This document shows, piece by piece, positions 1 to 64,000 of a stretch of 64,000 nt of DNA; within the stretch, counting starts at the first letter, position 1; the number at the start of each line of letters is the position of its first letter. Origin of the DNA: Acuticoccus yangtzensis (GTDB lineage: Bacteria > Pseudomonadota > Alphaproteobacteria > Rhizobiales > Amorphaceae). Under the pieces are notes generated by a model. The model searched no databases. It saw only the letters and a program-made list of their open reading frames with translations, and was not told where the DNA came from. Location of the stretch: NCBI RefSeq assembly GCF_001927245.1, contig NZ_MJUX01000002.1, positions 310,001 through 374,000 of the forward strand, written 5' to 3'. The position numbers were made by a program, and so were the translations under genes.

Positions 1-779
1 GGGCCGCCGTCGATGAGGATGGCGTCCGCGAACTGGGCGGCGATCTCGGCGCGTCCCTCCGCGGCCATGTCGGTCAGCCGCACGGCGGCGATGCCGGAGC
101 GCGAGAAGGCGGCGGTGACCATGCCGAGCGGCGACGGCCCCGCGGCGGCGACGATGACTTCGCCGCGCCCCTTGCCGGCCAGCGCGGCGGGGGCGAGGGC
201 GAACCGCTCTGCCGCCTCGTCATAGAAGCGCGACAGGCTGGCGAACCCGGCGGCGAAGGCGGCGCCCGCGGGCCGCTCCCCCGCGGCCAGCGCGTCGCTC
301 GCGCGGCGGGCACGCAGGGCTCTGGCATATTGTGCCGGCGTCGTCCCGGTGTGCGCCTTGAAGGTGCGGTGGAAGTGGTGCGCGCTGACCCCGGCGGCAG
401 CGGCCAACTCGTCCAGCGGCAACGGCCCGTCGGCGAGGCGGGCGCATGCCGCCTCCACCATCGCCGCGTTGCGCTGGGCGGTGGAGAGTTCGGTCGGCTT
501 GCAGCGGCGGCAGGGGCGGTATCCTGCGGCCTCGGCCTCGCGCGGCAAGTCGAACAGGGTGACGTTGCGGCGCAAAGGGCGGCGCGAGGGGCAGCTCGGC
601 CGGCAGTAGACGCCTGTGGTGGCGACGGCATAGACGAACGCGCCGTCCGCCTCGGCGTCGCGCGTGCACAGCGCGGTCCAGCGCGCCTCGTCGGCCGGAA
701 CGCCGCTGGTGCGCAACGCGGCGGCTCCGCCACCGGGCGGGGTGCGGGCCGGGGATTTGACGGTTTCGCTCATGGCCAT
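1..779 (-). CDS. ada: Ada-type DNA alkylation repair protein and transcriptional activator (3' end outside window)
   Basis: Ada removes methyl groups from DNA and, once methylated on its N-terminal zinc site, activates repair genes. The reading frame enters from the left edge, so only about 259 N-terminal residues are visible. Cys59 and Cys63 (in GVYCRPSCPSRR) and Cys90 and Cys93 (in YRPCRRCKP) match the four zinc/methyl-acceptor cysteines of Ada. An AraC-type helix-turn-helix region follows at about residues 105-200. The methyltransferase domain starts near residue 208 (GEVIVAAAGPSPLG), but its active-site PCHR motif lies beyond the edge. Start: the ATG at 779 has a GGAG 8 nt upstream; an ATG two codons later (773) is the alternative. 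Whether the protein is intact cannot be judged here. Confidence 0.9.
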   Translation of the reverse strand, partial: MAMSETVKSPARTPPGGGAAALRTSGVPADEARWTALCTRDAEADGAFVYAVATTGVYCRPSCPSRRPLRRNVTLFDLPREAEAAGYRPCRRCKPTELSTAQRNAAMVEAACARLADGPLPLDELAAAAGVSAHHFHRTFKAHTGTTPAQYARALRARRASDALAAGERPAGAAFAAGFASLSRFYDEAAERFALAPAALAGKGRGEVIVAAAGPSPLGMVTAAFSRSGIAAVRLTDMAAEGRAEIAAQFADAILIDGG

Positions 780-899
780 GATTGGGGCTCCACTCCGGGG
801 GAACTGCAAGCCCTTGATGGCGGATCCGCGCCGCGCCGTCGTCGCCCGGCTTGATCGCAAATTATCGGCCGGCATCTGGCCGCACGCGGACCCGGACCC

Positions 900-2087
900 T
901 CAGCAGAGGGCCGGGATGGGGCGCTTGGTGGCCGCCGCGGCGGATCCGCCGAGCATCGGGATCGTCAGCGTGAGTGCGATGCCTGGGCCTTTGGTGTCGA
1001 ACTCGAGCCGGCCGGAAACCTGATTGGCGGCGGCGTCGATGATGCGCATGCCGATGCCGTTGCCGGTCAGCGGCCCGTCGGTGCCCACGCCGTCATCGGC
1101 CATGCGGATCGTCAAAAGACCGTCCGACAGGGCGCCGCGTACGGTGATGGTGCCGGAACGTCCATCCGGGAAGGCATGTTTGAAGGCGTTGGTCACGAAC
1201 TCGTTGACGATGGCGGCCACGGCGGATGCCTGCGTCGCGGTGACCGCGACGGGCTCGATCACCAGGTCCACGGTGACGTTTTCGGGCGCGGAGGCCGCGA
1301 CGAGCCGCGCGAGCCGGTCCATGTAGCGACCGAGGCCCACCTCGTCGCCGCGGTCGAGCGAGTAGAGTTCCTCGTGCAGCAGCGCGGCGGCGGACACCCG
1401 GTGCGACACCTCCGACAACGCCTGCCGCGTCGCCGCATTCGCCGTGCGCCCGGCCTTCAGACGGACGAACGAGGCGACCGACTGGAGTTGGTTTTTCACC
1501 CGGTGGTCGATCTCGCGCCGCAGAACGTCCTGGACGCGCAGCGCCATGCGCAGGTCGAGCTCGCGCACGACTTGCCGGGCGAGCACCTTCAGCGTCTGAC
1601 GCTGCACGTCCGTCAGCTTGCGGGGTTTGGTGTCGAGGACGCAGAGCGTGCCGATGGCGACACCGTCCGGCGAGCGCATGACCGCCCCGGCATAGAAGCG
1701 CACGTGGGGCGCGCCCGTCACGAGTGTGTTGAAGCTGGAGCGCGGATCGAGCCGCGTATCGGGGATTTCGAGAAGCTCGTCCTCGTTCAGGGCGTGCACG
1801 CAGATCGACTGCTCGATCGGCGTTTCGCGCTGACCGAATCCGACCTCGGCCTTGAACCACTGGCGGTCGACGTCGACGAAGCTGACGAGGGCCACGGGGG
1901 CATCGCAGATCGACGCGGCGAGAGCGGCGATCTCGTCGAACTCTTCCTCGCGGGCGGTGTCGAGGATGGCGTATTGGCCGAGCACCTCGTGACGGTGCGC
2001 GGCCGTGAGATCGTCCTGTGCCGTCACTGTATTCGCACTCATCTGCACCAGGCCAGCATCGCATCGGGTCATCGGCAGCGCCAGCAT
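900..2087 (-). CDS. Soluble GAF-domain sensor histidine kinase, HisKA_2 family
   Basis: 395 aa, no membrane segment, so probably a cytoplasmic sensor. A GAF domain spans about residues 45-190. A HisKA_2 dimerisation region follows, with the likely phospho-acceptor His195 in EIDHRVKNQ, a sequence typical of this alphaproteobacterial kinase class. The HATPase shows an N-box (NEFVTNAFKHAFP, about 295-307) and a G1 box (DDGVG, 331-335). This class usually acts in general-stress or light-response signalling, but no response regulator or sigma factor is visible nearby, so it is an orphan in this window. The start at 2087 has GAGG a few bases upstream; internal ATGs at 2072 and 2042 are weaker. Confidence 0.88.
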   Translation of the reverse strand: MLALPMTRCDAGLVQMSANTVTAQDDLTAAHRHEVLGQYAILDTAREEEFDEIAALAASICDAPVALVSFVDVDRQWFKAEVGFGQRETPIEQSICVHALNEDELLEIPDTRLDPRSSFNTLVTGAPHVRFYAGAVMRSPDGVAIGTLCVLDTKPRKLTDVQRQTLKVLARQVVRELDLRMALRVQDVLRREIDHRVKNQLQSVASFVRLKAGRTANAATRQALSEVSHRVSAAALLHEELYSLDRGDEVGLGRYMDRLARLVAASAPENVTVDLVIEPVAVTATQASAVAAIVNEFVTNAFKHAFPDGRSGTITVRGALSDGLLTIRMADDGVGTDGPLTGNGIGMRIIDAAANQVSGRLEFDTKGPGIALTLTIPMLGGSAAAATKRPIPALC

Positions 2088-2590
2088 TCACGCCTCACGG
2101 GTTTCGAGAAATTTGTAAACAGCGGGTTAGTGCCATCACGCTAGCCCGGTCCCGGCCGGCGTGGCGCGGTCCCGGAGGCACAGTTCCCTGCGCATTGGGC
2201 GCAGCGCACATACTTTCGGCGCCAATCATCTGACGAAACGGCTGAGAAGCGTGGAACCGCAGAGCGGTGCGACGCGGATCGTCCCGCTGCGCCGGCGCGG
2301 TTCGGCGGCGAAACCGCGGAATCAATACGATGCATTTCTGATCATGTGCCAAAATGTCGCACCCTATTTTTGGATTATGAATCGCGGAAGCCGTCACGCG
2401 CCGCCGGCGGCCACAACCGCCCGAGTCCAGGGTGGTGCACGGGTGATACAGTTCCTGTCGCGCCGTTGGATATATGCAAAATTGTCAACACGATGCACGC
2501 CAGGTCTGCCATACGTGTAAATCGAACCACATCTGCCCCTTGCGCATAGCTCGGCAGATATGCCACACAGCAAATCAACGGTCGTTAGAA
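2088..2590. other. Gene-poor intergenic stretch
   Basis: No convincing gene. Short open frames here lack family resemblance and ribosome sites. From about 2330 the composition becomes distinctly more AT-rich than the surroundings, which suits a promoter region for the divergent kinase and for the possible small RNA downstream. I could not assign a clear -35/-10 pair. Confidence 0.5.
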
Positions 2591-2593
2591 CCG

Positions 2594-2708
2594 ACTAGGG
2601 AGGAAGCCCGTTCGAACGGACATGTCTCCGCAGCCAATGGCGCGGCGATGTGGACCATAAAAATAAAGAACGTTTACGCGGTCGGCCTCCACGCCGACCG
2701 CGTTTTTT
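2594..2708 (+). ncRNA. Possible small RNA (or leader-peptide transcript) ending in an intrinsic terminator
   Basis: A strong rho-independent terminator at 2677-2708 has no protein gene in front of it, so something short is transcribed towards it. Upstream lies a very good Shine-Dalgarno-like stretch (CTAGGGAGGAAG, near 2595-2606). It is followed by a 12-codon open frame from ATG 2622 to TAA 2660 (MSPQPMARRCGP). Either this is a trans-acting small RNA with an exposed GGAGG segment, or it encodes a tiny peptide. The 5' end given is a guess; only the 3' end is well defined. I do not recognise a named RNA family with confidence. Confidence 0.35.
2677..2708 (+). terminator. Strong rho-independent terminator
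   Basis: Ten-base-pair stem CGCGGTCGGC / GCCGACCGCG with a CTCCAC loop, followed directly by six T. It faces the + strand and lies about 300 bp before the TauE-like gene. Confidence 0.85.
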
Positions 2709-3002
2709 GTGCATCGCTCCAATGACGCAGCGCAATATCCCGCGCACCGCGCACACCTTTTGATTGCCGCGCCGGCTATCCGGACATTACAAAATCCGGC
2801 AACTTTCACGGAATCCGACAACCCAAGGCCGACAGGCCCCGTTGCTGCACTGCCGCAACGCGCGCCAGTCGACCGTCATCCTGGCGCCGATTTCGGCATA
2901 CCGCGACACGTCCGAGGCCCGCGCCGACGACACCGCCTGCTCGGTCACCGCCCAATGGCGACGAACACTGACGCGGCGCCTTGCCACATGCCATAAGCGC
3001 AC

Positions 3003-3767
3003 ATGCTTGACCTCGACCTTCCCGCCTCTATCTGGCTCGCCGTCCTCGCCATCACCCTCCTCGCCGGCTTCGTGAAGGGCGCCGTGGGCTTCGCCATGCC
3101 CATGGTGATGATCTCGGGCATCGGCTCCCTCGTGGCGCCGGAGCTGGCGCTCGCCGCCCTCATCCTGCCCACACTGATCGCCAACACGGCCCAAGCGCTG
3201 CGCGGCGGGGTCGACGCAGCCGTCGCCGCAGCCCGCGCCCACTGGCCCTACGTCGCCATCGTCGCCGTCTTCATCGTCTTCTCGGCGCAGCTCGTGAACC
3301 TCCTCCCGGCGCGGGTTCTGTTCCTCGCCATCGGCGTCCCGGTCACCCTGTTCGCCGTGCTGCAGCTCGGCGGACGGCGCATCCGCCTGTCCGGCCACCA
3401 TCAGACCGCGCTCAGCGTCGGCCTCGGCATCGTGGCGGGGCTCATCGGCGGGGTGTCGGGCGTCTGGGGTCCGCCCACCGTCATCTACCTCACCTCGCTC
3501 GACACGCCGAAGGACGAGCAGCTCCGCGTGCAAGGCATCGTCTACGGCATCGGCGCCGTGATGCTCACCCTCGCCCACATCGGCTCGGGCGTCCTCAACG
3601 CCACGACGCTCCCCCTGTCCGCGCTCCTCGTCGTCCCGGCGATGATCGGCATGCGCATCGGCATGGGCGTCTCCGGCCGCATGGACCAAAACCGCTTTCG
3701 CCAGGCGACGTTGGCCGTCCTGGTCATCGCCGGGCTCAACCTCGTCCGGCGCGGGCTGATGGGCTGA
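3003..3767 (+). CDS. TauE/SafE-family membrane exporter
   Basis: 254 aa, almost wholly hydrophobic, with about eight predicted membrane helices. It carries two family-typical glycine/proline-rich helix starts: an N-terminal LLAGFVKGAVGFAMPM segment and an internal VAGLIGGVSGVWGPP segment, the pattern of TauE/SafE (DUF81) anion exporters. The family is linked to export of sulfite, sulfoacetate and similar organosulfur anions. Its position just before cysQ-cysD-cysNC supports a sulfur-related role, but the substrate is inferred from context only. The ATG at 3003 has no good ribosome site. Confidence 0.8.
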   Translation: MLDLDLPASIWLAVLAITLLAGFVKGAVGFAMPMVMISGIGSLVAPELALAALILPTLIANTAQALRGGVDAAVAAARAHWPYVAIVAVFIVFSAQLVNLLPARVLFLAIGVPVTLFAVLQLGGRRIRLSGHHQTALSVGLGIVAGLIGGVSGVWGPPTVIYLTSLDTPKDEQLRVQGIVYGIGAVMLTLAHIGSGVLNATTLPLSALLVVPAMIGMRIGMGVSGRMDQNRFRQATLAVLVIAGLNLVRRGLMG

Positions 3768-3792
3768 CGCACGGCGATCCGCCCGCCGCCTC

Positions 3793-3901
3793 TTGGGTTG
3801 CACCCTCGCGACCCATCAACTGTGCGTATGGCGGGAATGCAGCGGTTGGATTGCACCCCACAATGCGGTCGTATAGGCGTCTCGTGAAATTGGATGCACC
3901 C
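3793..3901. repeat. Three spaced copies of a TTGCACC-type motif before cysQ
   Basis: Near-repeats TTGGGTTGCACCC (3793-3805), TTGGATTGCACCC (3846-3858) and TTGGATGCACCC (3890-3901) are spaced about 53 and 44 bp, upstream of the chosen cysQ start at 3902. A further TTGCACC occurs at 4754-4760 before cysD. They could be binding sites of a sulfur regulator. TTGCAC at 3851 with TATAGG at 3872 also resembles a promoter, but its spacer is only 15 bp. Confidence 0.35.
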
Positions 3902-4711
3902 ATGACGTCACGCTTGTCCGGCCACGACCTCGTCTCGATCGCCATCGAAGCAGGGGCCGCCATTCTCCCCTTCTACGATCCGAACGGCCAGGAGGCGCGC
4001 ACCAAGGGCGACGGCTCACCGGTCACCGCCGCCGACGAGGCCGCCGAGGCGATCATCCTGAAGCGCCTCGCCGAGCACGGCATCACCGCCGTCCTCGCCG
4101 AGGAGTCGGTCGCCGCCGGACGCATCCCCGATGTCGGCGCCGAATTCTGGCTGGTCGACCCGCTGGACGGCACCAAGGACTTCATCAACGGCTCCGGCGA
4201 GTTCACCGTGAACATCGCCCGGATCGTCGACGGCGCGCCGGTGGACGGCGTCGTCCTCTGCCCCGCCCTGGACGAGGTCTACTGGGCCGACGAGACAGGC
4301 GCCCACTACGCCAAGCTGGTGGACGGCAAGGTGGCGGACCCGCGCCCCATCGCCGTCGCACCGGCCGGCGGCGCGCTGAAGGTGGTCGCCTCCAAGTCGC
4401 ACCTCACGGACGAAACGAAAGAGTTCATCGACCGCTTCGACGTCGACACCTTCCTGTCCTTCGGCTCCTCGCTGAAATTCTGCCGCGTCGCCGACGGGAC
4501 CGCCCACCTCTATCCGCGCATGGGCCGCACGATGGAGTGGGACACGGCGGCGGGCCACGCCGTCCTGAAGGCGGCGGGCGGCGAGGTCTACACCCTCGAC
4601 GGCACGCCCCTTGCCTATGGCAAGTCGGAAACCCCGACCGGCCCCTACGCCAATCCGCACTTCGTGGCGGCCGGCGCGTTCGACCCCTTTGCGCTGGCGA
4701 AAGCGTCCTGA
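3902..4711 (+). CDS. cysQ: 3'(2'),5'-bisphosphate nucleotidase (CysQ)
   Basis: Hydrolyses PAP/PAPS to AMP/APS plus phosphate, removing the by-product of sulfate assimilation. 269 aa, an inositol-monophosphatase-fold protein. Metal-site motifs are visible: TKGDGSPVTAADEAA near the N-terminus, EESV, the hallmark WLVDPLDGTKDFINGSGEFTVNIA, and a C-terminal EWDTAAGHAVLKAAGG. Upstream in-frame starts exist (TTG 3851, ATG 3863), but they would run through the repeated TTGCACC motifs. ATG 3902 begins at the usual CysQ N-terminus (MTSRLSGHDLVSIAIEAG). It precedes the sulfate-activation genes in the same direction. Confidence 0.9.
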   Translation: MTSRLSGHDLVSIAIEAGAAILPFYDPNGQEARTKGDGSPVTAADEAAEAIILKRLAEHGITAVLAEESVAAGRIPDVGAEFWLVDPLDGTKDFINGSGEFTVNIARIVDGAPVDGVVLCPALDEVYWADETGAHYAKLVDGKVADPRPIAVAPAGGALKVVASKSHLTDETKEFIDRFDVDTFLSFGSSLKFCRVADGTAHLYPRMGRTMEWDTAAGHAVLKAAGGEVYTLDGTPLAYGKSETPTGPYANPHFVAAGAFDPFALAKAS

Positions 4712-4715
4712 GACC

Positions 4716-4760
4716 CTTTCGCCCCACGCGAAAGTGTTTCAAACAATGCGACATTGCACC
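4716..4760. promoter_or_regulatory. Hairpin and palindrome in the cysQ-cysD gap, candidate cysD control region
   Basis: The 128-bp gap holds a 7-bp hairpin CTTTCGC/GCGAAAG (4716-4734), possibly a weak cysQ terminator. Next comes a perfect inverted repeat CAATG-CGA-CATTG (4744-4756) whose right arm runs into TTGCACC (4754-4760), the motif also repeated before cysQ. A regulator controlling sulfate-assimilation genes could bind here; this is inference from position and symmetry. Confidence 0.4.
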
Positions 4761-4839
4761 ACATAACAGACGTTAATGCGCGGACGGCCACAACCACGGC
4801 ATCTTCCCGCGTGCAGCTTGATGAAGATGGAGTAGCGTT

Positions 4840-5745
4840 ATGGCCGTTGATCGCGGCTCGCACCTGAAGCGGCTCGAGGACGAGTCGATCCACATCATCC
4901 GTGAGGTCGCGGCCGAGTTCCGCAATCCGGTGATGCTCTACTCGATCGGCAAGGACTCGGCAGTCATGCTGCACCTTGCCATGAAGGCCTTCTACCCCTC
5001 GAAGCCGCCCTTCCCGCTGATGCACGTCGACACCACGTGGAAGTTCCGCGAGATGATCGAGTTCCGCGACCGCAAGGTGAAGGAGCTCGGCCTCGACCTC
5101 ATCGTGCACACCAACGAAGAGGGCGTGAAAGCCGGCGTCGGCCCGTTCACGCACGGCTCGTCCTACCACACCCAGGTGATGAAGACGGACGCGCTGAAGC
5201 AGGCCCTCACCGCGCACGGCTTCGACGCGGCCTTCGGCGGCGCCCGTCGCGACGAGGAAAAGTCCCGCGCCAAGGAGCGCGTCTTCTCCTTCCGCACGCA
5301 GAACCACGGCTGGGACCCGAAGAACCAGCGGCCCGAGCTGTGGCACCTTTATAATTGCCGCGTCGCCAAGGGCGAATCCATTCGCGTCTTCCCGCTGTCG
5401 AACTGGACCGAGCTCGACATCTGGCAGTACATCATGATGGAAGGCATCGAGATCGTGCCGCTCTACTTCGCCAAGGAGCGCCCGGTGCTCGAGGTCGACG
5501 GCCAGCTTCTGATGGTCGACGACGAGCGCTTCCCGCTGGACGGCCGCACGCCCGATATGAAGATGGTCCGCTTCCGCACCCTCGGCTGCTACCCGCTGAC
5601 CGGCGCCGTCGAAAGCCCGGCCGCCACGCTGGAAGAAATCGTCGCCGAGATGCTCATTGCCCGCACCTCCGAACGGTCCGGCCGCCTCATCGACAAGGAC
5701 GAGGAAGCGTCCATGGAGAAGAAGAAGCGCGAGGGTTATTTCTAA
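4840..5745 (+). CDS. cysD: Sulfate adenylyltransferase subunit 2 (ATP sulfurylase small subunit)
   Basis: With CysN it makes adenosine 5'-phosphosulfate from ATP and sulfate, the first step of sulfate activation. 301 aa, the normal CysD length. An N-type ATP pyrophosphatase PP-loop is visible ([14 protein letters not shown], about residues 33-46). Family-typical stretches [20 protein letters not shown] and [14 protein letters not shown] follow, and the C-terminus EKKKREGYF is characteristic. Only one base separates its stop from the cysNC start, so translation is probably coupled. Confidence 0.97.
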
Positions 5746-5746
5746 G

Positions 5747-7648
5747 ATGTCCGTTGCTGAAAACCTCACCCCGGAAGCCTTTTCCGAATACCTGGCAAGC
5801 CAGGAGCGGAAATCCTTCCTGCGCTTCATCACCTGCGGCTCGGTGGACGACGGCAAGTCGACCCTGATCGGCCGCCTGCTCTATGAGACCAAGCTGATCT
5901 TCGAGGACCAGCTTGCCGCCATCGAGCGCGATTCCAAGAAGCACGGCACCACCGGCGAGGACATCGACCTCGCCCTTCTCGTCGACGGCCTGGAGGCGGA
6001 GCGCCAGCAGGGCATCACCATCGACGTCGCCTACCGCTTCTTCACCACCGACAAGCGCAAGTTCATCGTCGCCGACACGCCCGGCCACGAGCAGTATACG
6101 CGCAACATGGCGACCGGCGCCTCCACCGCCGATCTCGCCGTGCTCTTGGTCGACGCGCGCAACGGCATCCAGGTGCAGACCAAGCGCCACGCCTTCCTGG
6201 TGTCGCTGCTCGGCATCCGCCACGTCGTCCTCGCCGTGAACAAGATCGACCTCGTCGACTTCTCCGAAGAGAAGTTCAACGAGATCAAGGCCGCGTTCGA
6301 GACCTTCGCCCACGGCTTCGACTTCGACACCATGCAGGCGATCCCGATCTCCGCCCGCTATGGCGAGAACGTCGTCGGCCAATCGGAGAAGATGCCCTGG
6401 TACAAGGGCCCGACGCTGCTCGACTATCTGGAGTCCGTCGAGGTCCAGTCCGACCTCGAGGATCGCCCCTTCCGCATGTCGGTCCAGTGGGTGAACCGGC
6501 CGAACCTCAACTTCCGCGGCTTCTCCGGCACCATCGCGTCCGGCAAGCTGCGCCCCGGCGATCCCGTCGTCGTCGCCTCGTCCGGTAAGGACGCGGTGGT
6601 GAAGCGCATCGTCACCATGGACGGCGACCTTCCCGAGGCGGTCGCCTCCGAGGCCGTCACCGTGGTGCTCGACCGTGAGATCGACGTGTCGCGCGGCGAT
6701 ATCCTGGTTCCGCCGTCGCACCGGCCGGAGGTGGCGGACCAGTTCGCCGCTCACATCGTCTGGATGGCCGAGGACAAGCTCTATCCGGGCCGCCCCTACA
6801 TCCTGAAGATCGGCAACAAGACCGTGTCGGCCCAGGTCACCGAGATCAAGCACCAGATCGACGTGAACACCTTCGACCACCTGGCCGCCAAGGAGCTGCA
6901 CCTCAACCAGGTCGGCTTCTGCAACGTGTCCCTGTCCGAGCCGATCGCCTTCGACCCCTACGAGGCCAACCGCGAGACGGGCGCCTTCATCCTGGTCGAC
7001 CGCCTGACCAATGCGACGGTCGGCGCGGGCATGGTGTGGTTCGCGCTGCGCCGCGCCACCAACATCCACTGGCAGGCGACGGACGTCACCAAGGACAGCC
7101 GCGCGGCCATGAAGGGCCAGAAGCCGGCCATCCTGTGGTTCACCGGCCTGTCGGGCTCGGGCAAGTCCACCATCGGCAACCTGGTCGAGAAGAAGCTGTC
7201 GGCGATGGGCCGCCACACCTACATTCTCGACGGTGACAACGTGCGTCACGGCCTCAACCGCGACCTCGGCTTCACCGATGCGGACCGCGTGGAGAACATC
7301 CGCCGCGTGGCCGAGACGGCGAAGCTCTTCGTCGACGCGGGGCTTCTGGTGGTCGTCACCTTCATCTCGCCCTTCCGCTCCGAGCGGCGGATGGCGCGCG
7401 ATCTGGTGGAGGATGGCGAGTTCCTGGAAGTCTACATCGACACGCCGATCGAGGAGTGCCGCCGGCGCGATCCGAAGGGCCTCTACAAGAAGGCCGATTC
7501 GGGCCAGCTCAAGAACTTCACCGGCGTCGATTCGCCCTACGAGGCGCCCGAGGGTGCCGAAATCTCGATCGACACCACCACCGGTGATCCCGAGATGCAC
7601 GCCGAGCGCATCGTCACGCTTTTGAAGGAGCGCGGCATCATCGACTGA
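5747..7648 (+). CDS. cysNC: Bifunctional sulfate adenylyltransferase subunit 1 / adenylylsulfate kinase (CysN-CysC fusion)
   Basis: 633 aa. The N-terminal part (about 1-450) is the GTPase subunit of ATP sulfurylase: G1 loop GSVDDGKST (31-39), G3 DTPGHEQY, G4 NKIDLV, then translation-factor-like beta-barrels. The C-terminal part (about 455-633) is APS kinase with P-loop GLSGSGKST (467-475) and the DGDNVRHGLNRDLGF motif. The fusion thus carries out GTP-driven APS synthesis with CysD and then phosphorylates APS to PAPS. Such NodQ-like fusions are common in alphaproteobacteria. The gene starts one base after cysD and is followed by a clear terminator. Confidence 0.97.
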   Translation: MSVAENLTPEAFSEYLASQERKSFLRFITCGSVDDGKSTLIGRLLYETKLIFEDQLAAIERDSKKHGTTGEDIDLALLVDGLEAERQQGITIDVAYRFFTTDKRKFIVADTPGHEQYTRNMATGASTADLAVLLVDARNGIQVQTKRHAFLVSLLGIRHVVLAVNKIDLVDFSEEKFNEIKAAFETFAHGFDFDTMQAIPISARYGENVVGQSEKMPWYKGPTLLDYLESVEVQSDLEDRPFRMSVQWVNRPNLNFRGFSGTIASGKLRPGDPVVVASSGKDAVVKRIVTMDGDLPEAVASEAVTVVLDREIDVSRGDILVPPSHRPEVADQFAAHIVWMAEDKLYPGRPYILKIGNKTVSAQVTEIKHQIDVNTFDHLAAKELHLNQVGFCNVSLSEPIAFDPYEANRETGAFILVDRLTNATVGAGMVWFALRRATNIHWQATDVTKDSRAAMKGQKPAILWFTGLSGSGKSTIGNLVEKKLSAMGRHTYILDGDNVRHGLNRDLGFTDADRVENIRRVAETAKLFVDAGLLVVVTFISPFRSERRMARDLVEDGEFLEVYIDTPIEECRRRDPKGLYKKADSGQLKNFTGVDSPYEAPEGAEISIDTTTGDPEMHAERIVTLLKERGIID

Positions 7649-7670
7649 TGCCACGCCGCCCGCGCTTGAG

Positions 7671-7695
7671 AAGGCCGCCTTCGGGCGGCCTTTTT
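7671..7695 (+). terminator. Rho-independent terminator of the cysD-cysNC operon
   Basis: Stem AAGGCCGCC / GGCGGCCTT with a TTCG tetraloop, followed by three further T after the paired TT. It sits between two convergent genes; the reverse strand has no comparable U-tract. Confidence 0.88.
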
Positions 7696-7697
7696 CG

Positions 7698-8300
7698 TTA
7701 TTCCGCCAGCTTGCCGGTGGTCTCCCAGGCCAGCGCGTCGGCAAGCTGTGCGTCGCCCCAGAAGCGGTTGCCGTCGCTGGTGACGAAGGTCGGCGCGCCG
7801 AAGACGCCCGCCGCCTGCGCCGCCTCGGTGTTGGCGAAGAGCCCGGCCTTGGCGGCGTCGCTCTTGGCGCCCGCGGCGACCTCGTCCGGGTCGAGCCCCG
7901 CCGCCGTCGCCGCCGCGGCGATCACCGCCGCATCGGCGATGTCGTGCCCCTTGCCCCACTCCTCGGTGAAGACGGCGCGTGTGAAGGCCGCACGCTCAGC
8001 GCCCGACAGCGCCAGCGCCGCGCGCCCCGCCGTCACGCTGCGCTGCGGGAACACGGCGGGCTTCACGAAGGGCAGGCCCCGATGCGCCGCGCGGCGGGCG
8101 ATGTCCTCCCACATGAAGGCGCCCTTGTCCTCCGACGCGACATTGGGGGACGAGGCATAGCCCGCCGCCGCGAAGATCGGGCCGAGCAGAAAGGGCGTCC
8201 ACTCCACGGTGACGCCGGCGGCCTCCGCCGCCGCCTCCATGCGCATCGCCGAAAGGTAGGAGTAGCTGGACGAGAAGTCGTAGAAGAAGCGGAAGGCCAT
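7698..8300 (-). CDS. DsbA-fold protein of the 2-hydroxychromene-2-carboxylate isomerase family
   Basis: 200 aa. The N-terminus FRFFYDFSSSYSYLSA and the later VFGAPTFVTSDGNRFWGDAQL match the HCCA isomerase / kappa-class GST-like branch of the thioredoxin fold. The N-terminal Ser-rich FSSSYSYL replaces the CXXC of true disulfide oxidoreductases. HCCA isomerases act in naphthalene breakdown, but many homologues are general glutathione-dependent isomerases or transferases, and no aromatic pathway genes are near. Start at 8300 has an AGGGA ribosome site; longer frames extend into sequence without family similarity. It converges on cysNC. Confidence 0.78.
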   Translation of the reverse strand: MAFRFFYDFSSSYSYLSAMRMEAAAEAAGVTVEWTPFLLGPIFAAAGYASSPNVASEDKGAFMWEDIARRAAHRGLPFVKPAVFPQRSVTAGRAALALSGAERAAFTRAVFTEEWGKGHDIADAAVIAAAATAAGLDPDEVAAGAKSDAAKAGLFANTEAAQAAGVFGAPTFVTSDGNRFWGDAQLADALAWETTGKLAE

Positions 8301-8498
8301 GGCGTTTTCCCTGGGTGGAGCCTGTCTCGAGGGCGGTGCGGCTCCGGCCCCGCCCCTTGCGCCGCCCGCTTGATACGCGCGGCGAATGCACGTTCGGCGC
8401 AATTTCGCGGCGGATCAACAGCGCGCCGCAGCGTGCCTCGGCCAAGGCCAGAGCCCGCACCTATGGCACCGCACGCAAAATTTGAATGACGCGGCGCG

Positions 8499-9788
8499 AT
8501 GGTGCAGCGTGGCCGTCCTATCGTGCGGGACCGGCCCCTGCCGCCCCGCCGCCTCCGGGACATCGTTTTGCCTCTCCGCCTCTCCTTGCGCACCTCCGTC
8601 CTGGGTGGACGCCCGCAGCTTGCCATCCTCCTCGTCCTCATCAGCCTGGTGATGGCGGGCAACGGCATCGTCGCCCCCGTGCTGCCGCTCTACGCGATGG
8701 AGTTCGGCGTGGGCGGGGCGCTGGTGGGCATGCTGATCACCCTGTTCGGGGTGGGGCGGCTGGTGGCCAACATTCCCGCCGGCATCCTGTCCGAGCGGTT
8801 CGGGCGGCGGCCTTTCCTGTCGCTCGGCCCGGCGCTGATCGCGGTGGGCGCGGTCGGCGCGGCCATGGCGACGACGTTCGAGATGCTGCTCTTCTGGCGC
8901 TTCGTCCAAGGCATCGGCTCGGGCATCTACATGACCACCTCCGCCGCCGTGCTGGTTCAGCTTTCGACGCCCGGCAGGCGCGGCTACGTGATGGCGCTCT
9001 ACCAGGGCTTCCTGCTGCTCGGCGCCGGCGTCGGCCCGGCCTTGGGCGGCGCGCTTGCCGCCCGCTTCGGCAGCGCGGCCCCCTTCTGGGGCTACGCGGT
9101 GGTGGCGGTGGCGGCGCTCCTTCTGGTCCTCTTCGCCTTTCGCGAGCCGCAGGAGGCCGAACCCGACGAGGAGGAGACCACCGGCCCGCCCGTCACCATG
9201 CGGGAGTTCTTGCGCAACCGCGCCTACGTGCTCCTGTGCACGATCACGTTCTGGATCTTCTTCACCCGCACGGCGGGCCAATGGCTCGCCATCCCTCTGG
9301 TGGGCAACCAGCGCTTCGGGCTGACGGTGGACCTCATCGGCCTCGCCCTCACCTCCTCCGCGGTGGCGAACGCGGCGATGCTGCCGCTCGTCGGCCCGGC
9401 CACCGCCCGCTTCGGCGCGGTCACGGTGGCCGCGCTTTCAACGGCGCTGGTCGCGGGGGCGCTGATCCTGGTGGCCTTCGCCGAGGCGGTGCCGGTCTAT
9501 TGGGCGGCGCTGGTGATGCTGGGCATCGGTTCCGGCTTCAACGGCCCCTCCGTGGCGGCGGCGATCGCCGACATCACCCCGTCCAACCTCTTCGGCCCGG
9601 CGATGGGCACGCAGCGCGCCATCGCCGACACCGGCTTCGTCTCCGGGCCGATCATCGTCGGCCTCGTCCACGACCTGACGCCGTTCGGCTACTCCGGTGC
9701 GCTCGCCGGCAACGCGGTGATGCTGGCCGGGGCGGGCGTACTGGTGTGGATCTTCGTGCGCACCCCGCGCCGCGCCGGGCCCGGCTGA
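8499..9788 (+). CDS. Major facilitator superfamily transporter
   Basis: 429 aa with about twelve predicted membrane helices in two halves. MFS signatures are visible: the loop 2-3 motif GRLVANIPAGILSERFGRRP and the antiporter-like GFLLLGAGVGPALGGALAARFG in helix 5, which suggests a proton-coupled drug or metabolite exporter. Substrate unknown. About 40 basic residues precede the first helix, so the true start may lie downstream of ATG 8499, which lacks a good ribosome site. Intergenic DNA of about 200 bp separates it from the divergent isomerase gene. Confidence 0.82.
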   Translation: MVQRGRPIVRDRPLPPRRLRDIVLPLRLSLRTSVLGGRPQLAILLVLISLVMAGNGIVAPVLPLYAMEFGVGGALVGMLITLFGVGRLVANIPAGILSERFGRRPFLSLGPALIAVGAVGAAMATTFEMLLFWRFVQGIGSGIYMTTSAAVLVQLSTPGRRGYVMALYQGFLLLGAGVGPALGGALAARFGSAAPFWGYAVVAVAALLLVLFAFREPQEAEPDEEETTGPPVTMREFLRNRAYVLLCTITFWIFFTRTAGQWLAIPLVGNQRFGLTVDLIGLALTSSAVANAAMLPLVGPATARFGAVTVAALSTALVAGALILVAFAEAVPVYWAALVMLGIGSGFNGPSVAAAIADITPSNLFGPAMGTQRAIADTGFVSGPIIVGLVHDLTPFGYSGALAGNAVMLAGAGVLVWIFVRTPRRAGPG

Positions 9789-9820
9789 CCGGACACTCTG
9801 GCGATACCTATGCGGGACCG

Positions 9821-10624
9821 CTATTCGCCCCGGCTTGCGAACACCGCCTCGGCGACGGGCATCGCCGATAACACGTTCGGCCAGCCGGCGTAGAAGGCGA
9901 GGTGGGCCAGCGCCGCGGTCGCCTCGTCCTTGGTCAATCCGTCGTCGATCGCCCGCGAGAGATGGAAAGGCAGCCGGTCGACCCTGCCGGTGGAAACCAG
10001 CGCGGCGACGGTCACGAGGCTGCGGTCCCGCGGGGCGAGCGCCGGGCGCCGCCACAGGTGGAGAAGGAGCCCTTCCGCGGTGTCGCCGGCCGCCTGCGGG
10101 TCGACGCCGCCGAGCCGCGCCTCACCGAAGGACCGGCGCAGACCCTCCGCCGCCTGGTGGAGCGGCAGCATGTCGGCCGGATCGGCGGCGGGCAGATCCG
10201 CCAGCGCGACGCCATGCGCCTGGAATACGGGGGCCGCGGCTTTGGCGCCCATCATCGCGTTCGGCCAGCCGGCGTAAAAGGCAAGATGCGTCAGCGTTTC
10301 GGAGACCTCGGCCGCGGTGACACCGTTTTCCAAAGCGATGTCTATGTATTCAGACAGGCCCTCGTCCTCGCTGCGGGCGACCAGCGCGGCAACGGTGAGG
10401 AGACTGCGATCGCGCAAGGACAAGGCCGCGTCGGCCCACACGCGCCCGAACAGAACCTCATCGGTATAAAGGCCGAGCGCGGGGGCGACGGTGGCGAGAG
10501 CCGGGTTCGCCGGCGCGTGGACGGGCGCGTCGTGGGCCGTTGCCGTGGGCGCCATCGCCGCGGAGGCGACAACGGCCGCGGCGGTCACGGTAAAGCAGGT
10601 GGCGAGGACGGCGATCGTGCGCAT
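9821..10624 (-). CDS. Exported protein with two carboxymuconolactone-decarboxylase (CMD) domains
   Basis: 267 aa. Starts with a Sec-type signal peptide (MRTIAVLATC..., likely cleavage near TATA-HDAP at about residue 30). Two repeated CMD-like halves follow, each with an RDRSL(L/V)TVAALV helix and a later THLAFYAGWPNAM / AHLAFYAGWPNVL segment. Neither half shows the CXXC pair of AhpD-type peroxidase relatives, so a redox role is unlikely. Family members include gamma-carboxymuconolactone decarboxylases and lactone-cleaving enzymes; the substrate is unknown. The ATG at 10624 has an AGGAG six bases upstream, and the longer upstream frame is non-homologous. Confidence 0.8.
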   Translation of the reverse strand: MRTIAVLATCFTVTAAAVVASAAMAPTATAHDAPVHAPANPALATVAPALGLYTDEVLFGRVWADAALSLRDRSLLTVAALVARSEDEGLSEYIDIALENGVTAAEVSETLTHLAFYAGWPNAMMGAKAAAPVFQAHGVALADLPAADPADMLPLHQAAEGLRRSFGEARLGGVDPQAAGDTAEGLLLHLWRRPALAPRDRSLVTVAALVSTGRVDRLPFHLSRAIDDGLTKDEATAALAHLAFYAGWPNVLSAMPVAEAVFASRGE

Positions 10625-10805
10625 GATGGCTCCTGTCCCGTGGGATGGCCCGTCCGGCGTGGTGCGCCGGGCCGAGGGTCTTCGACCGTGAGGCAGCGGC
10701 GCAAGACGGGCCCGGACTTCCCTTGAAGGAGGCCATGATGTCGGCACGGGCCGCTCACGGGCGCCTGGCATAATGTCGCGGGCCTCCGGCGCAGCGGCGC
10801 ACGTC

Positions 10806-10845
10806 CGCCACCGCCCGCCGCCGCCACCGCCACCGCCACCGCCGG
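10806..10845. repeat. CCGCCA/CCG microsatellite
   Basis: Low-complexity run of CCGCC(A/C/G) units just beyond the stop codon of the SDR gene. Slippage-prone, non-coding as far as can be seen. Confidence 0.6.
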
Positions 10846-10862
10846 TCCGCCCGCCGCGCGCG

Positions 10863-11627
10863 TCAGAGGACCGAGATCATCCCGCCGTCGACGAAGATGA
10901 GCTGGCCGTTCACGTAATCGGAGGCCGGGGCGGCGAGGAAGACCGCCGTGCCCACCAGCTCCTCCGGCTTACCCCAGCGGCGTTGCGGCGTGCGCCCCTT
11001 CACCCAGGCGTCGAAGGTCGGGTTGGCGATCAGCGCCTCGTTCATGTCCGTCAGCATGTAGCCGGGGCCGATGGCGTTGGCGTTGATGCCGTGCTCGCCC
11101 CACTCGGCGGCCATGCCCTTGGTGAGGTTTTTGATGCCGCCCTTGGCCACCGTGTAGGGGATGACCGTGGCGCGGGCGAGATCGGACGTCAGCGAGCCGA
11201 TGTTGATGATCTTGCCCGCCTTGCGCGGGATCATCCGCTTCGCCGCCTCGCGGCCGACCACGAAGGCGCTCGTCAGGTTGGTCTCGATCACGCGCGACCA
11301 GTCGGCGGTGTCCAGCTCCACCATCGGCTTGCGGTATTGGATGCCGGCGTTGTTCACGAGGATGTCGACCGCCACGCCCTCGGCGTCGAGCGCCTCGAAG
11401 GTGGCGACCACCGCCGCCTCGTCGCACACGTCGAACGCCATGGCGCGGACGCTGTGGCCCTTGGCGGCGAGGTCCTCGGCCGCCGCCGCCAGGCGATCGG
11501 CGTTGACGCCGTTGAGGATGACGGAGGCGCCCGCCTCGGCCAGCCCCTGGGCGATGGCGAAGCCCAGTCCGCGGGAGGAGCCGGTGACGAGGGCGGTCTT
11601 GCCCGAAAGGTCGAAAAGGCCGGTCAT
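10863..11627 (-). CDS. Short-chain dehydrogenase, gluconate 5-dehydrogenase-like
   Basis: 254 aa classical SDR: cofactor motif TGSSRGLGFAIA (about 16-27), NNAG, catalytic Ser in NIGS, and YTVAK (Tyr-x-x-x-Lys). Overall resemblance is to NAD(P)-dependent gluconate 5-dehydrogenase / 2-deoxy-D-gluconate dehydrogenase, which oxidise sugar acids. It starts 3 bp after the stop of the enolase-superfamily gene, so the two form an operon, and a TRAP transporter lies across the divergent regulator. A role in the second oxidation/reduction step of sugar-acid catabolism is likely; the exact sugar is unknown. Confidence 0.82.
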   Translation of the reverse strand: MTGLFDLSGKTALVTGSSRGLGFAIAQGLAEAGASVILNGVNADRLAAAAEDLAAKGHSVRAMAFDVCDEAAVVATFEALDAEGVAVDILVNNAGIQYRKPMVELDTADWSRVIETNLTSAFVVGREAAKRMIPRKAGKIINIGSLTSDLARATVIPYTVAKGGIKNLTKGMAAEWGEHGINANAIGPGYMLTDMNEALIANPTFDAWVKGRTPQRRWGKPEELVGTAVFLAAPASDYVNGQLIFVDGGMISVL

Positions 11628-11630
11628 CGG

Positions 11631-12827
11631 TCAGATCTCCGAGCGGCGGACGGTGAGGTCCGGGCGGTCATAGACGGCGGGCAGAAGGTCGACGCCGAGG
11701 CCCGGACCCTCCATCGGGTAGACGTAACCGTTCTCGATATGCGGCACGGTGTCCACCAGCTCCGTGTACCACCCGCGATAGAAGGCGCGCACCGACTCCT
11801 GGATCAGCGTGTTCGGCTGCGAGAAGGACGCATGCACGGCGGCGGCGAAGGCGACCGGGCCGGTGCAGTCGTGCGGCGCGAAGGGGCGGTGCCAGGTCTC
11901 GGCCAGCGAGGCGATCTTGCGCGCCTCGGTCAGCCCGCCGGCCCACACGATGTCGACCATCGCCACCGACATGGCGTTCCTGTCCAGCATGTCCTTGAAC
12001 GGATAGCGGCTCCCCATCGTCTCGGACGCGGTGATCCACACGTCCGTATGCGCGGCGAGCTCGGCCAGCGCCTGCGGGCTGTTCATGCGGATCGGGTCTT
12101 CGTACCAGTAGGGCTTGTACTGCTCCAGCTCGCGGGCGATCAGCTTGGCCGTCGGCAGGTTCCAGAGCGAGTGCAGCTCGACCATGATGTCCATCTTGTC
12201 GCCGACCGCCTTGCGGATCTTCTCGAACGGCTCGCACGCGCGGCGCATCTGCGCGGCGTCGATGGAGAGGCCGTGCGTCTCGTGGGCGATGGGGTCGAAG
12301 GGCCAGATCTTCATCGCCGTGATGCCTTCGGACAGAAGGTCTTCGGCCAGTTCGTCCGCACGGTGCATGAAGCCGTCCAGGTCCTCGTAGCGGCCGCGGG
12401 CCTGAGGATCCCAATTCTCTACCGGCTTGATGTTCTTGGACGACACGTAACGCGTGCCGGCGCAGGTGTTGTAGACCTTGATCTTGTCGAAGCAGAGGCC
12501 GCCGAGAAGCTGGTGGACCGGCTGGTTCGTCAGCTTGCCGAATGCATCCCACAGGGCGAGGTCGATTGCCGACGCGGCGCGATATTCGACGCCGGTGGAC
12601 GACTGCGCCATGGGCAGATTCACCATCTCCTTGTTGTGCGCTTCGATGGTGAGGGCGCTCTTGCCGAGCAGGCGGCCGGCGAGCGTGTCGTGGATGTGGG
12701 ATTCCACGGCACCGGCCCCGTAAAACGTTTCGCCGAGGCCGACGATGCCGGCATCGGTGTGCACCCGGACCCAGACGACGTTGGCGAACTCTTCGGTTCG
12801 CAGGGTCTCGATGGCGGTGATCTTCAT
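11631..12827 (-). CDS. Mandelate racemase/muconate lactonizing-type enzyme (sugar-acid dehydratase or cycloisomerase)
   Basis: 398 aa, enolase superfamily. Capping domain at the N-terminus, then the barrel with metal-ligand strands (VELHSLWNLP, WYEDPIRM, ASETMG) and a probable His-Asp catalytic pair (VDIVWAGG and FAPHDCTGP). MKIWPFDP carries the Lys on the second strand. Such enzymes dehydrate or isomerise sugar acids or their lactones, for example galactarolactone cycloisomerase-like members. The ATG at 12827 has AGGA 7 bases upstream; a frame extending to 12947 would cross the operator region and is rejected. First gene of an operon with the downstream SDR. Confidence 0.85.
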   Translation of the reverse strand: MKITAIETLRTEEFANVVWVRVHTDAGIVGLGETFYGAGAVESHIHDTLAGRLLGKSALTIEAHNKEMVNLPMAQSSTGVEYRAASAIDLALWDAFGKLTNQPVHQLLGGLCFDKIKVYNTCAGTRYVSSKNIKPVENWDPQARGRYEDLDGFMHRADELAEDLLSEGITAMKIWPFDPIAHETHGLSIDAAQMRRACEPFEKIRKAVGDKMDIMVELHSLWNLPTAKLIARELEQYKPYWYEDPIRMNSPQALAELAAHTDVWITASETMGSRYPFKDMLDRNAMSVAMVDIVWAGGLTEARKIASLAETWHRPFAPHDCTGPVAFAAAVHASFSQPNTLIQESVRAFYRGWYTELVDTVPHIENGYVYPMEGPGLGVDLLPAVYDRPDLTVRRSEI

Positions 12828-12889
12828 GTGGTCCTGCCCTTGGCGCGTTTTTATGCTCGGCATGGTGATCGGCACTTGCCAGCATGCCT

Positions 12890-12909
12890 CATCGTGAAAT
12901 ATCACGATG
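12890..12909. promoter_or_regulatory. Perfect inverted-repeat operator between enolase-superfamily gene and GntR gene
   Basis: Arms CATCGTGA and TCACGATG separated by AATA, an exact 8+4+8 palindrome. It sits in the divergent intergenic region, 63 bp upstream of the sugar-acid operon start and about 100 bp before the preferred GntR start. It is the natural candidate site for the neighbouring GntR regulator. Confidence 0.65.
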
Positions 12910-13012
12910 TAACAAGACGAGTACACGACGTATCTCTTGCAACGCAACGCCGAATTTGGATTGTGCTGCCGGACGATCGGACGTGGACCAAATCAAGGGG
13001 GAAGCGCCGCAA

Positions 13013-13807
13013 GTGGACCTGGCGAGCGTGGGCGAAACGGACGTCTTCGACCTCAATTGGAACCTGGGCGGGGCCAAGCCGAGCCTCGCCGAGCGGGCCT
13101 ATGAGCGCATCGAGGCCCTCTTCGTCGATACGACACTGCCGCCCGGCGCCTTCGTGCGCATGCAGGACCTGCAGGACCTCATCGGGCTCGGGCGCACGCC
13201 GGTGCATCAGGCCGTGCGCCGCGCCGGCGCCGAAACGCTGATCATCATCCGCCCGCGCGACGGCCTCACCATCGCGCCGATCGACCTGACGCGCGAGCGC
13301 CGCCTCGCGGAACTGCGCCGCGGGATGGACCGGTTCGTCATCGAAGAGGCCGCCAAGCGGCTGACGCCGAACCACAAGGCGGGCTTCATGCACCTGCGGC
13401 GTGCCTTGGCGGACTGCGGCGACGCTATCGACATCGACACCTTCAACCGCTTCGACCGCGCCTTCGACACGCTGCTGATCGCCGCGGCGGGCGAGCCCTT
13501 CCTGCAGCGCAGCCTGCGCCCTCTGCACGCCTTCGCGCGGCGCTCCGGCTACATCGCCATCGTCAAGCTGGCGAGCGGCGGCGGGGTCGCCGAGAGCCTG
13601 AAGCGCCACCTCACCATTTTGGATGCCGTCGTCGCCGGGGATGTCGACCGTGCGACGAAAGCGTCCGATGCGCTGATCGACCTGTCGCAGTCCTACTTCG
13701 CCGACCTGACGAACAGCGTCGATCCGCTCCTGCTCGATGCGGGTCTGGGGCGTCATGCGGGCGATCGTCCCGCCGCGCCCCCCGCGTCCGGTCCCTCCGG
13801 CCCTTGA
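13013..13807 (+). CDS. GntR-family (FCD-type) transcriptional regulator of the sugar-acid/TRAP genes
   Basis: 264 aa from the preferred start. A winged helix-turn-helix covers about residues 24-90 (LAERAYERIEALFV...GLGRTPVHQAVRRAGAE), followed by an all-helical effector domain. Where FCD proteins usually have metal-binding histidines (FHxxL, xHxxLxxAI, xxHI), this one has AFDTLL, KRHLTILDAV and no C-terminal His, so effector binding may be metal-independent. Start choice: an ATG at 12884 would put the palindromic operator inside the coding region. GTG 13013 follows an AAGGGGGAAG ribosome-site-like stretch; GTG 12983 is the alternative. Just upstream of dctP, it probably controls both flanking operons. 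Confidence 0.8.
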   Translation: MDLASVGETDVFDLNWNLGGAKPSLAERAYERIEALFVDTTLPPGAFVRMQDLQDLIGLGRTPVHQAVRRAGAETLIIIRPRDGLTIAPIDLTRERRLAELRRGMDRFVIEEAAKRLTPNHKAGFMHLRRALADCGDAIDIDTFNRFDRAFDTLLIAAAGEPFLQRSLRPLHAFARRSGYIAIVKLASGGGVAESLKRHLTILDAVVAGDVDRATKASDALIDLSQSYFADLTNSVDPLLLDAGLGRHAGDRPAAPPASGPSGP

Positions 13808-13863
13808 GCACCCGATGGCCGAGAGACCGCAAGACCGTTTCCATACAACCTGGAGGAATCCCC

Positions 13864-14886
13864 ATGACCTTTAAATGGTCCGCCCTGGCCGGTGCTGCGA
13901 TCGGCCTCATCATGGCCAGCGGCGCGAACGCCCAGGACTACACCTTCCGCTTCCAGTCCTCCGACCCGGCGGGTAACCCGAACTTCGAGTATCAGAAGGG
14001 CTGGACCGACCTCGTCAACCAGCGCTCCGAAGGCCGCGTGAAGATCGAGCTGCTGCCGGTCGGCTCCGTCGTCGAATACAACGAGACGCTGGAGGCCGTC
14101 GGTGCCGGCATCCTCGACGGTCAGATCTGCGACACGTCCTACTGGGCAGGCCGTGACCCGGCGTTCGGCCTCATCGCCAACCCCGTCGGCGCCTGGTCTG
14201 ATCCCGAGCAGATGATCGACTTCGTCGAGAATGGCGGCGGCAAGGAGCTGATGGCCGAGCTGCTCGAGCCCTATGGCCTCCACTTCATCGGCGTCTCCAC
14301 GCCGGGCCTCGAGGCGTTCGTCTCGCGCGTGCCGCTCGACGGTGTGGACGACCTCAAGGGCGTCAAGGTGCGTGCGCCCGAGGGTCTGATCGGCGCCGTC
14401 TTCGCCGCCGCCGGCGCCGCGCCGGTGAACCTGCCGTCGTCGGAAGTCTACACCTCGCTCGACAAGGGCGTGGTCGACGCGGCCGACTATTCGGTGTTCT
14501 CCGTCAACCAGGCCCAGGGCCTCAACGACGTTGCGCCGAACCCGGTCTATCCCGGCTTCCACTCCCTGCCGCTGGTCGAAGTGTCGATCAACAAGGCCAA
14601 GTGGGACGCGCTGCCGGAAGACCTGCAGACGATCCTCACCGAGACGGTGAAGGAGTTCCAGCAGACCCAGGTCAACGGTCTGAAGGAGCGTGATGCCGCG
14701 GCCGTCGCCGAAGCCGAAGAGAACCCGGACATCACCATCCACAACTGGTCCGACGAGGATCGCGCCCGCTTCCGCAGCATCGCCCAGGGCGAATGGGAGA
14801 AGGTCGCGGCCAACTCGCCGATGTCGCAGAAGGTCTACGACACGCTGAGCACCTATCTCACCGAGAAGGGCCTTCTGGCTCAGTAA
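13864..14886 (+). CDS. TRAP transporter periplasmic solute-binding protein (DctP family)
   Basis: 340 aa. Binds the substrate in the periplasm and passes it to the DctQ/DctM membrane pair. Signal peptide MTFKWSALAGAAIGLIMASGANA, with cleavage before QDYTF. Family features include LKGVKVRAPEG and the substrate-carboxylate region GVVDAADYSVFSV. Start ATG 13864 has GGAGG eight bases upstream. Followed by dctQ and dctM. Linkage to a sugar-acid dehydratase and SDR points to a sugar acid or similar carboxylate as substrate. Confidence 0.92.
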   Translation: MTFKWSALAGAAIGLIMASGANAQDYTFRFQSSDPAGNPNFEYQKGWTDLVNQRSEGRVKIELLPVGSVVEYNETLEAVGAGILDGQICDTSYWAGRDPAFGLIANPVGAWSDPEQMIDFVENGGGKELMAELLEPYGLHFIGVSTPGLEAFVSRVPLDGVDDLKGVKVRAPEGLIGAVFAAAGAAPVNLPSSEVYTSLDKGVVDAADYSVFSVNQAQGLNDVAPNPVYPGFHSLPLVEVSINKAKWDALPEDLQTILTETVKEFQQTQVNGLKERDAAAVAEAEENPDITIHNWSDEDRARFRSIAQGEWEKVAANSPMSQKVYDTLSTYLTEKGLLAQ

Positions 14887-14900
14887 CCGGACCATGACGG

Positions 14901-14926
14901 CGCCGGGCGCGACACTGCGCCCGGCG
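14901..14926 (+). promoter_or_regulatory. Intercistronic hairpin after dctP
   Basis: Perfect 10-bp stem CGCCGGGCGC / GCGCCCGGCG with loop GACACT and only three T after it. It sits 15 bp past the dctP stop and 77 bp before dctQ. More likely an mRNA-stabilising or partial-termination element than a full terminator, because the operon continues. Confidence 0.6.
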
Positions 14927-15002
14927 TTTCCAATGGTGGCGTGCCCGCCGGTCCCGCGGGACCGCGCCGCGCATCTTTCGACCTTCACGGGAGACGGCGA
15001 TC

Positions 15003-15578
15003 ATGAATGAAGCCGAGCGCGAGGCCATCGACCTTGCGTCCACGAGTGAGACTATGGCGCCGCGCACGGTTCATCCCGCGGCGGGGGTGATGGGGCGGGT
15101 GATCGACCGGCTCGGATACGTCTTCGCCGCCGGCATCGTCGTCGGCGCGATCATCCTCCTCGTCGAGGTGTTCCTGCGCTACGTCTTCAACAGTCCGACG
15201 ATCTGGGCGCATGAGACGACGATCTTCCTGACCGGAATGTCGTTCATCTTCGGCGGGCTCTACTGCACCGCGCGCGACACCCATATTCGCGTCGTGCTGA
15301 TCTACGACCAGCTCGGCCCGGCCGCCCGCCGTGTGGCCGACGTCATCATCTTCCTCGTCTCGGCGGTCGCGTCCGGCTTCTTCGCCTACGCCGCCTATCA
15401 GATGGCCTCGCGCGCCGTGTTCTCGCCCTCCGGCGGCTTCCGGCTCGAGACGACGGGCTCCGCCTGGTCGCCCCCCACGCCCGCCCTCATCAAGTCCTTC
15501 ATCTTCATCGTGATGGTGCTGCTCGCGATCCAGTTCGTGATCCTCGCCGTCAACACCATCCGCCGGACGACCCGATGA
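15003..15578 (+). CDS. TRAP transporter small permease (DctQ family)
   Basis: 191 aa, four predicted membrane helices after a hydrophilic N-terminus of about 30 residues. The family-typical EVFLRYVFNSPTIWAHE segment is visible, as is TRDTHIRV-like CTARDTHIRVVLIYD. It pairs with the large permease that begins inside its stop codon (ATGA overlap). The substrate is defined by the DctP-type protein upstream. Confidence 0.9.
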   Translation: MNEAEREAIDLASTSETMAPRTVHPAAGVMGRVIDRLGYVFAAGIVVGAIILLVEVFLRYVFNSPTIWAHETTIFLTGMSFIFGGLYCTARDTHIRVVLIYDQLGPAARRVADVIIFLVSAVASGFFAYAAYQMASRAVFSPSGGFRLETTGSAWSPPTPALIKSFIFIVMVLLAIQFVILAVNTIRRTTR

Positions 15579-16897
15579 ACGATTTCCTCTCCCTCGGGAT
15601 CGACCTCAGCCAGCTCGGGATCGAGTACGGCACCCTCGTGATGTTCGCGATGCTGGTGCTGCTTCTCGTCACCGGCATGCCGCTCGCCTTCGTCACGCTG
15701 CTCGTGGCGCTGATCTTCGCGCTCGGCTGGTTCGGGCCGATGTCGATCCCGCTGATCACCAGCCGCGTCTACTCCTTCGTGTCGAACTTCGTGTTCGTCT
15801 CGGTGCCGATGTTCGTGCTGATGGCGGCGATCCTCGACCGCTCCGGCATCGCCCGCGACCTGTTCGACGCGATGAAGCTCTTCGCCGGGCGCATCCGCGG
15901 CGGCGTGGCGGTGCAGACGATCTTCGTCGCGGTCATCCTGGCCGCCATGTCCGGCATCATCGGCGGCGAGATCGTGCTCCTCGGCCTCATCGCCCTGCCG
16001 CAGATGCTGCGCCTCGGCTACGACCGCAAGCTCGCCATCGGCGTCGTCTGCGCGGGCGGCTCGCTCGGCACGATGATCCCGCCCTCGATCGTCCTCATCG
16101 TCTACGGTCTGACCGCGAACGTCTCCATCGGCGAGCTCTTCACCGCGTCCTTCCTGCCCGGCTTCATGCTGGCGATGTTCTATGTCGCCTACGTCCTGTT
16201 CACGGCCTATTTCCGCAAGGGCCTCGTGCCCGACCCTGATCCGGTGCCGATCGCGGCCGCGGAGAAGATGCGCCTCCTCAAGGGGTTGGTGCTGCCGATC
16301 CTGGTCGTCGCCATCGTGCTCGGCTCGATCTATGGCGGCATCGCGTCCGTCACGGAGGCGTCCGCCATCGGCGTCGGCGGGGTGATCCTGTCGACCATCC
16401 TGCGCGGCGAGTTCACCTACACGCTGATGCGCGACTCCGCGCTGCAGACGCTCGCCACCGTGGGCATGATCGTGTGGATCGGCATCGGCGCCACCGCCAT
16501 CGTCGGCGTCTACAACCTGATGGGCGGCGTCACCTTCGTATCCGGCCTGCTCACCGGCATTTCGGACGAGCCGATCATCATCATCCTGGTGATGATGGGG
16601 ATCCTGTTCTTCCTCGGCGCCTTCCTCGACTGGGTGGGCATCGCGCTGCTGACGATGCCGATCTTCGTGCCGATCGTGAAAGACCTCGGCTACGATCCGG
16701 TGTGGTTCGGCGTGCTCTTCTGCATGAACATGCAGGTGTCCTTCCTGTCGCCGCCCTTCGGCCCGGCCGCGTTCTATCTGAAGAGCGTGACGGACATCCC
16801 GCTCGGCGTGATCTTCAGGGCGCTGCTGCCGTTCATCGGCCTGCAGATCCTCGCCGTGGGGCTGTTGCTCTTCTTCCCCGGCATCACCGGCCGCTGA
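15575..16897 (+). CDS. TRAP transporter large permease (DctM family)
   Basis: 440 aa, about twelve membrane helices. It forms the sodium-coupled transport channel. Family motifs: VTGMPLAFVTLLVALIF near the N-terminus, GGSLGTMIPPSIVLIVYG in the middle and MNMQVSFLSPPFGPAAFYLK at the C-terminus. Start overlaps the dctQ stop by four bases (ATGA), implying translational coupling. A bidirectional terminator follows. Confidence 0.94.
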   Translation: MNDFLSLGIDLSQLGIEYGTLVMFAMLVLLLVTGMPLAFVTLLVALIFALGWFGPMSIPLITSRVYSFVSNFVFVSVPMFVLMAAILDRSGIARDLFDAMKLFAGRIRGGVAVQTIFVAVILAAMSGIIGGEIVLLGLIALPQMLRLGYDRKLAIGVVCAGGSLGTMIPPSIVLIVYGLTANVSIGELFTASFLPGFMLAMFYVAYVLFTAYFRKGLVPDPDPVPIAAAEKMRLLKGLVLPILVVAIVLGSIYGGIASVTEASAIGVGGVILSTILRGEFTYTLMRDSALQTLATVGMIVWIGIGATAIVGVYNLMGGVTFVSGLLTGISDEPIIIILVMMGILFFLGAFLDWVGIALLTMPIFVPIVKDLGYDPVWFGVLFCMNMQVSFLSPPFGPAAFYLKSVTDIPLGVIFRALLPFIGLQILAVGLLLFFPGITGR

Positions 16898-16921
16898 GCC
16901 GGCCGGCCCCCTTCCGACGCG

Positions 16922-16956
16922 AAAAAGGCCGGCACCTTCAGGGTGCCGGCCTTTTT
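16922..16956. terminator. Bidirectional intrinsic terminator
   Basis: Fifteen-base-pair stem AAAAAGGCCGGCACC / GGTGCCGGCCTTTTT with a five-base loop, lying between convergent dctM and the small phasin-like gene. The A-run and T-run let it work in both directions. Confidence 0.9.
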
Positions 16957-16977
16957 CATCTCGGGCGCAGGGTGCCG

Positions 16978-17292
16978 TCAGTGCCGCTTGCCGGACCGCG
17001 CCAGCCGCTTGGCGTTGGCGGTGGCGCTGGCGCTGATGGGCTTGATCCCTGCCGCGACCACCGCGCCGATGCCCTTGTTGCCCGCCATGGCGCGCATCGT
17101 CATCTCGGCCGACTTGGCGAAAGCGGAGGGTTTCTCCATCAACATGCGGGCGGCCTCGTCGGCGCGCATGGTGCCGGTCATCATCTGTAGGGTGCGCGTC
17201 TGGATCACGCTGGTGGCCGACATCCACATCTGGGCGCCGCTCCAGGCCGCATCGTTCCAGTCGTAGGCCGCCTGGAAGAACTCTTTATACAT
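16978..17292 (-). CDS. Small phasin-like protein, function unproven
   Basis: 104 aa, helical, no signal peptide. The first half is amphipathic with many Met, Trp and Ala (YKEFFQAAYDWNDAAWSGAQMWMSAT). The middle has ADEAARMLMEKPSAFAKSAE and the tail is basic. The pattern of short helical Ala/Met-rich protein with an MxxEK-P-xAF segment resembles small phasin-like proteins that coat polyhydroxyalkanoate granules, but no PHA gene is near. Upstream bases GGAG and a plain ATG support translation. Shares the bidirectional terminator with dctM. Confidence 0.6.
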   Translation of the reverse strand: MYKEFFQAAYDWNDAAWSGAQMWMSATSVIQTRTLQMMTGTMRADEAARMLMEKPSAFAKSAEMTMRAMAGNKGIGAVVAAGIKPISASATANAKRLARSGKRH

Positions 17293-17685
17293 AGCCGTCT
17301 CCGCTCCAGATGGGTCGCGCAGCCTTGCCGCTGCGGGATGAAGAAGCGCCGCGCCCCCTCCCCGGTTCCCCCGGATTTCGCCGGGGCTGGACTGAAGCTT
17401 GCGCTGAAGAAGACTAATGTTTTTAAGCGTTCCAGCAATCTGCCACCGAACGATCTATCCGGCGATGTGTTCTAAATGTGGACGCAAAGTCACGCACTTT
17501 GGTCGGGCTCGTCGCGCTGCGGGGCCTCATCGGGGCGCAAGAAAAATCCTATGACGGCTGACGGCGGGATTGGGCGGCCCTATCCCGCCGGACCGTGAAC
17601 CCCAGCGGCCGGGCGCCGCGCCCACGCCGACGGAACGCGGCCTCACCCGATGAACCGGCCGGTCGCGCGCCCTCTGCCGTGCCGC
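17293..17685. other. Intergenic stretch without a recognised gene
   Basis: About 390 bp between two genes on the minus strand. The part around 17400-17480 is less GC-rich and probably holds the promoter of the phasin-like gene. Small open frames here have no support. Confidence 0.5.
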
Positions 17686-18369
17686 TCAATGGCGCGGCGG
17701 ATGGTCGATCAGGCTGTTGCGGGCGCCGAGAATATGCGCACGCATCAACGCTTCCGCCCACGCCCCGTCGCGCGACCGGATCGCGGTCAATAGCTTGCGG
17801 TGGTCCGAAACGCTGCGGTCGATCTCGCTGGCATCGAAGCTGGCATAGGTGTTGATCAGAAAACCGATGTCCATCAGCCGGTTGGCGGAGTCTTTCAGCG
17901 TCGGATTCCCGGCCGCGTCGAGGATCGCCTGGTGGAAGCCGAGATTGAGCGATGACAGCGCGTCGACCGCATCCTCGCGCTCGCCGCGACGCGCCGCGGC
18001 GGACAGCTCTTCCAGCTCGGATTGTATCCCATCCAGCCGGGCGAGATGGTGCTCCTCGTGCCGCTCCGCCGCCAGCCGCGCGGCGAAACTCTCCAACATC
18101 GCCCGCACGTCGTAGATCTCGGCGATCTCGTGGCGCGCGCGCGATTTCACCGCCGTGCCCGAATGCGGCGTCATGTCGACGAAACCGTCGCTCGCCAGGC
18201 GCACGATGGCGCTGCGGACCGGCGTCCGGCTCGCCCCGAAGCGGTCGGCCAGAACCTCCTCGGTGATCCTCTCGCCGGGCTTCAATTCGCCCTGCACGAT
18301 GGCGCGGCGGATGTCCTCATAGACCCTGTCCGCCATCCGCGGCCCGGACTTAATCCCCCGCTTAACCAC
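17686..18369 (-). CDS. GntR-family (FCD-type) transcriptional regulator
   Basis: 227 aa from the preferred start. Winged HTH over about residues 12-78 (MADRVYEDIRRAIVQGELKPGERI...FGASRTPVRSAIVRL), then an FCD effector domain with the three metal-site histidines (NLGFHQAIL, SDHRKLLTAI, RAHILGARN). Start: GTG 18369 follows GAGGG nine bases upstream; TTG 18393 and ATG 18336 are alternatives. Divergent from a CoA-transferase/TTT/HMG-CoA-lyase operon, which it most likely represses until the substrate or its CoA ester binds. Confidence 0.88.
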   Translation of the reverse strand: MVKRGIKSGPRMADRVYEDIRRAIVQGELKPGERITEEVLADRFGASRTPVRSAIVRLASDGFVDMTPHSGTAVKSRARHEIAEIYDVRAMLESFAARLAAERHEEHHLARLDGIQSELEELSAAARRGEREDAVDALSSLNLGFHQAILDAAGNPTLKDSANRLMDIGFLINTYASFDASEIDRSVSDHRKLLTAIRSRDGAWAEALMRAHILGARNSLIDHPPRH

Positions 18370-18433
18370 CAGCGATGCCCTCGTTGAACACAATTGTCGC
18401 CCCTTTCAGGCATTTTCGACTTCTTACTTGACC

Positions 18434-18447
18434 CATTGGATACAATG
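18434..18447. promoter_or_regulatory. Candidate GntR operator
   Basis: Perfect inverted repeat CATTG-GATA-CAATG in the divergent region between the GntR gene and the CoA-transferase gene. TTGnnnnCAA resembles the TTGTATACAA-like sites known for FCD-type GntR proteins. A TTGACC at 18428-18433 overlaps its left edge and could be a -35 element. Confidence 0.5.
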
Positions 18448-18523
18448 AGCGAGATAACCACTCATTGAATTACATCAGCGCCCGATGGCCCCGTCCAGAC
18501 GGGCGCACTGCGGGAGGGTCACT

Positions 18524-19714
18524 TTGAAGCCGCTGTCCGGAATTCGCGTCCTCGAAATGGGGCAGTTGATCGCAGGTCCCTTCTGCGGTCAGCTCCTTGC
18601 CGATTTCGGGGCCGATGTCGTCAAGGTCGAGCCCCCCAAAACCGGCGATCCGATGCGTCAGTGGGGCCGCGCCAACGACAAGGGGCAGCCGCTCTGGTGG
18701 CCCGTCATCGCCCGCGGCAAGCGCTCCATCACCCTCAACATGCGCCTCCCCGAAGCCCAGCAGGTCGTCCGTGAGCTCGCCGGAGAGGTCGATATCCTCA
18801 TCGAGAACTTCCGCGTCGGCCGCATGGAAGAATGGGGTCTTGGATACGATGCGCTGAAGGCGATCAATCCGCGCCTCATCATGGTGCGCGTCACCGGCTT
18901 CGGCCAGACCGGGCCTTATGCCGACCGCGCCGGGTTCGCCTCGGTGTGCGAGGCGATGGGCGGCATGCGCTATATCGCCGGCTATCCCGACCGGCCGCCG
19001 GTGCGCGCCGGCATCTCCATCGGCGACACGCTGGCGGGGCAGTCCGGCTTCCAGGGCGCGCTTCTGGCGCTGCACCACCGCGACCGCACCGGCGAAGGCC
19101 AGATGGTCGACGCCTCCATCTTCGAGTCGGTGCTCTCGGTGATGGAAGCGGTCGTCTCCGAATATGACGGCGGCGGACATATCCGCGAGCGGTCGGGCAG
19201 CATCCTGCCGGGCATCGCCCCGTCCAACGCCTACCCGGCCAAGGACGGCAAGATGGTCATCATCGGCGCCAACGGTGACAGCCTCTACCGCCGCCTGTGC
19301 GAGGTGATGGGCCAGCCTGAACTCGCCACCGACCCGCGCTTCGTCAACCACCGCGCCCGCGGCGACAATCAGACCGAACTCGACGCGCTCGTCGGCGAAT
19401 GGACCATCCAGCACGACGCGGGCGAGATCGTCGACCTGTTGTCGGACGCCGGCGTGCCGGCCGGCCTCACCTACACCGCGGCCGACATGATGACCGACCC
19501 GCACTTCGCGGCGCGCCAGTCGATCACCCGCGTGGAGGACCCCGAACTGGGGCCGATCGCGATGCAGAACGTCTTCCCGAAGCTGTCGGCCACACCCGGC
19601 GCGATCGAGAAGACCGGCCCCAAGCTGGGCGAACACACCGACGACGTGCTGTCCGGCTGGCTGAACTACGACGCTGAGCGCATCGCCGCGCTGCGCTCCG
19701 CCGGCGTCGTCTGA
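18524..19714 (+). CDS. Class III (CaiB/BaiF) CoA-transferase
   Basis: 396 aa. Moves CoA from one acyl-CoA to a carboxylic acid by an aspartyl-anhydride mechanism. Family features: GIRVLEMGQLIAGPFCGQLLADFGADVVKVE at the N-terminus, the IENFRVGRME segment, and the probable catalytic Asp in AGISIGDTLAG. Start: TTG 18524 has GGGAGG six bases upstream and gives the standard KPLSGIRVLE beginning; the longer frame from ATG 18485 overlaps the promoter region. It leads an operon with a tricarboxylate-type transporter and an HMG-CoA-lyase-like enzyme, so it probably activates the imported acid. Confidence 0.9.
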   Translation: MKPLSGIRVLEMGQLIAGPFCGQLLADFGADVVKVEPPKTGDPMRQWGRANDKGQPLWWPVIARGKRSITLNMRLPEAQQVVRELAGEVDILIENFRVGRMEEWGLGYDALKAINPRLIMVRVTGFGQTGPYADRAGFASVCEAMGGMRYIAGYPDRPPVRAGISIGDTLAGQSGFQGALLALHHRDRTGEGQMVDASIFESVLSVMEAVVSEYDGGGHIRERSGSILPGIAPSNAYPAKDGKMVIIGANGDSLYRRLCEVMGQPELATDPRFVNHRARGDNQTELDALVGEWTIQHDAGEIVDLLSDAGVPAGLTYTAADMMTDPHFAARQSITRVEDPELGPIAMQNVFPKLSATPGAIEKTGPKLGEHTDDVLSGWLNYDAERIAALRSAGVV

Positions 19715-19777
19715 ACGCGGCGCCGACCCGGCCCGCGGCCGGGGCGCGCCCATAGATTTCCGAAAGGGAGGAAACCG

Positions 19778-20761
19778 ATGAAATTTCTGAAACTCGCCTC
19801 GCTCGCCGTGATCGGCACGGCAGCGGCGGCCGGCGGCATCGCCACGGCCACCCCCGCGCTCGCCACCGACTGCATCGCCCCGTCCGATCCCGGCGGCGGC
19901 TGGGACTTCACCTGCCGCACCATCGGCCGCCTCCTCACCGAAACCGGCGTGATCGACGAGACGGTGCAGACGACGAACGTCTCCGGCGGCACCGGCGCCG
20001 TGGCCTTCGCTCGCGTGGCCGGCAGCCGCGCCGACGACGAGAACCTCATCGTCGCCACCTCCTCGGTCGCCATCACCCAGATCGCCCAGGGCAAATATCC
20101 GGGCGGCACCGACACCATGCGCTGGCTCGCCATGCTGGGCGCCGACGTCGGCGTTCTGGTGGTGCCCGCCGACAGCCCGTTCCAGACGCTGGACGACTTC
20201 CTCGCCGCGGCGAAGGACAACCCGTCCTCCATGGTCGTCGGCGGCTCCAGCGCGGCAGGCGGGTGGGATCACCTGCGCCTCCTGATGCTGGCCGGTGAAG
20301 CCGGCATGGAGCCGGACGCCTACAAGTCCATGCGCTGGGTGAACTTCAATTCCGGCTCCCCGGCCGTGACGCAGATGCTCGGCGGGCAGGTCCAGGCCGT
20401 GACGACCGACATCGGCGAGATCGGCGGCTTCGTGCAGTCCGGCGACATCCGCATCCTCGTGGCGATGTCGGACGAGCCGATCCCCGCCTTCCCCGATGCG
20501 CCGACCACCGCATCCCTCGGCCTCGAGATGACCGGCTACAACTGGCGCGGCTTCTATGTCGGCGGCGACGTGTCCGACGAAGCCTATGACGGCTGGGTCG
20601 AGAAGATGAAGGCGCTCTACGACACGCCGGAGTGGAAAGAGGCGGCGCAAGCCAACGGCCTCATCCCGATCTGGCGCGGCGGTGCCGAATTCTCCGAATA
20701 TGTCGACCAGCAGGCGGCCGATACCGAGGCGGTATCGCGCGAAATCGGCGTCATCAATTGA
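19778..20761 (+). CDS. TctC-type periplasmic solute-binding protein (tripartite tricarboxylate transporter)
   Basis: 327 aa. Signal peptide over the first 30 residues (ends TATPALA-TDCIAP). TctC-family features: N-terminal CIAPSDPGGGWDFTCR, the central VGGSSAAGGWDHLRL and a conserved FNSGSPAVTQMLGGQVQAV. A strong ribosome site (GGGAGGAAA) precedes ATG 19778. Binds an organic acid for the TctB/TctA membrane pair directly downstream. Confidence 0.92.
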   Translation: MKFLKLASLAVIGTAAAAGGIATATPALATDCIAPSDPGGGWDFTCRTIGRLLTETGVIDETVQTTNVSGGTGAVAFARVAGSRADDENLIVATSSVAITQIAQGKYPGGTDTMRWLAMLGADVGVLVVPADSPFQTLDDFLAAAKDNPSSMVVGGSSAAGGWDHLRLLMLAGEAGMEPDAYKSMRWVNFNSGSPAVTQMLGGQVQAVTTDIGEIGGFVQSGDIRILVAMSDEPIPAFPDAPTTASLGLEMTGYNWRGFYVGGDVSDEAYDGWVEKMKALYDTPEWKEAAQANGLIPIWRGGAEFSEYVDQQAADTEAVSREIGVIN

Positions 20762-21183
20762 GCGATCGTATCCTCGGCATCCTCTTTCTGGGGCTGTCGA
20801 TCTGGTACGGGTATACCGCGGGGTCCTATGAGGCGAGCTTCGGCGACCCTCTGGGGCCCTCGGCCTTCCCGCAGATCATCAGCGTCCCGGCGGCGCTCGT
20901 CTCGCTCGGCCTGATCTTCAGGCCGGACCCCGACCCGGCCTGGTCGCGGGGGACGGTGCTGCTGCGGCAGGTCGCGGCCCTCGTCCTCTTCGTGGCCTAC
21001 GCGCTCACGCTGGTTCCGCTCGGCTTCGTCCTGTCGACCTTCCTCGCCGTGTCGCTCTTCGCCAAGCTCATGGGTGCGCCCTGGGTGAAGGCGGGGGTGG
21101 CGGGCCTCATCCTGTCGCCGGCGCTCTTCGTCCTGTTCGACGTGCTGCTCGGCCTGCCGCTGCCGCTGGCACCGTCGCTCTGA
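20758..21183 (+). CDS. TctB-type small membrane subunit (tripartite tricarboxylate transporter)
   Basis: 141 aa, four predicted membrane helices, with the family-typical DPLGPSAFPQII after the first helix. The best start is TTG 20758, which overlaps the tctC stop (TTGA) and gives LSDRILGILFLGLSIWYGY. The longer in-frame extension upstream merely reads through tctC in another frame. Small and weakly conserved, as usual for TctB. Confidence 0.85.
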   Translation: MSDRILGILFLGLSIWYGYTAGSYEASFGDPLGPSAFPQIISVPAALVSLGLIFRPDPDPAWSRGTVLLRQVAALVLFVAYALTLVPLGFVLSTFLAVSLFAKLMGAPWVKAGVAGLILSPALFVLFDVLLGLPLPLAPSL

Positions 21184-21198
21184 GGAGCCCCCGCTCGC

Positions 21199-22710
21199 AT
21201 GGACACTCTAGCCTTCCTCGCGCAAGGTTTCGCCGTGGCGATGACGCCCACGAACCTGCTCCTCGCGCTGTTCGGCTGCATCGCCGGAACGATGATCGGC
21301 TCGCTGCCCGGCCTCGGCCCGGTCAACGGCGTCGCCATCCTCATCCCGCTCGCCTTCACGCTGGGCCTCGACCCCACGTCGGCGCTCATCCTGCTCTCGG
21401 CCGTCTATTATGGCGCGATGTATGGCGGGCGCATCTCCTCCATCATCCTCAACATTCCGGGTGACGAACCGGCGATCATGACGACGCTGGACGGCTACCC
21501 GATGGCCAAGAAGGGCAAGGCCGCCGAGGCGCTCGCCATCTCCGGCGTCGCGTCCTTCATCGGCGCCACGGTCGCGACGCTCGGCCTGACGCTGTTCGCC
21601 CCGCTGCTCGCCAAGGCCGCCATCTATTTCGGCCCGGCCGACTACTTCGCGCTCTACGTGCTGGCCTTCGCCACCATCGGCGGCGTGTCGGGCATGAACC
21701 CGATGAAGACGCTGCTGGCCGCCTGCATCGGCCTGATGCTGGCCACCGTCGGCCTCGACCCCAGCACCGGCACCGCGCGCTATACCGGCGGCTCCTACGA
21801 CCTCTACGACGGGTTCGACCCCATCGTCGCCATCGTCGGCCTGTTCGCCATCTCCGAGATGCTGATGCTGTTCGAGGGCAACCTCGGCGCAACCGCGATT
21901 CCGTCCGTCGGCCGCGTCGTCCCGCGCATGAAGGACATCCTGTTCAGCCTCGGCGCCACGCTGCGCGGCTCTGCGGTCGGCTTCATCGCCGGAATCCTGC
22001 CGGGCGCGGGCGCCTCGCTGGGTGCGGTGATGTCCTACTCGGTCGAAAAGCGCGTCAGCGACAAGAACAAGACCTTCGGCACCGGCGACCCGCGCGGCGT
22101 CGCAGCGCCCGAGGCGGGCAACAACGCAGCCTCCGGCGCGGCGCTGATCCCGATGCTGACGCTGGGCGTTCCGGGCTCCGGCACGACGGCGGTGATGCTG
22201 GCCATGCTGATATCGTTCAACGTCCAGCCCGGCCCGCTGCTGTTCCAGAACCAGCCCGACATCGTGTGGGGCCTCATCGCCTCGCTCTACATCGCCAACA
22301 TCGTGCTCCTGGTGCTCAACATCCCGTTCATCGGCCTCTTCACGCGGCTCTTGATGCTGCCGCAGTGGGTGCTGATGCCGTTCGTGCTGATCGTCAGCTT
22401 CCTCGGCGTCTTCGCCATCTCCAACTCCGTCCACGGCCTGCTCGTCATGATCGCGTTCGGCGTACTCGGCTATGTGCTGCGCAAGATGGAGATTTCGCTG
22501 ATCCCGGTGGTGCTCGGCGTGCTGCTGGGGGGCGACATGGAGGACAACCTGCGCCGTGCGCTGTCGATCTCCGGCGGTGATCCGTGGATCCTGGTGCACA
22601 GCCCGATCTCGATCGGCCTCTACATCGCGACCGCGGCGCTCCTCGTGATCGCCTTCGTCTTCGCGGAGAGGTCGACCCCCGCACCCGGCACTTCGCATAA
22701 CGTGAAATAA
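21199..22710 (+). CDS. TctA-type large membrane subunit (tripartite tricarboxylate transporter)
   Basis: 503 aa, about twelve membrane helices. Hallmark TctA stretches: GTMIGSLPGLGPVNGVAILIPL, YYGAMYGGRISSIILNIPGDEPA, GFIAGILPGAGASLGAVMSY and EAGNNAASGAALIPMLTLGVPGSGTTAVM. It forms the transport channel with TctB. Preceded by GGAG near the ATG and separated from tctB by only 15 bp. Confidence 0.95.
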   Translation: MDTLAFLAQGFAVAMTPTNLLLALFGCIAGTMIGSLPGLGPVNGVAILIPLAFTLGLDPTSALILLSAVYYGAMYGGRISSIILNIPGDEPAIMTTLDGYPMAKKGKAAEALAISGVASFIGATVATLGLTLFAPLLAKAAIYFGPADYFALYVLAFATIGGVSGMNPMKTLLAACIGLMLATVGLDPSTGTARYTGGSYDLYDGFDPIVAIVGLFAISEMLMLFEGNLGATAIPSVGRVVPRMKDILFSLGATLRGSAVGFIAGILPGAGASLGAVMSYSVEKRVSDKNKTFGTGDPRGVAAPEAGNNAASGAALIPMLTLGVPGSGTTAVMLAMLISFNVQPGPLLFQNQPDIVWGLIASLYIANIVLLVLNIPFIGLFTRLLMLPQWVLMPFVLIVSFLGVFAISNSVHGLLVMIAFGVLGYVLRKMEISLIPVVLGVLLGGDMEDNLRRALSISGGDPWILVHSPISIGLYIATAALLVIAFVFAERSTPAPGTSHNVK

Positions 22711-22763
22711 GCGGACGGGCCGTGCGGGCGATCGCGCGGCCCTTCGCAGCGAGAGGGAACGAC

Positions 22764-23705
22764 ATGATCCAACATGACCGCAGCACCGTGACGCTGATGG
22801 AGGTCGCCCCGCGCGACGGCTTCCAGTCGATCGCAGAGCCGCTGCCGACGGGCGACAAGATCGCCGCCATCCAGCTCCTCATCGATTCCGGTGTGAAGCG
22901 GATGGAGCTCGGCTCCTTCGTCAGCCCCAAGGCGATCCCGCAGATGGGCGACATGGCCGACATCGCCGCCCACTTCCGCGGTGAGGACCGATGCCGCATG
23001 TCCGTCCTCATCCCCAACGTGAAGGGGGCGGAGCTGGCGCTGAAGGCGGGGTATCCGGACCTCGTCTTCGTCTTCTCGGTGTCGGAATCGCACAACCGCA
23101 ACAACGTGCGCCAGAGCGTGGACCAGTCGCTCGGCCAGCTCGCCGATGTGGTCGCCGTGGCGGGGCCGGACGCCAAGCTGCGTGTCGACCTCGCCACGTC
23201 GTTCGACTGCCCGTTCGAGGGGACGGTTCCGCTGGATGCCGTGCGCCGCGCCTTCGCCCGCGCGCTTCAGATCGCGCCGAACGCCGAGTTCGCGTTGTGC
23301 GACACCACCGGCCGGGCCGACCCGCTGACCGTGGCCGCCCGCTTCTGCGCGGTGATGGCCGATGCACCGGACGTCACCAAGTGGGCCTTCCACGGCCACG
23401 ACACCTTCGGCATGGGCGTCGCCAACGCCCTCTATGCCCACGCCACCGGGGTGGACGTGATCGAGTGCGCGGCGGCGGGCCTCGGCGGCTGCCCCTTCGC
23501 CCCCGGCGCCACGGGCAACACCGCCACCGAGGACCTGCACTTCGCTTTCGAGCAGGGCGGCATTGCCACCGGCATCGACCGGGCGAAGCTCTTGGAGGCG
23601 GCCGACGCCGTTGCCGCGCTCCCCGGCGGCAAGGTGGCCAGCCACCTGCGCATCGTCCCGCGCAAACGCGCGACGACCGGCGAGGCGGTCGCACAGCTCG
23701 CCTGA
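22764..23705 (+). CDS. Hydroxymethylglutaryl-CoA lyase-type enzyme
   Basis: 313 aa, HMGL-like TIM barrel of the DRE-metallolyase family. Key sequence: EVAPRDGFQS near the N-terminus (Asp/Arg of the active site), LCDTTGRADP, the metal-binding pair in AFHGHDTFGMGVAN, and the mobile loop cysteine region GLGGCPFAPGATGNTATEDL. Family members cleave HMG-CoA, citramalyl-CoA or similar 3-hydroxy-acyl-CoAs into acetyl-CoA plus a keto acid. Start ATG 22764 follows GAGAGGGA. Last gene of the CoA-transferase/tctCBA operon, so it probably cleaves the CoA ester made by the first enzyme. Confidence 0.9.
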   Translation: MIQHDRSTVTLMEVAPRDGFQSIAEPLPTGDKIAAIQLLIDSGVKRMELGSFVSPKAIPQMGDMADIAAHFRGEDRCRMSVLIPNVKGAELALKAGYPDLVFVFSVSESHNRNNVRQSVDQSLGQLADVVAVAGPDAKLRVDLATSFDCPFEGTVPLDAVRRAFARALQIAPNAEFALCDTTGRADPLTVAARFCAVMADAPDVTKWAFHGHDTFGMGVANALYAHATGVDVIECAAAGLGGCPFAPGATGNTATEDLHFAFEQGGIATGIDRAKLLEAADAVAALPGGKVASHLRIVPRKRATTGEAVAQLA

Positions 23706-23866
23706 GGCGATCCGGGCGCCGCAGAAGGTGCCCGCCTCGGTCAAGGCTTGTGCCGGAGGCCGCCCTTCGGCACGGGGCCGGCCCGCGCAAGTCCGGCCCC
23801 AGCATCGTCGATCACCGTCCGGGCGGTTCTGTGTCCGCCTGTTTGCGAGATTGATCGAGGCTCCTC

Positions 23867-25867
23867 ATGATTGCGCGTCTGCCCGTTTGGCTGAAACTCA
23901 CCGCCGTCAACGTCGTGGTGATGGTCTCCCTCATCGTCGCCCTGACCAGTTTCGCTGTGGTGACGATGAAAGCCAGTGTCAGCGACCGGCTTCAGGTCAA
24001 CCAGGTTCAGAACCTGCGGCTCGCCGCGATGGAGCTTGCCGCCGCCATGGACGGCGTCACCATCGACATCAACGGCGGCGAGGTTCGGCGCATCACCGTT
24101 GAGACGTGGCCTGACTTCGCCACCGAGGCAGCGGCCGACCACGAGTTCATCGACCGCCTCGGCGTCATCACCGGCGAGACGGCAACCATCTTCGCCTACG
24201 ATCCGGCGCAGAAGGACTTCGTCCGCCGCACGACCAACATCATCAAGGACAACGGCGAGCGCGCCGTGGGGACGGTGCTGGGCGCCAAGAGTGCGGCGAT
24301 GGCGCCCATCATGGCGGGTAAGCCCTTCCTCGGCACCGCCGTCATCCTGGGCAAATCCTACCGCACGCTCTACCAGCCGATCTTCGCCGCCGACCCGTCC
24401 ATCCCGCAGACGGCGGGCGGTGTCGCGGGCATTCTCTATGTCGGCGTGCGCGACGCCGTGCTCATCGCCGAAACCAACGCCTTCACCGGCAAGCTCAGCC
24501 TGATCGCCTTCGGTGTCGCCGCGGCGGGTATCGCGATCTCGGCCCTGTTCTGCTTCGGCCAGCTCCGCCCGCTGCGCCGCGCCGCCGACGACATGACCGC
24601 GCTTGCCCGCGGCGAGCATCTGGAGATGACACAAACCCGGAAGGACGAGCTTGGTGCCATGCAGGCCGCGCTGATCGAACTCGCCGAAGTGTCGGAGACC
24701 GCCACCAAGCGGGCGCAGATCATCGAGCAACTGGACCTGCCGATCCTCACCGTCGAGCCGGACAGCGCGCAGACGGTCACCTACGCCAACGCCGCGGCGC
24801 TCACCCTTTTCGGTCAGCTTGCGGGTTCCGGCGGCCAGGTCCCGGCCAACCCGGTCGGCCGTTCCGCGCGCGACGTTCATGCCGAGGCGCGCAACGCCGC
24901 CCAGTCGCGCCGCAACTCCAAGCCCGTGAAGATCGGCGAGGAGACGGTCATCTTCCACGCCGTGCCGCTGAAGAACGCGGGCGGGCGGGATGCGGGTGTG
25001 TGCCTGTCCATCGACGTCGTCACCCAGCGCGAGCGCACCGCGACGCAATTCGAGACCGACGTCGCCGATCTAATGACCAAGGTGTCCGGCGCCGTGACGA
25101 TCCTGAAGGAGCGCACCCACGCGCTGGAGGATGCGGCCCACTCCGGCACGTCCGATTCCGGCGAGGCGGCGCGCGTGGCCGTGGAGGCGGCGGACGCGGT
25201 GCGCACGGTGGCCACCGCCGTGGAACAGCTCAACAGCTCGTTCGGCGAGGTGGCGGAGCGGATCGCCCGCAACGCCCAGCTCGCCAGCGAAGCGTCGACG
25301 ACGACGCAGGGCGCGTCCCAGTCGGCCGAAGCGCTGGAGGTCGCGGGCAAGCGGATCCAGGAGGTGGTGAACCTCATCGCCGGGATCGCCGAGCAGACCA
25401 ATCTCCTGGCGCTCAACGCCACGATCGAGGCCTCGCGCGCCGGCGATGCGGGCAAGGGTTTCGCCGTGGTCGCCACCGAGGTGAAGTCGCTGGCCGAGCG
25501 CGCCGCCAACGCGACGACGGAAATCACCTCCGAGATCGAGCGCTTCAATGCCGCCGGGCGCACGCTGCTGGACGCCATCCAGCAGGTGGCCGAATCGATC
25601 AAGAGCGTCGACGAGGTGTCCGCCGCCGTGGCCGCTGCGGTGAACGAGCAGCAGGTGACCACCACCGACATCGCCCGCACGGTACACGAGGTGGCGTCGA
25701 GCGCTGAACGTGTCCGCTCGCTGTCGCAGAACGTGAGCACGGTGGCCGGGCGCACCGGGGAGGCGGCCGGCGAGGTCAGCCGTGTGACGCTGGAGCTGGA
25801 CCAGACCGGTCAGGAGCTGACGAAGCGTTCGGCGAACTTCCTCGCCTCCATCCGCACCGCAGCTTAG
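23867..25867 (+). CDS. Methyl-accepting chemotaxis protein
   Basis: 666 aa. N-terminal membrane helix (about 9-31), then a periplasmic Cache-like sensor with family-typical GVLYVGV-like [12 protein letters not shown] near its end (about 190-200). A second helix follows (about 205-230), then a HAMP segment and a PAS-like insert (about 285-385). The C-terminal signalling domain has the conserved hairpin tip [23 protein letters not shown]. No CheW-binding pentapeptide or cytoplasmic Che gene is near. GAGG lies seven bases before ATG 23867. Lying right after the TTT/HMG-CoA-lyase operon, it may sense the same acid, but this is inference. Confidence 0.92.
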
Positions 25868-26471
25868 ACCCTTTCGAAGCCCGCCCGCCGCTTCGCCCCC
25901 CCTCGGTTGGTGTGGCGCGCGGCGTGCGACCCGGCCTGCTGAGCCGCCGCGTCTCCGGTGACCGCCGCCCTGCGGCAGTGGCGCGCCCCCGCCGCCGCAC
26001 CTTCGCGCCCCGGCTCCCCCCGAGGCGCGGGCGGCGCGTCAACCGCCATGCCAGCGCAGCCGGGCCGGGCGTCGGTCGCGCTGCACGCCTCGGACCGGCT
26101 GATGGCATAAGAAACGCGCGGTCACACGGCCTGATCGGCGCCGCCGCTCGCCGCGGCCGATGCGCGGGCGACCGCGACGTCAGCCCGCCGCCCTTCCTCC
26201 TGCAGCCGCGCACGTTGCGCCCCTCCGTCGAAGCCCGCCGGACGAGCCCGGCGGCTGCATGGCAGCATCCCCGCAGGCAAGCACCAGCGGGCGCTCCCAG
26301 CGCTTCCCCATCGCCAAACGCGCGGAAAGCTGCGGCACGCCGCCGCGGTTCTGGCCGCTCGCCCCAACGTTGCCGGGCGATTCGGCACCGTGACGTGCCC
26401 AGGCGACGAGATTTATGGGCCTTAGCACTCTTTCCGTCGAACCCATCGAAGTTAGATCTGTTCAAGATCCT
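25868..26471. other. Long intergenic region without a supported gene
   Basis: About 600 bp of GC-rich sequence with only low-complexity, arginine/alanine-rich frames on both strands, none with a ribosome site or family similarity. The last 60-70 bp (from about 26410) is less GC-rich and probably carries the promoter of the molybdenum oxidase operon. Confidence 0.5.
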
Positions 26472-26500
26472 AGGAGGCCGCCGTCGACACCCGGCCTCCT
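26472..26500 (+). promoter_or_regulatory. Leader hairpin before the paoABC-type operon
   Basis: Nine-base-pair stem AGGAGGCCG / CGGCCTCCT with an 11-base loop, followed by GCGTTTT. It starts about 84 bp before the first ATG. It looks like a terminator or attenuator in the untranslated leader; its left arm also contains AGGAGG. Confidence 0.45.
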
Positions 26501-26555
26501 GCGTTTTGCCATGCCCGCCTTCGCCCGGCGCGCAGCAGCAAAGGAATGTATTTTA

Positions 26556-27230
26556 ATGGCCAAAGGAAAGAGCATGAGCTTCACTCGTCGTGACGCCATG
26601 GTCGGCGGAGCGGCCGTGACCGCGGCTGCCATGTCCACTCAAGTTTTCGCCCAATCAGACAGATCAGCGGCCGCCGGCGCCGCCGCCGGAGCAGGTGTCG
26701 CCGCGCCGCGCGCCGCCGCCACCGACGTCGGCTTCACCGTCAACGGGACCGCGCAGAAGCTCACTGCCGCCGACAACCGCATGACCCTGCTGGACGCGCT
26801 GCGCGAAACGCTGCAGCTCACCGGCACCAAGAAGGGCTGCGACCACGGCCAGTGCGGCGCCTGCACCGTCATCGTCAACGGCCGGCGCATCAACTCCTGC
26901 CTGTCGCTGGCGGTGATGCACGAGGGCGACGAGATCACCACCATCGAAGGGCTCGGCTCTCCGGAAGAAATGGGGCCGATGCAGACCGCCTTCGTCGAGC
27001 ACGACGGCTATCAGTGCGGCTACTGCACGCCGGGCCAGATCTGCTCGGCTACCGCGGTGCTGGAGGAGATCAAGGCCGGCATCCCGAGCCACGTGACCCG
27101 CGACCTCACCGCCGACATGCAACCCACCGCGGCCGAGATCAAAGAGCGCATGAGCGGCAACATCTGCCGTTGCGGCGCCTACGCCAACATCCTCGCCGCC
27201 ATTCAAGACGTTTCGGAGAACAACGCGTGA
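26556..27230 (+). CDS. paoA: Periplasmic aldehyde oxidoreductase, [2Fe-2S] subunit (PaoA-like)
   Basis: 224 aa electron-transfer subunit of a xanthine-oxidase-family enzyme. A Tat signal is visible ([19 protein letters not shown]). A plant-type 2Fe-2S cluster follows ([14 protein letters not shown] ... INSCLSLAV), then a second helical cluster domain ([14 protein letters not shown] ... GNICRCGAY). The Tat signal on this subunit is how the whole PaoABC complex is exported as one folded unit in E. coli. ATG 26574, six bases after an AAAGGA, is an alternative start. The paoB-like gene begins inside its stop codon. Confidence 0.92.
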
Positions 27231-28174
27231 GAGCCTTCTCCTACGAGCGCGCCACCTCCCCGCAGCACGCCGCAGCGCAGGCCGCGGAGACGGGCGGCAA
27301 ATTCATCGCCGGGGGCACCAACCTCCTCGACCTCATGAAGCTCGAGATCGAGACCCCCACCCATCTCATCGACGTCAACGGGCTCGGCCTCGACATGATC
27401 GAGGACACCGCGGACGGCGGACTTCGCATCGGCGCCCTGGTCCGCAACACCGACCTGGCCGCCCATGAGCGCGTGCGCCGTGATTATGCGGTGCTGACGC
27501 GCGCCCTCGTCGCCGGCGCTTCCGGCCAGTTGCGCAACAAGGCGACCACCGCCGGCAACCTCCTGCAGCGCACCCGCTGCCCCTATTTCTACGACACCAA
27601 CATGCCCTGCAATAAGCGCAATCCGGGTTCCGGCTGCGCCGCGCTCGAGGGCTTCTCCCGCCAGCTCGGCATCATCGGCACCTCGGAGGCGTGCATCGCC
27701 ACGCACCCGTCCGACATGGCAGTGGCCATGCGCGCCCTCGATGCGGTGGTGGAGACGGTGAACGCGGCGGGCGAAACCCGCTCCATTCCGCTGGAAGACT
27801 TCCACCTTCTGCCGGGCGATCATCCCGAGGTGGAGACCGTCCTCGGCGAGGACGAGTTCATCACCGCGGTGACGCTCCCGGCCCCGGTCGGCGGCCGCCA
27901 TTTCTACCACAAGGTCCGCGACCGCTCGTCCTACGCCTTCGCGCTGGTGTCGGTCGCGGCTGTGGTGCAGCCGGACGGCTCGGGCCGCGTCGCTCTCGGC
28001 GGCGTCGCGCCGAAGCCGTGGCGCCGGGCCGAGGCGGACGCCGCCCTGCCGAACGGCGCATCGGCGGTGATGTCCACGCTGCTCGACGGTGCCAACCCGA
28101 CCGAAGACAACGCCTTCAAGGTCCGCCTGTCCGAGCGCACGCTCGCCGCGGTCCTCGCCGAGGCGCAGGAGTAA
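27227..28174 (+). CDS. paoB: Periplasmic aldehyde oxidoreductase, FAD-binding subunit (PaoB-like)
   Basis: 315 aa from GTG 27227, which overlaps the stop of the preceding gene (GTGA). FAD-binding CO-dehydrogenase-type domain with [14 protein letters not shown] and [13 protein letters not shown]. Cysteines in [21 protein letters not shown] plus [12 protein letters not shown] match the extra 4Fe-4S cluster that distinguishes PaoB from other xanthine-oxidase FAD subunits. It carries electrons from the molybdenum subunit via FeS to FAD. No signal of its own, consistent with co-export on the Tat signal of the small subunit. Confidence 0.92.
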
Positions 28175-28179
28175 GTCTC

Positions 28180-30381
28180 ATGGAATTCAACAATCCTGCG
28201 GGCAACAATCTCTTCGACAAGGCCAAGGTCGTCGGCCAGCCGATCCGCCGCCTGGAAGGGCCGCTGAAGGTCACCGGCCGCGCCGCCTACGCCTATGAGC
28301 GGCACGATGTGGCCTCCGGGCAGGTCTACGGCTACCCGGTGGGCTCGGCCATCGCCAAGGGCCGCATCACCGGCATCGACACCTCCGCGGCAGAGGCCGC
28401 GCCCGGCGTCATCGGCATCGTGACGACGCTGGAGCACGACCCGATCGAGGGCGTGTTCGACTACGATCCGGTGCGCCATTTCGGCGGCAACGAGGTGCTG
28501 CACTACCATCAGGCGATCGCGGTCGTGGTCGCCGAGACGTTCGAGCAGGCGCGCGCCGCGGCCAACCTCCTCAAGGTCGACTATGCGCGCGACGAGGGCG
28601 CCAACTTCACCCTCTCCTCCACGCCCGAGGCGGCCGGCGAGACCGATCCCGACCCCGCCCAGTCGACCGGCGACTTCGACGCCGCCTTCGCCAGCGCCGC
28701 CGTGACGCTGGACGAGACCTACACCACCCCCGCCGAGTCCCATTCGATGATGGAGCCGCACGCCACCATCGCCGCCTGGGACGGTGACCGGGTGACGCTG
28801 TGGACCTCCAACCAGATGATCGAGTGGGGCCGCCAGTCGTTCGCCAAGGCGTTCGGCGTTCCGGCCGACAATGTGCGCGTCGATTGCCCCTACCTGGGCG
28901 GCGGCTTCGGCGCCAAGCTGTTCGTGCGGTCGGACGCGGTCTTGGCCGGCCTTGCGGCGCGCAAAGTCGGGCGCCCGGTGAAGGTCACGCTGCCGCGGCC
29001 GATGATCGCCAACAACACCACGCACCGGGGCGAGACGATCCAGCGCATCCGCCTGGCCGCCGACGCGCAGGGCCGCCTCACCGCGATCGGCCACCACAAC
29101 GCCACCAACGCTTTGACCGAGGCGGGCGGCGAAGACGCGACGCTGCCCACGGTGGCCTTCTACGCCGCGGCGAACCGCCAGGTGGTGAACGCCCCGGCGC
29201 ACATGAACCTGCCCAACTCCAACGCCATGCGCGCGCCGGGCGAGACCGCGGGCCTGATGGCCTTCGAGATCGCGATGGACGAGATGGCCGCGAAGTGCGG
29301 CATGGATCCCGTCGCCTTCCGCATCGCCAACGACACTCAGGTCGACCCCGGCAACCCGGATGTCCCGTTCTCCGACCGGCATTTCGTCGAGTGTCTGGAG
29401 CGCGGCGCGGCGGCCTTCGGCTGGTCGAATCGCAACACCGCGCCCGGCGCCACGCGCGACGGTGCGTGGCTGATCGGCCACGGCGTCGCGGGGGCCTATC
29501 GCCCCGCGCCGGTGATGACGTCCGGCGCGCGCGTCGCCCTCACCCCTGACGGACGGCTGAGGGTCGAAAGCGACATGACCGACATCGGCACCGGCTCCTA
29601 CACGGTGATGGGGCAGACGGCGGCCGAAGTGCTCGGTCTGCCGTTCGAGGCGGTGTCCGTCGAACTCGGCGATTCGGCCTATCCGGTGTCTGCCGGTTCG
29701 GGCGGCCAGTGGGGCGCCGCCAGCGCCACGGCCGGCGTCTATGCCGCGTGCGTCGCGCTGCGCGAAGCGATCGCCGAGCGCCTTGGCGTTCAGGAAGGCG
29801 ACCTCACCTTCGAGGACGGCATGGTTCGGCACGGCAACACCTCCACCCCGCTCGGCGAGGTCGGCGGCGGCGAGGAGATCGTCGGCGAGGACTCGATCGA
29901 GTTCGGTTCCTTCCGGTCCGACGATGCGCTGGTGGCGACCTTCGGCGCGCACTTCGTCGAGGTCGGCGTGCATGCCTATACCGGCGAGATTCGCGTCCGC
30001 CGGATGCTGGCAGTCGCCGACTCCGGCCGCATCCTGAACCCGATGACGGCGCGCAGCCAGATGATCGGCGCCATGACGATGGGTGTCGGCGGAGCGCTCA
30101 TGGAGGAGCTGGCGGTCGACGAGCGCTACGGCTTCTTCGTGAACCACGATCTCGCCGGCTACGAGGTGCCCGTCCACCTCGACATCCCCGAGCAGGAGGT
30201 GATCTTCCTGGAGACCACCGACCCCTATTCGACGCCTCTGAAGGCGAAGGGCGTGGGCGAGCTCGGCCTGTGCGGCGTGGCGGCGGCGTTGGCGAACGCC
30301 GTCACCAATGCCACCGGCGTGCGCGTGCGCGACTATCCGGTGACGCTGGACAAGATCATCGACGGTCTCCCCTCGGCCTGA
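28180..30381 (+). CDS. paoC: Periplasmic aldehyde oxidoreductase, molybdenum-binding subunit (PaoC-like)
   Basis: 733 aa catalytic subunit of the xanthine-oxidase family, which oxidises aldehydes, often aromatic, to acids. Molybdopterin-contacting stretches are visible: YLGGGFGAKLF, RAPGETAGLMAFEIAMDE, SDMTDIGTGSYTVMGQ and GSGGQWGAASATAG. The invariant active-site glutamate is present in AKGVGELGLCG (Glu694, close to the position known in E. coli PaoC). Five bases separate it from the paoB-like gene. The XdhC-type maturation chaperone (PaoD) that usually accompanies this set is not in the window. Confidence 0.94.
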   Translation: MEFNNPAGNNLFDKAKVVGQPIRRLEGPLKVTGRAAYAYERHDVASGQVYGYPVGSAIAKGRITGIDTSAAEAAPGVIGIVTTLEHDPIEGVFDYDPVRHFGGNEVLHYHQAIAVVVAETFEQARAAANLLKVDYARDEGANFTLSSTPEAAGETDPDPAQSTGDFDAAFASAAVTLDETYTTPAESHSMMEPHATIAAWDGDRVTLWTSNQMIEWGRQSFAKAFGVPADNVRVDCPYLGGGFGAKLFVRSDAVLAGLAARKVGRPVKVTLPRPMIANNTTHRGETIQRIRLAADAQGRLTAIGHHNATNALTEAGGEDATLPTVAFYAAANRQVVNAPAHMNLPNSNAMRAPGETAGLMAFEIAMDEMAAKCGMDPVAFRIANDTQVDPGNPDVPFSDRHFVECLERGAAAFGWSNRNTAPGATRDGAWLIGHGVAGAYRPAPVMTSGARVALTPDGRLRVESDMTDIGTGSYTVMGQTAAEVLGLPFEAVSVELGDSAYPVSAGSGGQWGAASATAGVYAACVALREAIAERLGVQEGDLTFEDGMVRHGNTSTPLGEVGGGEEIVGEDSIEFGSFRSDDALVATFGAHFVEVGVHAYTGEIRVRRMLAVADSGRILNPMTARSQMIGAMTMGVGGALMEELAVDERYGFFVNHDLAGYEVPVHLDIPEQEVIFLETTDPYSTPLKAKGVGELGLCGVAAALANAVTNATGVRVRDYPVTLDKIIDGLPSA

Positions 30382-30404
30382 TCCGGCCGCACGGCGATCC
30401 GACG

Positions 30405-30436
30405 AAGGCGCGGCACTCCGGTGCCGCGCCTTTTTT
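30405..30436 (+). terminator. Rho-independent terminator of the paoABC-type operon
   Basis: Twelve-base-pair stem AAGGCGCGGCAC / GTGCCGCGCCTT with loop TCCG and four further T. Confidence 0.92.
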
Positions 30437-30490
30437 CATGCAAGGCGCGGCGTTACCACCGCGGCTCCGGCCCATCCTGCCCGCCCTCGC

Positions 30491-31567
30491 TTACGGCTGG
30501 ATGGCGATCTTCAACACGCCGTCGCGCTGGTGGGCGAAGAGGTCGTAGGCCGCCTCGATATCGTCCAGCTTGTAGCGGTGGGTCACGAGGGGCCGCGTGT
30601 CCAGCCGGCCGGAGGCGATGACCTCCATCAGCCGGCGCATGCGCTCCTTGCCGCCGGGGCACAGCGTGGTGCGGATCGTATGGTCGCCCAGCCCCGCCGC
30701 GAAGGGTCCGAGCGGCAACGACAGATCCCCCGAATAGACACCGAGGGACGATAAGGTGCCCCCCGGTCGAAGCACCTGAAGGGCGGCGCCGAAGGTCGCC
30801 TGCGTGCCGAGCGCCTCGATCGCGACGTCCACCCCGCGCCCATCGGTCAGCCGCATGATCTCCTCGACCGGGTCCACCGCCTTGAAGTCGACGATATGGT
30901 CCGCGCCCATCCGCTTCGCGATGGCGATGCGCGCCGGCACCGTCTCCACGGCGATGATGGTGGTGGCGCCCATCAGCCGTGCCCCGGCGGTCGCGCACAG
31001 GCCGATCGGCCCCTGGGCGAACACGGCCACCGTGTCGCCGATCTTCACCGTGCCCGACTCGGCACCCGAAAAGCCCGTGGACATGATGTCGGGGCACATC
31101 AGCACCTGCTCGTCGTCCAGCCCGTCCGGGATCGGGGCGAGGTTCGCCATCGCGTCCGGCACCAGAACATATTCGGCCTGCGTGCCGTCGATGGTGTTGC
31201 CGAAGCGCCAGCCGCCGAGCGCCTTGAACCCGTGCTTCGTCCCCGCACCGTCCTGCGAATGGCAGCCGCACAGACAGGCATTGCTGGTGCCAGACGGGGT
31301 GATGGCCCCGGCGATCACCCGCTGCCCCTCCTCGAACCCGGTGACGGCCGCGCCCAGCTTCTCGATCACCCCCACCGGCTCGTGACCGATGGTGAGGCCC
31401 TTCGCGACCGGATACTCGCCCTTCAGGATGTGAATGTCGGTGCCGCAAATGGTCGTCGTGGTGATCTTCACCAGCGCGTCCAACGGGCCGACGTCCGGCA
31501 CTCTCTTGTCGTCCAGCACGATGCGGCCAGGCTCGACGAAGATCGCGGCTTTCATCATGTGCGGCAT
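30491..31567 (-). CDS. Zinc-dependent alcohol dehydrogenase (medium-chain family)
   Basis: 358 aa. Catalytic zinc ligands are visible as Cys41 in TICGTDIHILKG and His62-Glu63 in GHEP. A cysteine cluster at 98-102 (ACLCGC) sits where the structural zinc lobe is usually found, though the pattern is not the classical four-cysteine one. The Rossmann motif appears as GPIGLCATAGARLMGA. The closest general resemblance is to secondary-alcohol/isopropanol and formaldehyde-dehydrogenase-like members. Neighbour of an aldehyde oxidase, so the two could act in sequence on an alcohol, but they are convergent rather than in one operon. Start ATG 31567 follows GGGGGA. Confidence 0.85.
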   Translation of the reverse strand: MPHMMKAAIFVEPGRIVLDDKRVPDVGPLDALVKITTTTICGTDIHILKGEYPVAKGLTIGHEPVGVIEKLGAAVTGFEEGQRVIAGAITPSGTSNACLCGCHSQDGAGTKHGFKALGGWRFGNTIDGTQAEYVLVPDAMANLAPIPDGLDDEQVLMCPDIMSTGFSGAESGTVKIGDTVAVFAQGPIGLCATAGARLMGATTIIAVETVPARIAIAKRMGADHIVDFKAVDPVEEIMRLTDGRGVDVAIEALGTQATFGAALQVLRPGGTLSSLGVYSGDLSLPLGPFAAGLGDHTIRTTLCPGGKERMRRLMEVIASGRLDTRPLVTHRYKLDDIEAAYDLFAHQRDGVLKIAIQP

Positions 31568-31724
31568 CGCATTTTTCCCCCAGGTGTCATTCGACGCTGA
31601 GGTGAGAATAGCGCGGGCACGGGGCCCGGAATTTGCCCGAAGTCAAACGCGGCAGCGGCAGCCCGCCGCGGCGCCGGTCGCACGAGAGACCCTCGGCCTC
31701 TCCGCCTCGCCGCGCGATCCGCCT

Positions 31725-34700
31725 TCAGAGGAAGAGGATGTCGCTCACCTCCAGCGCGCCGCTGCCGATCACCCGCACCTCGATCGACTGGCCGTTGTCG
31801 GTGTCGATGATCGCCCCGGTCACGGTCTGCGTCACCGTCACATCGTCCGCCGTGTAGCCGTCCATCGTGACCGTATCGCGGCCGAGCTCGTAGTCGGTGA
31901 TCCGGTCGTCGCCGAAGAGGCCCGCGAACGCGAAAACGTCGGCTCCGGACGCCCCCGTCATCACGTCGTCACCCGCGCCGCCGTCCAGCGTGTCGTCACC
32001 GTCGCCGCCTTGCAGCGTGTCGCTGTCCGCGCCGCCGAACAACAGGTCGTCGCCGAACCCGCCGTCGATGTCGTCCTCGCCGACGTCGCCATGAAGGGCG
32101 TCGCCCCCGAAGCCGCCGCTGATCTCGTCGGCGCCGGTGCCGCCGTGGATCAGGTCGTCGCCCGCGCCGCCCTTCAACACGCCGTCGCCGGCGTCCCCTT
32201 GGATGGTGTCGTTGCCGAACCCGCCTTCGACGGTGTCGATCCCGTCGCCTCCGAACAGGGCGTCGTCGCCGGGCCCCCCGGCGATGCTGTCGCGCCCGCC
32301 GCCGCCGTCGAGGGTATCCGCCCCGGCGCCGCCGGTGATCCTGTCGCGCCCGCTGCCTCCGGTGATGGCGTCGTCGCCCAGACCGCCCGCGAGGGTGTTG
32401 TTTCCGCCGCCGCCCATGATCGTATCGTCGCCGCCGCCGCCATTGGCGCTGTCCGAGCCGGAGCCGAGGATGATGAGATCGTCGCCGAAGGTGGCGGCCG
32501 CGCTGTCGTCCACGTCCGTCACCGTGACCGTGATCGTCTGCGTGTCGCTGAGCGCCCCGTCCGACGCTGACACCTTGACCACGTAGGCGTTGTCCTCGTC
32601 CGCATCCGCCGGCGCTTCGAAATCGGGGCCGTCGCGGAAGGCGAGCGCGCCCGTCAGCGAGTCGACGTCAAACAGCGCCTGATCCGCGCCGCCGGTGATC
32701 GCGTAGGTCACGGCGTCGCCGTCCGCATCCGTCGCGCCGACCGTGGTCACGGCCGTCTGCCCCTCGCTGACAGCAACCACCACGGATGCGCCGCCGCCGT
32801 CCGTCACGATCAGCGGTGCATCGTTGACGGGGACGACCTGGAGCGTGATCTCGGCCGTCTGCGTCGACCCGCCGTCACCGTCGGTCACGGTGACGGCGAC
32901 GGTCCGCTCACCGCCCGTCGGTGCGTCTCCGGCCGTGTTGACGTAGCTGAGGTGGCGCAGGATCAGCGTAATCGCCTCGGGCGTCGCCTGTGCCCCGCCA
33001 ACCGCGATGACCAGATCCTGGCCGTTGGTGCCGCCATAGGCGGAGCCCACCGCCACACCGCCGACATAGATCGTGCCGTTCGACAAGAACACCTGACCCT
33101 GGCCGACGCCGGTGCTGCGGAGGCTGAGCGCGTCCTCGGCCCGGCCGTCCTCGGTGAATGACACGGTGATCCCGCCGCCGTCGAAATCGGCGCTGTCGGC
33201 ATCGCTCACGGTGGCGTCCTGCGACATGTCGAGCAGCGCCGACACGTCGCCTTCGGTGAAGGTCACCTCGTCGCCGTCGAGCCCGTTGAGGACCGGGTCG
33301 TCGTTCACCGGCGTCACGTCCAGCGTGAAGGTCTGGGCGACCGGCGCGGACTCGTCCTCGTTCCCGTCCTCCACGCTGACATCGAACGAGGCCGTGCCTG
33401 TTTCCGAACCGTCATGCACGAAGCTGACGAGCCCGCCCGCGAGCTGGGCCGCCGTGAACGACGTCGCCGCGTCGTCGTCGACCCGCACTTCACCATTCGT
33501 CTCGTCGCTGACAGTGAACACCACCACCGTGTCGTCGATGTCGGTGAAATAAAGGTCGGCGGTGGTCAGCGTGACGCTTTCGCCTTCGACCACATCCGCC
33601 GCGAGGTCGCCGGTCAGCACCGGCGGCGCATTGGTGCGGGTGACCGTGATCGTCACCGTCGCCGTGTCGTCGCCGTTCAGCGTGTAGGTAAAGGTGTCGT
33701 CCTCCGGCGCGTAAAGCTCCAGATCCGGGAATGCGTCGGCACCGTCATAGGTGAAGGTCCCGTCCGCATTGACCGTCAGCACCGCGCCCGACGCCAGCGT
33801 GACGGCTTGGCCGACATTCGCCGCTTCGCCGTTGACCGCGGTGATCACGAGGTCGCTGTCGCGGTCGCTGTCGGCGGTGTCCGGATTGGTGCCGAACAGG
33901 CTGAGCCCGTCGCCGATCGTGGCGCCGTATGCCGCCTCGAAGGCATCGTCCACCGCATCTGCCGGATCGTCGGTGGGAGCCACCGTCACCGTGGAGGCGA
34001 TGTTCAGCGTGCCGGTGTCCACCCCGCCGGCCGCCGTCCCGCCATTGTCGGTGATCGACGTCAGCCTGACGGTGCGGGTTCCGGCGGTCGGCTCCTGGCT
34101 GGTGTTCTGATAGGCGAGCCCTTCGATCAGCGCGTTCGCCTCCAGCCGCGTCGCCTCCAGGCCGGTGACGGTGATCGTCGCCGTGGTCCCCGCCACGTTC
34201 ACCGTGACGGCGGATGCATCCGGCAGATTGACCGACTCCCCGTTCGTCAGCGGCACGGCCACGCCGCCGATGATGATCTGCTCGCTGCCGCCGTCCTCAA
34301 GGCCGGACACCGTCATGGTCAGGCCGCTGATGAGCTGGCCGGCATCGACCGTATCGGCCGAAACGCCCGCGAACAGCGCCACCGCTGTGCCGGCGTCGGC
34401 AGTGGCCGGCTCGGTAAAGGTCGGGTCGGTGGCGGTCGCGGTCACCGTCGGCGCATCGTTCACCGGGGTGACGTGGACGGTGATCTCCGCCGGGTCGGAC
34501 GCCGCGCCCTCGCCGTCCGTGAAGACCATCGAGAGGGCACGTGACGCTTGCGGATCGTTCGACGTTGCGCGGAACTGCAGACTGGCGATCAAGGCGTTCA
34601 CCGCCGCGATCGTCGCCGAGCCGTTCAGCGTGACGACGAAATCCGTGCCTTCGCCGCCGGTGAAGGTGCCGATCAGCGCCGCCGCATAGTAGACGTTGCT

Positions 34701-36560
34701 GGCGACCGTCGTCAGGCCCCCGCCGGCGGCGATCGAAACGCGGTCGCCGTCCGCCAGTCCCGAAACACTGAGAGACCCGTCGCCGTCATAGTCGGCGTCC
34801 CTCACGGAGACGGTGCTGTCGATCGCCAGCGCCACGTCCTCGTCGACCTCGGCCGTCTCGCGCAGGCCCTCGATGACGGGGACGTCGTTGACCGGAGTCA
34901 CGGTGATCGAAAAAGTCTGTCCGGTCCGCACCACCCCGTCCTGCGACACCGCGAAGATGAAGTCGTCGGTGGTCGTTTCGGAGCCGTCGTGCACATAGTG
35001 AACGCGCCCCGCGGCGATGTCCGCCTCGGTGAAGGACTGGCCGAGTCCGAACTCCTCGTCCTCGGTCAGGTCGGAATTGCCGTCGGCGTCGAGATAAAGC
35101 GTGCCGCGGGCGGGCGCCTGGGTGATCGTATAGATCGGATCGGCATCGGCGGTGTCGGGATCGCTCGCGCCGAGCAGCGTGGAGGTGATCGTTTGGGCGC
35201 CGGCCTCGTCCACCGTGAGGCCCTGGTTGACGACGACATAAGGCGCACTGTCGCGCAGCGATGCGTTCACCGTGATCACCTCGGGCGTGATCGAGGCGCC
35301 CTTGTCGTCGGTGATCTCGATGGTGATTTTGCGCGTCGGCTCGGGTGTGTCGGACCCGAGCCGGATCAACACGTTGCGCAGGAGAAGCTGGACGTCTTCG
35401 GCCCTGGACTGCCCGTCCAGCACGAATTTCAGCTCCTGTGTTCCTTCGCCCGTGATGGTGCCGACGGCGACCCCGTCGATCGTCACCACACCGCTCGAGA
35501 CCGACACGCCCGTGCGGGAGAGACCCAGCGTGTCCCCGGCCGTGCCGCCCGATATGGTCACGGTCCCGCCATACCAGTCCGGGTCGGAGAATTCGGCATT
35601 TTCGGCGAGCAACTGGTCGGTCCGCTCCACGGCGACCAGCGTATCGTCGACCTCCGTCAGCACCGGCAGATCGTTCACGGCCCCAATCGGGAGCATGCCC
35701 TGCCAGTCCGGGTGCGTGGTCGTGTATTCGCCGTCGCTGGCGCTGACGCCGAAGAAGCGGGTATTGCGTGTCCCGCCCGCGGTCGGATCACCGCTTTCGT
35801 TAAAGAAGGTGATGGACTGCAGGAAGGCCTCATAGTCCGCGACCGAGTACTCGCCCGAGAGGGTGAGCGTGGTCCCGTTATAGGTCGGGTCGTAGGTGAA
35901 GACGATGTCGCCCTCGGCCGGCTGAACCGACATGCCGCTGGTGTCGTAGCCGAAGGTGTCCCCGGCCGGGGCGTGGCCGATGTTGGTGACGGTGAGCGAA
36001 GTCAGCGTCGTACTATCCGGATCGGTCAGCGTGAAATCGGCGAAGAGCGGGACGGGGGCGCCACCCTCCTGATAGCCCGGTACGTGGATATTGCCGGTGG
36101 TGTTGGTGATGACCGGGCCAGGGTCGACGACCTGGACCGCAATGACCACCGGCGCGTCGTCGACCGCATCGTTTGTCGAGTTGCCGTCCGTATCCACCAC
36201 TTCCAGATTGAGGTTGCGGGTCGGAACCTCGTCCGTCGTCGCCGTGAACTCCAAGGCTTCGATGAGGGATTCGACGGTGGAGAGCGCGACGCCGGAATCG
36301 AGGTCGAAGGTCACGACCGTGGCGACTTGGCTCACGGTCCCGATCGTGCCGCCGTTGTAGACGATGTCCCCGCCCACCAGCGCGAAGAGGCTGTCAGCCG
36401 CGAAGGCGAGACTATCGCCGCCCGACACGCCGTAGACGACCAGTCTGTCGATCGAGGCTGTCCCGTCGAGGGTCAGTGTGACGTCGCTGTCGAGCCGGGT
36501 TGCGAAGCCGATGGGGGCGTTGAGCGTTTCGACGACGTCGGACAATTGGGGACCGGGCAC
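31725..36560 (-). CDS. Giant secreted cadherin/CSPG-repeat protein with C-terminal RTX calcium-binding repeats
   Basis: 1,611 aa, very acidic and rich in Asp, Gly, Thr and Val, with no N-terminal signal peptide. Repeated Ig/cadherin-like modules with DxxPVNDAP linkers fill residues 1-1370. At least two CSPG-type repeats are recognisable by (V/I)xYVHDGSET (near residues 545 and 1045). A bacterial cadherin module lies near 1290-1370 (VGATDADGDAVTYAI). About 1385-1540 holds over a dozen GGxGxDxLxGG-type nonapeptides that bind calcium outside the cell. The tail resembles a type I secretion signal. Likely a large adhesin or matrix protein. No T1SS genes are nearby. Start GTG 36560 follows GAGG eight bases upstream. 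Confidence 0.88.
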   Translation of the reverse strand: MPGPQLSDVVETLNAPIGFATRLDSDVTLTLDGTASIDRLVVYGVSGGDSLAFAADSLFALVGGDIVYNGGTIGTVSQVATVVTFDLDSGVALSTVESLIEALEFTATTDEVPTRNLNLEVVDTDGNSTNDAVDDAPVVIAVQVVDPGPVITNTTGNIHVPGYQEGGAPVPLFADFTLTDPDSTTLTSLTVTNIGHAPAGDTFGYDTSGMSVQPAEGDIVFTYDPTYNGTTLTLSGEYSVADYEAFLQSITFFNESGDPTAGGTRNTRFFGVSASDGEYTTTHPDWQGMLPIGAVNDLPVLTEVDDTLVAVERTDQLLAENAEFSDPDWYGGTVTISGGTAGDTLGLSRTGVSVSSGVVTIDGVAVGTITGEGTQELKFVLDGQSRAEDVQLLLRNVLIRLGSDTPEPTRKITIEITDDKGASITPEVITVNASLRDSAPYVVVNQGLTVDEAGAQTITSTLLGASDPDTADADPIYTITQAPARGTLYLDADGNSDLTEDEEFGLGQSFTEADIAAGRVHYVHDGSETTTDDFIFAVSQDGVVRTGQTFSITVTPVNDVPVIEGLRETAEVDEDVALAIDSTVSVRDADYDGDGSLSVSGLADGDRVSIAAGGGLTTVASNVYYAAALIGTFTGGEGTDFVVTLNGSATIAAVNALIASLQFRATSNDPQASRALSMVFTDGEGAASDPAEITVHVTPVNDAPTVTATATDPTFTEPATADAGTAVALFAGVSADTVDAGQLISGLTMTVSGLEDGGSEQIIIGGVAVPLTNGESVNLPDASAVTVNVAGTTATITVTGLEATRLEANALIEGLAYQNTSQEPTAGTRTVRLTSITDNGGTAAGGVDTGTLNIASTVTVAPTDDPADAVDDAFEAAYGATIGDGLSLFGTNPDTADSDRDSDLVITAVNGEAANVGQAVTLASGAVLTVNADGTFTYDGADAFPDLELYAPEDDTFTYTLNGDDTATVTITVTRTNAPPVLTGDLAADVVEGESVTLTTADLYFTDIDDTVVVFTVSDETNGEVRVDDDAATSFTAAQLAGGLVSFVHDGSETGTASFDVSVEDGNEDESAPVAQTFTLDVTPVNDDPVLNGLDGDEVTFTEGDVSALLDMSQDATVSDADSADFDGGGITVSFTEDGRAEDALSLRSTGVGQGQVFLSNGTIYVGGVAVGSAYGGTNGQDLVIAVGGAQATPEAITLILRHLSYVNTAGDAPTGGERTVAVTVTDGDGGSTQTAEITLQVVPVNDAPLIVTDGGGASVVVAVSEGQTAVTTVGATDADGDAVTYAITGGADQALFDVDSLTGALAFRDGPDFEAPADADEDNAYVVKVSASDGALSDTQTITVTVTDVDDSAAATFGDDLIILGSGSDSANGGGGDDTIMGGGGNNTLAGGLGDDAITGGSGRDRITGGAGADTLDGGGGRDSIAGGPGDDALFGGDGIDTVEGGFGNDTIQGDAGDGVLKGGAGDDLIHGGTGADEISGGFGGDALHGDVGEDDIDGGFGDDLLFGGADSDTLQGGDGDDTLDGGAGDDVMTGASGADVFAFAGLFGDDRITDYELGRDTVTMDGYTADDVTVTQTVTGAIIDTDNGQSIEVRVIGSGALEVSDILFL

Positions 36561-37020
36561 GGGATCGACCTCACGAATTCGCGTTCTACGGGAAAAAACC
36601 AGCCCTCGGGGACCTGGCCGCGGCGACCGCCGGCGTTCGGGGATGACTCGTGAGATTCGCTAGCAAAATCCGACCAATGCACACGAACGTGAAGGTTAGA
36701 TCCTATCAAGCTTGGCGAGCCGAACACATTTTTGTTCCAAAATTTCTCGCAATGTGGCGGACTTCAGGCGCCGCCCTTTGGCATTTCGGCAACACTTGCC
36801 ATGATGTGAGACAGTCCCTCGCAGAGTTTTACGCCTCGACATCGCGCTTTACGTGTAGGGGCGACGTGTTGACTGGCGAGGCACACGCCATCTCTCGCGG
36901 ACCAGCGAAAGGCAGATCGGCGCGCATGCCCGTTGCTCTGCGCCCGGCGGCGGCTAGGATCACGTTCGACACTTTCCGCCTCGCGCACCACGCCGACAGG
37001 CCCTCGAAGGCCCGACCCTC
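36561..37020. other. Divergent promoter region between the RTX giant and the thioesterase gene
   Basis: About 460 bp, clearly less GC-rich than the window, especially 36660-36850. It contains the palindrome TTTTG-TTC-CAAAA (36730-36742), which could be a regulator site. No gene is supported. Confidence 0.5.
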
Positions 37021-37431
37021 ATGGACACGATGACCGAAACGCCGCCGCCCGGCTCGCCCGCCATCCGCACCATCGCCATGCCTGCCGACACCAATCCGGC
37101 GGGCGACATCTTCGGCGGCTGGCTGATGAGCCAGATGGACCTTGCGGCCGGCAATATCGCCGCGCTGACCGCGCGCGGGCGCACCGCGACCGTCGCCGTG
37201 GAGGCGATGAAGTTCCATCGTTCGGTGAAGGTGGGGGACGAGGTGTCGCTGTTCGCGGACCTGATGACGGTGGGGCGCACGTCGATGAAGATCCGCGTGG
37301 AAGCGTGGCGCCGCAGCCGCGACAGTGACGACAGCGAGCGCGTGACGGAGGCGACCTTCACCTTCGTGGCGCTGGATTCGGAAGGGCGCGCGCGCCCGGT
37401 CTATAACCAGCCGCGCGGCAAGGCGGAGTGA
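37021..37431 (+). CDS. Acyl-CoA thioesterase, hotdog fold (YciA-like)
   Basis: 136 aa single hotdog domain. Family-typical features: MPADTNPAGDIFGGWLMSQMDLAAG (N-terminal helix with the Asp-Ile-Phe-Gly-Gly motif) and VGDEVSLFADLMTVGRTSMKIRVE. Hydrolyses acyl-CoA to free acid and CoA. It lies 27 bp before queF in the same direction, but no functional link is known. Confidence 0.88.
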   Translation: MDTMTETPPPGSPAIRTIAMPADTNPAGDIFGGWLMSQMDLAAGNIAALTARGRTATVAVEAMKFHRSVKVGDEVSLFADLMTVGRTSMKIRVEAWRRSRDSDDSERVTEATFTFVALDSEGRARPVYNQPRGKAE

Positions 37432-37458
37432 CGCGCCCCGCGAGCGACGAGGTGTTCC

Positions 37459-37926
37459 GTGAGTGACGAGACGATCTATTCCGGCCTGACGCAGCTCGGC
37501 CGGGCGACGGCGCTGCCGCAGAGCCCCGAGGAGGCGGTGCTGGAGCGCGTCGCCAACCCCCAGGCGGGTGTGCGCTACACGGTGCGCTTCACGCAGCCGG
37601 AGTTCACCTCGCTGTGCCCGATGACAGGACAGCCGGACTTCGCGCATCTGGTGATCGACTACGTTCCGGCGGCGTGGCTGGTGGAGAGCAAATCGCTGAA
37701 GCTCTATCTCGGCGCCTTCCGCAACCACGGCGCCTTCCACGAGGACTGCACGGTGTCGATCGGCCTCAAGCTTGCGGAGCTCTTGCAGCCGGAATGGCTG
37801 CGGATCGGCGGCTACTGGTATCCGCGCGGCGGCATGCCGATCGACGTCTTCTACCAGACCGGCCCGGCTCCGGCCGACATCTGGATCCCCGACCAGGGCG
37901 TCCCGACCTACCGCGGCCGCGGCTGA
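37459..37926 (+). CDS. queF: NADPH-dependent 7-cyano-7-deazaguanine reductase (QueF)
   Basis: Reduces preQ0 to preQ1 in queuosine biosynthesis, a tRNA wobble-base modification. 155 aa, the short unimodular QueF form. Visible active-site elements: nucleophile Cys53 with Asp60 in [15 protein letters not shown], the family hallmark [22 protein letters not shown], and the C-terminal [17 protein letters not shown] start with GAGG a few bases upstream. No preQ1 riboswitch was recognised in the short upstream gap, and other que genes are absent from the window. Confidence 0.95.
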
Positions 37927-37967
37927 CGGAGGGACGGCCGACAGCGGAGCAGCGGCGTTCGCGGCTC

Positions 37968-37999
37968 TGGATCGCTGGATCGCTGGATCGCTGGATCGC
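37968..37999. repeat. Four exact tandem copies of TGGATCGC
   Basis: An 8-bp unit repeated four times just downstream of queF, in non-coding DNA. Slippage-prone simple repeat. Confidence 0.85.
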
Positions 38000-38127
38000 G
38001 AGTCATCGGTCGGAGGGTGGCGGGGTCAAGGTTCCGCCCGGACCCGCGCACAGGCCGCCCTCTCGGGGGCGGGCGAGCACGGGGAGGACGGGGCCTTGAC
38101 GCCGTCGCCCTCCGGCCCAGCCTTGAT

Positions 38128-38177
38128 GCAGGTGTTCAGAGGGAGAGTGCTCTTCGCACTCTCACCTGAACGCCTGC
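38128..38177. repeat. Long interrupted stem-loop (REP-like element)
   Basis: Outer arms GCAGGTGTTCAG and CTGAACGCCTGC (11 of 12 paired, the other a possible G-U) and inner arms GAGAGTGC and GCACTCTC around a TCTTC loop. No T-run on either strand. It lies between queF and the end of the dppF-like gene. It could be a palindromic intergenic element or a protector of mRNA 3' ends. Confidence 0.6.
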
Positions 38178-38266
38178 CCGCTGGCGAAGCGGAGGGAGCG
38201 CGAGGGGGGAACACCCTCGCTGAGGCGCTTCCGCAAGCGGGTCGCTCCGGCCTTCAATGAGGCGGA

Positions 38267-39097
38267 CTACCCCGCCGCCTTCGCCGCCAACCGCGCGCGG
38301 ATCGAATCCACGTCGGCTCGCGGCGTCGCGGCGAAGAGGGTCTTCGTGTAGCTGTGCTCGGGGCCGGCGAAGATGGCGTCGCGGGAGCGGTGCTCGACGA
38401 CCTCGCCGTAGTACATCACCATCACCTCGTCGGCGATGTAGCGCACGACCGACAGATCGTGGCTGACGAACACGTAGGTGAGGCCGAACTCGTCCTGCAG
38501 ATCGCGCAGCAGGTTCAGGATCTGCGCCTGCACGGAGAGGTCCAGGGCGGACACCGGCTCGTCCAGCACCAGGAGTTGGGGGTTGAGGATCAGCGCCCGC
38601 GCGATGGCGATACGCTGCCGCTGCCCGCCGGAAAACATGTGCGGATAGCGATTATAGTGCACCGCCGACAGCCCCACCTTCACCAGCATGTCCATCGCGA
38701 GCTGGCGGCATTCGGCGGCGGACTTGGTCGTGTTCAGCACCAGCGGCTCGGTGATGATATTGCCCACCTTCTGGCGCGGGTTCAGCGAGCCGTAGGGGTT
38801 CTGGAACACCATCTGCACCTTGCGACGCTGCTCGGCGGTGACGCGCCCGGCGGTGATGTCGATCGGCATCCCGTCGATGGCGAGGGTGCCGGAGGTCGGC
38901 GGGTCGATCATCGCGATGATGCGCGCCAGGGTGGACTTGCCGCAGCCGCTCTCGCCGACGATGGCGAGAGTCTTGCCGCGCTCCAGGGTCAGGTCGATCC
39001 CCTTCAGCGCGTGCACGACGCGCGAGCGCCCGAACAGACCGCCGCCGACGTGATAGTCGCGCGTGACGCCGCGCACCTCGAGTGCCGGGACGCTCAC
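38267..39097 (-). CDS. dppF: Dipeptide/oligopeptide ABC transporter ATP-binding protein (DppF-like)
   Basis: 276 aa ATPase. Walker A GESGCGKST (about 47-55), signature FSGGQRQRIAIARAL, Walker B LLVLDEPVSALD, and the C-terminal oligopeptide-transporter extension (AGPEHSYTKTLFAATP). A typical DppF opening (ALEVRGVTRDYHVGGGLFGRSRVVHALKGIDLTL) is visible. Overlaps the end of the dppD-like gene by four bases. Last gene of the five-gene minus-strand operon. Confidence 0.93.
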   Translation of the reverse strand: MSVPALEVRGVTRDYHVGGGLFGRSRVVHALKGIDLTLERGKTLAIVGESGCGKSTLARIIAMIDPPTSGTLAIDGMPIDITAGRVTAEQRRKVQMVFQNPYGSLNPRQKVGNIITEPLVLNTTKSAAECRQLAMDMLVKVGLSAVHYNRYPHMFSGGQRQRIAIARALILNPQLLVLDEPVSALDLSVQAQILNLLRDLQDEFGLTYVFVSHDLSVVRYIADEVMVMYYGEVVEHRSRDAIFAGPEHSYTKTLFAATPRADVDSIRARLAAKAAG

Positions 39098-39930
39098 GGC
39101 GCCACCTCCTCGCGGTAGTCGGCCACGGTCGGCAGGCGCACCCCGGTCGCGTTTTCGGGCAGCGCCGACAGGAGGGCGCGGGTGTAGGCGTTGCTCGGCC
39201 GCTCGAACAGGGTGAGCACGTCCGCCTCCTCCATCTTCTTGCCGTTATACTGCACGATCACGCGGTCCGCGGTCTCCGCCACCACGCCCATGTCGTGGGT
39301 GATGAGGATGAGCCCCATCCCCCGCTCGGCCTGCAGGCGCATGAGGAGGCTCAGGATCTGCTTCTGGATCGTCACGTCGAGCGCCGTGGTCGGCTCGTCG
39401 GCGATGAGGAGTTTCGGCTCGCAGGCGATGGCGATGGCGATCATCACCCGCTGGCACTGGCCGCCGGACATCTGGTGCGGGAACGACTTCAGCCGTTGGG
39501 CGGGCTCGGGGATGCCGACCGCCTCGAACAGCTCGATCGCCCGCTTGCGGCGCGCCCGTCCGCGAAGGGCGAGGTGCGTCGTAAGCACCTCCTCGATCTG
39601 AAATCCGACGGTGAAGCAGGGGTTGAGGCTCGCCACCGGCTCCTGGAAGATCATCGCGATCTCCTTGCCGATGATCGCCCGCCGCTCCCTCGCCCCCAGC
39701 GCCATCAGGTCGCGGCCCTCGAAGCGCATCGCGTCGGCGGTGACGGTTGCGGTCGGCGGCAACAGGCCCATCACGGCCAGCATGGCGACCGACTTGCCGG
39801 ACCCCGACTCGCCGACGATGGCGAGCACCTCGCCCGCCTCCACCCGGTAGGACGCCCCGTCCAGCGCCTTGAAGGGGCCGGTGGAGGTGTCGAAGCTGAC
39901 GGAGAGGTTCTCGATCTCGAGCAGCGCCAT
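39094..39930 (-). CDS. dppD: Dipeptide/oligopeptide ABC transporter ATP-binding protein (DppD-like)
   Basis: 278 aa ATPase: Walker [10 protein letters not shown] (about 36-44), a Q-loop in [13 protein letters not shown], signature [15 protein letters not shown], and Walker [15 protein letters not shown]. The second position of the signature carries Cys (GGQCQR), a mild variation seen in this family. Forms the ATPase pair with the DppF-like protein. Starts five bases after the dppC-like stop. Confidence 0.93.
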
Positions 39931-39934
39931 CGGC

Positions 39935-40852
39935 TCAGCTCCGCTTCAGCTTGGGGTCGAGCGCATCACGCAGCCCGTCGCCGACGAGGTTGATGGCGAG
40001 CACCGTGACGAGGATGGCGAGGCCCGGAAAGGTCACCACCCACCAGGCGCGCAGGATGAACTCGCGCGCCTCGGCCAGCATGGTCCCCCATTCGGGCGTC
40101 GGCGGCTGCGCGCCCATGCCGAGGAAGCCGAGCGCGGCCGCATCCAGAATGGCGTTGGAGAAGGACAGCGTCGCCTGGACGATCAGCGGCGCCAGGCAGT
40201 TGGGCAGCACCGTCTTGAACATCAGCCGGAGCCGCCCCGCCCCGACCACGCGCGCCGAGGTCACGTACTCGCGCCGCAGCTCCGAGATCACCGCCGCGCG
40301 CGTCAGCCGGGCGAAATGGGGCTGCAACACCAGGGCGATGGCGATCATCGCGTTGACGAGGCCGGGCCCCAGGATCGCCACCAGCACCAACGCCAGGAGC
40401 AGCGACGGGAAGGACAGGATGACGTCCATGATGCGCATCAGGAACACGTCGACCCAGCCGCGGAAGAAGCCGGCGACGAGGCCGATCAGCACCCCGCCGG
40501 TGACCGCGATGGACACCACCACCACGCCGACGAAAAGCGAGAAGCGGGCGCCGTGGATCAGCCGCGAAAGGATATCGCGGCCGAGCGCGTCGGTGCCGAG
40601 GAGGAAGGTGGTGGTTCCGCCGTCGGCCCAGAAGGGCGGCGTCAGGAGAGCGTCGCGGTACTGGTGATTGGGCGGATGGGGCGCGATGGCGGGCGCCAAA
40701 AGCGCCATCACCACCAGCGCGATGAAGAGCACGAGCCCCGCCACCGCGCCCTTGTTCTGCGCGAAATAGTGCCAGAACTCGGCCAGCACCTTGCCGCGCA
40801 CGCTCCACGAGGAGAGCTGAACCTCGGCCTCCGCTCTGAGACGGTCGGTCAT
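39935..40852 (-). CDS. dppC: Dipeptide/oligopeptide ABC transporter permease (DppC-like)
   Basis: 305 aa. A hydrophilic N-terminus of about 35 residues is followed by a first membrane helix, then five more. The binding-protein-dependent permease signature (EAA loop) appears around SELRREYVTSARVVGAGRLRLMFKTVLPN. DppC-typical FLLGTDALGRDILSRLIHGARFSLFVG is present. Partner of the DppB-like permease. Confidence 0.93.
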   Translation of the reverse strand: MTDRLRAEAEVQLSSWSVRGKVLAEFWHYFAQNKGAVAGLVLFIALVVMALLAPAIAPHPPNHQYRDALLTPPFWADGGTTTFLLGTDALGRDILSRLIHGARFSLFVGVVVVSIAVTGGVLIGLVAGFFRGWVDVFLMRIMDVILSFPSLLLALVLVAILGPGLVNAMIAIALVLQPHFARLTRAAVISELRREYVTSARVVGAGRLRLMFKTVLPNCLAPLIVQATLSFSNAILDAAALGFLGMGAQPPTPEWGTMLAEAREFILRAWWVVTFPGLAILVTVLAINLVGDGLRDALDPKLKRS

Positions 40853-40865
40853 GGGGTCCCTTTCG

Positions 40866-41873
40866 TCACTGGTGGCGGATGCGCGGGTTGATCAACCCGT
40901 AGAGCAGGTCGACCACGAGGTTCACCAGCATGACGATGCCGGCGATCAGCACCAGCCCGCCCTGCACCACCGTGTAGTCGCGGCGCGAAATCGAATCGAT
41001 CATCCACTTCCCGATCCCCGGCCACGAGAAGATCGACTCCGTCAGAATCGCCCCCGCAAAGAGGACGCCCACCTGGAGGCCGATGGTGGTGATCACCGGG
41101 ATCATCGCGTTCCTCAGCGCATGCAGGCCGATCACCCGGCGCGGCGACATGCCCTTGGCGCGGGCGGTGCGCACATAGTCTTCCGCCAGCACCTCCAGCA
41201 TCGCCGAGCGCGTCTGCCGGGCGATGACGGCGAGCGGTATGGTGCCGAGAACGATCGTCGGCAAGATGAGGTGCGAGACGGCCGACTTGAACGCCCCCGG
41301 TTCGCCCGACAACAGCGCGTCGATGGTCATGAACCCGGTGACGGACGGGAAGAAGTACATCAGCGAGATGCGGCCCGACACCGGCGTCCACCCGAGCACG
41401 CCCGAGAACAGGATGATGAGGAGCAGCCCCCACCAGAAGATCGGCATGGAGTAGCCGGTCAGCGCGACGCCCATCGCCGCCTGGTCGAAGACCGAGCCGC
41501 GCTTCACCGCCGCCAGGATGCCGGCCGGAATACCGATCGCGATGGCGAAGATCATCGCGAAGATGGAAAGCTCCAGCGTGGCCGGGAAGAGGTTGAGGAA
41601 GTCGTCCAGCACCGGACGCTTGGTGGAGAAGGAGACGCCGAAGTCGCCCTGCAGCATGTTGCCGACGTAGACGAGATATTGCTCCCAGATCGGCCTGTCG
41701 AAGCCGAACTGCACCATGAGCTGCTGGTAGCGTTCGGGCTGCACGCCGCGTTCACCCGCCAGCATCAGCACCGGGTCGCCCGGCAACGCGCGCGGGAAGA
41801 GGAAGGCCACCAGCGTGATGCCGATGAATGTCGGAATGATGAGGCCGAGCCGGCCGGCAATGAACTTCAGCAT
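40866..41873 (-). CDS. dppB: Dipeptide/oligopeptide ABC transporter permease (DppB-like)
   Basis: 335 aa, six predicted membrane helices. The N-terminus LKFIAGRLGLIIPTFIGITLVAFLF, the motif PGDPVLMLAGERG and the EAA loop EVLAEDYVRTARAKGMSPRRVIGLHALRNA are classical DppB features. Lies between the binding-protein gene (upstream, after a GC-rich hairpin) and dppC. Confidence 0.94.
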   Translation of the reverse strand: MLKFIAGRLGLIIPTFIGITLVAFLFPRALPGDPVLMLAGERGVQPERYQQLMVQFGFDRPIWEQYLVYVGNMLQGDFGVSFSTKRPVLDDFLNLFPATLELSIFAMIFAIAIGIPAGILAAVKRGSVFDQAAMGVALTGYSMPIFWWGLLLIILFSGVLGWTPVSGRISLMYFFPSVTGFMTIDALLSGEPGAFKSAVSHLILPTIVLGTIPLAVIARQTRSAMLEVLAEDYVRTARAKGMSPRRVIGLHALRNAMIPVITTIGLQVGVLFAGAILTESIFSWPGIGKWMIDSISRRDYTVVQGGLVLIAGIVMLVNLVVDLLYGLINPRIRHQ

Positions 41874-41885
41874 ATGCCGAGGGTC

Positions 41886-41907
41886 GGGGGGCGGCGCACC
41901 GCCCCCC
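41886..41907 (-). promoter_or_regulatory. Intercistronic hairpin between dppA and dppB
   Basis: Perfect 9-bp stem GGGGGGCGG / CCGCCCCCC with a four-base loop, eight bases past the dppA stop and without a U-tract. Probably protects the dppA part of the message or reduces read-through to the permease genes. Confidence 0.6.
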
Positions 41908-41915
41908 TCACCTGA

Positions 41916-43511
41916 TTATTGGGCGAGGCTCACGCCGTCGAACCAGTGGCCGCCGAGCGGATCCATCACGTAGCCCTCCACCTTCGCGCTCATCGGCATG
42001 AAGACGACGGAGTGGGCGATGGTGGCCCAGGGCGCCTGCTCCTTGAAGATCACCTGCGCCTCTTCGTAGAGCTTCGCGCGCTCGGACTGCTCGGACAGTA
42101 CCTTGGCTTCCTGGATCAGCGTGTTGAACTCCTCGTTGCACCACTGCGCGCGGTTGGCACCGCCGACGCCGTCACAGCCCAGCAGCACCGCGAGGAAGTT
42201 GTCCGGGTCGCCGTTGTCGCCGGTCCAGCCGAGCAGCACCGCTCCGTCCCGGTCCACCGCCTTCGAGCGGTCGAGGTACTCGCCCCACTCGTAGGAGACG
42301 ATCTCGACGTCGACGCCGATCTCGGCGAAGTCGGACTGGATCACCTCGGCCATGCGGCGGGCGTTGGGGTTGTAGGGACGCTGCACCGGCATCGCCCAGA
42401 TCTTCATGGAAAGGTCGGTGACGCCCGCTTCCTCCAGCATCGCCTTGGCGGCTTCGGGGTCGTGCGGGTCGTCCTCGATGGCGTCGTTATAGGACCACAT
42501 CGTCGGCGGGATCGGGTTCTTGGCCGCCTCGCCCGCACCCTGGAACACGGTGTCGAGGATCGCCTGCTTGTCGATCGCCATGTTGAGGGCCTTGCGGACC
42601 TTCGGGTTGTCGAACGGCGCCTGCTGCGTGTTGTAGGCGAGGTAGCCGACGTTGAGGCCCTGCTGCTCCATCACGTTCAGGCTGTCGTTGGCCTGAAGCG
42701 CCTCGATGTCGGCCGGCGCCGGATAGGGGATCACGTGGCACTCGCCCGCTTCCAGCTTCTGGCGGCGCACGGCGGGGTCGATGGTGATGGCGAAGACGAG
42801 GTTCTTGATCGGCTGCTCGCCGCCCCAATAATCCGGGAAGGCCTGGTAGCGGATCACCGCGTCCTGCTGATAGCCGACGAACTGGAACGGCCCGGTGCCG
42901 ATCGGCTGCTGGTTCAGCGCGGTCTGGTTGCCCGCCTCGGTCAGCGTGTCCGCATATTCGGCGGACATGATGGAGGCGAAATCCATCGCCATGTTGGCGA
43001 TGAACGGCGCTTCCGGCCGGTTCAGCACGAACTTCACGGTATAATCGTCGACCTTGTCGATGCTCTTGATGAGGTCCGGCATCGACATGCCGTTGAAATA
43101 TTCCCAGGAAATGCCGGGGGTGTACTCATACCAGGGGTCTTCCTGGTCCATCTGCCGGTTGAACGTGAAGAGCACGTCGTCCGCGTTGAACTCGCGCGTG
43201 GGCGTGAAATAATCGGTGGTGTGGAAGGCGACGCCCTGGCGCAGGTGGAAGGTGTATTCGGTGCCGTCGTCGGACACCTCCCAGCTCTCGGCGAGGCCCG
43301 GCTGCACTTCGGACGTGCCGCGCTTGAACTCGACGAGGCGGTTATAGATCGGCTTGGACGAGGCGTCGAAAGTGGTGCCGGCGGTGTAGGGCGCCGGGTC
43401 GAACCCTTCGGGCGAGCCCTCCGAGCAGTAGACGAGCGTCTGGCCGAAGGCCGTTCCGGACAAGAGGCAGGCGAGGGCCGTCGTTGCAAGTAGGGTTTTC
43501 GCTTGGCGCAT
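41916..43511 (-). CDS. dppA: Peptide ABC transporter periplasmic binding protein (DppA-like, SBP_bac_5)
   Basis: 531 aa. Signal peptide MRQAKTLLATTALACLLSGTAFG, cleavage before QTLVYCSEG. The opening TLVYCSEGSPEGFDPAPYTAGTTFDASS is typical of DppA. Later features: TFHLRQGVAFHTT, the PIGTGPFQFVGYQ signature and WTGDNGDPDNFLAVLLGCDGVGGANRAQW. Two cysteine pairs resemble the disulfides of DppA. ATG 43511 has GAGGGA seven bases upstream; the longer frame to 43691 lacks similarity. First gene of the operon, so its promoter lies in the 200-bp gap towards glgX. Confidence 0.93.
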   Translation of the reverse strand: MRQAKTLLATTALACLLSGTAFGQTLVYCSEGSPEGFDPAPYTAGTTFDASSKPIYNRLVEFKRGTSEVQPGLAESWEVSDDGTEYTFHLRQGVAFHTTDYFTPTREFNADDVLFTFNRQMDQEDPWYEYTPGISWEYFNGMSMPDLIKSIDKVDDYTVKFVLNRPEAPFIANMAMDFASIMSAEYADTLTEAGNQTALNQQPIGTGPFQFVGYQQDAVIRYQAFPDYWGGEQPIKNLVFAITIDPAVRRQKLEAGECHVIPYPAPADIEALQANDSLNVMEQQGLNVGYLAYNTQQAPFDNPKVRKALNMAIDKQAILDTVFQGAGEAAKNPIPPTMWSYNDAIEDDPHDPEAAKAMLEEAGVTDLSMKIWAMPVQRPYNPNARRMAEVIQSDFAEIGVDVEIVSYEWGEYLDRSKAVDRDGAVLLGWTGDNGDPDNFLAVLLGCDGVGGANRAQWCNEEFNTLIQEAKVLSEQSERAKLYEEAQVIFKEQAPWATIAHSVVFMPMSAKVEGYVMDPLGGHWFDGVSLAQ

Positions 43512-43708
43512 TCTCAAGTCCCTCAATAAATGGCTCTTCCGCCCGTCAATGTGCGGTGCGGTGAAAGCGCAGAGGAACGGGATTCTTCGTGTAATGCAAC
43601 AGTCAATCGAAAGCGCCCCGGCTGCGGCGAGACCACGCACCCGCGGCGCCGAGGCAGACACCGCACCACAAGCGGCGTCCGCCCCTCTCACACAGATGTG
43701 ACCGTGTT

Positions 43709-46012
<2,304 letters not shown>

Positions 46013-46177
46013 CGCGAATGATCCAATGCTGAAGCGGTGGGCGTCATGCCGGTCACCGCAGGAGCGAAAACTCGTAACGGTGGCAGCGCGTTCCGATCCG
46101 CGCCCCGCCGCCCGGCGACACGCAATGTGCGCGACATCGGGCGGCCAGACCAGCCCCGCGTCCCGCGCCGATCAGGT

Positions 46178-46209
46178 CCGGCCGGGGGACGCGGCGTCCG
46201 CCCGGCCGG
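46178..46209 (-). terminator. Very stable hairpin just after the RTX-like gene (terminator-like)
   Basis: Near-perfect inverted repeat: CCGGCCGGG-GGACGC against GCGTCC-G-CCCGGCCGG, immediately beyond the stop at 46216 and extended by partly paired GATC flanks. No U-run follows on the minus strand, so it may act as a 3'-end stabiliser rather than a classical terminator. Confidence 0.5.
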
Positions 46210-46215
46210 GTCCGA

Positions 46216-47991
46216 TCAGATGTTGAAGGTGCGAACCGTCCCGTCGGCACGGACGATGTTGATCGTCTCGATCGTGTCGACATAAAGGTTCAACCCGGTC
46301 AGCGTACCGGCCGTGAAGCCGAGCGACTCGCCGAGCGCCAGCTCGTTCTCGACCGACGCCTGAAGACCCGCCGGAGAATCGTCGCTGAAGCGCAGCTCCA
46401 GCGTATCGCTGCCGTTGCCGCCATGGATGAAGTCGCCGGCAAGGCTCGACACCGACGTCACGTCATAGATGATCGTGTCGTTGTCATCGCCGCCGAAGAT
46501 CTGCACGACGCCGCCGCCGTGACCGGCCGTCAGCGTGTCGTTGCCCGACCCGCCATCGACCAGACCACTACCGCCGAGGGTTATGGTGTCGTTGCCGGTG
46601 CCGCCGTCGATCAGCACCGCGTCACCGTCCACTGTGATCGTATCGTCTCCGGTCTCGCCGTAGATGTTCGTCGCGTTGCCGCCGACGGTGATCGTATCGG
46701 CGTCATCGCCCGCGCTGATCACCCCGGCGACGTTGCCGCCGACGGTGAGGCTGTCCATGCCCGTGCCGAGGGTCACCGCACCGCTATCGCCGCCGATCGT
46801 CACCGTATCGTTGCCGGAACCACCGTCGATCGCGCCGGCGATGCCTGCGACGTTCAAGGTATCGTCACCCGTCCCCAGCAGCACCGAGCCCGCGTTCCCC
46901 TCGAAGGTCACGGAGTCGTTGCCGTCCTCGATGTTGACGTCGGCGACCGTTGCGCCGGCCCGCACGACGACGGTGTCGTCGGAGTTGACACCGCCCCAGA
47001 TGAGGCCGACCGTGGCGCCGTCGTCGATCTCCATGAACGAGGTTCCGGCGCCGTTATAATCGAGCACCGCCAGATTGGCGCCGCCCGTGACGAACGTCGA
47101 ATTCTCGGCGTCCATGATGGTCACGTTGGCGGCATCGGCGTCGACGATGTTGTTATAGGGCGACGTGGTGGCGTCGAAGCTGTAGGTGGTCCACGACCCG
47201 TTCCCGTAGTCCAACGTGATGCGCTGCGCGTCGCCCAGCGAGATGCCGAGCGTCGTCAGCGTGGACGGTCGGGCAGAGTTCGTGTCCGCCACGTTGAGCT
47301 CGTCGACGAGGTTTTGCAGCGTCGCCGCGTCCAGCGTCGTCGTGTCGATGATGAGCGCGTCGGACGCGGCCTGACCCGTGCCGCTGGCCGCGGCGCCGGA
47401 CCCTGCGTTGCTGGTCGAGGTGCTGACGGCCTGCTGAACCACCGGCGCCTCGGTCGTGAGCTTCGGTGTGTCGGCAGAGCGGTAGTCCGCCGAAATGCCG
47501 AACAGGGTCAGCATGTTCTGCTGCGCGTTATAGAGCGTGCTCGCCATGTCGTCGATCATGGCGATGCGTTGATCGAGCGCGTTGATGGTCGCCTCGCTGA
47601 CCTGCGGAGCGACGACCGTCGTCGCCGTCGAGCTGTCCGCCGTCGCCGCCGAGGAGGCTGGCTCCGACGATGCGCCGGGAGATGTGATCGAGGCCGTGGC
47701 GGTCGACGTCGACGGCTCGAGCACCGTGGTTATCCCCGAAAGGTCCGACGAGAGCCCCGACAGCTCGGTCGTAACGTTCTGGAGCAAGCTGCCCCCGGTG
47801 ACGGCGGTTGCGACGCTGGTCGTGGCGTTCGCCGCCGCGACGGAGCCCCGCCGGATGGCGTTCGTGCTCCGCTCGTTCACCGCGGACGTCGCAGTCCCCG
47901 CCGCCAAAGCCTTCAGCGCCGTCACATTGCGCGATGCGGTGGCCTTATAGGCGACCATCGACGCTCGGACGTTCATCAAATTCACGGACAC
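46216..47991 (-). CDS. Secreted-type protein with calcium-binding beta-roll-like repeats
   Basis: About 591 aa, no classical signal peptide. The N-terminal 200 residues are Ser/Thr/Ala-rich and helical (NVRASMVAYKATASRNVTALKALAAGTATSAV). Residues of about 340-520 hold irregular 15-20-residue repeats ending in GDDTITV, GNDTVTI or GSGNDTL, a beta-roll pattern that probably binds calcium. The C-terminal 70 residues (after GGNGSDTLEL) are a possible type I secretion signal. Start: GTG 47991 has GGAG seven bases upstream; ATG 47997 is too close to it. Different family from the 1,611-aa protein, but the same export style. Function unknown. Confidence 0.72.
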   Translation of the reverse strand: MSVNLMNVRASMVAYKATASRNVTALKALAAGTATSAVNERSTNAIRRGSVAAANATTSVATAVTGGSLLQNVTTELSGLSSDLSGITTVLEPSTSTATASITSPGASSEPASSAATADSSTATTVVAPQVSEATINALDQRIAMIDDMASTLYNAQQNMLTLFGISADYRSADTPKLTTEAPVVQQAVSTSTSNAGSGAAASGTGQAASDALIIDTTTLDAATLQNLVDELNVADTNSARPSTLTTLGISLGDAQRITLDYGNGSWTTYSFDATTSPYNNIVDADAANVTIMDAENSTFVTGGANLAVLDYNGAGTSFMEIDDGATVGLIWGGVNSDDTVVVRAGATVADVNIEDGNDSVTFEGNAGSVLLGTGDDTLNVAGIAGAIDGGSGNDTVTIGGDSGAVTLGTGMDSLTVGGNVAGVISAGDDADTITVGGNATNIYGETGDDTITVDGDAVLIDGGTGNDTITLGGSGLVDGGSGNDTLTAGHGGGVVQIFGGDDNDTIIYDVTSVSSLAGDFIHGGNGSDTLELRFSDDSPAGLQASVENELALGESLGFTAGTLTGLNLYVDTIETINIVRADGTVRTFNI

Positions 47992-48479
47992 AGGCATACT
48001 CCACACGGTTCATCGCTCGGACTTCGTGGTGCAACAAGCCGGAACCTCGTCCTTGGGTTGCTGCCGGAACGCGGCAAGCTGCTATCCGGCGTGGGCCGGG
48101 TCATGCATGCGCCGCTGCACCAGAACGCCTTATGCCCGAGCGCCGCACCGCGGTCGGGTACGCAAAGGGATGGCCCGGCCGCTCCTGCGAGCGTTCCCCC
48201 TCCTTTCGGATCGGGGACACGAGCCGGAAGTGCGCCCGCCGCGCCGCCCGGCCGGGTGCACCGTCATTGCGGGACGACCATCGCCGCAACGCCGCAACGT
48301 GGCGGACCGGCGGCGTGGAGGCGCGGCCGGATCCGCTGATCCGCAGCGTGGCGGCGCGGCCACGCTCGTCCGCCGCATGCGCAACGCGGATTGACCTCCC
48401 GCCGCCCAACCCCACCTTGCCGCCAAGGCCGAAATACAGAGGGCCGGGCCGAACGGGACGGACAAGGAGAGGAGCGGGC
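47992..48479. other. Intergenic stretch without a supported gene
   Basis: About 490 bp between two divergent genes. Frames here are arginine/proline-rich shadows typical of high-GC non-coding DNA. A promoter for the RTX-like gene is expected around 48000-48070, but no clear box is seen. Confidence 0.45.
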
Positions 48480-48752
48480 GTGGAAGAATTTCTTCAGGTG
48501 CTGGGGACGATCGGGCTCGTCTTCCTGGTGGTGGTCGGCGCGCTGGCCGGGCTGATCGCCTCGGGCGCCGAGGGCGGGCGCAACAAGGTCCGCAACGTGG
48601 CCATCGGCATCGTCGGCGCGGTGGTGCTGCCCTTCATCGTCGCGCTGCTGGCGACCGGCGTGCTCGCCGCCGGCGGCCTTCTCTTGATGATCGTGATCGC
48701 CCTCATCGGCGCCGCGGTCGTCCTTGCCGTCGCACGCATGCTGTTCCGCTGA
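48480..48752 (+). CDS. Small two-to-three-helix membrane protein, unknown function
   Basis: 90 aa from GTG 48480, which has GGAG five bases upstream within an AGGAGAGGAG stretch. It consists of a first hydrophobic helix (LQVLGTIGLVFLVVVGALAGLIA), a short polar loop SGAEGGRNKVRN, and one or two further helices (VAIGIVGAVVLPFIVALL, LAAGGLLLMIVIALIGAAVVLAVARML). The Gly-rich pattern loosely recalls small GlsB/YeaQ-type stress membrane proteins, but the similarity is too weak to name it. It stands alone, convergent with the TRAP fusion gene. Confidence 0.6.
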   Translation: MEEFLQVLGTIGLVFLVVVGALAGLIASGAEGGRNKVRNVAIGIVGAVVLPFIVALLATGVLAAGGLLLMIVIALIGAAVVLAVARMLFR

Positions 48753-48790
48753 GCCGCGGCGGCGCCCCTCAAGGCGCCCGCCACCCCGTT

Positions 48791-48880
48791 AAACGAGCCC
48801 ACACCGCCGCCGGGCCGCTCATACGAGCCGCACCCGGCGGCGGGTGGCTCATGCCAGCCGCACCCGGCGGCGGGTGCCGA
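48791..48880. repeat. Three degenerate 30-bp tandem units with an internal palindrome
   Basis: Units begin near 48793, 48823 and 48853. The last two share the exact 21-mer core AGCCGCACCC-GGCGGCGGGTG at 48826 and 48856. Each core contains the palindrome CACCCG-GCGG-CGGGTG. The last unit overlaps the final codons of the TRAP fusion gene, so the repeat may serve as its 3'-end hairpin array. Confidence 0.65.
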
Positions 48881-50708
48881 GCGTCCGCGCCATGACGAGA
48901 AGCGCCAGGCCCGCGAACGGCGCCACCGGATTCGGCCAAACCGCAAGACCGATCGCCGACAGGTAAAGCACGAGGTCGACCGCCCGCGCGCCCGTCAGCC
49001 GCGCCCCCGAAAGCACACCCGGTATCGCCGCCACCAGCACCAGGCCGGACGCCACCGCATCGGCCACCGCAACAGGCCCGCCGCGCATCGTCATGCCGGG
49101 ATAGAGGAGCAGCATGAACGGCACCACGTAGGTGACCGCGCCGAGCCGCACCGCCTCCATCGCCGTCGCCAGCCAGCCCGTGTTGGCGATCCCCGCCCCG
49201 ACGAACACCGCCACGCACACAGGCGGCGTGATCACCGAGATCGTCGCGAAATAGAACACGAAGAGATGCGCCGCCAGCGGGTCGATGCCGATGCGGATCA
49301 TCGCCGGGGCCAGCACCGCCGCCACCAGCACATAGGCCGCCGTGGTCGGCAGCCCCATGCCCATGACGAGGCACACCAGCGCCACGATCAGCGCCACCAG
49401 CACCGCCGAGTCCCCCGCCAGCGACACGATCATCGACGACAAGGTGACGCCGATCCCGGTGAGGTTGATCATCGCCACCAGGATCTGCGCCCCGGCGAGC
49501 AGCACGCCGATGATGACGAGGCCCTTGCCCGCGTCGGTGAAGCCGGCCAGCACGCGCCGCGCCATCTCGCGCGGCGGCAGGCGCATCGCCTGCGTCGCCA
49601 CGAAGGCGATCAGCAGCCCGGCGATGCCGTAGAACGCCGCCGTGGTGATCGACCGGCCGATCAGGATGCCGCCGATCAGCCCGCCCAGCGCCGCCACGAT
49701 CGGCAGCACCCTGCGCGGCGCGCCGATCGTCCCCCACGCCGGCAGCTCGTCGGCCGGAACCAGCGCCAGGTCCCGCTTCACGGCGACGATGTGGACCGTG
49801 ACGAACACCGAGAGATAGAAGAGCAGCGCCGGGATCAGCGCCGCCAGCATCACCGTCACGTAGGAGACGCCGAGGATTTCGGCCATCACGAAGGCGGCGG
49901 CGCCCATGATCGGCGGGGCGATCTGCCCGCCGGTCGACGCGACCGCCTCCACCGCCGCCGCGAAGGGCCGCGGATAGCCGAGACGGATCATCATCGGGAT
50001 GGTGAAGTTGCCCGTGGTGGCGACGTTGGCGACCGCCGAGCCGGAAATCATCCCGAAGAGGCCCGACGCGATGGTAGCGATCTTCGCCGCGCCGCCCGGC
50101 TGGCGTCCGCCCAGGCGCATGGCGAGGTCCATGAAGGTCTGCCCGCCGCCGGTGTGAAGCAGCAGCGCGCCGAAGAGGACGAAGGTGGCGACCACCGTCG
50201 CCGCCACCCCCGTCAGCATGCCCCACACGCCGAGGTCGCCCAGAAACAGCGTCTCGGTGACGAAGGCGGTGTCGAAACCGCGGTGGCCGAGCGGGGCCGG
50301 CAGCAGGTGGCCGAAGAGCGCGTAGCCGAGCCCCGCCGCCACCATCGCCGGGAAGACGATGCCCACCGTGCGCCGCCCGAACTCCAGCACCGCCACAACG
50401 AGGCCGAGCGTCAACGCCTTGTCGAGCGTGGTCGCCCACGGGAGCGCGGCCATGATCGTCTCGTAATTGACGACGATGTAGCCCGCCGCGGCCATCGTGA
50501 GGCCGACGAGGCAAAGGTCGATCGCGACGCCGAGAGGGCGCCACGGCTTGCCCTCCCCCAGCGGATAAAGCGCCGCCCCCAGGGCGATCACCAGCGCCAG
50601 AAATACGGCACGCTGGATCATCCCCTCATAGGGGCCGGCCGCGGCGGTGTAGAAGACGAAGGCCCCGACCAGGAGGGCAAGGCCCGTCTGCACGCGCTCC
50701 AGAGTCAT
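48849..50708 (-). CDS. TRAP transporter fused permease (4TM/12TM, TAXI-type)
   Basis: 619 aa. The DctQ-like four helices are joined to a DctM-like part, the arrangement of TAXI-type TRAP systems. Signatures: PLGHRGFDTAFVTETLFLGDLGVWGML before the DctM part, GLFGMISGSAVANVATTGNFTIPMMIRLGY, VASTGGQIAPPIMGAAAFVMAE and MGLPTTAAYVLVAAVLAPAM. It starts five bases after the TAXI binding-protein stop. Its last codons lie in a 30-bp tandem repeat. Transports an organic anion, perhaps a carboxylate that is then CoA-activated. Confidence 0.93.
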   Translation of the reverse strand: MTLERVQTGLALLVGAFVFYTAAAGPYEGMIQRAVFLALVIALGAALYPLGEGKPWRPLGVAIDLCLVGLTMAAAGYIVVNYETIMAALPWATTLDKALTLGLVVAVLEFGRRTVGIVFPAMVAAGLGYALFGHLLPAPLGHRGFDTAFVTETLFLGDLGVWGMLTGVAATVVATFVLFGALLLHTGGGQTFMDLAMRLGGRQPGGAAKIATIASGLFGMISGSAVANVATTGNFTIPMMIRLGYPRPFAAAVEAVASTGGQIAPPIMGAAAFVMAEILGVSYVTVMLAALIPALLFYLSVFVTVHIVAVKRDLALVPADELPAWGTIGAPRRVLPIVAALGGLIGGILIGRSITTAAFYGIAGLLIAFVATQAMRLPPREMARRVLAGFTDAGKGLVIIGVLLAGAQILVAMINLTGIGVTLSSMIVSLAGDSAVLVALIVALVCLVMGMGLPTTAAYVLVAAVLAPAMIRIGIDPLAAHLFVFYFATISVITPPVCVAVFVGAGIANTGWLATAMEAVRLGAVTYVVPFMLLLYPGMTMRGGPVAVADAVASGLVLVAAIPGVLSGARLTGARAVDLVLYLSAIGLAVWPNPVAPFAGLALLVMARTLGTRRRVRLA

Positions 50709-50713
50709 CCCGT

Positions 50714-51688
50714 CTACTCGGCTTTGAGCTTCGCCGGGATCGCGATCCCAGCCTCCTCATAGTAGCGCGCCGCCCCCGGATGCAGCGGGATGGTGCCATA
50801 TTGCATCGTCAACGCGCCGAGATCGGCGTCCTTCAGGGTGGAGAGGGCGGCCGCCTGCGCGTCCACGTTCTCCATCACCGTCTTGACGATCTGGTAGGCC
50901 ACCTCGTCGTCCATCGTCGACGGCGCGCCGACACCGACGCCGAAGCTCCACGTGGTGTAGGCGGGCACCCCGTCCGACGCGCCGGCGGGAACGTCGACCA
51001 CGGAAATGTCCGGCATGTCGGCGCGGATCTTGTCGGCCTGCTCGGGCGTCAGCCCCAGAATCGCGATGTCGGTGAAGGTGGCGATGTCCATGGTCGACGC
51101 GTCGACCTTGTTGCCGGTGCCGGACTTCACGTAGCCCGCGAGGCGGTTGTCCTTGATCGCGTCGGCCATGTCGGTGGTGGAGCCGCGCACATAGTCGGCG
51201 GTGAGGCCGAGCGTGTCGAACACGGCTTCCGTCGTGGTCTCGGTGGCCGAACCGCGGATGCCGGGGTTGAAGCGCATCCCCTTCAGCCCCTCCAGCGAGG
51301 TGACGCCGCTGTCGGTGCGCACCACCACGTTCTGCGGCGCGCCGGTGTAGATCCACAAGAGCCGCAGGTCCTGCGCCCGGCCCTCGAACTCGTGCGTTCC
51401 GGCGAAGGCGTGCTGGGCGACGTTGGAGGTGATGATGCCGAGGTCCATCTGGCCGCGCTCCATGCGGCGGATGTTGTCGACCGCGGCGCCCGTTTCCACC
51501 ACGTTGGCGCGGATCCCGTCCGTCTTCTCGTTCAGAAGCTGGCCGACGGCGACGATGTAGCCATAATGGCTCGACGAGGCCGAGGTGGAGCCGAACAACA
51601 GGTTCGCCTCCTGCGCGGCGGCCGGTTCGGCGGCCCCCATGGCCACCACAGCGGCACCGGCGATGATCGTCAGGACGTTCTTTTTCAT
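50714..51688 (-). CDS. TAXI-family TRAP transporter solute-binding protein
   Basis: 324 aa. Signal peptide MKKNVLTIIAGAAVVAMGAAEPAAA, cleavage before QEANLLFGS. TAXI features: FGSTSASSSHYGYIVAVGQLLN near the N-terminus, ETGAAVDNIRRMERGQMDLGI, and GIRGSATETTTEAVFDTLGL. A strong ribosome site (GGGAGGGAC) precedes ATG 51688. It delivers substrate to the fused permease downstream. The CoA-transferase upstream is in the same direction, 109 bp away. Confidence 0.93.
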   Translation of the reverse strand: MKKNVLTIIAGAAVVAMGAAEPAAAQEANLLFGSTSASSSHYGYIVAVGQLLNEKTDGIRANVVETGAAVDNIRRMERGQMDLGIITSNVAQHAFAGTHEFEGRAQDLRLLWIYTGAPQNVVVRTDSGVTSLEGLKGMRFNPGIRGSATETTTEAVFDTLGLTADYVRGSTTDMADAIKDNRLAGYVKSGTGNKVDASTMDIATFTDIAILGLTPEQADKIRADMPDISVVDVPAGASDGVPAYTTWSFGVGVGAPSTMDDEVAYQIVKTVMENVDAQAAALSTLKDADLGALTMQYGTIPLHPGAARYYEEAGIAIPAKLKAE

Positions 51689-51797
51689 AGGTCCCTCCCC
51701 TTCATTTTTGTTGTCGTTTCAGCCGCGGAGGACGTTGCCTCGCGAAGGCCGGGGTGGTCGCCGCAGCATTCCGCGGCAACCCTTGCGTAGGCGGCTC

Positions 51798-53024
51798 TTA
51801 TTGCGCCGCCTTCATGGGCCGCGCCCACAGCTCCGCGCCGGGGTCGGCGACGCGCGCCGCACCGCTGGCGACCAGTCGCGCGGCCTCCGCCTCACCATAG
51901 CCGAGGCGGCTCAGGATCGCGCGGGTATGTTCGCCCAGAAGCGGCGGCGGCAGGCCGGGCTCGGCCTCGCCCGCCGCAGCGGGAAGCGGCAGATCGGGCG
52001 CCGCGAAGTCGTAACCCGCGAAGGCGAAATCGGTAAATTTGGGCGGCGTCGTGGCCTGCGGCGCGCTCAGCACGCGGTCGGCGGACAGCACCTCGGTGTA
52101 GCCCGCCCCGGCGGCCGACAGGCGGGCGGCCAGCGCATCGTAGCTGAGGGCCGCGACGGCGGCGCGCACGGTGGCCTCCACCTCCTCGCGGCGGCGGCGG
52201 CGCTGGCGCAGCGTCGCCAGCTCGGGATCCTCCGTCAGCCCCGCCGCGCGCACGAAGCGCGCCCAATGGTCGTCGGTCAGCATCACGAGGTAGATCCACC
52301 GCCCGTCCGCCGTCTCGTAGGCGCCGTAGCCGGGGATCGAGAATTCCGGCGACGGCTCCGTCTCCGGCCGGCCCAGAAGCTGCGATTTCAGCTGCACGCC
52401 GACGAGATCGCGCGCCGCCACGTGGAGCCCCGTCTCGTAGAGGCCGAGTTCCAGGTTGCGGCGGCCGGGTTCGTCGTTCCCCGCCAGGAGCGCACCCAGG
52501 ATGGCGATCACCGCGTAAGACCCGGCGAACTGGTCGTGATAGGACGGGCCGAGCCGCGACGGGCGCCCGTCGATCCGGTTGGAGTACATCACCCCCGTCG
52601 CCGCCTCGGCGATCGGGTTGGAGGCGGGCTCGTCGGCGAGCGGCCCTTCGCCATAGCCTTTGATGTGGCAGTAGACGACTGCCGGGTTGGCCGCCGCCGC
52701 CCGCTCGTAGGTGAGGCCGAGCCGCCGCGCCGCACCGGGCGACATGTTGTGCAGCACGATGTCGGCGCCGGCGAGAAGCCGGTCCAAAATCGCCTGTCCC
52801 TCGTCGTTGCGCAGGTCCAGGCACAGGCTTTCCTTGCCGCGGCTATAGGCGATGTATGTGCCGCTGGGGCCGCCGCGCACCAGCCCCCGCGTGGTGTCGC
52901 CGCCGGGCGCTTCGATCTTGATGACGGTGGCGCCGAGCTGGCTGAGGATGTGCGCGGCGAACGGCGCGGCGATCATGCTGCCGAGTTCGACCACGGTGCG
53001 GCCGGCGAGGATTCCAGGCGCCAT
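51798..53024 (-). CDS. Class III (CaiB/BaiF) CoA-transferase
   Basis: 408 aa. N-terminal GRTVVELGSMIAAPFAAHILSQLGATVIKIE is classical. HNMSPGAARRLGLTYE and the probable catalytic Asp in SYHDQFAGSYAVIAIL follow. Start ATG 53024 with AGGAG seven bases upstream. First gene of a CoA-transferase/TAXI-SBP/TRAP operon, divergent from the liv-type operon with two ATGCAT elements between. Likely transfers CoA to an imported organic acid. Clearly a different paralogue from the CoA-transferases at 18.5 kb and 63.4 kb. Confidence 0.9.
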   Translation of the reverse strand: MAPGILAGRTVVELGSMIAAPFAAHILSQLGATVIKIEAPGGDTTRGLVRGGPSGTYIAYSRGKESLCLDLRNDEGQAILDRLLAGADIVLHNMSPGAARRLGLTYERAAAANPAVVYCHIKGYGEGPLADEPASNPIAEAATGVMYSNRIDGRPSRLGPSYHDQFAGSYAVIAILGALLAGNDEPGRRNLELGLYETGLHVAARDLVGVQLKSQLLGRPETEPSPEFSIPGYGAYETADGRWIYLVMLTDDHWARFVRAAGLTEDPELATLRQRRRRREEVEATVRAAVAALSYDALAARLSAAGAGYTEVLSADRVLSAPQATTPPKFTDFAFAGYDFAAPDLPLPAAAGEAEPGLPPPLLGEHTRAILSRLGYGEAEAARLVASGAARVADPGAELWARPMKAAQ

Positions 53025-53047
53025 GGAGCGTCTCCTATTCGTTTCGC

Positions 53048-53061
53048 ATAAAATGCATTAT
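53048..53061. promoter_or_regulatory. ATGCAT-type regulatory element A
   Basis: ATAAAATGCATTAT, centred on palindrome AATGCATT, 24 bp upstream of the CoA-transferase start. On the minus strand it begins ATAATGCAT, identical to the start of elements B and D. Probable site of the GntR protein encoded at 60.7 kb. Confidence 0.55.
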
Positions 53062-53215
53062 CCAAAATCCGACGCAAGCGTTTCTGTTGGAGCAGCACCC
53101 GTCATCGCACTCAGAAACCGCACTCCCCGCCATCTGCGCCCATGTTGATCGCCTAAATCGGGTGGACCGCTCCGACCGGCGGCTCCGCCAACCACCGTGC
53201 CACCTCCACTCACAG

Positions 53216-53231
53216 ATGCATGATGCATTAT
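53216..53231. promoter_or_regulatory. ATGCAT-type regulatory element B
   Basis: ATGCATGATGCATTAT with two ATGCAT cores seven bases apart, immediately upstream of the -35 box of the liv-type operon. Its complement contains ATAATGCATCAT, exactly as in element D. Confidence 0.6.
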
Positions 53232-53235
53232 TTGG

Positions 53236-53264
53236 TTGACGGGAGCCGCGAACCGCCGATAGCC
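53236..53264 (+). promoter_or_regulatory. Candidate promoter of the liv-type operon
   Basis: TTGACG (-35) and a poor -10 (GATAGC with a 16-bp spacer or ATAGCC with 17), ending about 32 bp before the ATG. The -35 is adjacent to element B, so a bound regulator would interfere with polymerase. Confidence 0.45.
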
Positions 53265-53295
53265 TGGCGGAAAATAAAACTGGGAGGATTTGACC

Positions 53296-54507
53296 ATGGG
53301 ACTGCGAAGCGGAACACCACTGCGGCTGTCAGCCGCCATGATCGCCCTGATCACCGGCACGAACCTCGCCGCCGCTCAGGACCCCGGCATCGACACGGCC
53401 AACAAGACCGTCACCGTCGGCGCCTTCACCCCCATCACCGGGCCGGTCCCGTTCTACGCCATCCTCACCCACGCGGCGGACGCCTTCTACCGCAACCTCA
53501 ACGAAAACGGCGGCATCGACGGCTGGACCGTCAACTACGTCACCAAGGACGACGGCTACGAGCCCGCCCGCAGCGTCGCCGTCACCCGCCAGATGGTGGA
53601 CGATGACGGCATCTTCGCCCTCTCCGCCGCCGTCGGCACCGCCACCAACGTCGCCGTCATCCCCTACGCCAAGGAGGCCGGGCTGCCGATGATCAGCCCC
53701 ATCGGCGGCGCCAGCCAGTTCTTCGCCGAGCCGAACATCTTCCCGCTCCTGCCCGACTATGGCTGGTCCGCCGCCTCCAACGTGGACTACGCCGTCAACG
53801 ACCTCGGCCTGCAGAAAGTCGCCCTCCTGTGGGAGAACGACGAGCTCGGCCGCTCCGCCAAACGCGGCTTCGACGCGGTGATGGCCGACCTCAAGCTCGA
53901 GCCGGCCGCCTCCGTCTCCTTCGACGTGAAGACCACCAACTTCGCCCCGCAGATCCGCCGCATCGCCAACTCCGGCGCCGAGGCGGTGATCCTGTTCGGC
54001 TCCAACGCCAACCTCGCCGCGGCGCTGAAGGCGGCCGACCTGCAGGGCGTCGAAACCACCTGGTTCGCGCCCTTCTTCGCGGCCGATCCGTCCACCTACC
54101 GCCTCGCGGGCGATCTGCTGGACGGCGTCTACTTCTCCTCCTGGCTGATGCCCGTCGCCGCCGACGACCCCAACGTCGCCGCCTACCGCGAGTCCATCGC
54201 CGAACATTATCCGGACGATCCGGTCGGCGTGTTCGGCCTCAACGGGTGGAGCAACGCCGCCCTCTTCGCCGCGGGCTTCAAGGCGCTGCTCGACAGCGGC
54301 AACGAGCTGACGCGCGAGAACCTCGTCGCCGCCATGGACACCCTCTCCGACGCCGCCGTCGGCGGGGCGCGCGGCGTCTCCTTCAAACCGGGCGACCACC
54401 GCGGCACCCGGCAGGAAGGCATCATCCAGGCGAAAGACGCCGACTTCGTGCTCGTGAAGGACTTCCGCCCCTACCCGGCCGTGGTCTTCGACGCCCCCGC
54501 CGACTGA
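53296..54507 (+). CDS. Branched-chain-type ABC transporter periplasmic binding protein (LivJ-like)
   Basis: 403 aa. Signal peptide (MGLRSGTPLRLSAAMIALITGTNLAAA, cleavage before QDPGI). Peripla_BP_6 fold: VTVGAFTPITGPVPFYA, DDGYEPARSVAVTRQMV, the interdomain GTATNVAVIPYAKEAGLPMISPIGG and KVALLWENDELGRSAKRG. Start ATG 53296 follows GGAGG eight bases upstream. The liv-type permeases and ATPases lie 1.8 kb downstream after two dehydrogenase genes. The family binds amino acids, but also aromatic and other carboxylates, so the substrate is open. Confidence 0.93.
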   Translation: MGLRSGTPLRLSAAMIALITGTNLAAAQDPGIDTANKTVTVGAFTPITGPVPFYAILTHAADAFYRNLNENGGIDGWTVNYVTKDDGYEPARSVAVTRQMVDDDGIFALSAAVGTATNVAVIPYAKEAGLPMISPIGGASQFFAEPNIFPLLPDYGWSAASNVDYAVNDLGLQKVALLWENDELGRSAKRGFDAVMADLKLEPAASVSFDVKTTNFAPQIRRIANSGAEAVILFGSNANLAAALKAADLQGVETTWFAPFFAADPSTYRLAGDLLDGVYFSSWLMPVAADDPNVAAYRESIAEHYPDDPVGVFGLNGWSNAALFAAGFKALLDSGNELTRENLVAAMDTLSDAAVGGARGVSFKPGDHRGTRQEGIIQAKDADFVLVKDFRPYPAVVFDAPAD

Positions 54508-54551
54508 GCGCGCACCGCCGCAAAGCGCCCACCTTTGCGAACCCGTCCATC

Positions 54552-54573
54552 GGCGCCCCTTCTGCGGGGCGCC
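54552..54573 (+). promoter_or_regulatory. Intercistronic hairpin after the livJ-like gene
   Basis: Perfect 8-bp stem GGCGCCCC / GGGGCGCC with a six-base loop and no T-run, between the binding-protein gene and the SDR gene. Confidence 0.55.
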
Positions 54574-54594
54574 ACCACACTTGCGGAGTCCCCC

Positions 54595-55371
54595 ATGACG
54601 CTCCACCCCTTGAGCGCGCCCCCGCGCCTCGAAGGACAGGTCGCGCTCGTTACCGGCGCGGCCGGCGGCATCGGCCGCGCCACGGCACTGACCCTGGCCG
54701 AAGCCGGCGCCACCGTGATCGCCACCGACATCGTCGACACCGCCGACTATGGTGCCGCCGGATCGGGCGCCCCCAACGCCGGCGGCACCATCCACTACCG
54801 CCGCTACGACGTCACCTCCGCCGCCGAGACCGAGGCGCTGATCGCCGACGTCAGCGAGACGCACGGCGGCATCGACATCCTCATCCTGTGCGCCGGCACC
54901 ATCTCCCACCGCCCGCTCACCGAGGCGAGCGACGACGAGTGGCAGGCCATGCTCGCCGTCAACCTCTTCGGCGTCGTCAACCCGGTGCGCGCCGTGTTCC
55001 CGAAGATGCAGGCGCGCGGCTACGGCAAGATCGTCGCCCTCGGCTCCATCGCCGCCAAGATCGGCGGCGTCGCGTCCGGCCCCGCCTACGTCGCCGCCAA
55101 GTCCGCCGTCCACGGCCTCATGAAGTGGGTCGCCAAGGCGGGCGCGTCCTCCGGCGTCTATGCCAGCGTCGTCGCCCCCGGCCCGGTGGAAACGCCGATG
55201 TGGCAGACCGTCACCCAGCGCGCCGCCCCCTCCGCCAACGGCAACGTGCCCCTCGGCCGCTACGGCCAGCCCGAAGACATCGCCCAGGCGATCCTCTTCC
55301 TCTCCTCCCCGCAATCCAACTGGATCACCGGCACCGTTCTCGACGTGAACGGCGGCATGTTGATGGACTGA
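54595..55371 (+). CDS. Short-chain dehydrogenase/reductase (3-oxoacyl-reductase-like)
   Basis: 258 aa classical SDR: TGAAGGIGRATALTLAEAG (cofactor loop), DILILCAGTI in place of the usual NNAG, catalytic Ser in LGSIAAK, and YVAAK. C-terminal ITGTVLDVNGGMLM is typical. Substitution of NNAG by LCAG is unusual but occurs. It probably oxidises a hydroxy-acid intermediate of the pathway served by the surrounding transporter. Ten bases separate it from the next dehydrogenase gene. Confidence 0.85.
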   Translation: MTLHPLSAPPRLEGQVALVTGAAGGIGRATALTLAEAGATVIATDIVDTADYGAAGSGAPNAGGTIHYRRYDVTSAAETEALIADVSETHGGIDILILCAGTISHRPLTEASDDEWQAMLAVNLFGVVNPVRAVFPKMQARGYGKIVALGSIAAKIGGVASGPAYVAAKSAVHGLMKWVAKAGASSGVYASVVAPGPVETPMWQTVTQRAAPSANGNVPLGRYGQPEDIAQAILFLSSPQSNWITGTVLDVNGGMLMD

Positions 55372-55380
55372 GGTGCGATC

Positions 55381-56337
55381 ATGACCACCCCGACGAGCCC
55401 CACCCCGAACACCCCCCTCGCGATCGGCTTCATCGGCCTCGGCGTCATGGGCGGGCCGATGTGCCGCAACGTCGCCACCAAACACCCCGGACCCGTCACC
55501 GCCTTCGACCTGTCGGCCGACGCCCTCGCCGCGCTGTCGGACACCAAGGCCGCGCCCGCCGGCAGCATCGAAGACCTCGCCGCCGCGGCGGACGTCATCT
55601 TCCTGTCGCTCCCCGGCGGGCCGCAGGTGGAGGCCGTCGCGCTCGGCCCCGTCGCCGCCGCCGCGCGTGCCGGTGCGATCGTGGTCGACCTCTCCACCAC
55701 CACCGTCGCCGCCGCGCGCACCGTCGCCGCCGGCCTCGCCGAACGCGGCGTCCTCTTCGCCGACGCCCCGGTCGCGCGCACCAGAGAGGCGGCGCAGAAG
55801 GGCGCCCTCTCCATCATGGTCGGCGCGTCGCCCGCCGTGTTCGAGACGATCTCCCCGCTGCTCGCCTACATGGCGACCGACATCACCCACGGCGGCGACG
55901 TCGGCGCAGGCCAGGTGCTGAAGCTCGTCAACAATATGCTGGTGTTCCAGAACACCGTGGCCGTCGCCGAGATGATGGTGCTGGCCGAGCGCGCCGGCGT
56001 CTCCGGCGCGGTCATGCTGGAAGCGGTCTCCAAAGGCTCCGGCGACAGCTTCGTCCTGCGCAACCACGCCGCCAAGGCGATGCTGCCGCGCGACTTCCCG
56101 GCCCGCTCCTTCCCGCCCGAGTACGTGCTGAAGGACATCTCCTACGTGTTCGACCTCGCGGCCGGCACCGGGACCGCCCTCCCCTCCGCCGCCGCCGCCC
56201 GCCGCTACTACGAAGCCGCCGCCGCCACCGACCTTTCCGGCCGCTACTTCCCCGGCGTCATCCGCCTCGTCGAAAACGACACCTTCGCGGACACAGCGCC
56301 ACCATCAGAGGCGCCCAACTCAGAGGCGGCGGAATGA
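55381..56337 (+). CDS. Beta-hydroxyacid dehydrogenase (3-hydroxyisobutyrate dehydrogenase family)
   Basis: 318 aa. Rossmann motif IGFIGLGVMGGPMCRNV (about 15-31), substrate-binding DAPVARTREAAQKGALSIMVGA (the usual DAPVSGG is changed to DAPVARTR), and catalytic Lys in GAGQVLKLVNNMLVFQ. Oxidises a beta-hydroxy acid to a semialdehyde or keto acid with NAD(P). The DAPVARTR variant suggests a substrate different from hydroxyisobutyrate, as in sulfolactaldehyde or tartronate-semialdehyde relatives. The livH-like gene starts within its stop codon (ATGA). Confidence 0.87.
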   Translation: MTTPTSPTPNTPLAIGFIGLGVMGGPMCRNVATKHPGPVTAFDLSADALAALSDTKAAPAGSIEDLAAAADVIFLSLPGGPQVEAVALGPVAAAARAGAIVVDLSTTTVAAARTVAAGLAERGVLFADAPVARTREAAQKGALSIMVGASPAVFETISPLLAYMATDITHGGDVGAGQVLKLVNNMLVFQNTVAVAEMMVLAERAGVSGAVMLEAVSKGSGDSFVLRNHAAKAMLPRDFPARSFPPEYVLKDISYVFDLAAGTGTALPSAAAARRYYEAAAATDLSGRYFPGVIRLVENDTFADTAPPSEAPNSEAAE

Positions 56338-57236
56338 ACGCCGTCCTCGACAGCCTCGCCTTCGACCTCTTCCCGCTCGTCTGGTCGGGCATCGTCACCG
56401 GCTGCCTCTATGCGCTGGGCGCGCTCGGCCTCGTGATGATCTTCAAATGCTCGCGCGTGGTGAACTTCAGTCACGGCAACGTCGCGGGGTTCGCTGCCTT
56501 CCTCGTCTACGGCTTCACGTCGGGGCTGCTGCTGGCCGTCTCCTGGGGCGTCGCGGTGCTGCTGGCGGCGGTCTTCATCGTCGCCATCGCCTTCCTCACC
56601 TACGCGCTGATCTCGCCCCTCATCCAGACGTCGGACCTCACCGCCACCATCGCCACGCTCGGCGTCGGCCTCATCGTCCAGGGCGCGACGCTGCTCCTGT
56701 TCGGGGCCGACATCGTCAGCCTGGACCTGCCGGTGCCGCGCTTCGCCACCTCCGTGCTCGGCCTTCGGATCACCGGCTACGACCTCACCGTGCTTTCGGT
56801 CGCCGTCGTCACCATCGGCGCGCTGTTCCTCGTCATCGACTTCACCAAACTCGGCATCGCCTTCCGCGCCATCTCGTCGAACGCCTTCGCGGCGGAGGTC
56901 TGCGGCCTCAACCTCGCCCGCGTACAGGTGTTCGCATGGTCGGTCGCGGCGGGGCTCGGCGTCATCGGCGCGCTTCTCATCGTGCCCACCACCTTCCTCA
57001 GCGCCACCACCGTCGCCGCCTTCATGCTGCAGGCATTCGCCGCGGCGGTGATCGGCGGGTTCGCCAGCCTTCCGGGCAGTCTGATCGGCGGAATCCTGAT
57101 CGGCATCCTCATGAACCTCTTCACCTTCTACGTGTCGCCGGAATACGCCTCCACCTTCCTGCTCGTCGTCATCCTGGCGGCGCTCAACGTGTTCCCGAAC
57201 GGCATCCTGGCGCCGGTGCGGGGCAGCCGTGTCTGA
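56334..57236 (+). CDS. Branched-chain-type ABC transporter permease (LivH-like)
   Basis: 300 aa, about eight membrane helices. The family opening GIVTGCLYALGALGLVMIFKCSRVVNFSHGNVAGFAAFL and the later GIAFRAISSNAFAAEVCGLNLARVQVFAW are typical LivH. Start ATG 56334 overlaps the dehydrogenase stop. Pairs with the LivM-like protein that starts inside its 3' end. Confidence 0.92.
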   Translation: MNAVLDSLAFDLFPLVWSGIVTGCLYALGALGLVMIFKCSRVVNFSHGNVAGFAAFLVYGFTSGLLLAVSWGVAVLLAAVFIVAIAFLTYALISPLIQTSDLTATIATLGVGLIVQGATLLLFGADIVSLDLPVPRFATSVLGLRITGYDLTVLSVAVVTIGALFLVIDFTKLGIAFRAISSNAFAAEVCGLNLARVQVFAWSVAAGLGVIGALLIVPTTFLSATTVAAFMLQAFAAAVIGGFASLPGSLIGGILIGILMNLFTFYVSPEYASTFLLVVILAALNVFPNGILAPVRGSRV

Positions 57237-58206
57237 CGCGCTCGCCTCCCCCGCCGCCGCCCTCCCGGTGCCGCCCGGCCGCGTCCTCGCGCGCGGCGCC
57301 ACGGTGCTCCTGGTGATGGGCCTCGCCGCCCTCCCCTTCGCGGTGCAGGGCTCGTGGATCTACGCCCTCGGCATCACCTTCGCCAACGCCGTCGCCGTGC
57401 TCTCGGTCAGCGTCCTCGTGCGCTATGGCGGCGAGGTGTCCATCGGCCACGGCTTCTTCGCAGCGGTCGGCGCCTACACGGTGGCCATCATGGAGCAGCG
57501 CCTCGGCGTGTCGCTCCTCGTGTCGCTGCCCGTCGGCGTGGCGCTCGGCGTCGTCAGCGGCATCGCCTTCGCCTGGCCGTCGCGCAACATCTCCGGCATC
57601 TACCTCGCCGTCTCCACCATGGCGCTCGCCCTCGCTCTGCCGGAGCTGATCAACAACGCCGCCTCCTTCACCGGCGGCTACCAGGGGCTCTACGTCGCCG
57701 AGCCGCTCGTCCCCGGCCTCTCCATGAGCCTGCAGCGCTACTACGTGCCGCTCGCCGCCCTCGTGCTGGTCGCGCTGGCGCTCGGCCAGTTCCGCCGCTC
57801 GCGCCAGGGTATGGCGATGCTCCTGGTGCGCACCCACCCCGCCGCAGCCGACGCCTTCGGCACGCCGCGCGTGTGGGCCCGCGTCGCCGTCATGGGGATC
57901 AGCTGCGGTGTCGCCGCGCTCGCCGGGTGCGTGCTCGCCTTCGCCAGCTCCACCGTGTCGCCCAGCGGCTTCACCTTGTGGACGTCCATCTTCTTCCTCG
58001 TCGGCTCGGTGGTCAGCGTCTACGGCCTCAGCCTGCCGCGCGCCCTCGTCGGCGGTGCCTTCCTCACCCTGGTGCCGCAGCTTCTGTCGGCGTCCGGAGC
58101 GTGGATCCCGGTGATGTACGGCGTCGCGCTGCTGGCGGTCATTCTCGCCGGCCACTTCCTGCCGCGCCTGTCCGCCCGCATTCGCCGACAGGGAGGGACC
58201 GCATGA
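57229..58206 (+). CDS. Branched-chain-type ABC transporter permease (LivM-like)
   Basis: 325 aa, about nine to ten membrane helices. LivM-typical GGEVSIGHGFFAAVGAYTVA, FAWPSRNISGIYLAVSTMALALALPEL and a loop near RTHPAAADAFGTPRVWARVAVMGISCGVAALAGCVLAF. GTG start overlaps the livH-like gene by eight bases. Its stop is overlapped by the livG-like start (ATGA). Confidence 0.92.
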   Translation: MSDALASPAAALPVPPGRVLARGATVLLVMGLAALPFAVQGSWIYALGITFANAVAVLSVSVLVRYGGEVSIGHGFFAAVGAYTVAIMEQRLGVSLLVSLPVGVALGVVSGIAFAWPSRNISGIYLAVSTMALALALPELINNAASFTGGYQGLYVAEPLVPGLSMSLQRYYVPLAALVLVALALGQFRRSRQGMAMLLVRTHPAAADAFGTPRVWARVAVMGISCGVAALAGCVLAFASSTVSPSGFTLWTSIFFLVGSVVSVYGLSLPRALVGGAFLTLVPQLLSASGAWIPVMYGVALLAVILAGHFLPRLSARIRRQGGTA

Positions 58207-59021
58207 GCCTCGCCAGCATCGCGCCAGCCAGCGTCACCCCCGCCGGCACCAACCCAGCACCGGCGCTGACCGGCCAGGGCGTCGCCCTCGCCTTCGGCGG
58301 CATCAAGGTGCTCCAGGGGCTCGACGTCACCTTCCGCGCCGGCGAAATCACCGGCCTCATCGGCCCCAACGGCGCCGGCAAGACCAGCCTCTTCAACTGC
58401 CTCACCGGCGCCTACCGGCCGACCGGCGGCACCATCCACTACGGCACCGCGCCGCTGGACGGCCTCTCCCCCGCCGAGCGCGCCCGCAAAGGCATCGTCC
58501 GCTCGTTCCAGACCGTCGCCTTGTGCCCCGACCTCACCGTCGCCGAAAACGTCATGATGGGCCTCGCCCGCGACTACCGGGCCGGGTGGGCGAGCGCCTT
58601 CCTCCCCCTCGCCCGCGGCCGCCGCGAACGCGCCGCCATGATGGACGGCGCCATGGCCGCCCTCACCACGCTCGGCCTGGAGCGCACCGCGTCGGCCTAT
58701 CCCGGCGCGCTTCCCCCCGGCACCCAGCGCCTCGTCGAGATCGCCCGCGCCATCGCCGGCAAGCCGTCCGTGCTGCTGCTCGACGAGCCCGCCGCCGGCC
58801 TCAACACCGCCGAAACGCGCGAACTCACCCGCGCGCTCCGCCGCCTCGCCGCGCCGGACCTCGTCATGGTCGTCGTCGAGCACGACATGGACCTCGTGAT
58901 GTCGATCTGCGACCGCATCACCGTCCTCAACTTCGGCACCATCGTCGCATCCGGCGCGCCGGACGCCATCCGCCGCGACCCCGACGTTCAGCGCATCTAC
59001 CTGGGGACCGAGGATGACTGA
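58203..59021 (+). CDS. Branched-chain-type ABC transporter ATP-binding protein (LivG-like) with altered signature motif
   Basis: 272 aa with a Pro/Ala-rich N-terminal extension of about 20 residues. Walker A GPNGAGKTS (54-62), Walker B VLLLDEPAAGLN with the typical LivG end, and H-loop VVEHDMDLVM. The ABC signature reads LPPGTQRLVEIARAI (170-184) where LivG proteins normally have LSYGQQRLVEIARAL, so the conserved Ser and first Gln are replaced. The ATPase is probably still active, but the change is noteworthy. The C-terminal DPDVQRIYLG matches the family. Overlaps the livF-like gene by eight bases. Confidence 0.9.
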   Translation: MSLASIAPASVTPAGTNPAPALTGQGVALAFGGIKVLQGLDVTFRAGEITGLIGPNGAGKTSLFNCLTGAYRPTGGTIHYGTAPLDGLSPAERARKGIVRSFQTVALCPDLTVAENVMMGLARDYRAGWASAFLPLARGRRERAAMMDGAMAALTTLGLERTASAYPGALPPGTQRLVEIARAIAGKPSVLLLDEPAAGLNTAETRELTRALRRLAAPDLVMVVVEHDMDLVMSICDRITVLNFGTIVASGAPDAIRRDPDVQRIYLGTEDD

Positions 59022-59748
59022 TCTCCTGCGCATCGACCACCTGTCCGTGTTCTACGGCGCCGCCGCGCAGGCCGTGGAGGACGTCTCGTTCAGCGTCCCC
59101 GGCAACGCGGTGGTGGCGCTGCTGGGCGCCAACGGGGCGGGCAAGTCGTCCATCATGAAGGCGGTCGCGGGGCTCATCCCCGGTCGCGGCGCCATCACCT
59201 TCGACGGCGCGCGGATCGACGGCACCACCACCCGCGCCCGCGTCGCCCGCGGCATCGTCTACGTGCCGGAGGGACGCGCCGTCGTCGGGGACCTCACCGT
59301 GCGCGAAAACCTCGTCCTCGGCGGCTACACCGTGCCCGGTCCCGCCCGGCGCAGCCGCATGGAGATGGTGCTGGACCTCTTTCCCGAGATCGCCGGCAAA
59401 GCGAACGGCGGCGCCTGGCGCTTGTCGGGCGGAGAGCAGCAGATGCTCGCCATCGGCCGCGGGCTTATGGCCGGGCCGCGGCTCCTGCTGCTGGACGAGC
59501 CGTCCCTCGGCCTCGCCCCTCTCCTCGTGCGCCGGGTCTTCGACAGGCTCGCCACCATCCGCGCCGAGAGCGGCCTCGCCATCCTCCTGGTGGAGCAGAA
59601 CCTTGCCATGACCATGCGCCTTGCCGACGAGATCCACTTCCTGCGCGGCGGCCGCCTGATCGGCCACAAACGCACCGACGAGCTGCGCGACGGTGCCGCC
59701 CGCCAGCATGCCGTCGACACCTTCCTGGGCGCGGCGGCGGCGGAGTGA
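59014..59748 (+). CDS. Branched-chain-type ABC transporter ATP-binding protein (LivF-like)
   Basis: 244 aa. Walker A GANGAGKSS (about 38-46), LivF-typical YVPEGRAVVGDLTVRENL, signature RLSGGEQQMLAIGRGLM, and Walker B LLLLDEPSLGLAPLLV. Its signature is normal, unlike that of the LivG-like partner. The lactonase-like gene begins just after its stop codon. Confidence 0.93.
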   Translation: MTDLLRIDHLSVFYGAAAQAVEDVSFSVPGNAVVALLGANGAGKSSIMKAVAGLIPGRGAITFDGARIDGTTTRARVARGIVYVPEGRAVVGDLTVRENLVLGGYTVPGPARRSRMEMVLDLFPEIAGKANGGAWRLSGGEQQMLAIGRGLMAGPRLLLLDEPSLGLAPLLVRRVFDRLATIRAESGLAILLVEQNLAMTMRLADEIHFLRGGRLIGHKRTDELRDGAARQHAVDTFLGAAAAE

Positions 59749-59753
59749 GCACG

Positions 59754-60614
59754 ATGACACACACCCAAAACGGCGATTGGGAGATCCACGCCATCCGCTA
59801 CGCCGTCAACCCGACGCGCACCCGCGGCCAGAACTTCATCCTCGAAGCCAGCCCCGCCGAGCCGCTCACCCTGGACTTCTACTCCTGGGTGCTCATGCGC
59901 GGCGACGAGGTGATCGTCGTCGATACCGGAATGGACCCCGCCAAGGCGGAGCACCACGGCCACACCATGCTGGTCAATCCGGTGGATGCGCTGCGTTCCC
60001 TCGGCGTCGACCCGGAGGCGGTCACCACCGTGATCCTCACCCACGCCCACTACGACCATACCGGCCACCTGAACGCCTTCCCCAACGCCCAATTCCACAT
60101 GCAGGCCGAGGAGATGGCCTTCATCACCGGCCCGTTCATGGCCCGCCCCTGGTTCCGCCGCGCCTACGAGGTGGACGAGATCCTCACCCTGGTGGAGCTT
60201 CTCCACGCAGGACGCCTGACGCTCCACGGGCGCGAGGAGACGATTGCGGACGGAGTCACCGTCCACTGGGTCGGCGGCCACACGGCGGGGCAGGAGATCA
60301 TCACCGTCGCCACCAGCCGCGGCACCGTCGTCCTAGCCTCCGACGCGCTGCATTATTACGAGGAATATGAGCGCGGCGTCCCCTTCGCCATCGTCGTCAG
60401 CTCGGCCGACATGATCGCCGCCCACGACACCATCCGCCGGCTGGCGGCGAGCGACGACCACGTGGTGCCCGCACACGACCCGCGCGTGGCCGAACTCTAC
60501 CCCCCGTCGCGCCCCGACCTCGCCGGGCAGGTGATGCGGCTCGACCTGCCGCCCGCCCTCTCGCTCACGCCGTCATCCACCCCGGCGGCCCCCGGCAAAG
60601 GATGGGCCGCGTGA
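59754..60614 (+). CDS. Metallo-beta-lactamase-fold hydrolase, N-acyl-homoserine-lactonase-like
   Basis: 286 aa. Dinuclear metal motif THAHYDHTGH (HxHxDH), later HWVGGHTAGQE, ASDALHYYEE and VPAHDP, the set seen in AHL-lactonase-type MBL proteins. They open lactone rings; some act on quorum signals, others on metabolic lactones. Its position at the end of a transporter/dehydrogenase operon argues for a catabolic lactone rather than quorum quenching. Start ATG 59754 has GGAG eight bases upstream; GTG 59745, overlapping the livF-like stop, is the alternative. Confidence 0.86.
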   Translation: MTHTQNGDWEIHAIRYAVNPTRTRGQNFILEASPAEPLTLDFYSWVLMRGDEVIVVDTGMDPAKAEHHGHTMLVNPVDALRSLGVDPEAVTTVILTHAHYDHTGHLNAFPNAQFHMQAEEMAFITGPFMARPWFRRAYEVDEILTLVELLHAGRLTLHGREETIADGVTVHWVGGHTAGQEIITVATSRGTVVLASDALHYYEEYERGVPFAIVVSSADMIAAHDTIRRLAASDDHVVPAHDPRVAELYPPSRPDLAGQVMRLDLPPALSLTPSSTPAAPGKGWAA

Positions 60615-60683
60615 TGATGCTCAATTGCGCAACCACGGTCCCTTCGGGCAATGACGATCATGCTTCAGAAGGACCAAGAACGC

Positions 60684-61319
60684 ATGATGCATCAAACCAA
60701 GGAGGAGCGGGTCGCGGACTATCTGCGCGAGGGGATCATCTCCGGCCGCCTTCCGCGCGGGTCGAAGCTGAAGCAGGCCGAAATCGCGGCGGTGATCGGC
60801 ACCAGCATCACCCCGGTGCGCGAGGCGATCAAACTCTTGGAGGCGGAGGGCTTCGTCCACGCCTCGTCCCACAAGGGCGCGATCGTCGCCGAATTCGACA
60901 TCAACGCGACCGAAGAGATCGTCGACCTCAGGGTGATCATGGAGTGCCGCCTTGCGCTGAAGGCCATGGCGCGCCTGACCGAGGCGCAGATCGCCGAACT
61001 CGTCGCCCTGCAGAAGGAGCTGGAGGCGGCGACCGCGCGGGCCGACAAGGACGCGGTGCGCGGCATCAACTACCGCTTCCACGAGCTGATCTACATGGCC
61101 GCCGATCTGCCGATGACCTTGCGGTTCACCCGCACGCTCTGGGCCCGCTACCCGTTCGACCTCATCAACAAGGTGGAAAGCCGCATCGACCGCGCGTCGG
61201 ACGAGCACCGGGCGATGCTCTCGGCCATCATCTCGCGCGACGAGGCGGCTCTCATCGCCGCGCTGCGCACCCACATCCGCGCCGGCTGGGAGGAGTTCAA
61301 GGCAAGCTACAAGCCCTGA
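60684..61319 (+). CDS. GntR-family (FCD-type) transcriptional regulator, probable master regulator of the 51-64 kb cluster
   Basis: 211 aa from the preferred start. Winged HTH (KEERVADYLREGIISGRLPRGSKLKQAEIAAVIGTSITPVREAIKLLEAEGF) then an FCD domain with all three metal histidines (YRFHELIY, DEHRAMLSAI, RTHIRAGWEEF). Start: ATG 60684 follows AGAAGGA; upstream in-frame ATGs (60651, 60660) have no ribosome site. The palindrome TGATGCATCA at 60685-60694 overlaps this start codon, which suggests autoregulation. Related ATGCAT elements occur in front of the divergent operons at 53.0-53.2 kb and the dehydratase gene at 62.0 kb. Confidence 0.88.
   Translation: MMHQTKEERVADYLREGIISGRLPRGSKLKQAEIAAVIGTSITPVREAIKLLEAEGFVHASSHKGAIVAEFDINATEEIVDLRVIMECRLALKAMARLTEAQIAELVALQKELEAATARADKDAVRGINYRFHELIYMAADLPMTLRFTRTLWARYPFDLINKVESRIDRASDEHRAMLSAIISRDEAALIAALRTHIRAGWEEFKASYKP
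60685..60694. promoter_or_regulatory. ATGCAT-type regulatory element C
   Basis: Perfect palindrome TGATGCATCA overlapping the preferred start codon of the GntR gene. Its complement shares ATGCATCAT with elements B and D. Probably autoregulatory. Confidence 0.5.
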
Positions 61320-61398
61320 GGGGCGCTTGCCGGCTCCATCCGGGCGCAGCGGCCACCACCGGCCGTCCCCTCTGCCGCCCCGATCTATGGAGCCTTCA

Positions 61399-61977
61399 AT
61401 GACGACCAATTCGATCCTGCTCGTCATGGACATGATGAACGACCTCGTCCACCCGGAAGGAATGGGCGCGGCCACCTACGCCGTCCAATGCCGCGAGCGC
61501 GGCGTCTATGCCGCCACCGCCACCGCGATCGCCCGCGCCCGCGCCGCCGGGATCATGGTCGGCTACGTGCGCGTCGGCTTCTCGCCGTCCTATGCGGAGT
61601 GTCCGCCGGGCTCGCCGGTGTTCTCCAAGGCGCGTGACAACGGCGTCTTCACCCTCGGCACCTGGGGCACGGAGGTCTTCGCCGACTTCGCGCCGCAGGA
61701 GGGCGACCCCGACATCGTCAAGCACCGCGTCAGCCCGTTCTACGGCACCAAGCTGGAGCCGCTGCTGCGCGCGCGCTCCATCGGCCGGCTGATCCTCACG
61801 GGCGTCTCCACAAACGGCGTGGTGTCGGCGGCGGTGCGCGAGGGGCACGACCGGGACTACGCCTGCGTCATCCTCGAGGACTGCTGCGCCGGGGCGACCG
61901 CCGAAGAGCACGAACACGCGATGTCCGGCCTCAAACGCTACGCCACGGTGACCACCGCGGACGCATTCCCCACCTGA
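61399..61977 (+). CDS. Isochorismatase-fold hydrolase lacking the usual catalytic cysteine
   Basis: 192 aa. Cysteine-hydrolase (isochorismatase-like) fold with Asp11 in LVMDMMNDLVHPEG and Lys108 in DIVKHRVSPFYGT, two members of the normal Asp-Lys-Cys triad. At the cysteine position the sequence is LTGVSTNGVVSAAV (135-142), where amidases read like GVATNVCVE. Val141 thus replaces the nucleophile, as in true isochorismatases such as PhzD. It is therefore unlikely to be an amidase and may hydrolyse an enol ether or use the fold differently. ATG 61399 has GGAG six bases upstream. Lies between the GntR gene and the dehydratase. Confidence 0.82.
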   Translation: MTTNSILLVMDMMNDLVHPEGMGAATYAVQCRERGVYAATATAIARARAAGIMVGYVRVGFSPSYAECPPGSPVFSKARDNGVFTLGTWGTEVFADFAPQEGDPDIVKHRVSPFYGTKLEPLLRARSIGRLILTGVSTNGVVSAAVREGHDRDYACVILEDCCAGATAEEHEHAMSGLKRYATVTTADAFPT

Positions 61978-61991
61978 TAATGCATCATTAT
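61977..61991. promoter_or_regulatory. ATGCAT-type regulatory element D
   Basis: ATAATG-CAT-CATTAT: perfect six-base arms around CAT, starting at the last base of the preceding stop codon. It is the best-formed of the five related elements and lies upstream of the dehydratase gene. Confidence 0.6.
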
Positions 61992-62057
61992 TGCGGTCGG
62001 CGCGTACAAATCGACCGTTAGCCGGCCAAAACACGCCTGGTACGCCGAACGGACCCG

Positions 62058-62090
62058 TTGACCCGCCCTACAAAGAATGCATTCTATATC
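62058..62090 (+). promoter_or_regulatory. Candidate promoter with ATGCAT-type element E
   Basis: TTGACC (-35, 62058-62063), then the perfect palindrome AGAATGCATTCT (62074-62085) covering the expected -10 position (ATTCTA at a 17-bp spacer, or TATATC slightly later). A regulator bound here would block the dehydratase/CoA-transferase transcript. About 100 bp of leader follows before the TTG start. Confidence 0.5.
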
Positions 62091-62189
62091 AAACGCTGAA
62101 TTTCGGGACCGGACGCTCGGCAGGCGCACACGACGCCGCCGCCCGGCCCCCTCCCCCAGAACAAACCGCCTCTCACCCAGGAGCACGCC

Positions 62190-63410
62190 TTGAGCACCTT
62201 CGACACCATCGAAAAGCCGAAACACGACGTCGGCGGCGCCCCCGCCGAGGGCCTGATCACCGACGAGGCGATCGCCAAGGCGCGCGACATGATCGGCCTG
62301 CAGCTCCGCCCCGAGGGCCCCTACCTGCAGGACGCAACGCCCGACACACTGCGCAACTGGTGCAACGGCATCGGCGACCTCAACCCGCTCTACCGCGACC
62401 TCGAATATGGCCGCCTCAGCCGCTACGGGACCCAGCTCGCCCACCCCATGTTCCCGATGGCCTTCGGCTGGATCGGCCGCACCCGCTGGGGCCTTCCCGG
62501 CGTCCACGGCTTCTACGCCGGCAACGACTGGGAACTCTTCCGCCACATCCGCCCCGGCGACCGCATCAGCGCCATCGAACGCGTCGTCGGCGTCGAAGTG
62601 AAGGAGTCGAAGTTCTCCGGCCGGCTCGTGCTGCAATATGTCGAGGCGAGCTACACCAACCAGCGCGGCGAACTCGTCGCCCGCGCGCTCGGCACCTGCA
62701 CCCGGCACGAGCGCAAGGCCGCCCGCGATGCCGGCAAGTACAAGGACATCAAGACCCACGAATACACGCCCGAAGACTACGACAAGATCGATGAGGCGAT
62801 CATGCGCGAGGATGAGCGCATGCGCGGCGCCAACGTGCGCTACTTCGAGGACGTGACCGAGGGCGAGACGCTGGACCCCATCGTGCGCGGGCCGCTGTCT
62901 CTGATGGACACCATGGGCTTCCTCGTCGGCTGCGGGCGCGGCCACACCCACGGCGTCGTCTTCAAGGCGGCGATGAAACACCCCGGCCACTTCTTCCGTA
63001 ACCCGGAAGCGGGCGGCGGCATCGAGTACACCGGCATCGGCCACCACCGCGAATCGACCGCCAAAGAGGTCGGCGTCCCCGGCGTCTACGACTACGGCCC
63101 GCAGCGGTCGTCGTGGATGGCCTCGCTGGTGACCAACTGGATGGGCGACGCCGCCTTCCTGAAGCGCGTGCGCACCGAGATGCGCCGATTCAACACCATG
63201 GGCGACTGTACCTGGTGCAAGGGCAAGGTGGTGAAGAAGTACATCAAGGACCGCCACGCCCTCGTCGACCTCGAAATCTGGGGCGAGAACCAGCGCGGCG
63301 AGATCACCACGCCGGGCCTTGCCACCGTGGTGCTGCCGTCGCGCGATCCCAGCATCCCCGTCCACTTCGACGGGTCGGGCCTCGACCTCGACCTTCCCGT
63401 CGTGCGCTGA
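62190..63410 (+). CDS. Large MaoC/HTD2-like (FAS1-like dehydratase-domain) hydratase/dehydratase
   Basis: 406 aa, two hotdog halves. The N-terminal half has WCNGIGDLNPLYRD and the substrate-channel AHPMFPMAFGWIGRT; the C-terminal half carries RYFEDVTEGETLDP and GRGHTHGVVFKAAMK. Such long FAS1-like/MaoC proteins hydrate or dehydrate acyl-CoAs, including mesaconyl-CoA-type C5 esters. TTG 62190 has AGGAG six bases upstream and is the likely start. It is followed 15 bp later by a CoA-transferase gene, so the pair probably makes and then hydrates or dehydrates a CoA ester. Confidence 0.85.
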   Translation: MSTFDTIEKPKHDVGGAPAEGLITDEAIAKARDMIGLQLRPEGPYLQDATPDTLRNWCNGIGDLNPLYRDLEYGRLSRYGTQLAHPMFPMAFGWIGRTRWGLPGVHGFYAGNDWELFRHIRPGDRISAIERVVGVEVKESKFSGRLVLQYVEASYTNQRGELVARALGTCTRHERKAARDAGKYKDIKTHEYTPEDYDKIDEAIMREDERMRGANVRYFEDVTEGETLDPIVRGPLSLMDTMGFLVGCGRGHTHGVVFKAAMKHPGHFFRNPEAGGGIEYTGIGHHRESTAKEVGVPGVYDYGPQRSSWMASLVTNWMGDAAFLKRVRTEMRRFNTMGDCTWCKGKVVKKYIKDRHALVDLEIWGENQRGEITTPGLATVVLPSRDPSIPVHFDGSGLDLDLPVVR

Positions 63411-63425
63411 ACCCGAGGACCCGCC

Positions 63426-64000
63426 ATGACGACCGATGATACGAACGGCCCCCTCCACGGCCTCAAGGTGGTCGAGCACGCGCGCGGTGTCGCCGCGGCC
63501 TATGCGGGGCGGCTGCTGGCGGCGATGGGCGCCGAGGTCGTCATGGTGGAGCCGCCGGAGGGCACACCGCTGCGCCGCGAACCACCCTTCCTCGACACCG
63601 AGGAGGAGTGGAGCGCGCTCTTCACCTACCTCGCGGCGGGCAAGGACAGCGTCGTCGCCGACCTCGCCAGCGCTTCCGGCCACGCCACGCTGACGGCCCT
63701 CCTCGACGCGGCCGACATCTTCATCGACGACACGCCGCTTGCCGAACGGGATGCCCTGCGGCTCGGTGCGGCGACCTTGGCGGCGGCGCATCCGCGGCTG
63801 ATCCACACCTCGGTGCTCCCCTTCGGCGCCACCGGCCCGAAGGCGGGGTGGGCCGGCGAGGAGATCAACCTCATCCACGCGTCCGGCGAGGGCTACCTCC
63901 TCCCCAACGGCCTCACCGCGGACCTCTTCCCGGACCGCCCACCGCTGAAGATCGCAGGACATTTTGCTGAGATGCAGGGCGGCGTCACCGCCGTCTTCGC
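63426..64000 (+). CDS. Class III CoA-transferase, 5' part only (runs off the window)
   Basis: 191 codons visible. N-terminal GLKVVEHARGVAAAYAGRLLAAMGAEVVMVEPPEG is typical of CaiB/BaiF proteins, as is HTSVLPFGATGPKAGW. The segment where the catalytic Asp is expected (compare GISIGDTLAG in the 18.5-kb paralogue) reads LKIAGHFAEMQGG with no Asp. This half may be degenerate, or it may belong to a longer two-domain protein whose second half supplies catalysis. Follows the dehydratase gene by 15 bp in the same transcript. Confidence 0.82.
   Translation, partial: MTTDDTNGPLHGLKVVEHARGVAAAYAGRLLAAMGAEVVMVEPPEGTPLRREPPFLDTEEEWSALFTYLAAGKDSVVADLASASGHATLTALLDAADIFIDDTPLAERDALRLGAATLAAAHPRLIHTSVLPFGATGPKAGWAGEEINLIHASGEGYLLPNGLTADLFPDRPPLKIAGHFAEMQGGVTAVF

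Follow-up and report, generated by a model that had tools for sequence, protein, structure and literature searches.

The window, a 64,000-nucleotide stretch of Acuticoccus yangtzensis DNA, contains a cluster of metabolic and transport genes arranged around a gene for a GntR-family regulator (Table 1). A family III CoA-transferase gene, followed by genes for a TAXI-type binding protein and a TRAP permease, diverges from a long series of genes that begins with a liv-type binding protein. The regulator gene, an isochorismatase-family gene and a dehydratase operon come next, and this operon continues with two CoA-transferases and a second dehydratase beyond the displayed part. We call the space between the diverging genes the divergent gap, and the space before the first dehydratase gene the dehydratase gap.

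Table 1. Genes, promoter elements and putative operators of the cluster, in window coordinates. Site scores are from the position weight matrix (PWM).
Feature	Position	Strand	Basis or remark	PWM score
TRAP permease	48849-50708	-	named by reading	
TAXI-type binding protein	50714-51688	-	Pfam	
CoA-transferase family III	51798-53024	-	Pfam	
Putative operator A, ATAAAATGCATTAT	53048-53061		29 bp from CoA-transferase start, divergent promoter	21.5
Putative operator B, ATGCATGATGCATTAT	53216-53231		main core 53223-53228, second core 7 bp before	23.0
-35 TTGACG, liv-type operon	53236-53241	+	read from sequence; geometry common to 14/16 loci	
Likely -10 TAGCCT, liv-type operon	53260-53265	+	read from sequence	
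Liv-type binding protein, SDR, HIBADH-like dehydrogenase, LivHMGF-like, metallo-beta-lactamase-fold hydrolase	53296-60614	+	four by Pfam; LivHMGF by reading	
ATTGCGC, possible degenerate remnant of the element upstream of gntR in orthologues	60624-60630		position by eye	
GntR-family regulator with FCD domain	60684-61319 (or start 60651)	+	Pfam GntR 1.3e-14, FCD 6e-20	
Element C, TGATGCATCA	60685-60694	+	gntR coding start, judged non-operator	13.1
Isochorismatase-family hydrolase	61399-61977	+	Pfam 5.7e-38	
Putative operator D, ATAATGCATCATTAT	61977-61991		putative auxiliary site, 97 bp before E	20.6
-35 TTGACC, dehydratase operon	62058-62063	+	read from sequence; conserved geometry	
Putative operator E, AGAATGCATTCT	62074-62085		over spacer and expected -10	22.9
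MaoC/FAS1-type dehydratase, first gene of operon	62190-63410	+	Pfam	

The gene cluster in related genomes

For comparison we used 15 loci from a scan of a genome collection, each with a GntR relative 50-78% identical to that of the window, and brought the set to 18 by adding the loci of two congeners (83 and 84%) and that of a further genome from the order (L041, 75%). The latter was the one new orthologue among a class sample of 385 and an order sample of 397 genomes; L042 repeats L004 (same match coordinates) and was left out of the counts. Mismatch and permutation counts refer to 17 loci (without L041), PWM and later counts to 18. The loci were picked through the GntR protein, and the sampling covers clusters with a GntR gene.

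Gene order is largely kept. A CoA-transferase gene diverges from those for the liv-type binding protein, SDR, HIBADH-like dehydrogenase and LivHMGF, which are followed by lactonase-like, GntR, isochorismatase, dehydratase, two CoA-transferase and second dehydratase genes. The exceptions are L014, which ends at a contig edge, L007, in which the first CoA-transferase lies elsewhere, and L015, which is rearranged and without liv genes. The place of the TAXI-TRAP genes varies: in the window and L035 they come after the first CoA-transferase, in L002, L005, L009 and L010 on the far side of the second dehydratase. At 14 of the 18 orthologous loci the second dehydratase is followed by a lyase whose nearest NCBIfam models are RipC/Ccl. 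A search of the DNA covered did not find it in L015, L033 and L041, and for L001 gave only a 35% match elsewhere. In the window's cluster, genes read as hut genes take the place of the lyase, of which the genome has homologues elsewhere (38-42%).

One palindrome at four promoter positions

The original prediction was that five ATGCAT-centred elements, A to E, define a GntR regulon across this region. On re-reading the sequence, all five lie where they were claimed to lie and share nonamers as described; C has ATGCATCAT in common with B and D. The accompanying argument, that ATGCAT clusters here beyond chance, had to be dropped: the bare hexamer occurs 10 times in the window, against 10.67 expected from shuffles. 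A genome-wide count of the longer words, which had been proposed as a check, gave the opposite picture. These are rare and crowded in the cluster, with 3 of the 7 copies of ATAATGCAT and 3 of the 10 of ATGCATCAT in the whole genome (5,043,263 bases); for the 9 kb stretch, an after-the-fact binomial gives 2e-7 and 7e-7, respectively. All 11 exact nonamer matches outside the cluster are covered by an open frame of at least 100 codons (by script), which counts for little where DNA is GC-rich. One of the 11 (C22:12433) seems to lie between genes, ahead of an aminotransferase gene.

By their letters, A, B, D and E are evidently copies of one palindrome, ATAATGCATTAT. As a consensus ATAATGCATTAT fits better than ATGCATCAT, which was abandoned in its favour. 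With up to one mismatch, AATGCATTAT gives 23 rows, or 19 places, genome-wide, four of which are A, B, D and E. A PWM was trained on the cores of the two gaps with the window left out; only in the window, therefore, do its scores count as independent. Across the whole 64 kb it ranks B, E, A and D first, then a match at 2330 (13.4) and then C.

Recurrence beside orthologous regulators

With up to one mismatch, ATAATGCATTAT occurs 16 times in the divergent gaps, 25 times before the dehydratase and once before gntR at the 17 loci, and three times elsewhere in 335,887 bases. Of the 14 divergent gaps, 11 have at least one such copy, as do 15 of the 17 dehydratase gaps (12/14 and 17/17 with up to two mismatches). 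The PWM finds at least two separated sites in 15/15 orthologous divergent gaps and at least one in 18/18 dehydratase gaps, 16 of which have two or more. The sites recur although the rest of the gap sequence has mostly diverged to background: aligned to the window, the gaps are mostly no better than shuffled DNA, with a few loci, including the congeners, somewhat better. A match near position 14,000 of many loci (AATGCATCAAGATCGA) was set aside as coding sequence, being inside the gene for the third CoA-transferase.

Chance, or the general AT-richness of promoters, would agree with the expected number of bare ATGCAT in the window. We give this explanation next to no weight, since permuted and reversed patterns do far worse. 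Allowing two mismatches, the two gaps of the 17 loci hold 60 sites, against at most 7 for any of 59 permuted palindromes of equal composition, the best of which retains the AATGCATT centre. In the 13 genomes behind L001-L013, 39 of the 56 places within one mismatch lie inside the cluster locus (counted from coordinates), whereas the reversed pattern has 8 places in all. The 17 places outside the cluster loci, compared with those 8, could include further regulon members; a few of them were looked at as bare sequence. Many equally good matches in unrelated genes, or no motif beside orthologues, would have spoken against the original prediction. Instead, the motif is concentrated at the cluster and present at 18/18 loci examined beside orthologous GntR genes, which supports the proposed regulon for A, B, D and E and not for C (see below).

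Three genomes supply points against this reading. Searched as whole genomes within one mismatch, L002 has no copy of ATAATGCATTAT, and neither has the congener G004, in which the regulator is present and the equivalents of A and B are degenerate (ATGCAC). In the congener G006 no close orthologue passed the cut-off, and the genome has three sites, one of them a perfect ATAATGCATTAT. In favour of the reading, the more distant, rearranged L015 (50% identity) has sites in a new gap ahead of its CoA-transferase gene.

Position of the sites on the promoters

In the liv-type operon of the window, TTGACG begins 10.5 bp downstream of the centre of B. Sixteen loci, the window included, were compared at this promoter, and 14 of them have the site centre either 9.5 or 10.5 bp upstream of TTGAC. 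Of the other two, L001 has it 21.5 bp downstream of TTGAC, and at L010 the script found no TTGAC near an above-threshold site. The centre of E lies 21.5 bp downstream of TTGACC, and at 16 of 19 dehydratase promoters the script places it 19.5 to 21.5 bp downstream of TTGAC, on the -10. For L003, L015 and L035, where the script picked a neighbouring site, values re-read from the sequence by eye are +22.5, +20.5 and +21.5. The two registers are about 31 bp apart, near three helical turns. Site A has a TTGCGT in the second, dehydratase-type register (by eye).

Covering of the -10 at one promoter and abutment of the -35 at the other would fit a repressor best. Taken by itself, B has its centre near -45 and would suit an activator as well. 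Class II activators bind near this position relative to the -35, and the distance of B from it, roughly 10 bp, is fixed in 14/16 loci. The same regulon with GntR activating at least the liv promoter from B is nevertheless a rather unlikely arrangement, in view of the dehydratase promoter, where the examined loci have the site over spacer and -10, and of the downstream liv site of L001.

Around 77 orthologue sites, a second ATGCAT-like core occurs at exactly 7 bp 26 times, a count in which a pair of strong sites enters twice, and no more than twice at each of the other offsets between 6 and 16. Distances between operators lean to whole turns, which is suggestive only: for a turn of 10.5 bp, R is 0.54 over 38 distances (Rayleigh test, nominal p 2e-5) and 0.41 over 28 distinct distances (p 0.01), with mean offsets from whole turns of 1.0 and 1.4 bp, respectively. 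In these statistics related loci are non-independent, overlapping cores are represented by the better one, and distances of 449 bp and 24 bp are included. The core pairs and the roughly helical spacing may point to cooperative binding or looping. For the FadR subfamily, one survey (PMC4494728) describes additional boxes at 7-12 nt from the operator centre.

Element C and the region upstream of gntR

In the original prediction C, on the start codon of gntR, was the regulator's own operator. We consider five operators with autoregulation through C highly improbable. The shared word mentioned above speaks for C, as does its being kept in both congeners having the cluster. On the other side, ATGCAT is found at the gntR start of 3/18 orthologues (15 orthologues read by script; L003, L011 and L015 by eye), and the starts that have it read Met, then the conserved His-Gln/Arg-Thr-Lys. 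The hexamer is thus explained by the coding of Met-His at a start conserved around His-Gln-Thr-Lys. The score of C also lies below both the chance match at 2330 and the 20.6-23.0 of the other elements, and C was rejected as an operator.

In 11 of 17 orthologues a weaker element, e.g. ATTGCATTAT, lies about 62 bp before gntR. In the window, the possible remnant of it (Table 1) has no PWM score above threshold. To judge by the 36 to 69 bp in between, gntR is probably transcribed together with the liv genes.

The regulator and its proposed DNA recognition

By its domains the predicted protein belongs to the FadR/FCD subfamily (Pfam GntR 54 bits, cut-off 27; FCD 72.4, cut-off 24.3). Arginines at the positions of R35 and R45 of FadR are usual base contacts. 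In an alignment with a one-residue gap close to R35, and with the L032 row left out, all 19 proteins have Ile at R45 and Ala, Thr or Gln in place of Arg at R35. The arginine at R45 is retained in three further FCD proteins from the same genome. In Suvorova et al. (2015, PMC4494728), the arginine at that paper's position 28, which is R35 of FadR when counted from its Ser-7, is tied to the G/C pair. The same source describes FadR-subfamily operators as TKGT and ACMA boxes whose GT and AC are separated by 3 or 2 bases, a form that is usual and not universal, with NanR and BioR as named exceptions. In the sites described here, TAAT-GC-ATTA, the spacing is kept and GT/AC are absent, which fits the two-base-spacer form with G changed to A. 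The loss of the arginines alongside the change from GT/AC to AT/AT appears as a correlation within one orthologue group. The cluster offers a natural example of what looks like a joint change of FadR-type recognition and of the residues thought to read the DNA.

A distant candidate site

A further site, at G000:C22:12432 (TTGACGTTATTATGAATGCATTATTC), has E-like geometry and lies ahead of a BhcA-like aminotransferase gene (437 bits, cut-off 650). It is kept in two genomes that have the regulator, G003 and G004. In G001, which carries a 42% homologue only, a different palindrome stands at this place, but G005, in which no homologue passed the cut-off, shows a good site ahead of a gene that is 60% identical. 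Other FCD-type regulator genes adjoin the site.

An alternative is that the sites belong to another DNA-binding protein, with the GntR gene a bystander. The operators are putative ones, defined by sequence, and G006 and G005, which lack a close orthologue, carry good single sites. Since the sites crowd around the GntR gene, even in the rearranged L015, we regard this as improbable; the crowding is seen in loci that were themselves chosen via the GntR protein.

Discussion

From the observed sites, their recurrence beside orthologous regulators and their fixed promoter position we infer binding by the GntR protein, repression, ligand release and cooperativity. In the explanation that we favour with considerable confidence, the protein is an FCD-type repressor of one CoA-ester catabolic cluster acting through ATAATGCATTAT, with A, B, D and E as its operators and C as coding sequence. 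The FCD/FadR-type GntR protein would be the local regulator, most likely a repressor released by substrate. Its dimer would bind the palindrome at B, abutting the liv -35, at E, over the spacer and -10 of the dehydratase operon, at A, by the divergent CoA-transferase/TAXI-TRAP start, and at D as an auxiliary site 97 bp ahead of E. Occupied operators would exclude RNA polymerase, and a pathway acid or CoA ester bound in the FCD domain would free the DNA.

A more far-reaching reading is tentative and, in our view, rather less probable than not to hold in full. Here, the sites would form a separate operator class of the FadR subfamily, marked by the arginine loss with GT/AC changed to AT/AT while the spacing stays the same. 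Dimers would come together on cores separated by 7 bp and across operators at helical spacing, and in the resulting looped complex one small regulator would keep three promoters shut, those of an undescribed pathway for a branched dicarboxylate or a lactone.

As to the pathway, three family III CoA-transferases, two MaoC/FAS1-type dehydratases and a RipC/Ccl-like lyase perhaps point to CoA-ester breakdown of a branched dicarboxylic acid, which may enter as a lactone; the substrate is a guess. The cluster perhaps works like the Ict-Ich-Ccl route of itaconate degradation. We do not class it as a member, as the CoA-transferases score 122-147 bits against the 700 of the mesaconate model and the L002 lyase 163 against 375 for RipC. 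The identity of the inducer would name the pathway. For a cluster conserved in diverse Alphaproteobacteria, the analysis provides an operator, a regulator and a set of genes that can be put to the test.

In the open-access literature we found no description of this regulon or motif; the 12-mer occurs in two unrelated papers. Three known systems come nearest. Like the Pseudomonas operon for branched short-chain dicarboxylates (itaconate; PMC9875883), the cluster joins CoA-transferase, hydratase, C-C lyase, transporter and lactonase genes, counting the lyase that stands beside 14/18 orthologous clusters. It differs in scores far below the curated cut-offs, in having three CoA-transferases and two dehydratases, and in the window's cluster adjoining no lyase. 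E. coli NanR (PMC8012715) is a GntR-type repressor, as proposed for the protein here, with similarly close, overlapping repeats, on which several dimers bind with demonstrated cooperativity. Unlike the palindromic core described here, however, its repeats are direct (GGTATA), and it uses a 32-residue N-terminal extension, whereas nothing of the kind precedes the helix-turn-helix (HTH) of our protein. The FadR-subfamily regulators (PMC4494728) share the GntR HTH with FCD domain, the A/T-rich palindrome, the two-base spacer of one group (TKGT-N2-ACMA), double sites in divergent gaps and the extra boxes; the present system departs from them in AT/AT for GT/AC and in the arginines lost from 19/19 proteins. 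Set beside these systems, the local regulon is ordinary in kind, and its operator and missing arginines are mildly unusual.

Sites at orthologous loci and elsewhere in the genome

The cluster around the orthologous gntR in the more distant locus L015 is rearranged, and the new gap separating its second dehydratase gene from its first CoA-transferase gene holds two motif sites. The motif therefore goes with the regulator, not with one gene order.

Elsewhere in the window's genome, a TTGAC promoter with a site resembling E, the copy at the dehydratase promoter, lies upstream of a BhcA-like aminotransferase gene. This site is conserved in two congeners; it may represent a distant regulon member, or else possibly a site of another FCD regulator. 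Within the window, the top match outside the cluster to the matrix built from orthologous gaps is GATGCATTTC (score 13.4).

At the Sulfitobacter gntR locus L009, perfect copies of ATAATGCATTAT occur twice, 74 bp apart, upstream of a succinyl-CoA:acetate CoA-transferase-like gene.

Neighbouring genes

In the window, a 596-codon frame contains GGSGNDT-like repeats; a Pfam search of this frame gave zero matches up to E 0.01. In the window's genome, the dehydratase operon is followed directly by hutC, hutF, hutI, hutH and hutU (identities by reading), whereas this position in orthologous clusters is mostly held by a CitE-like lyase.

Coordinates of the sites and neighbouring features
Feature	Location	Strand
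Paired sites, Sulfitobacter	L009:19997-20085	
Gap with two sites	L015:8574-8736	
E-like site	L040 ~8433 (G000:C22:12432), outside window	
Matrix match	window 2330	
Repeat frame	window 46216-48006	-
Genes read as hut, after the dehydratase operon	L016:6898-13600
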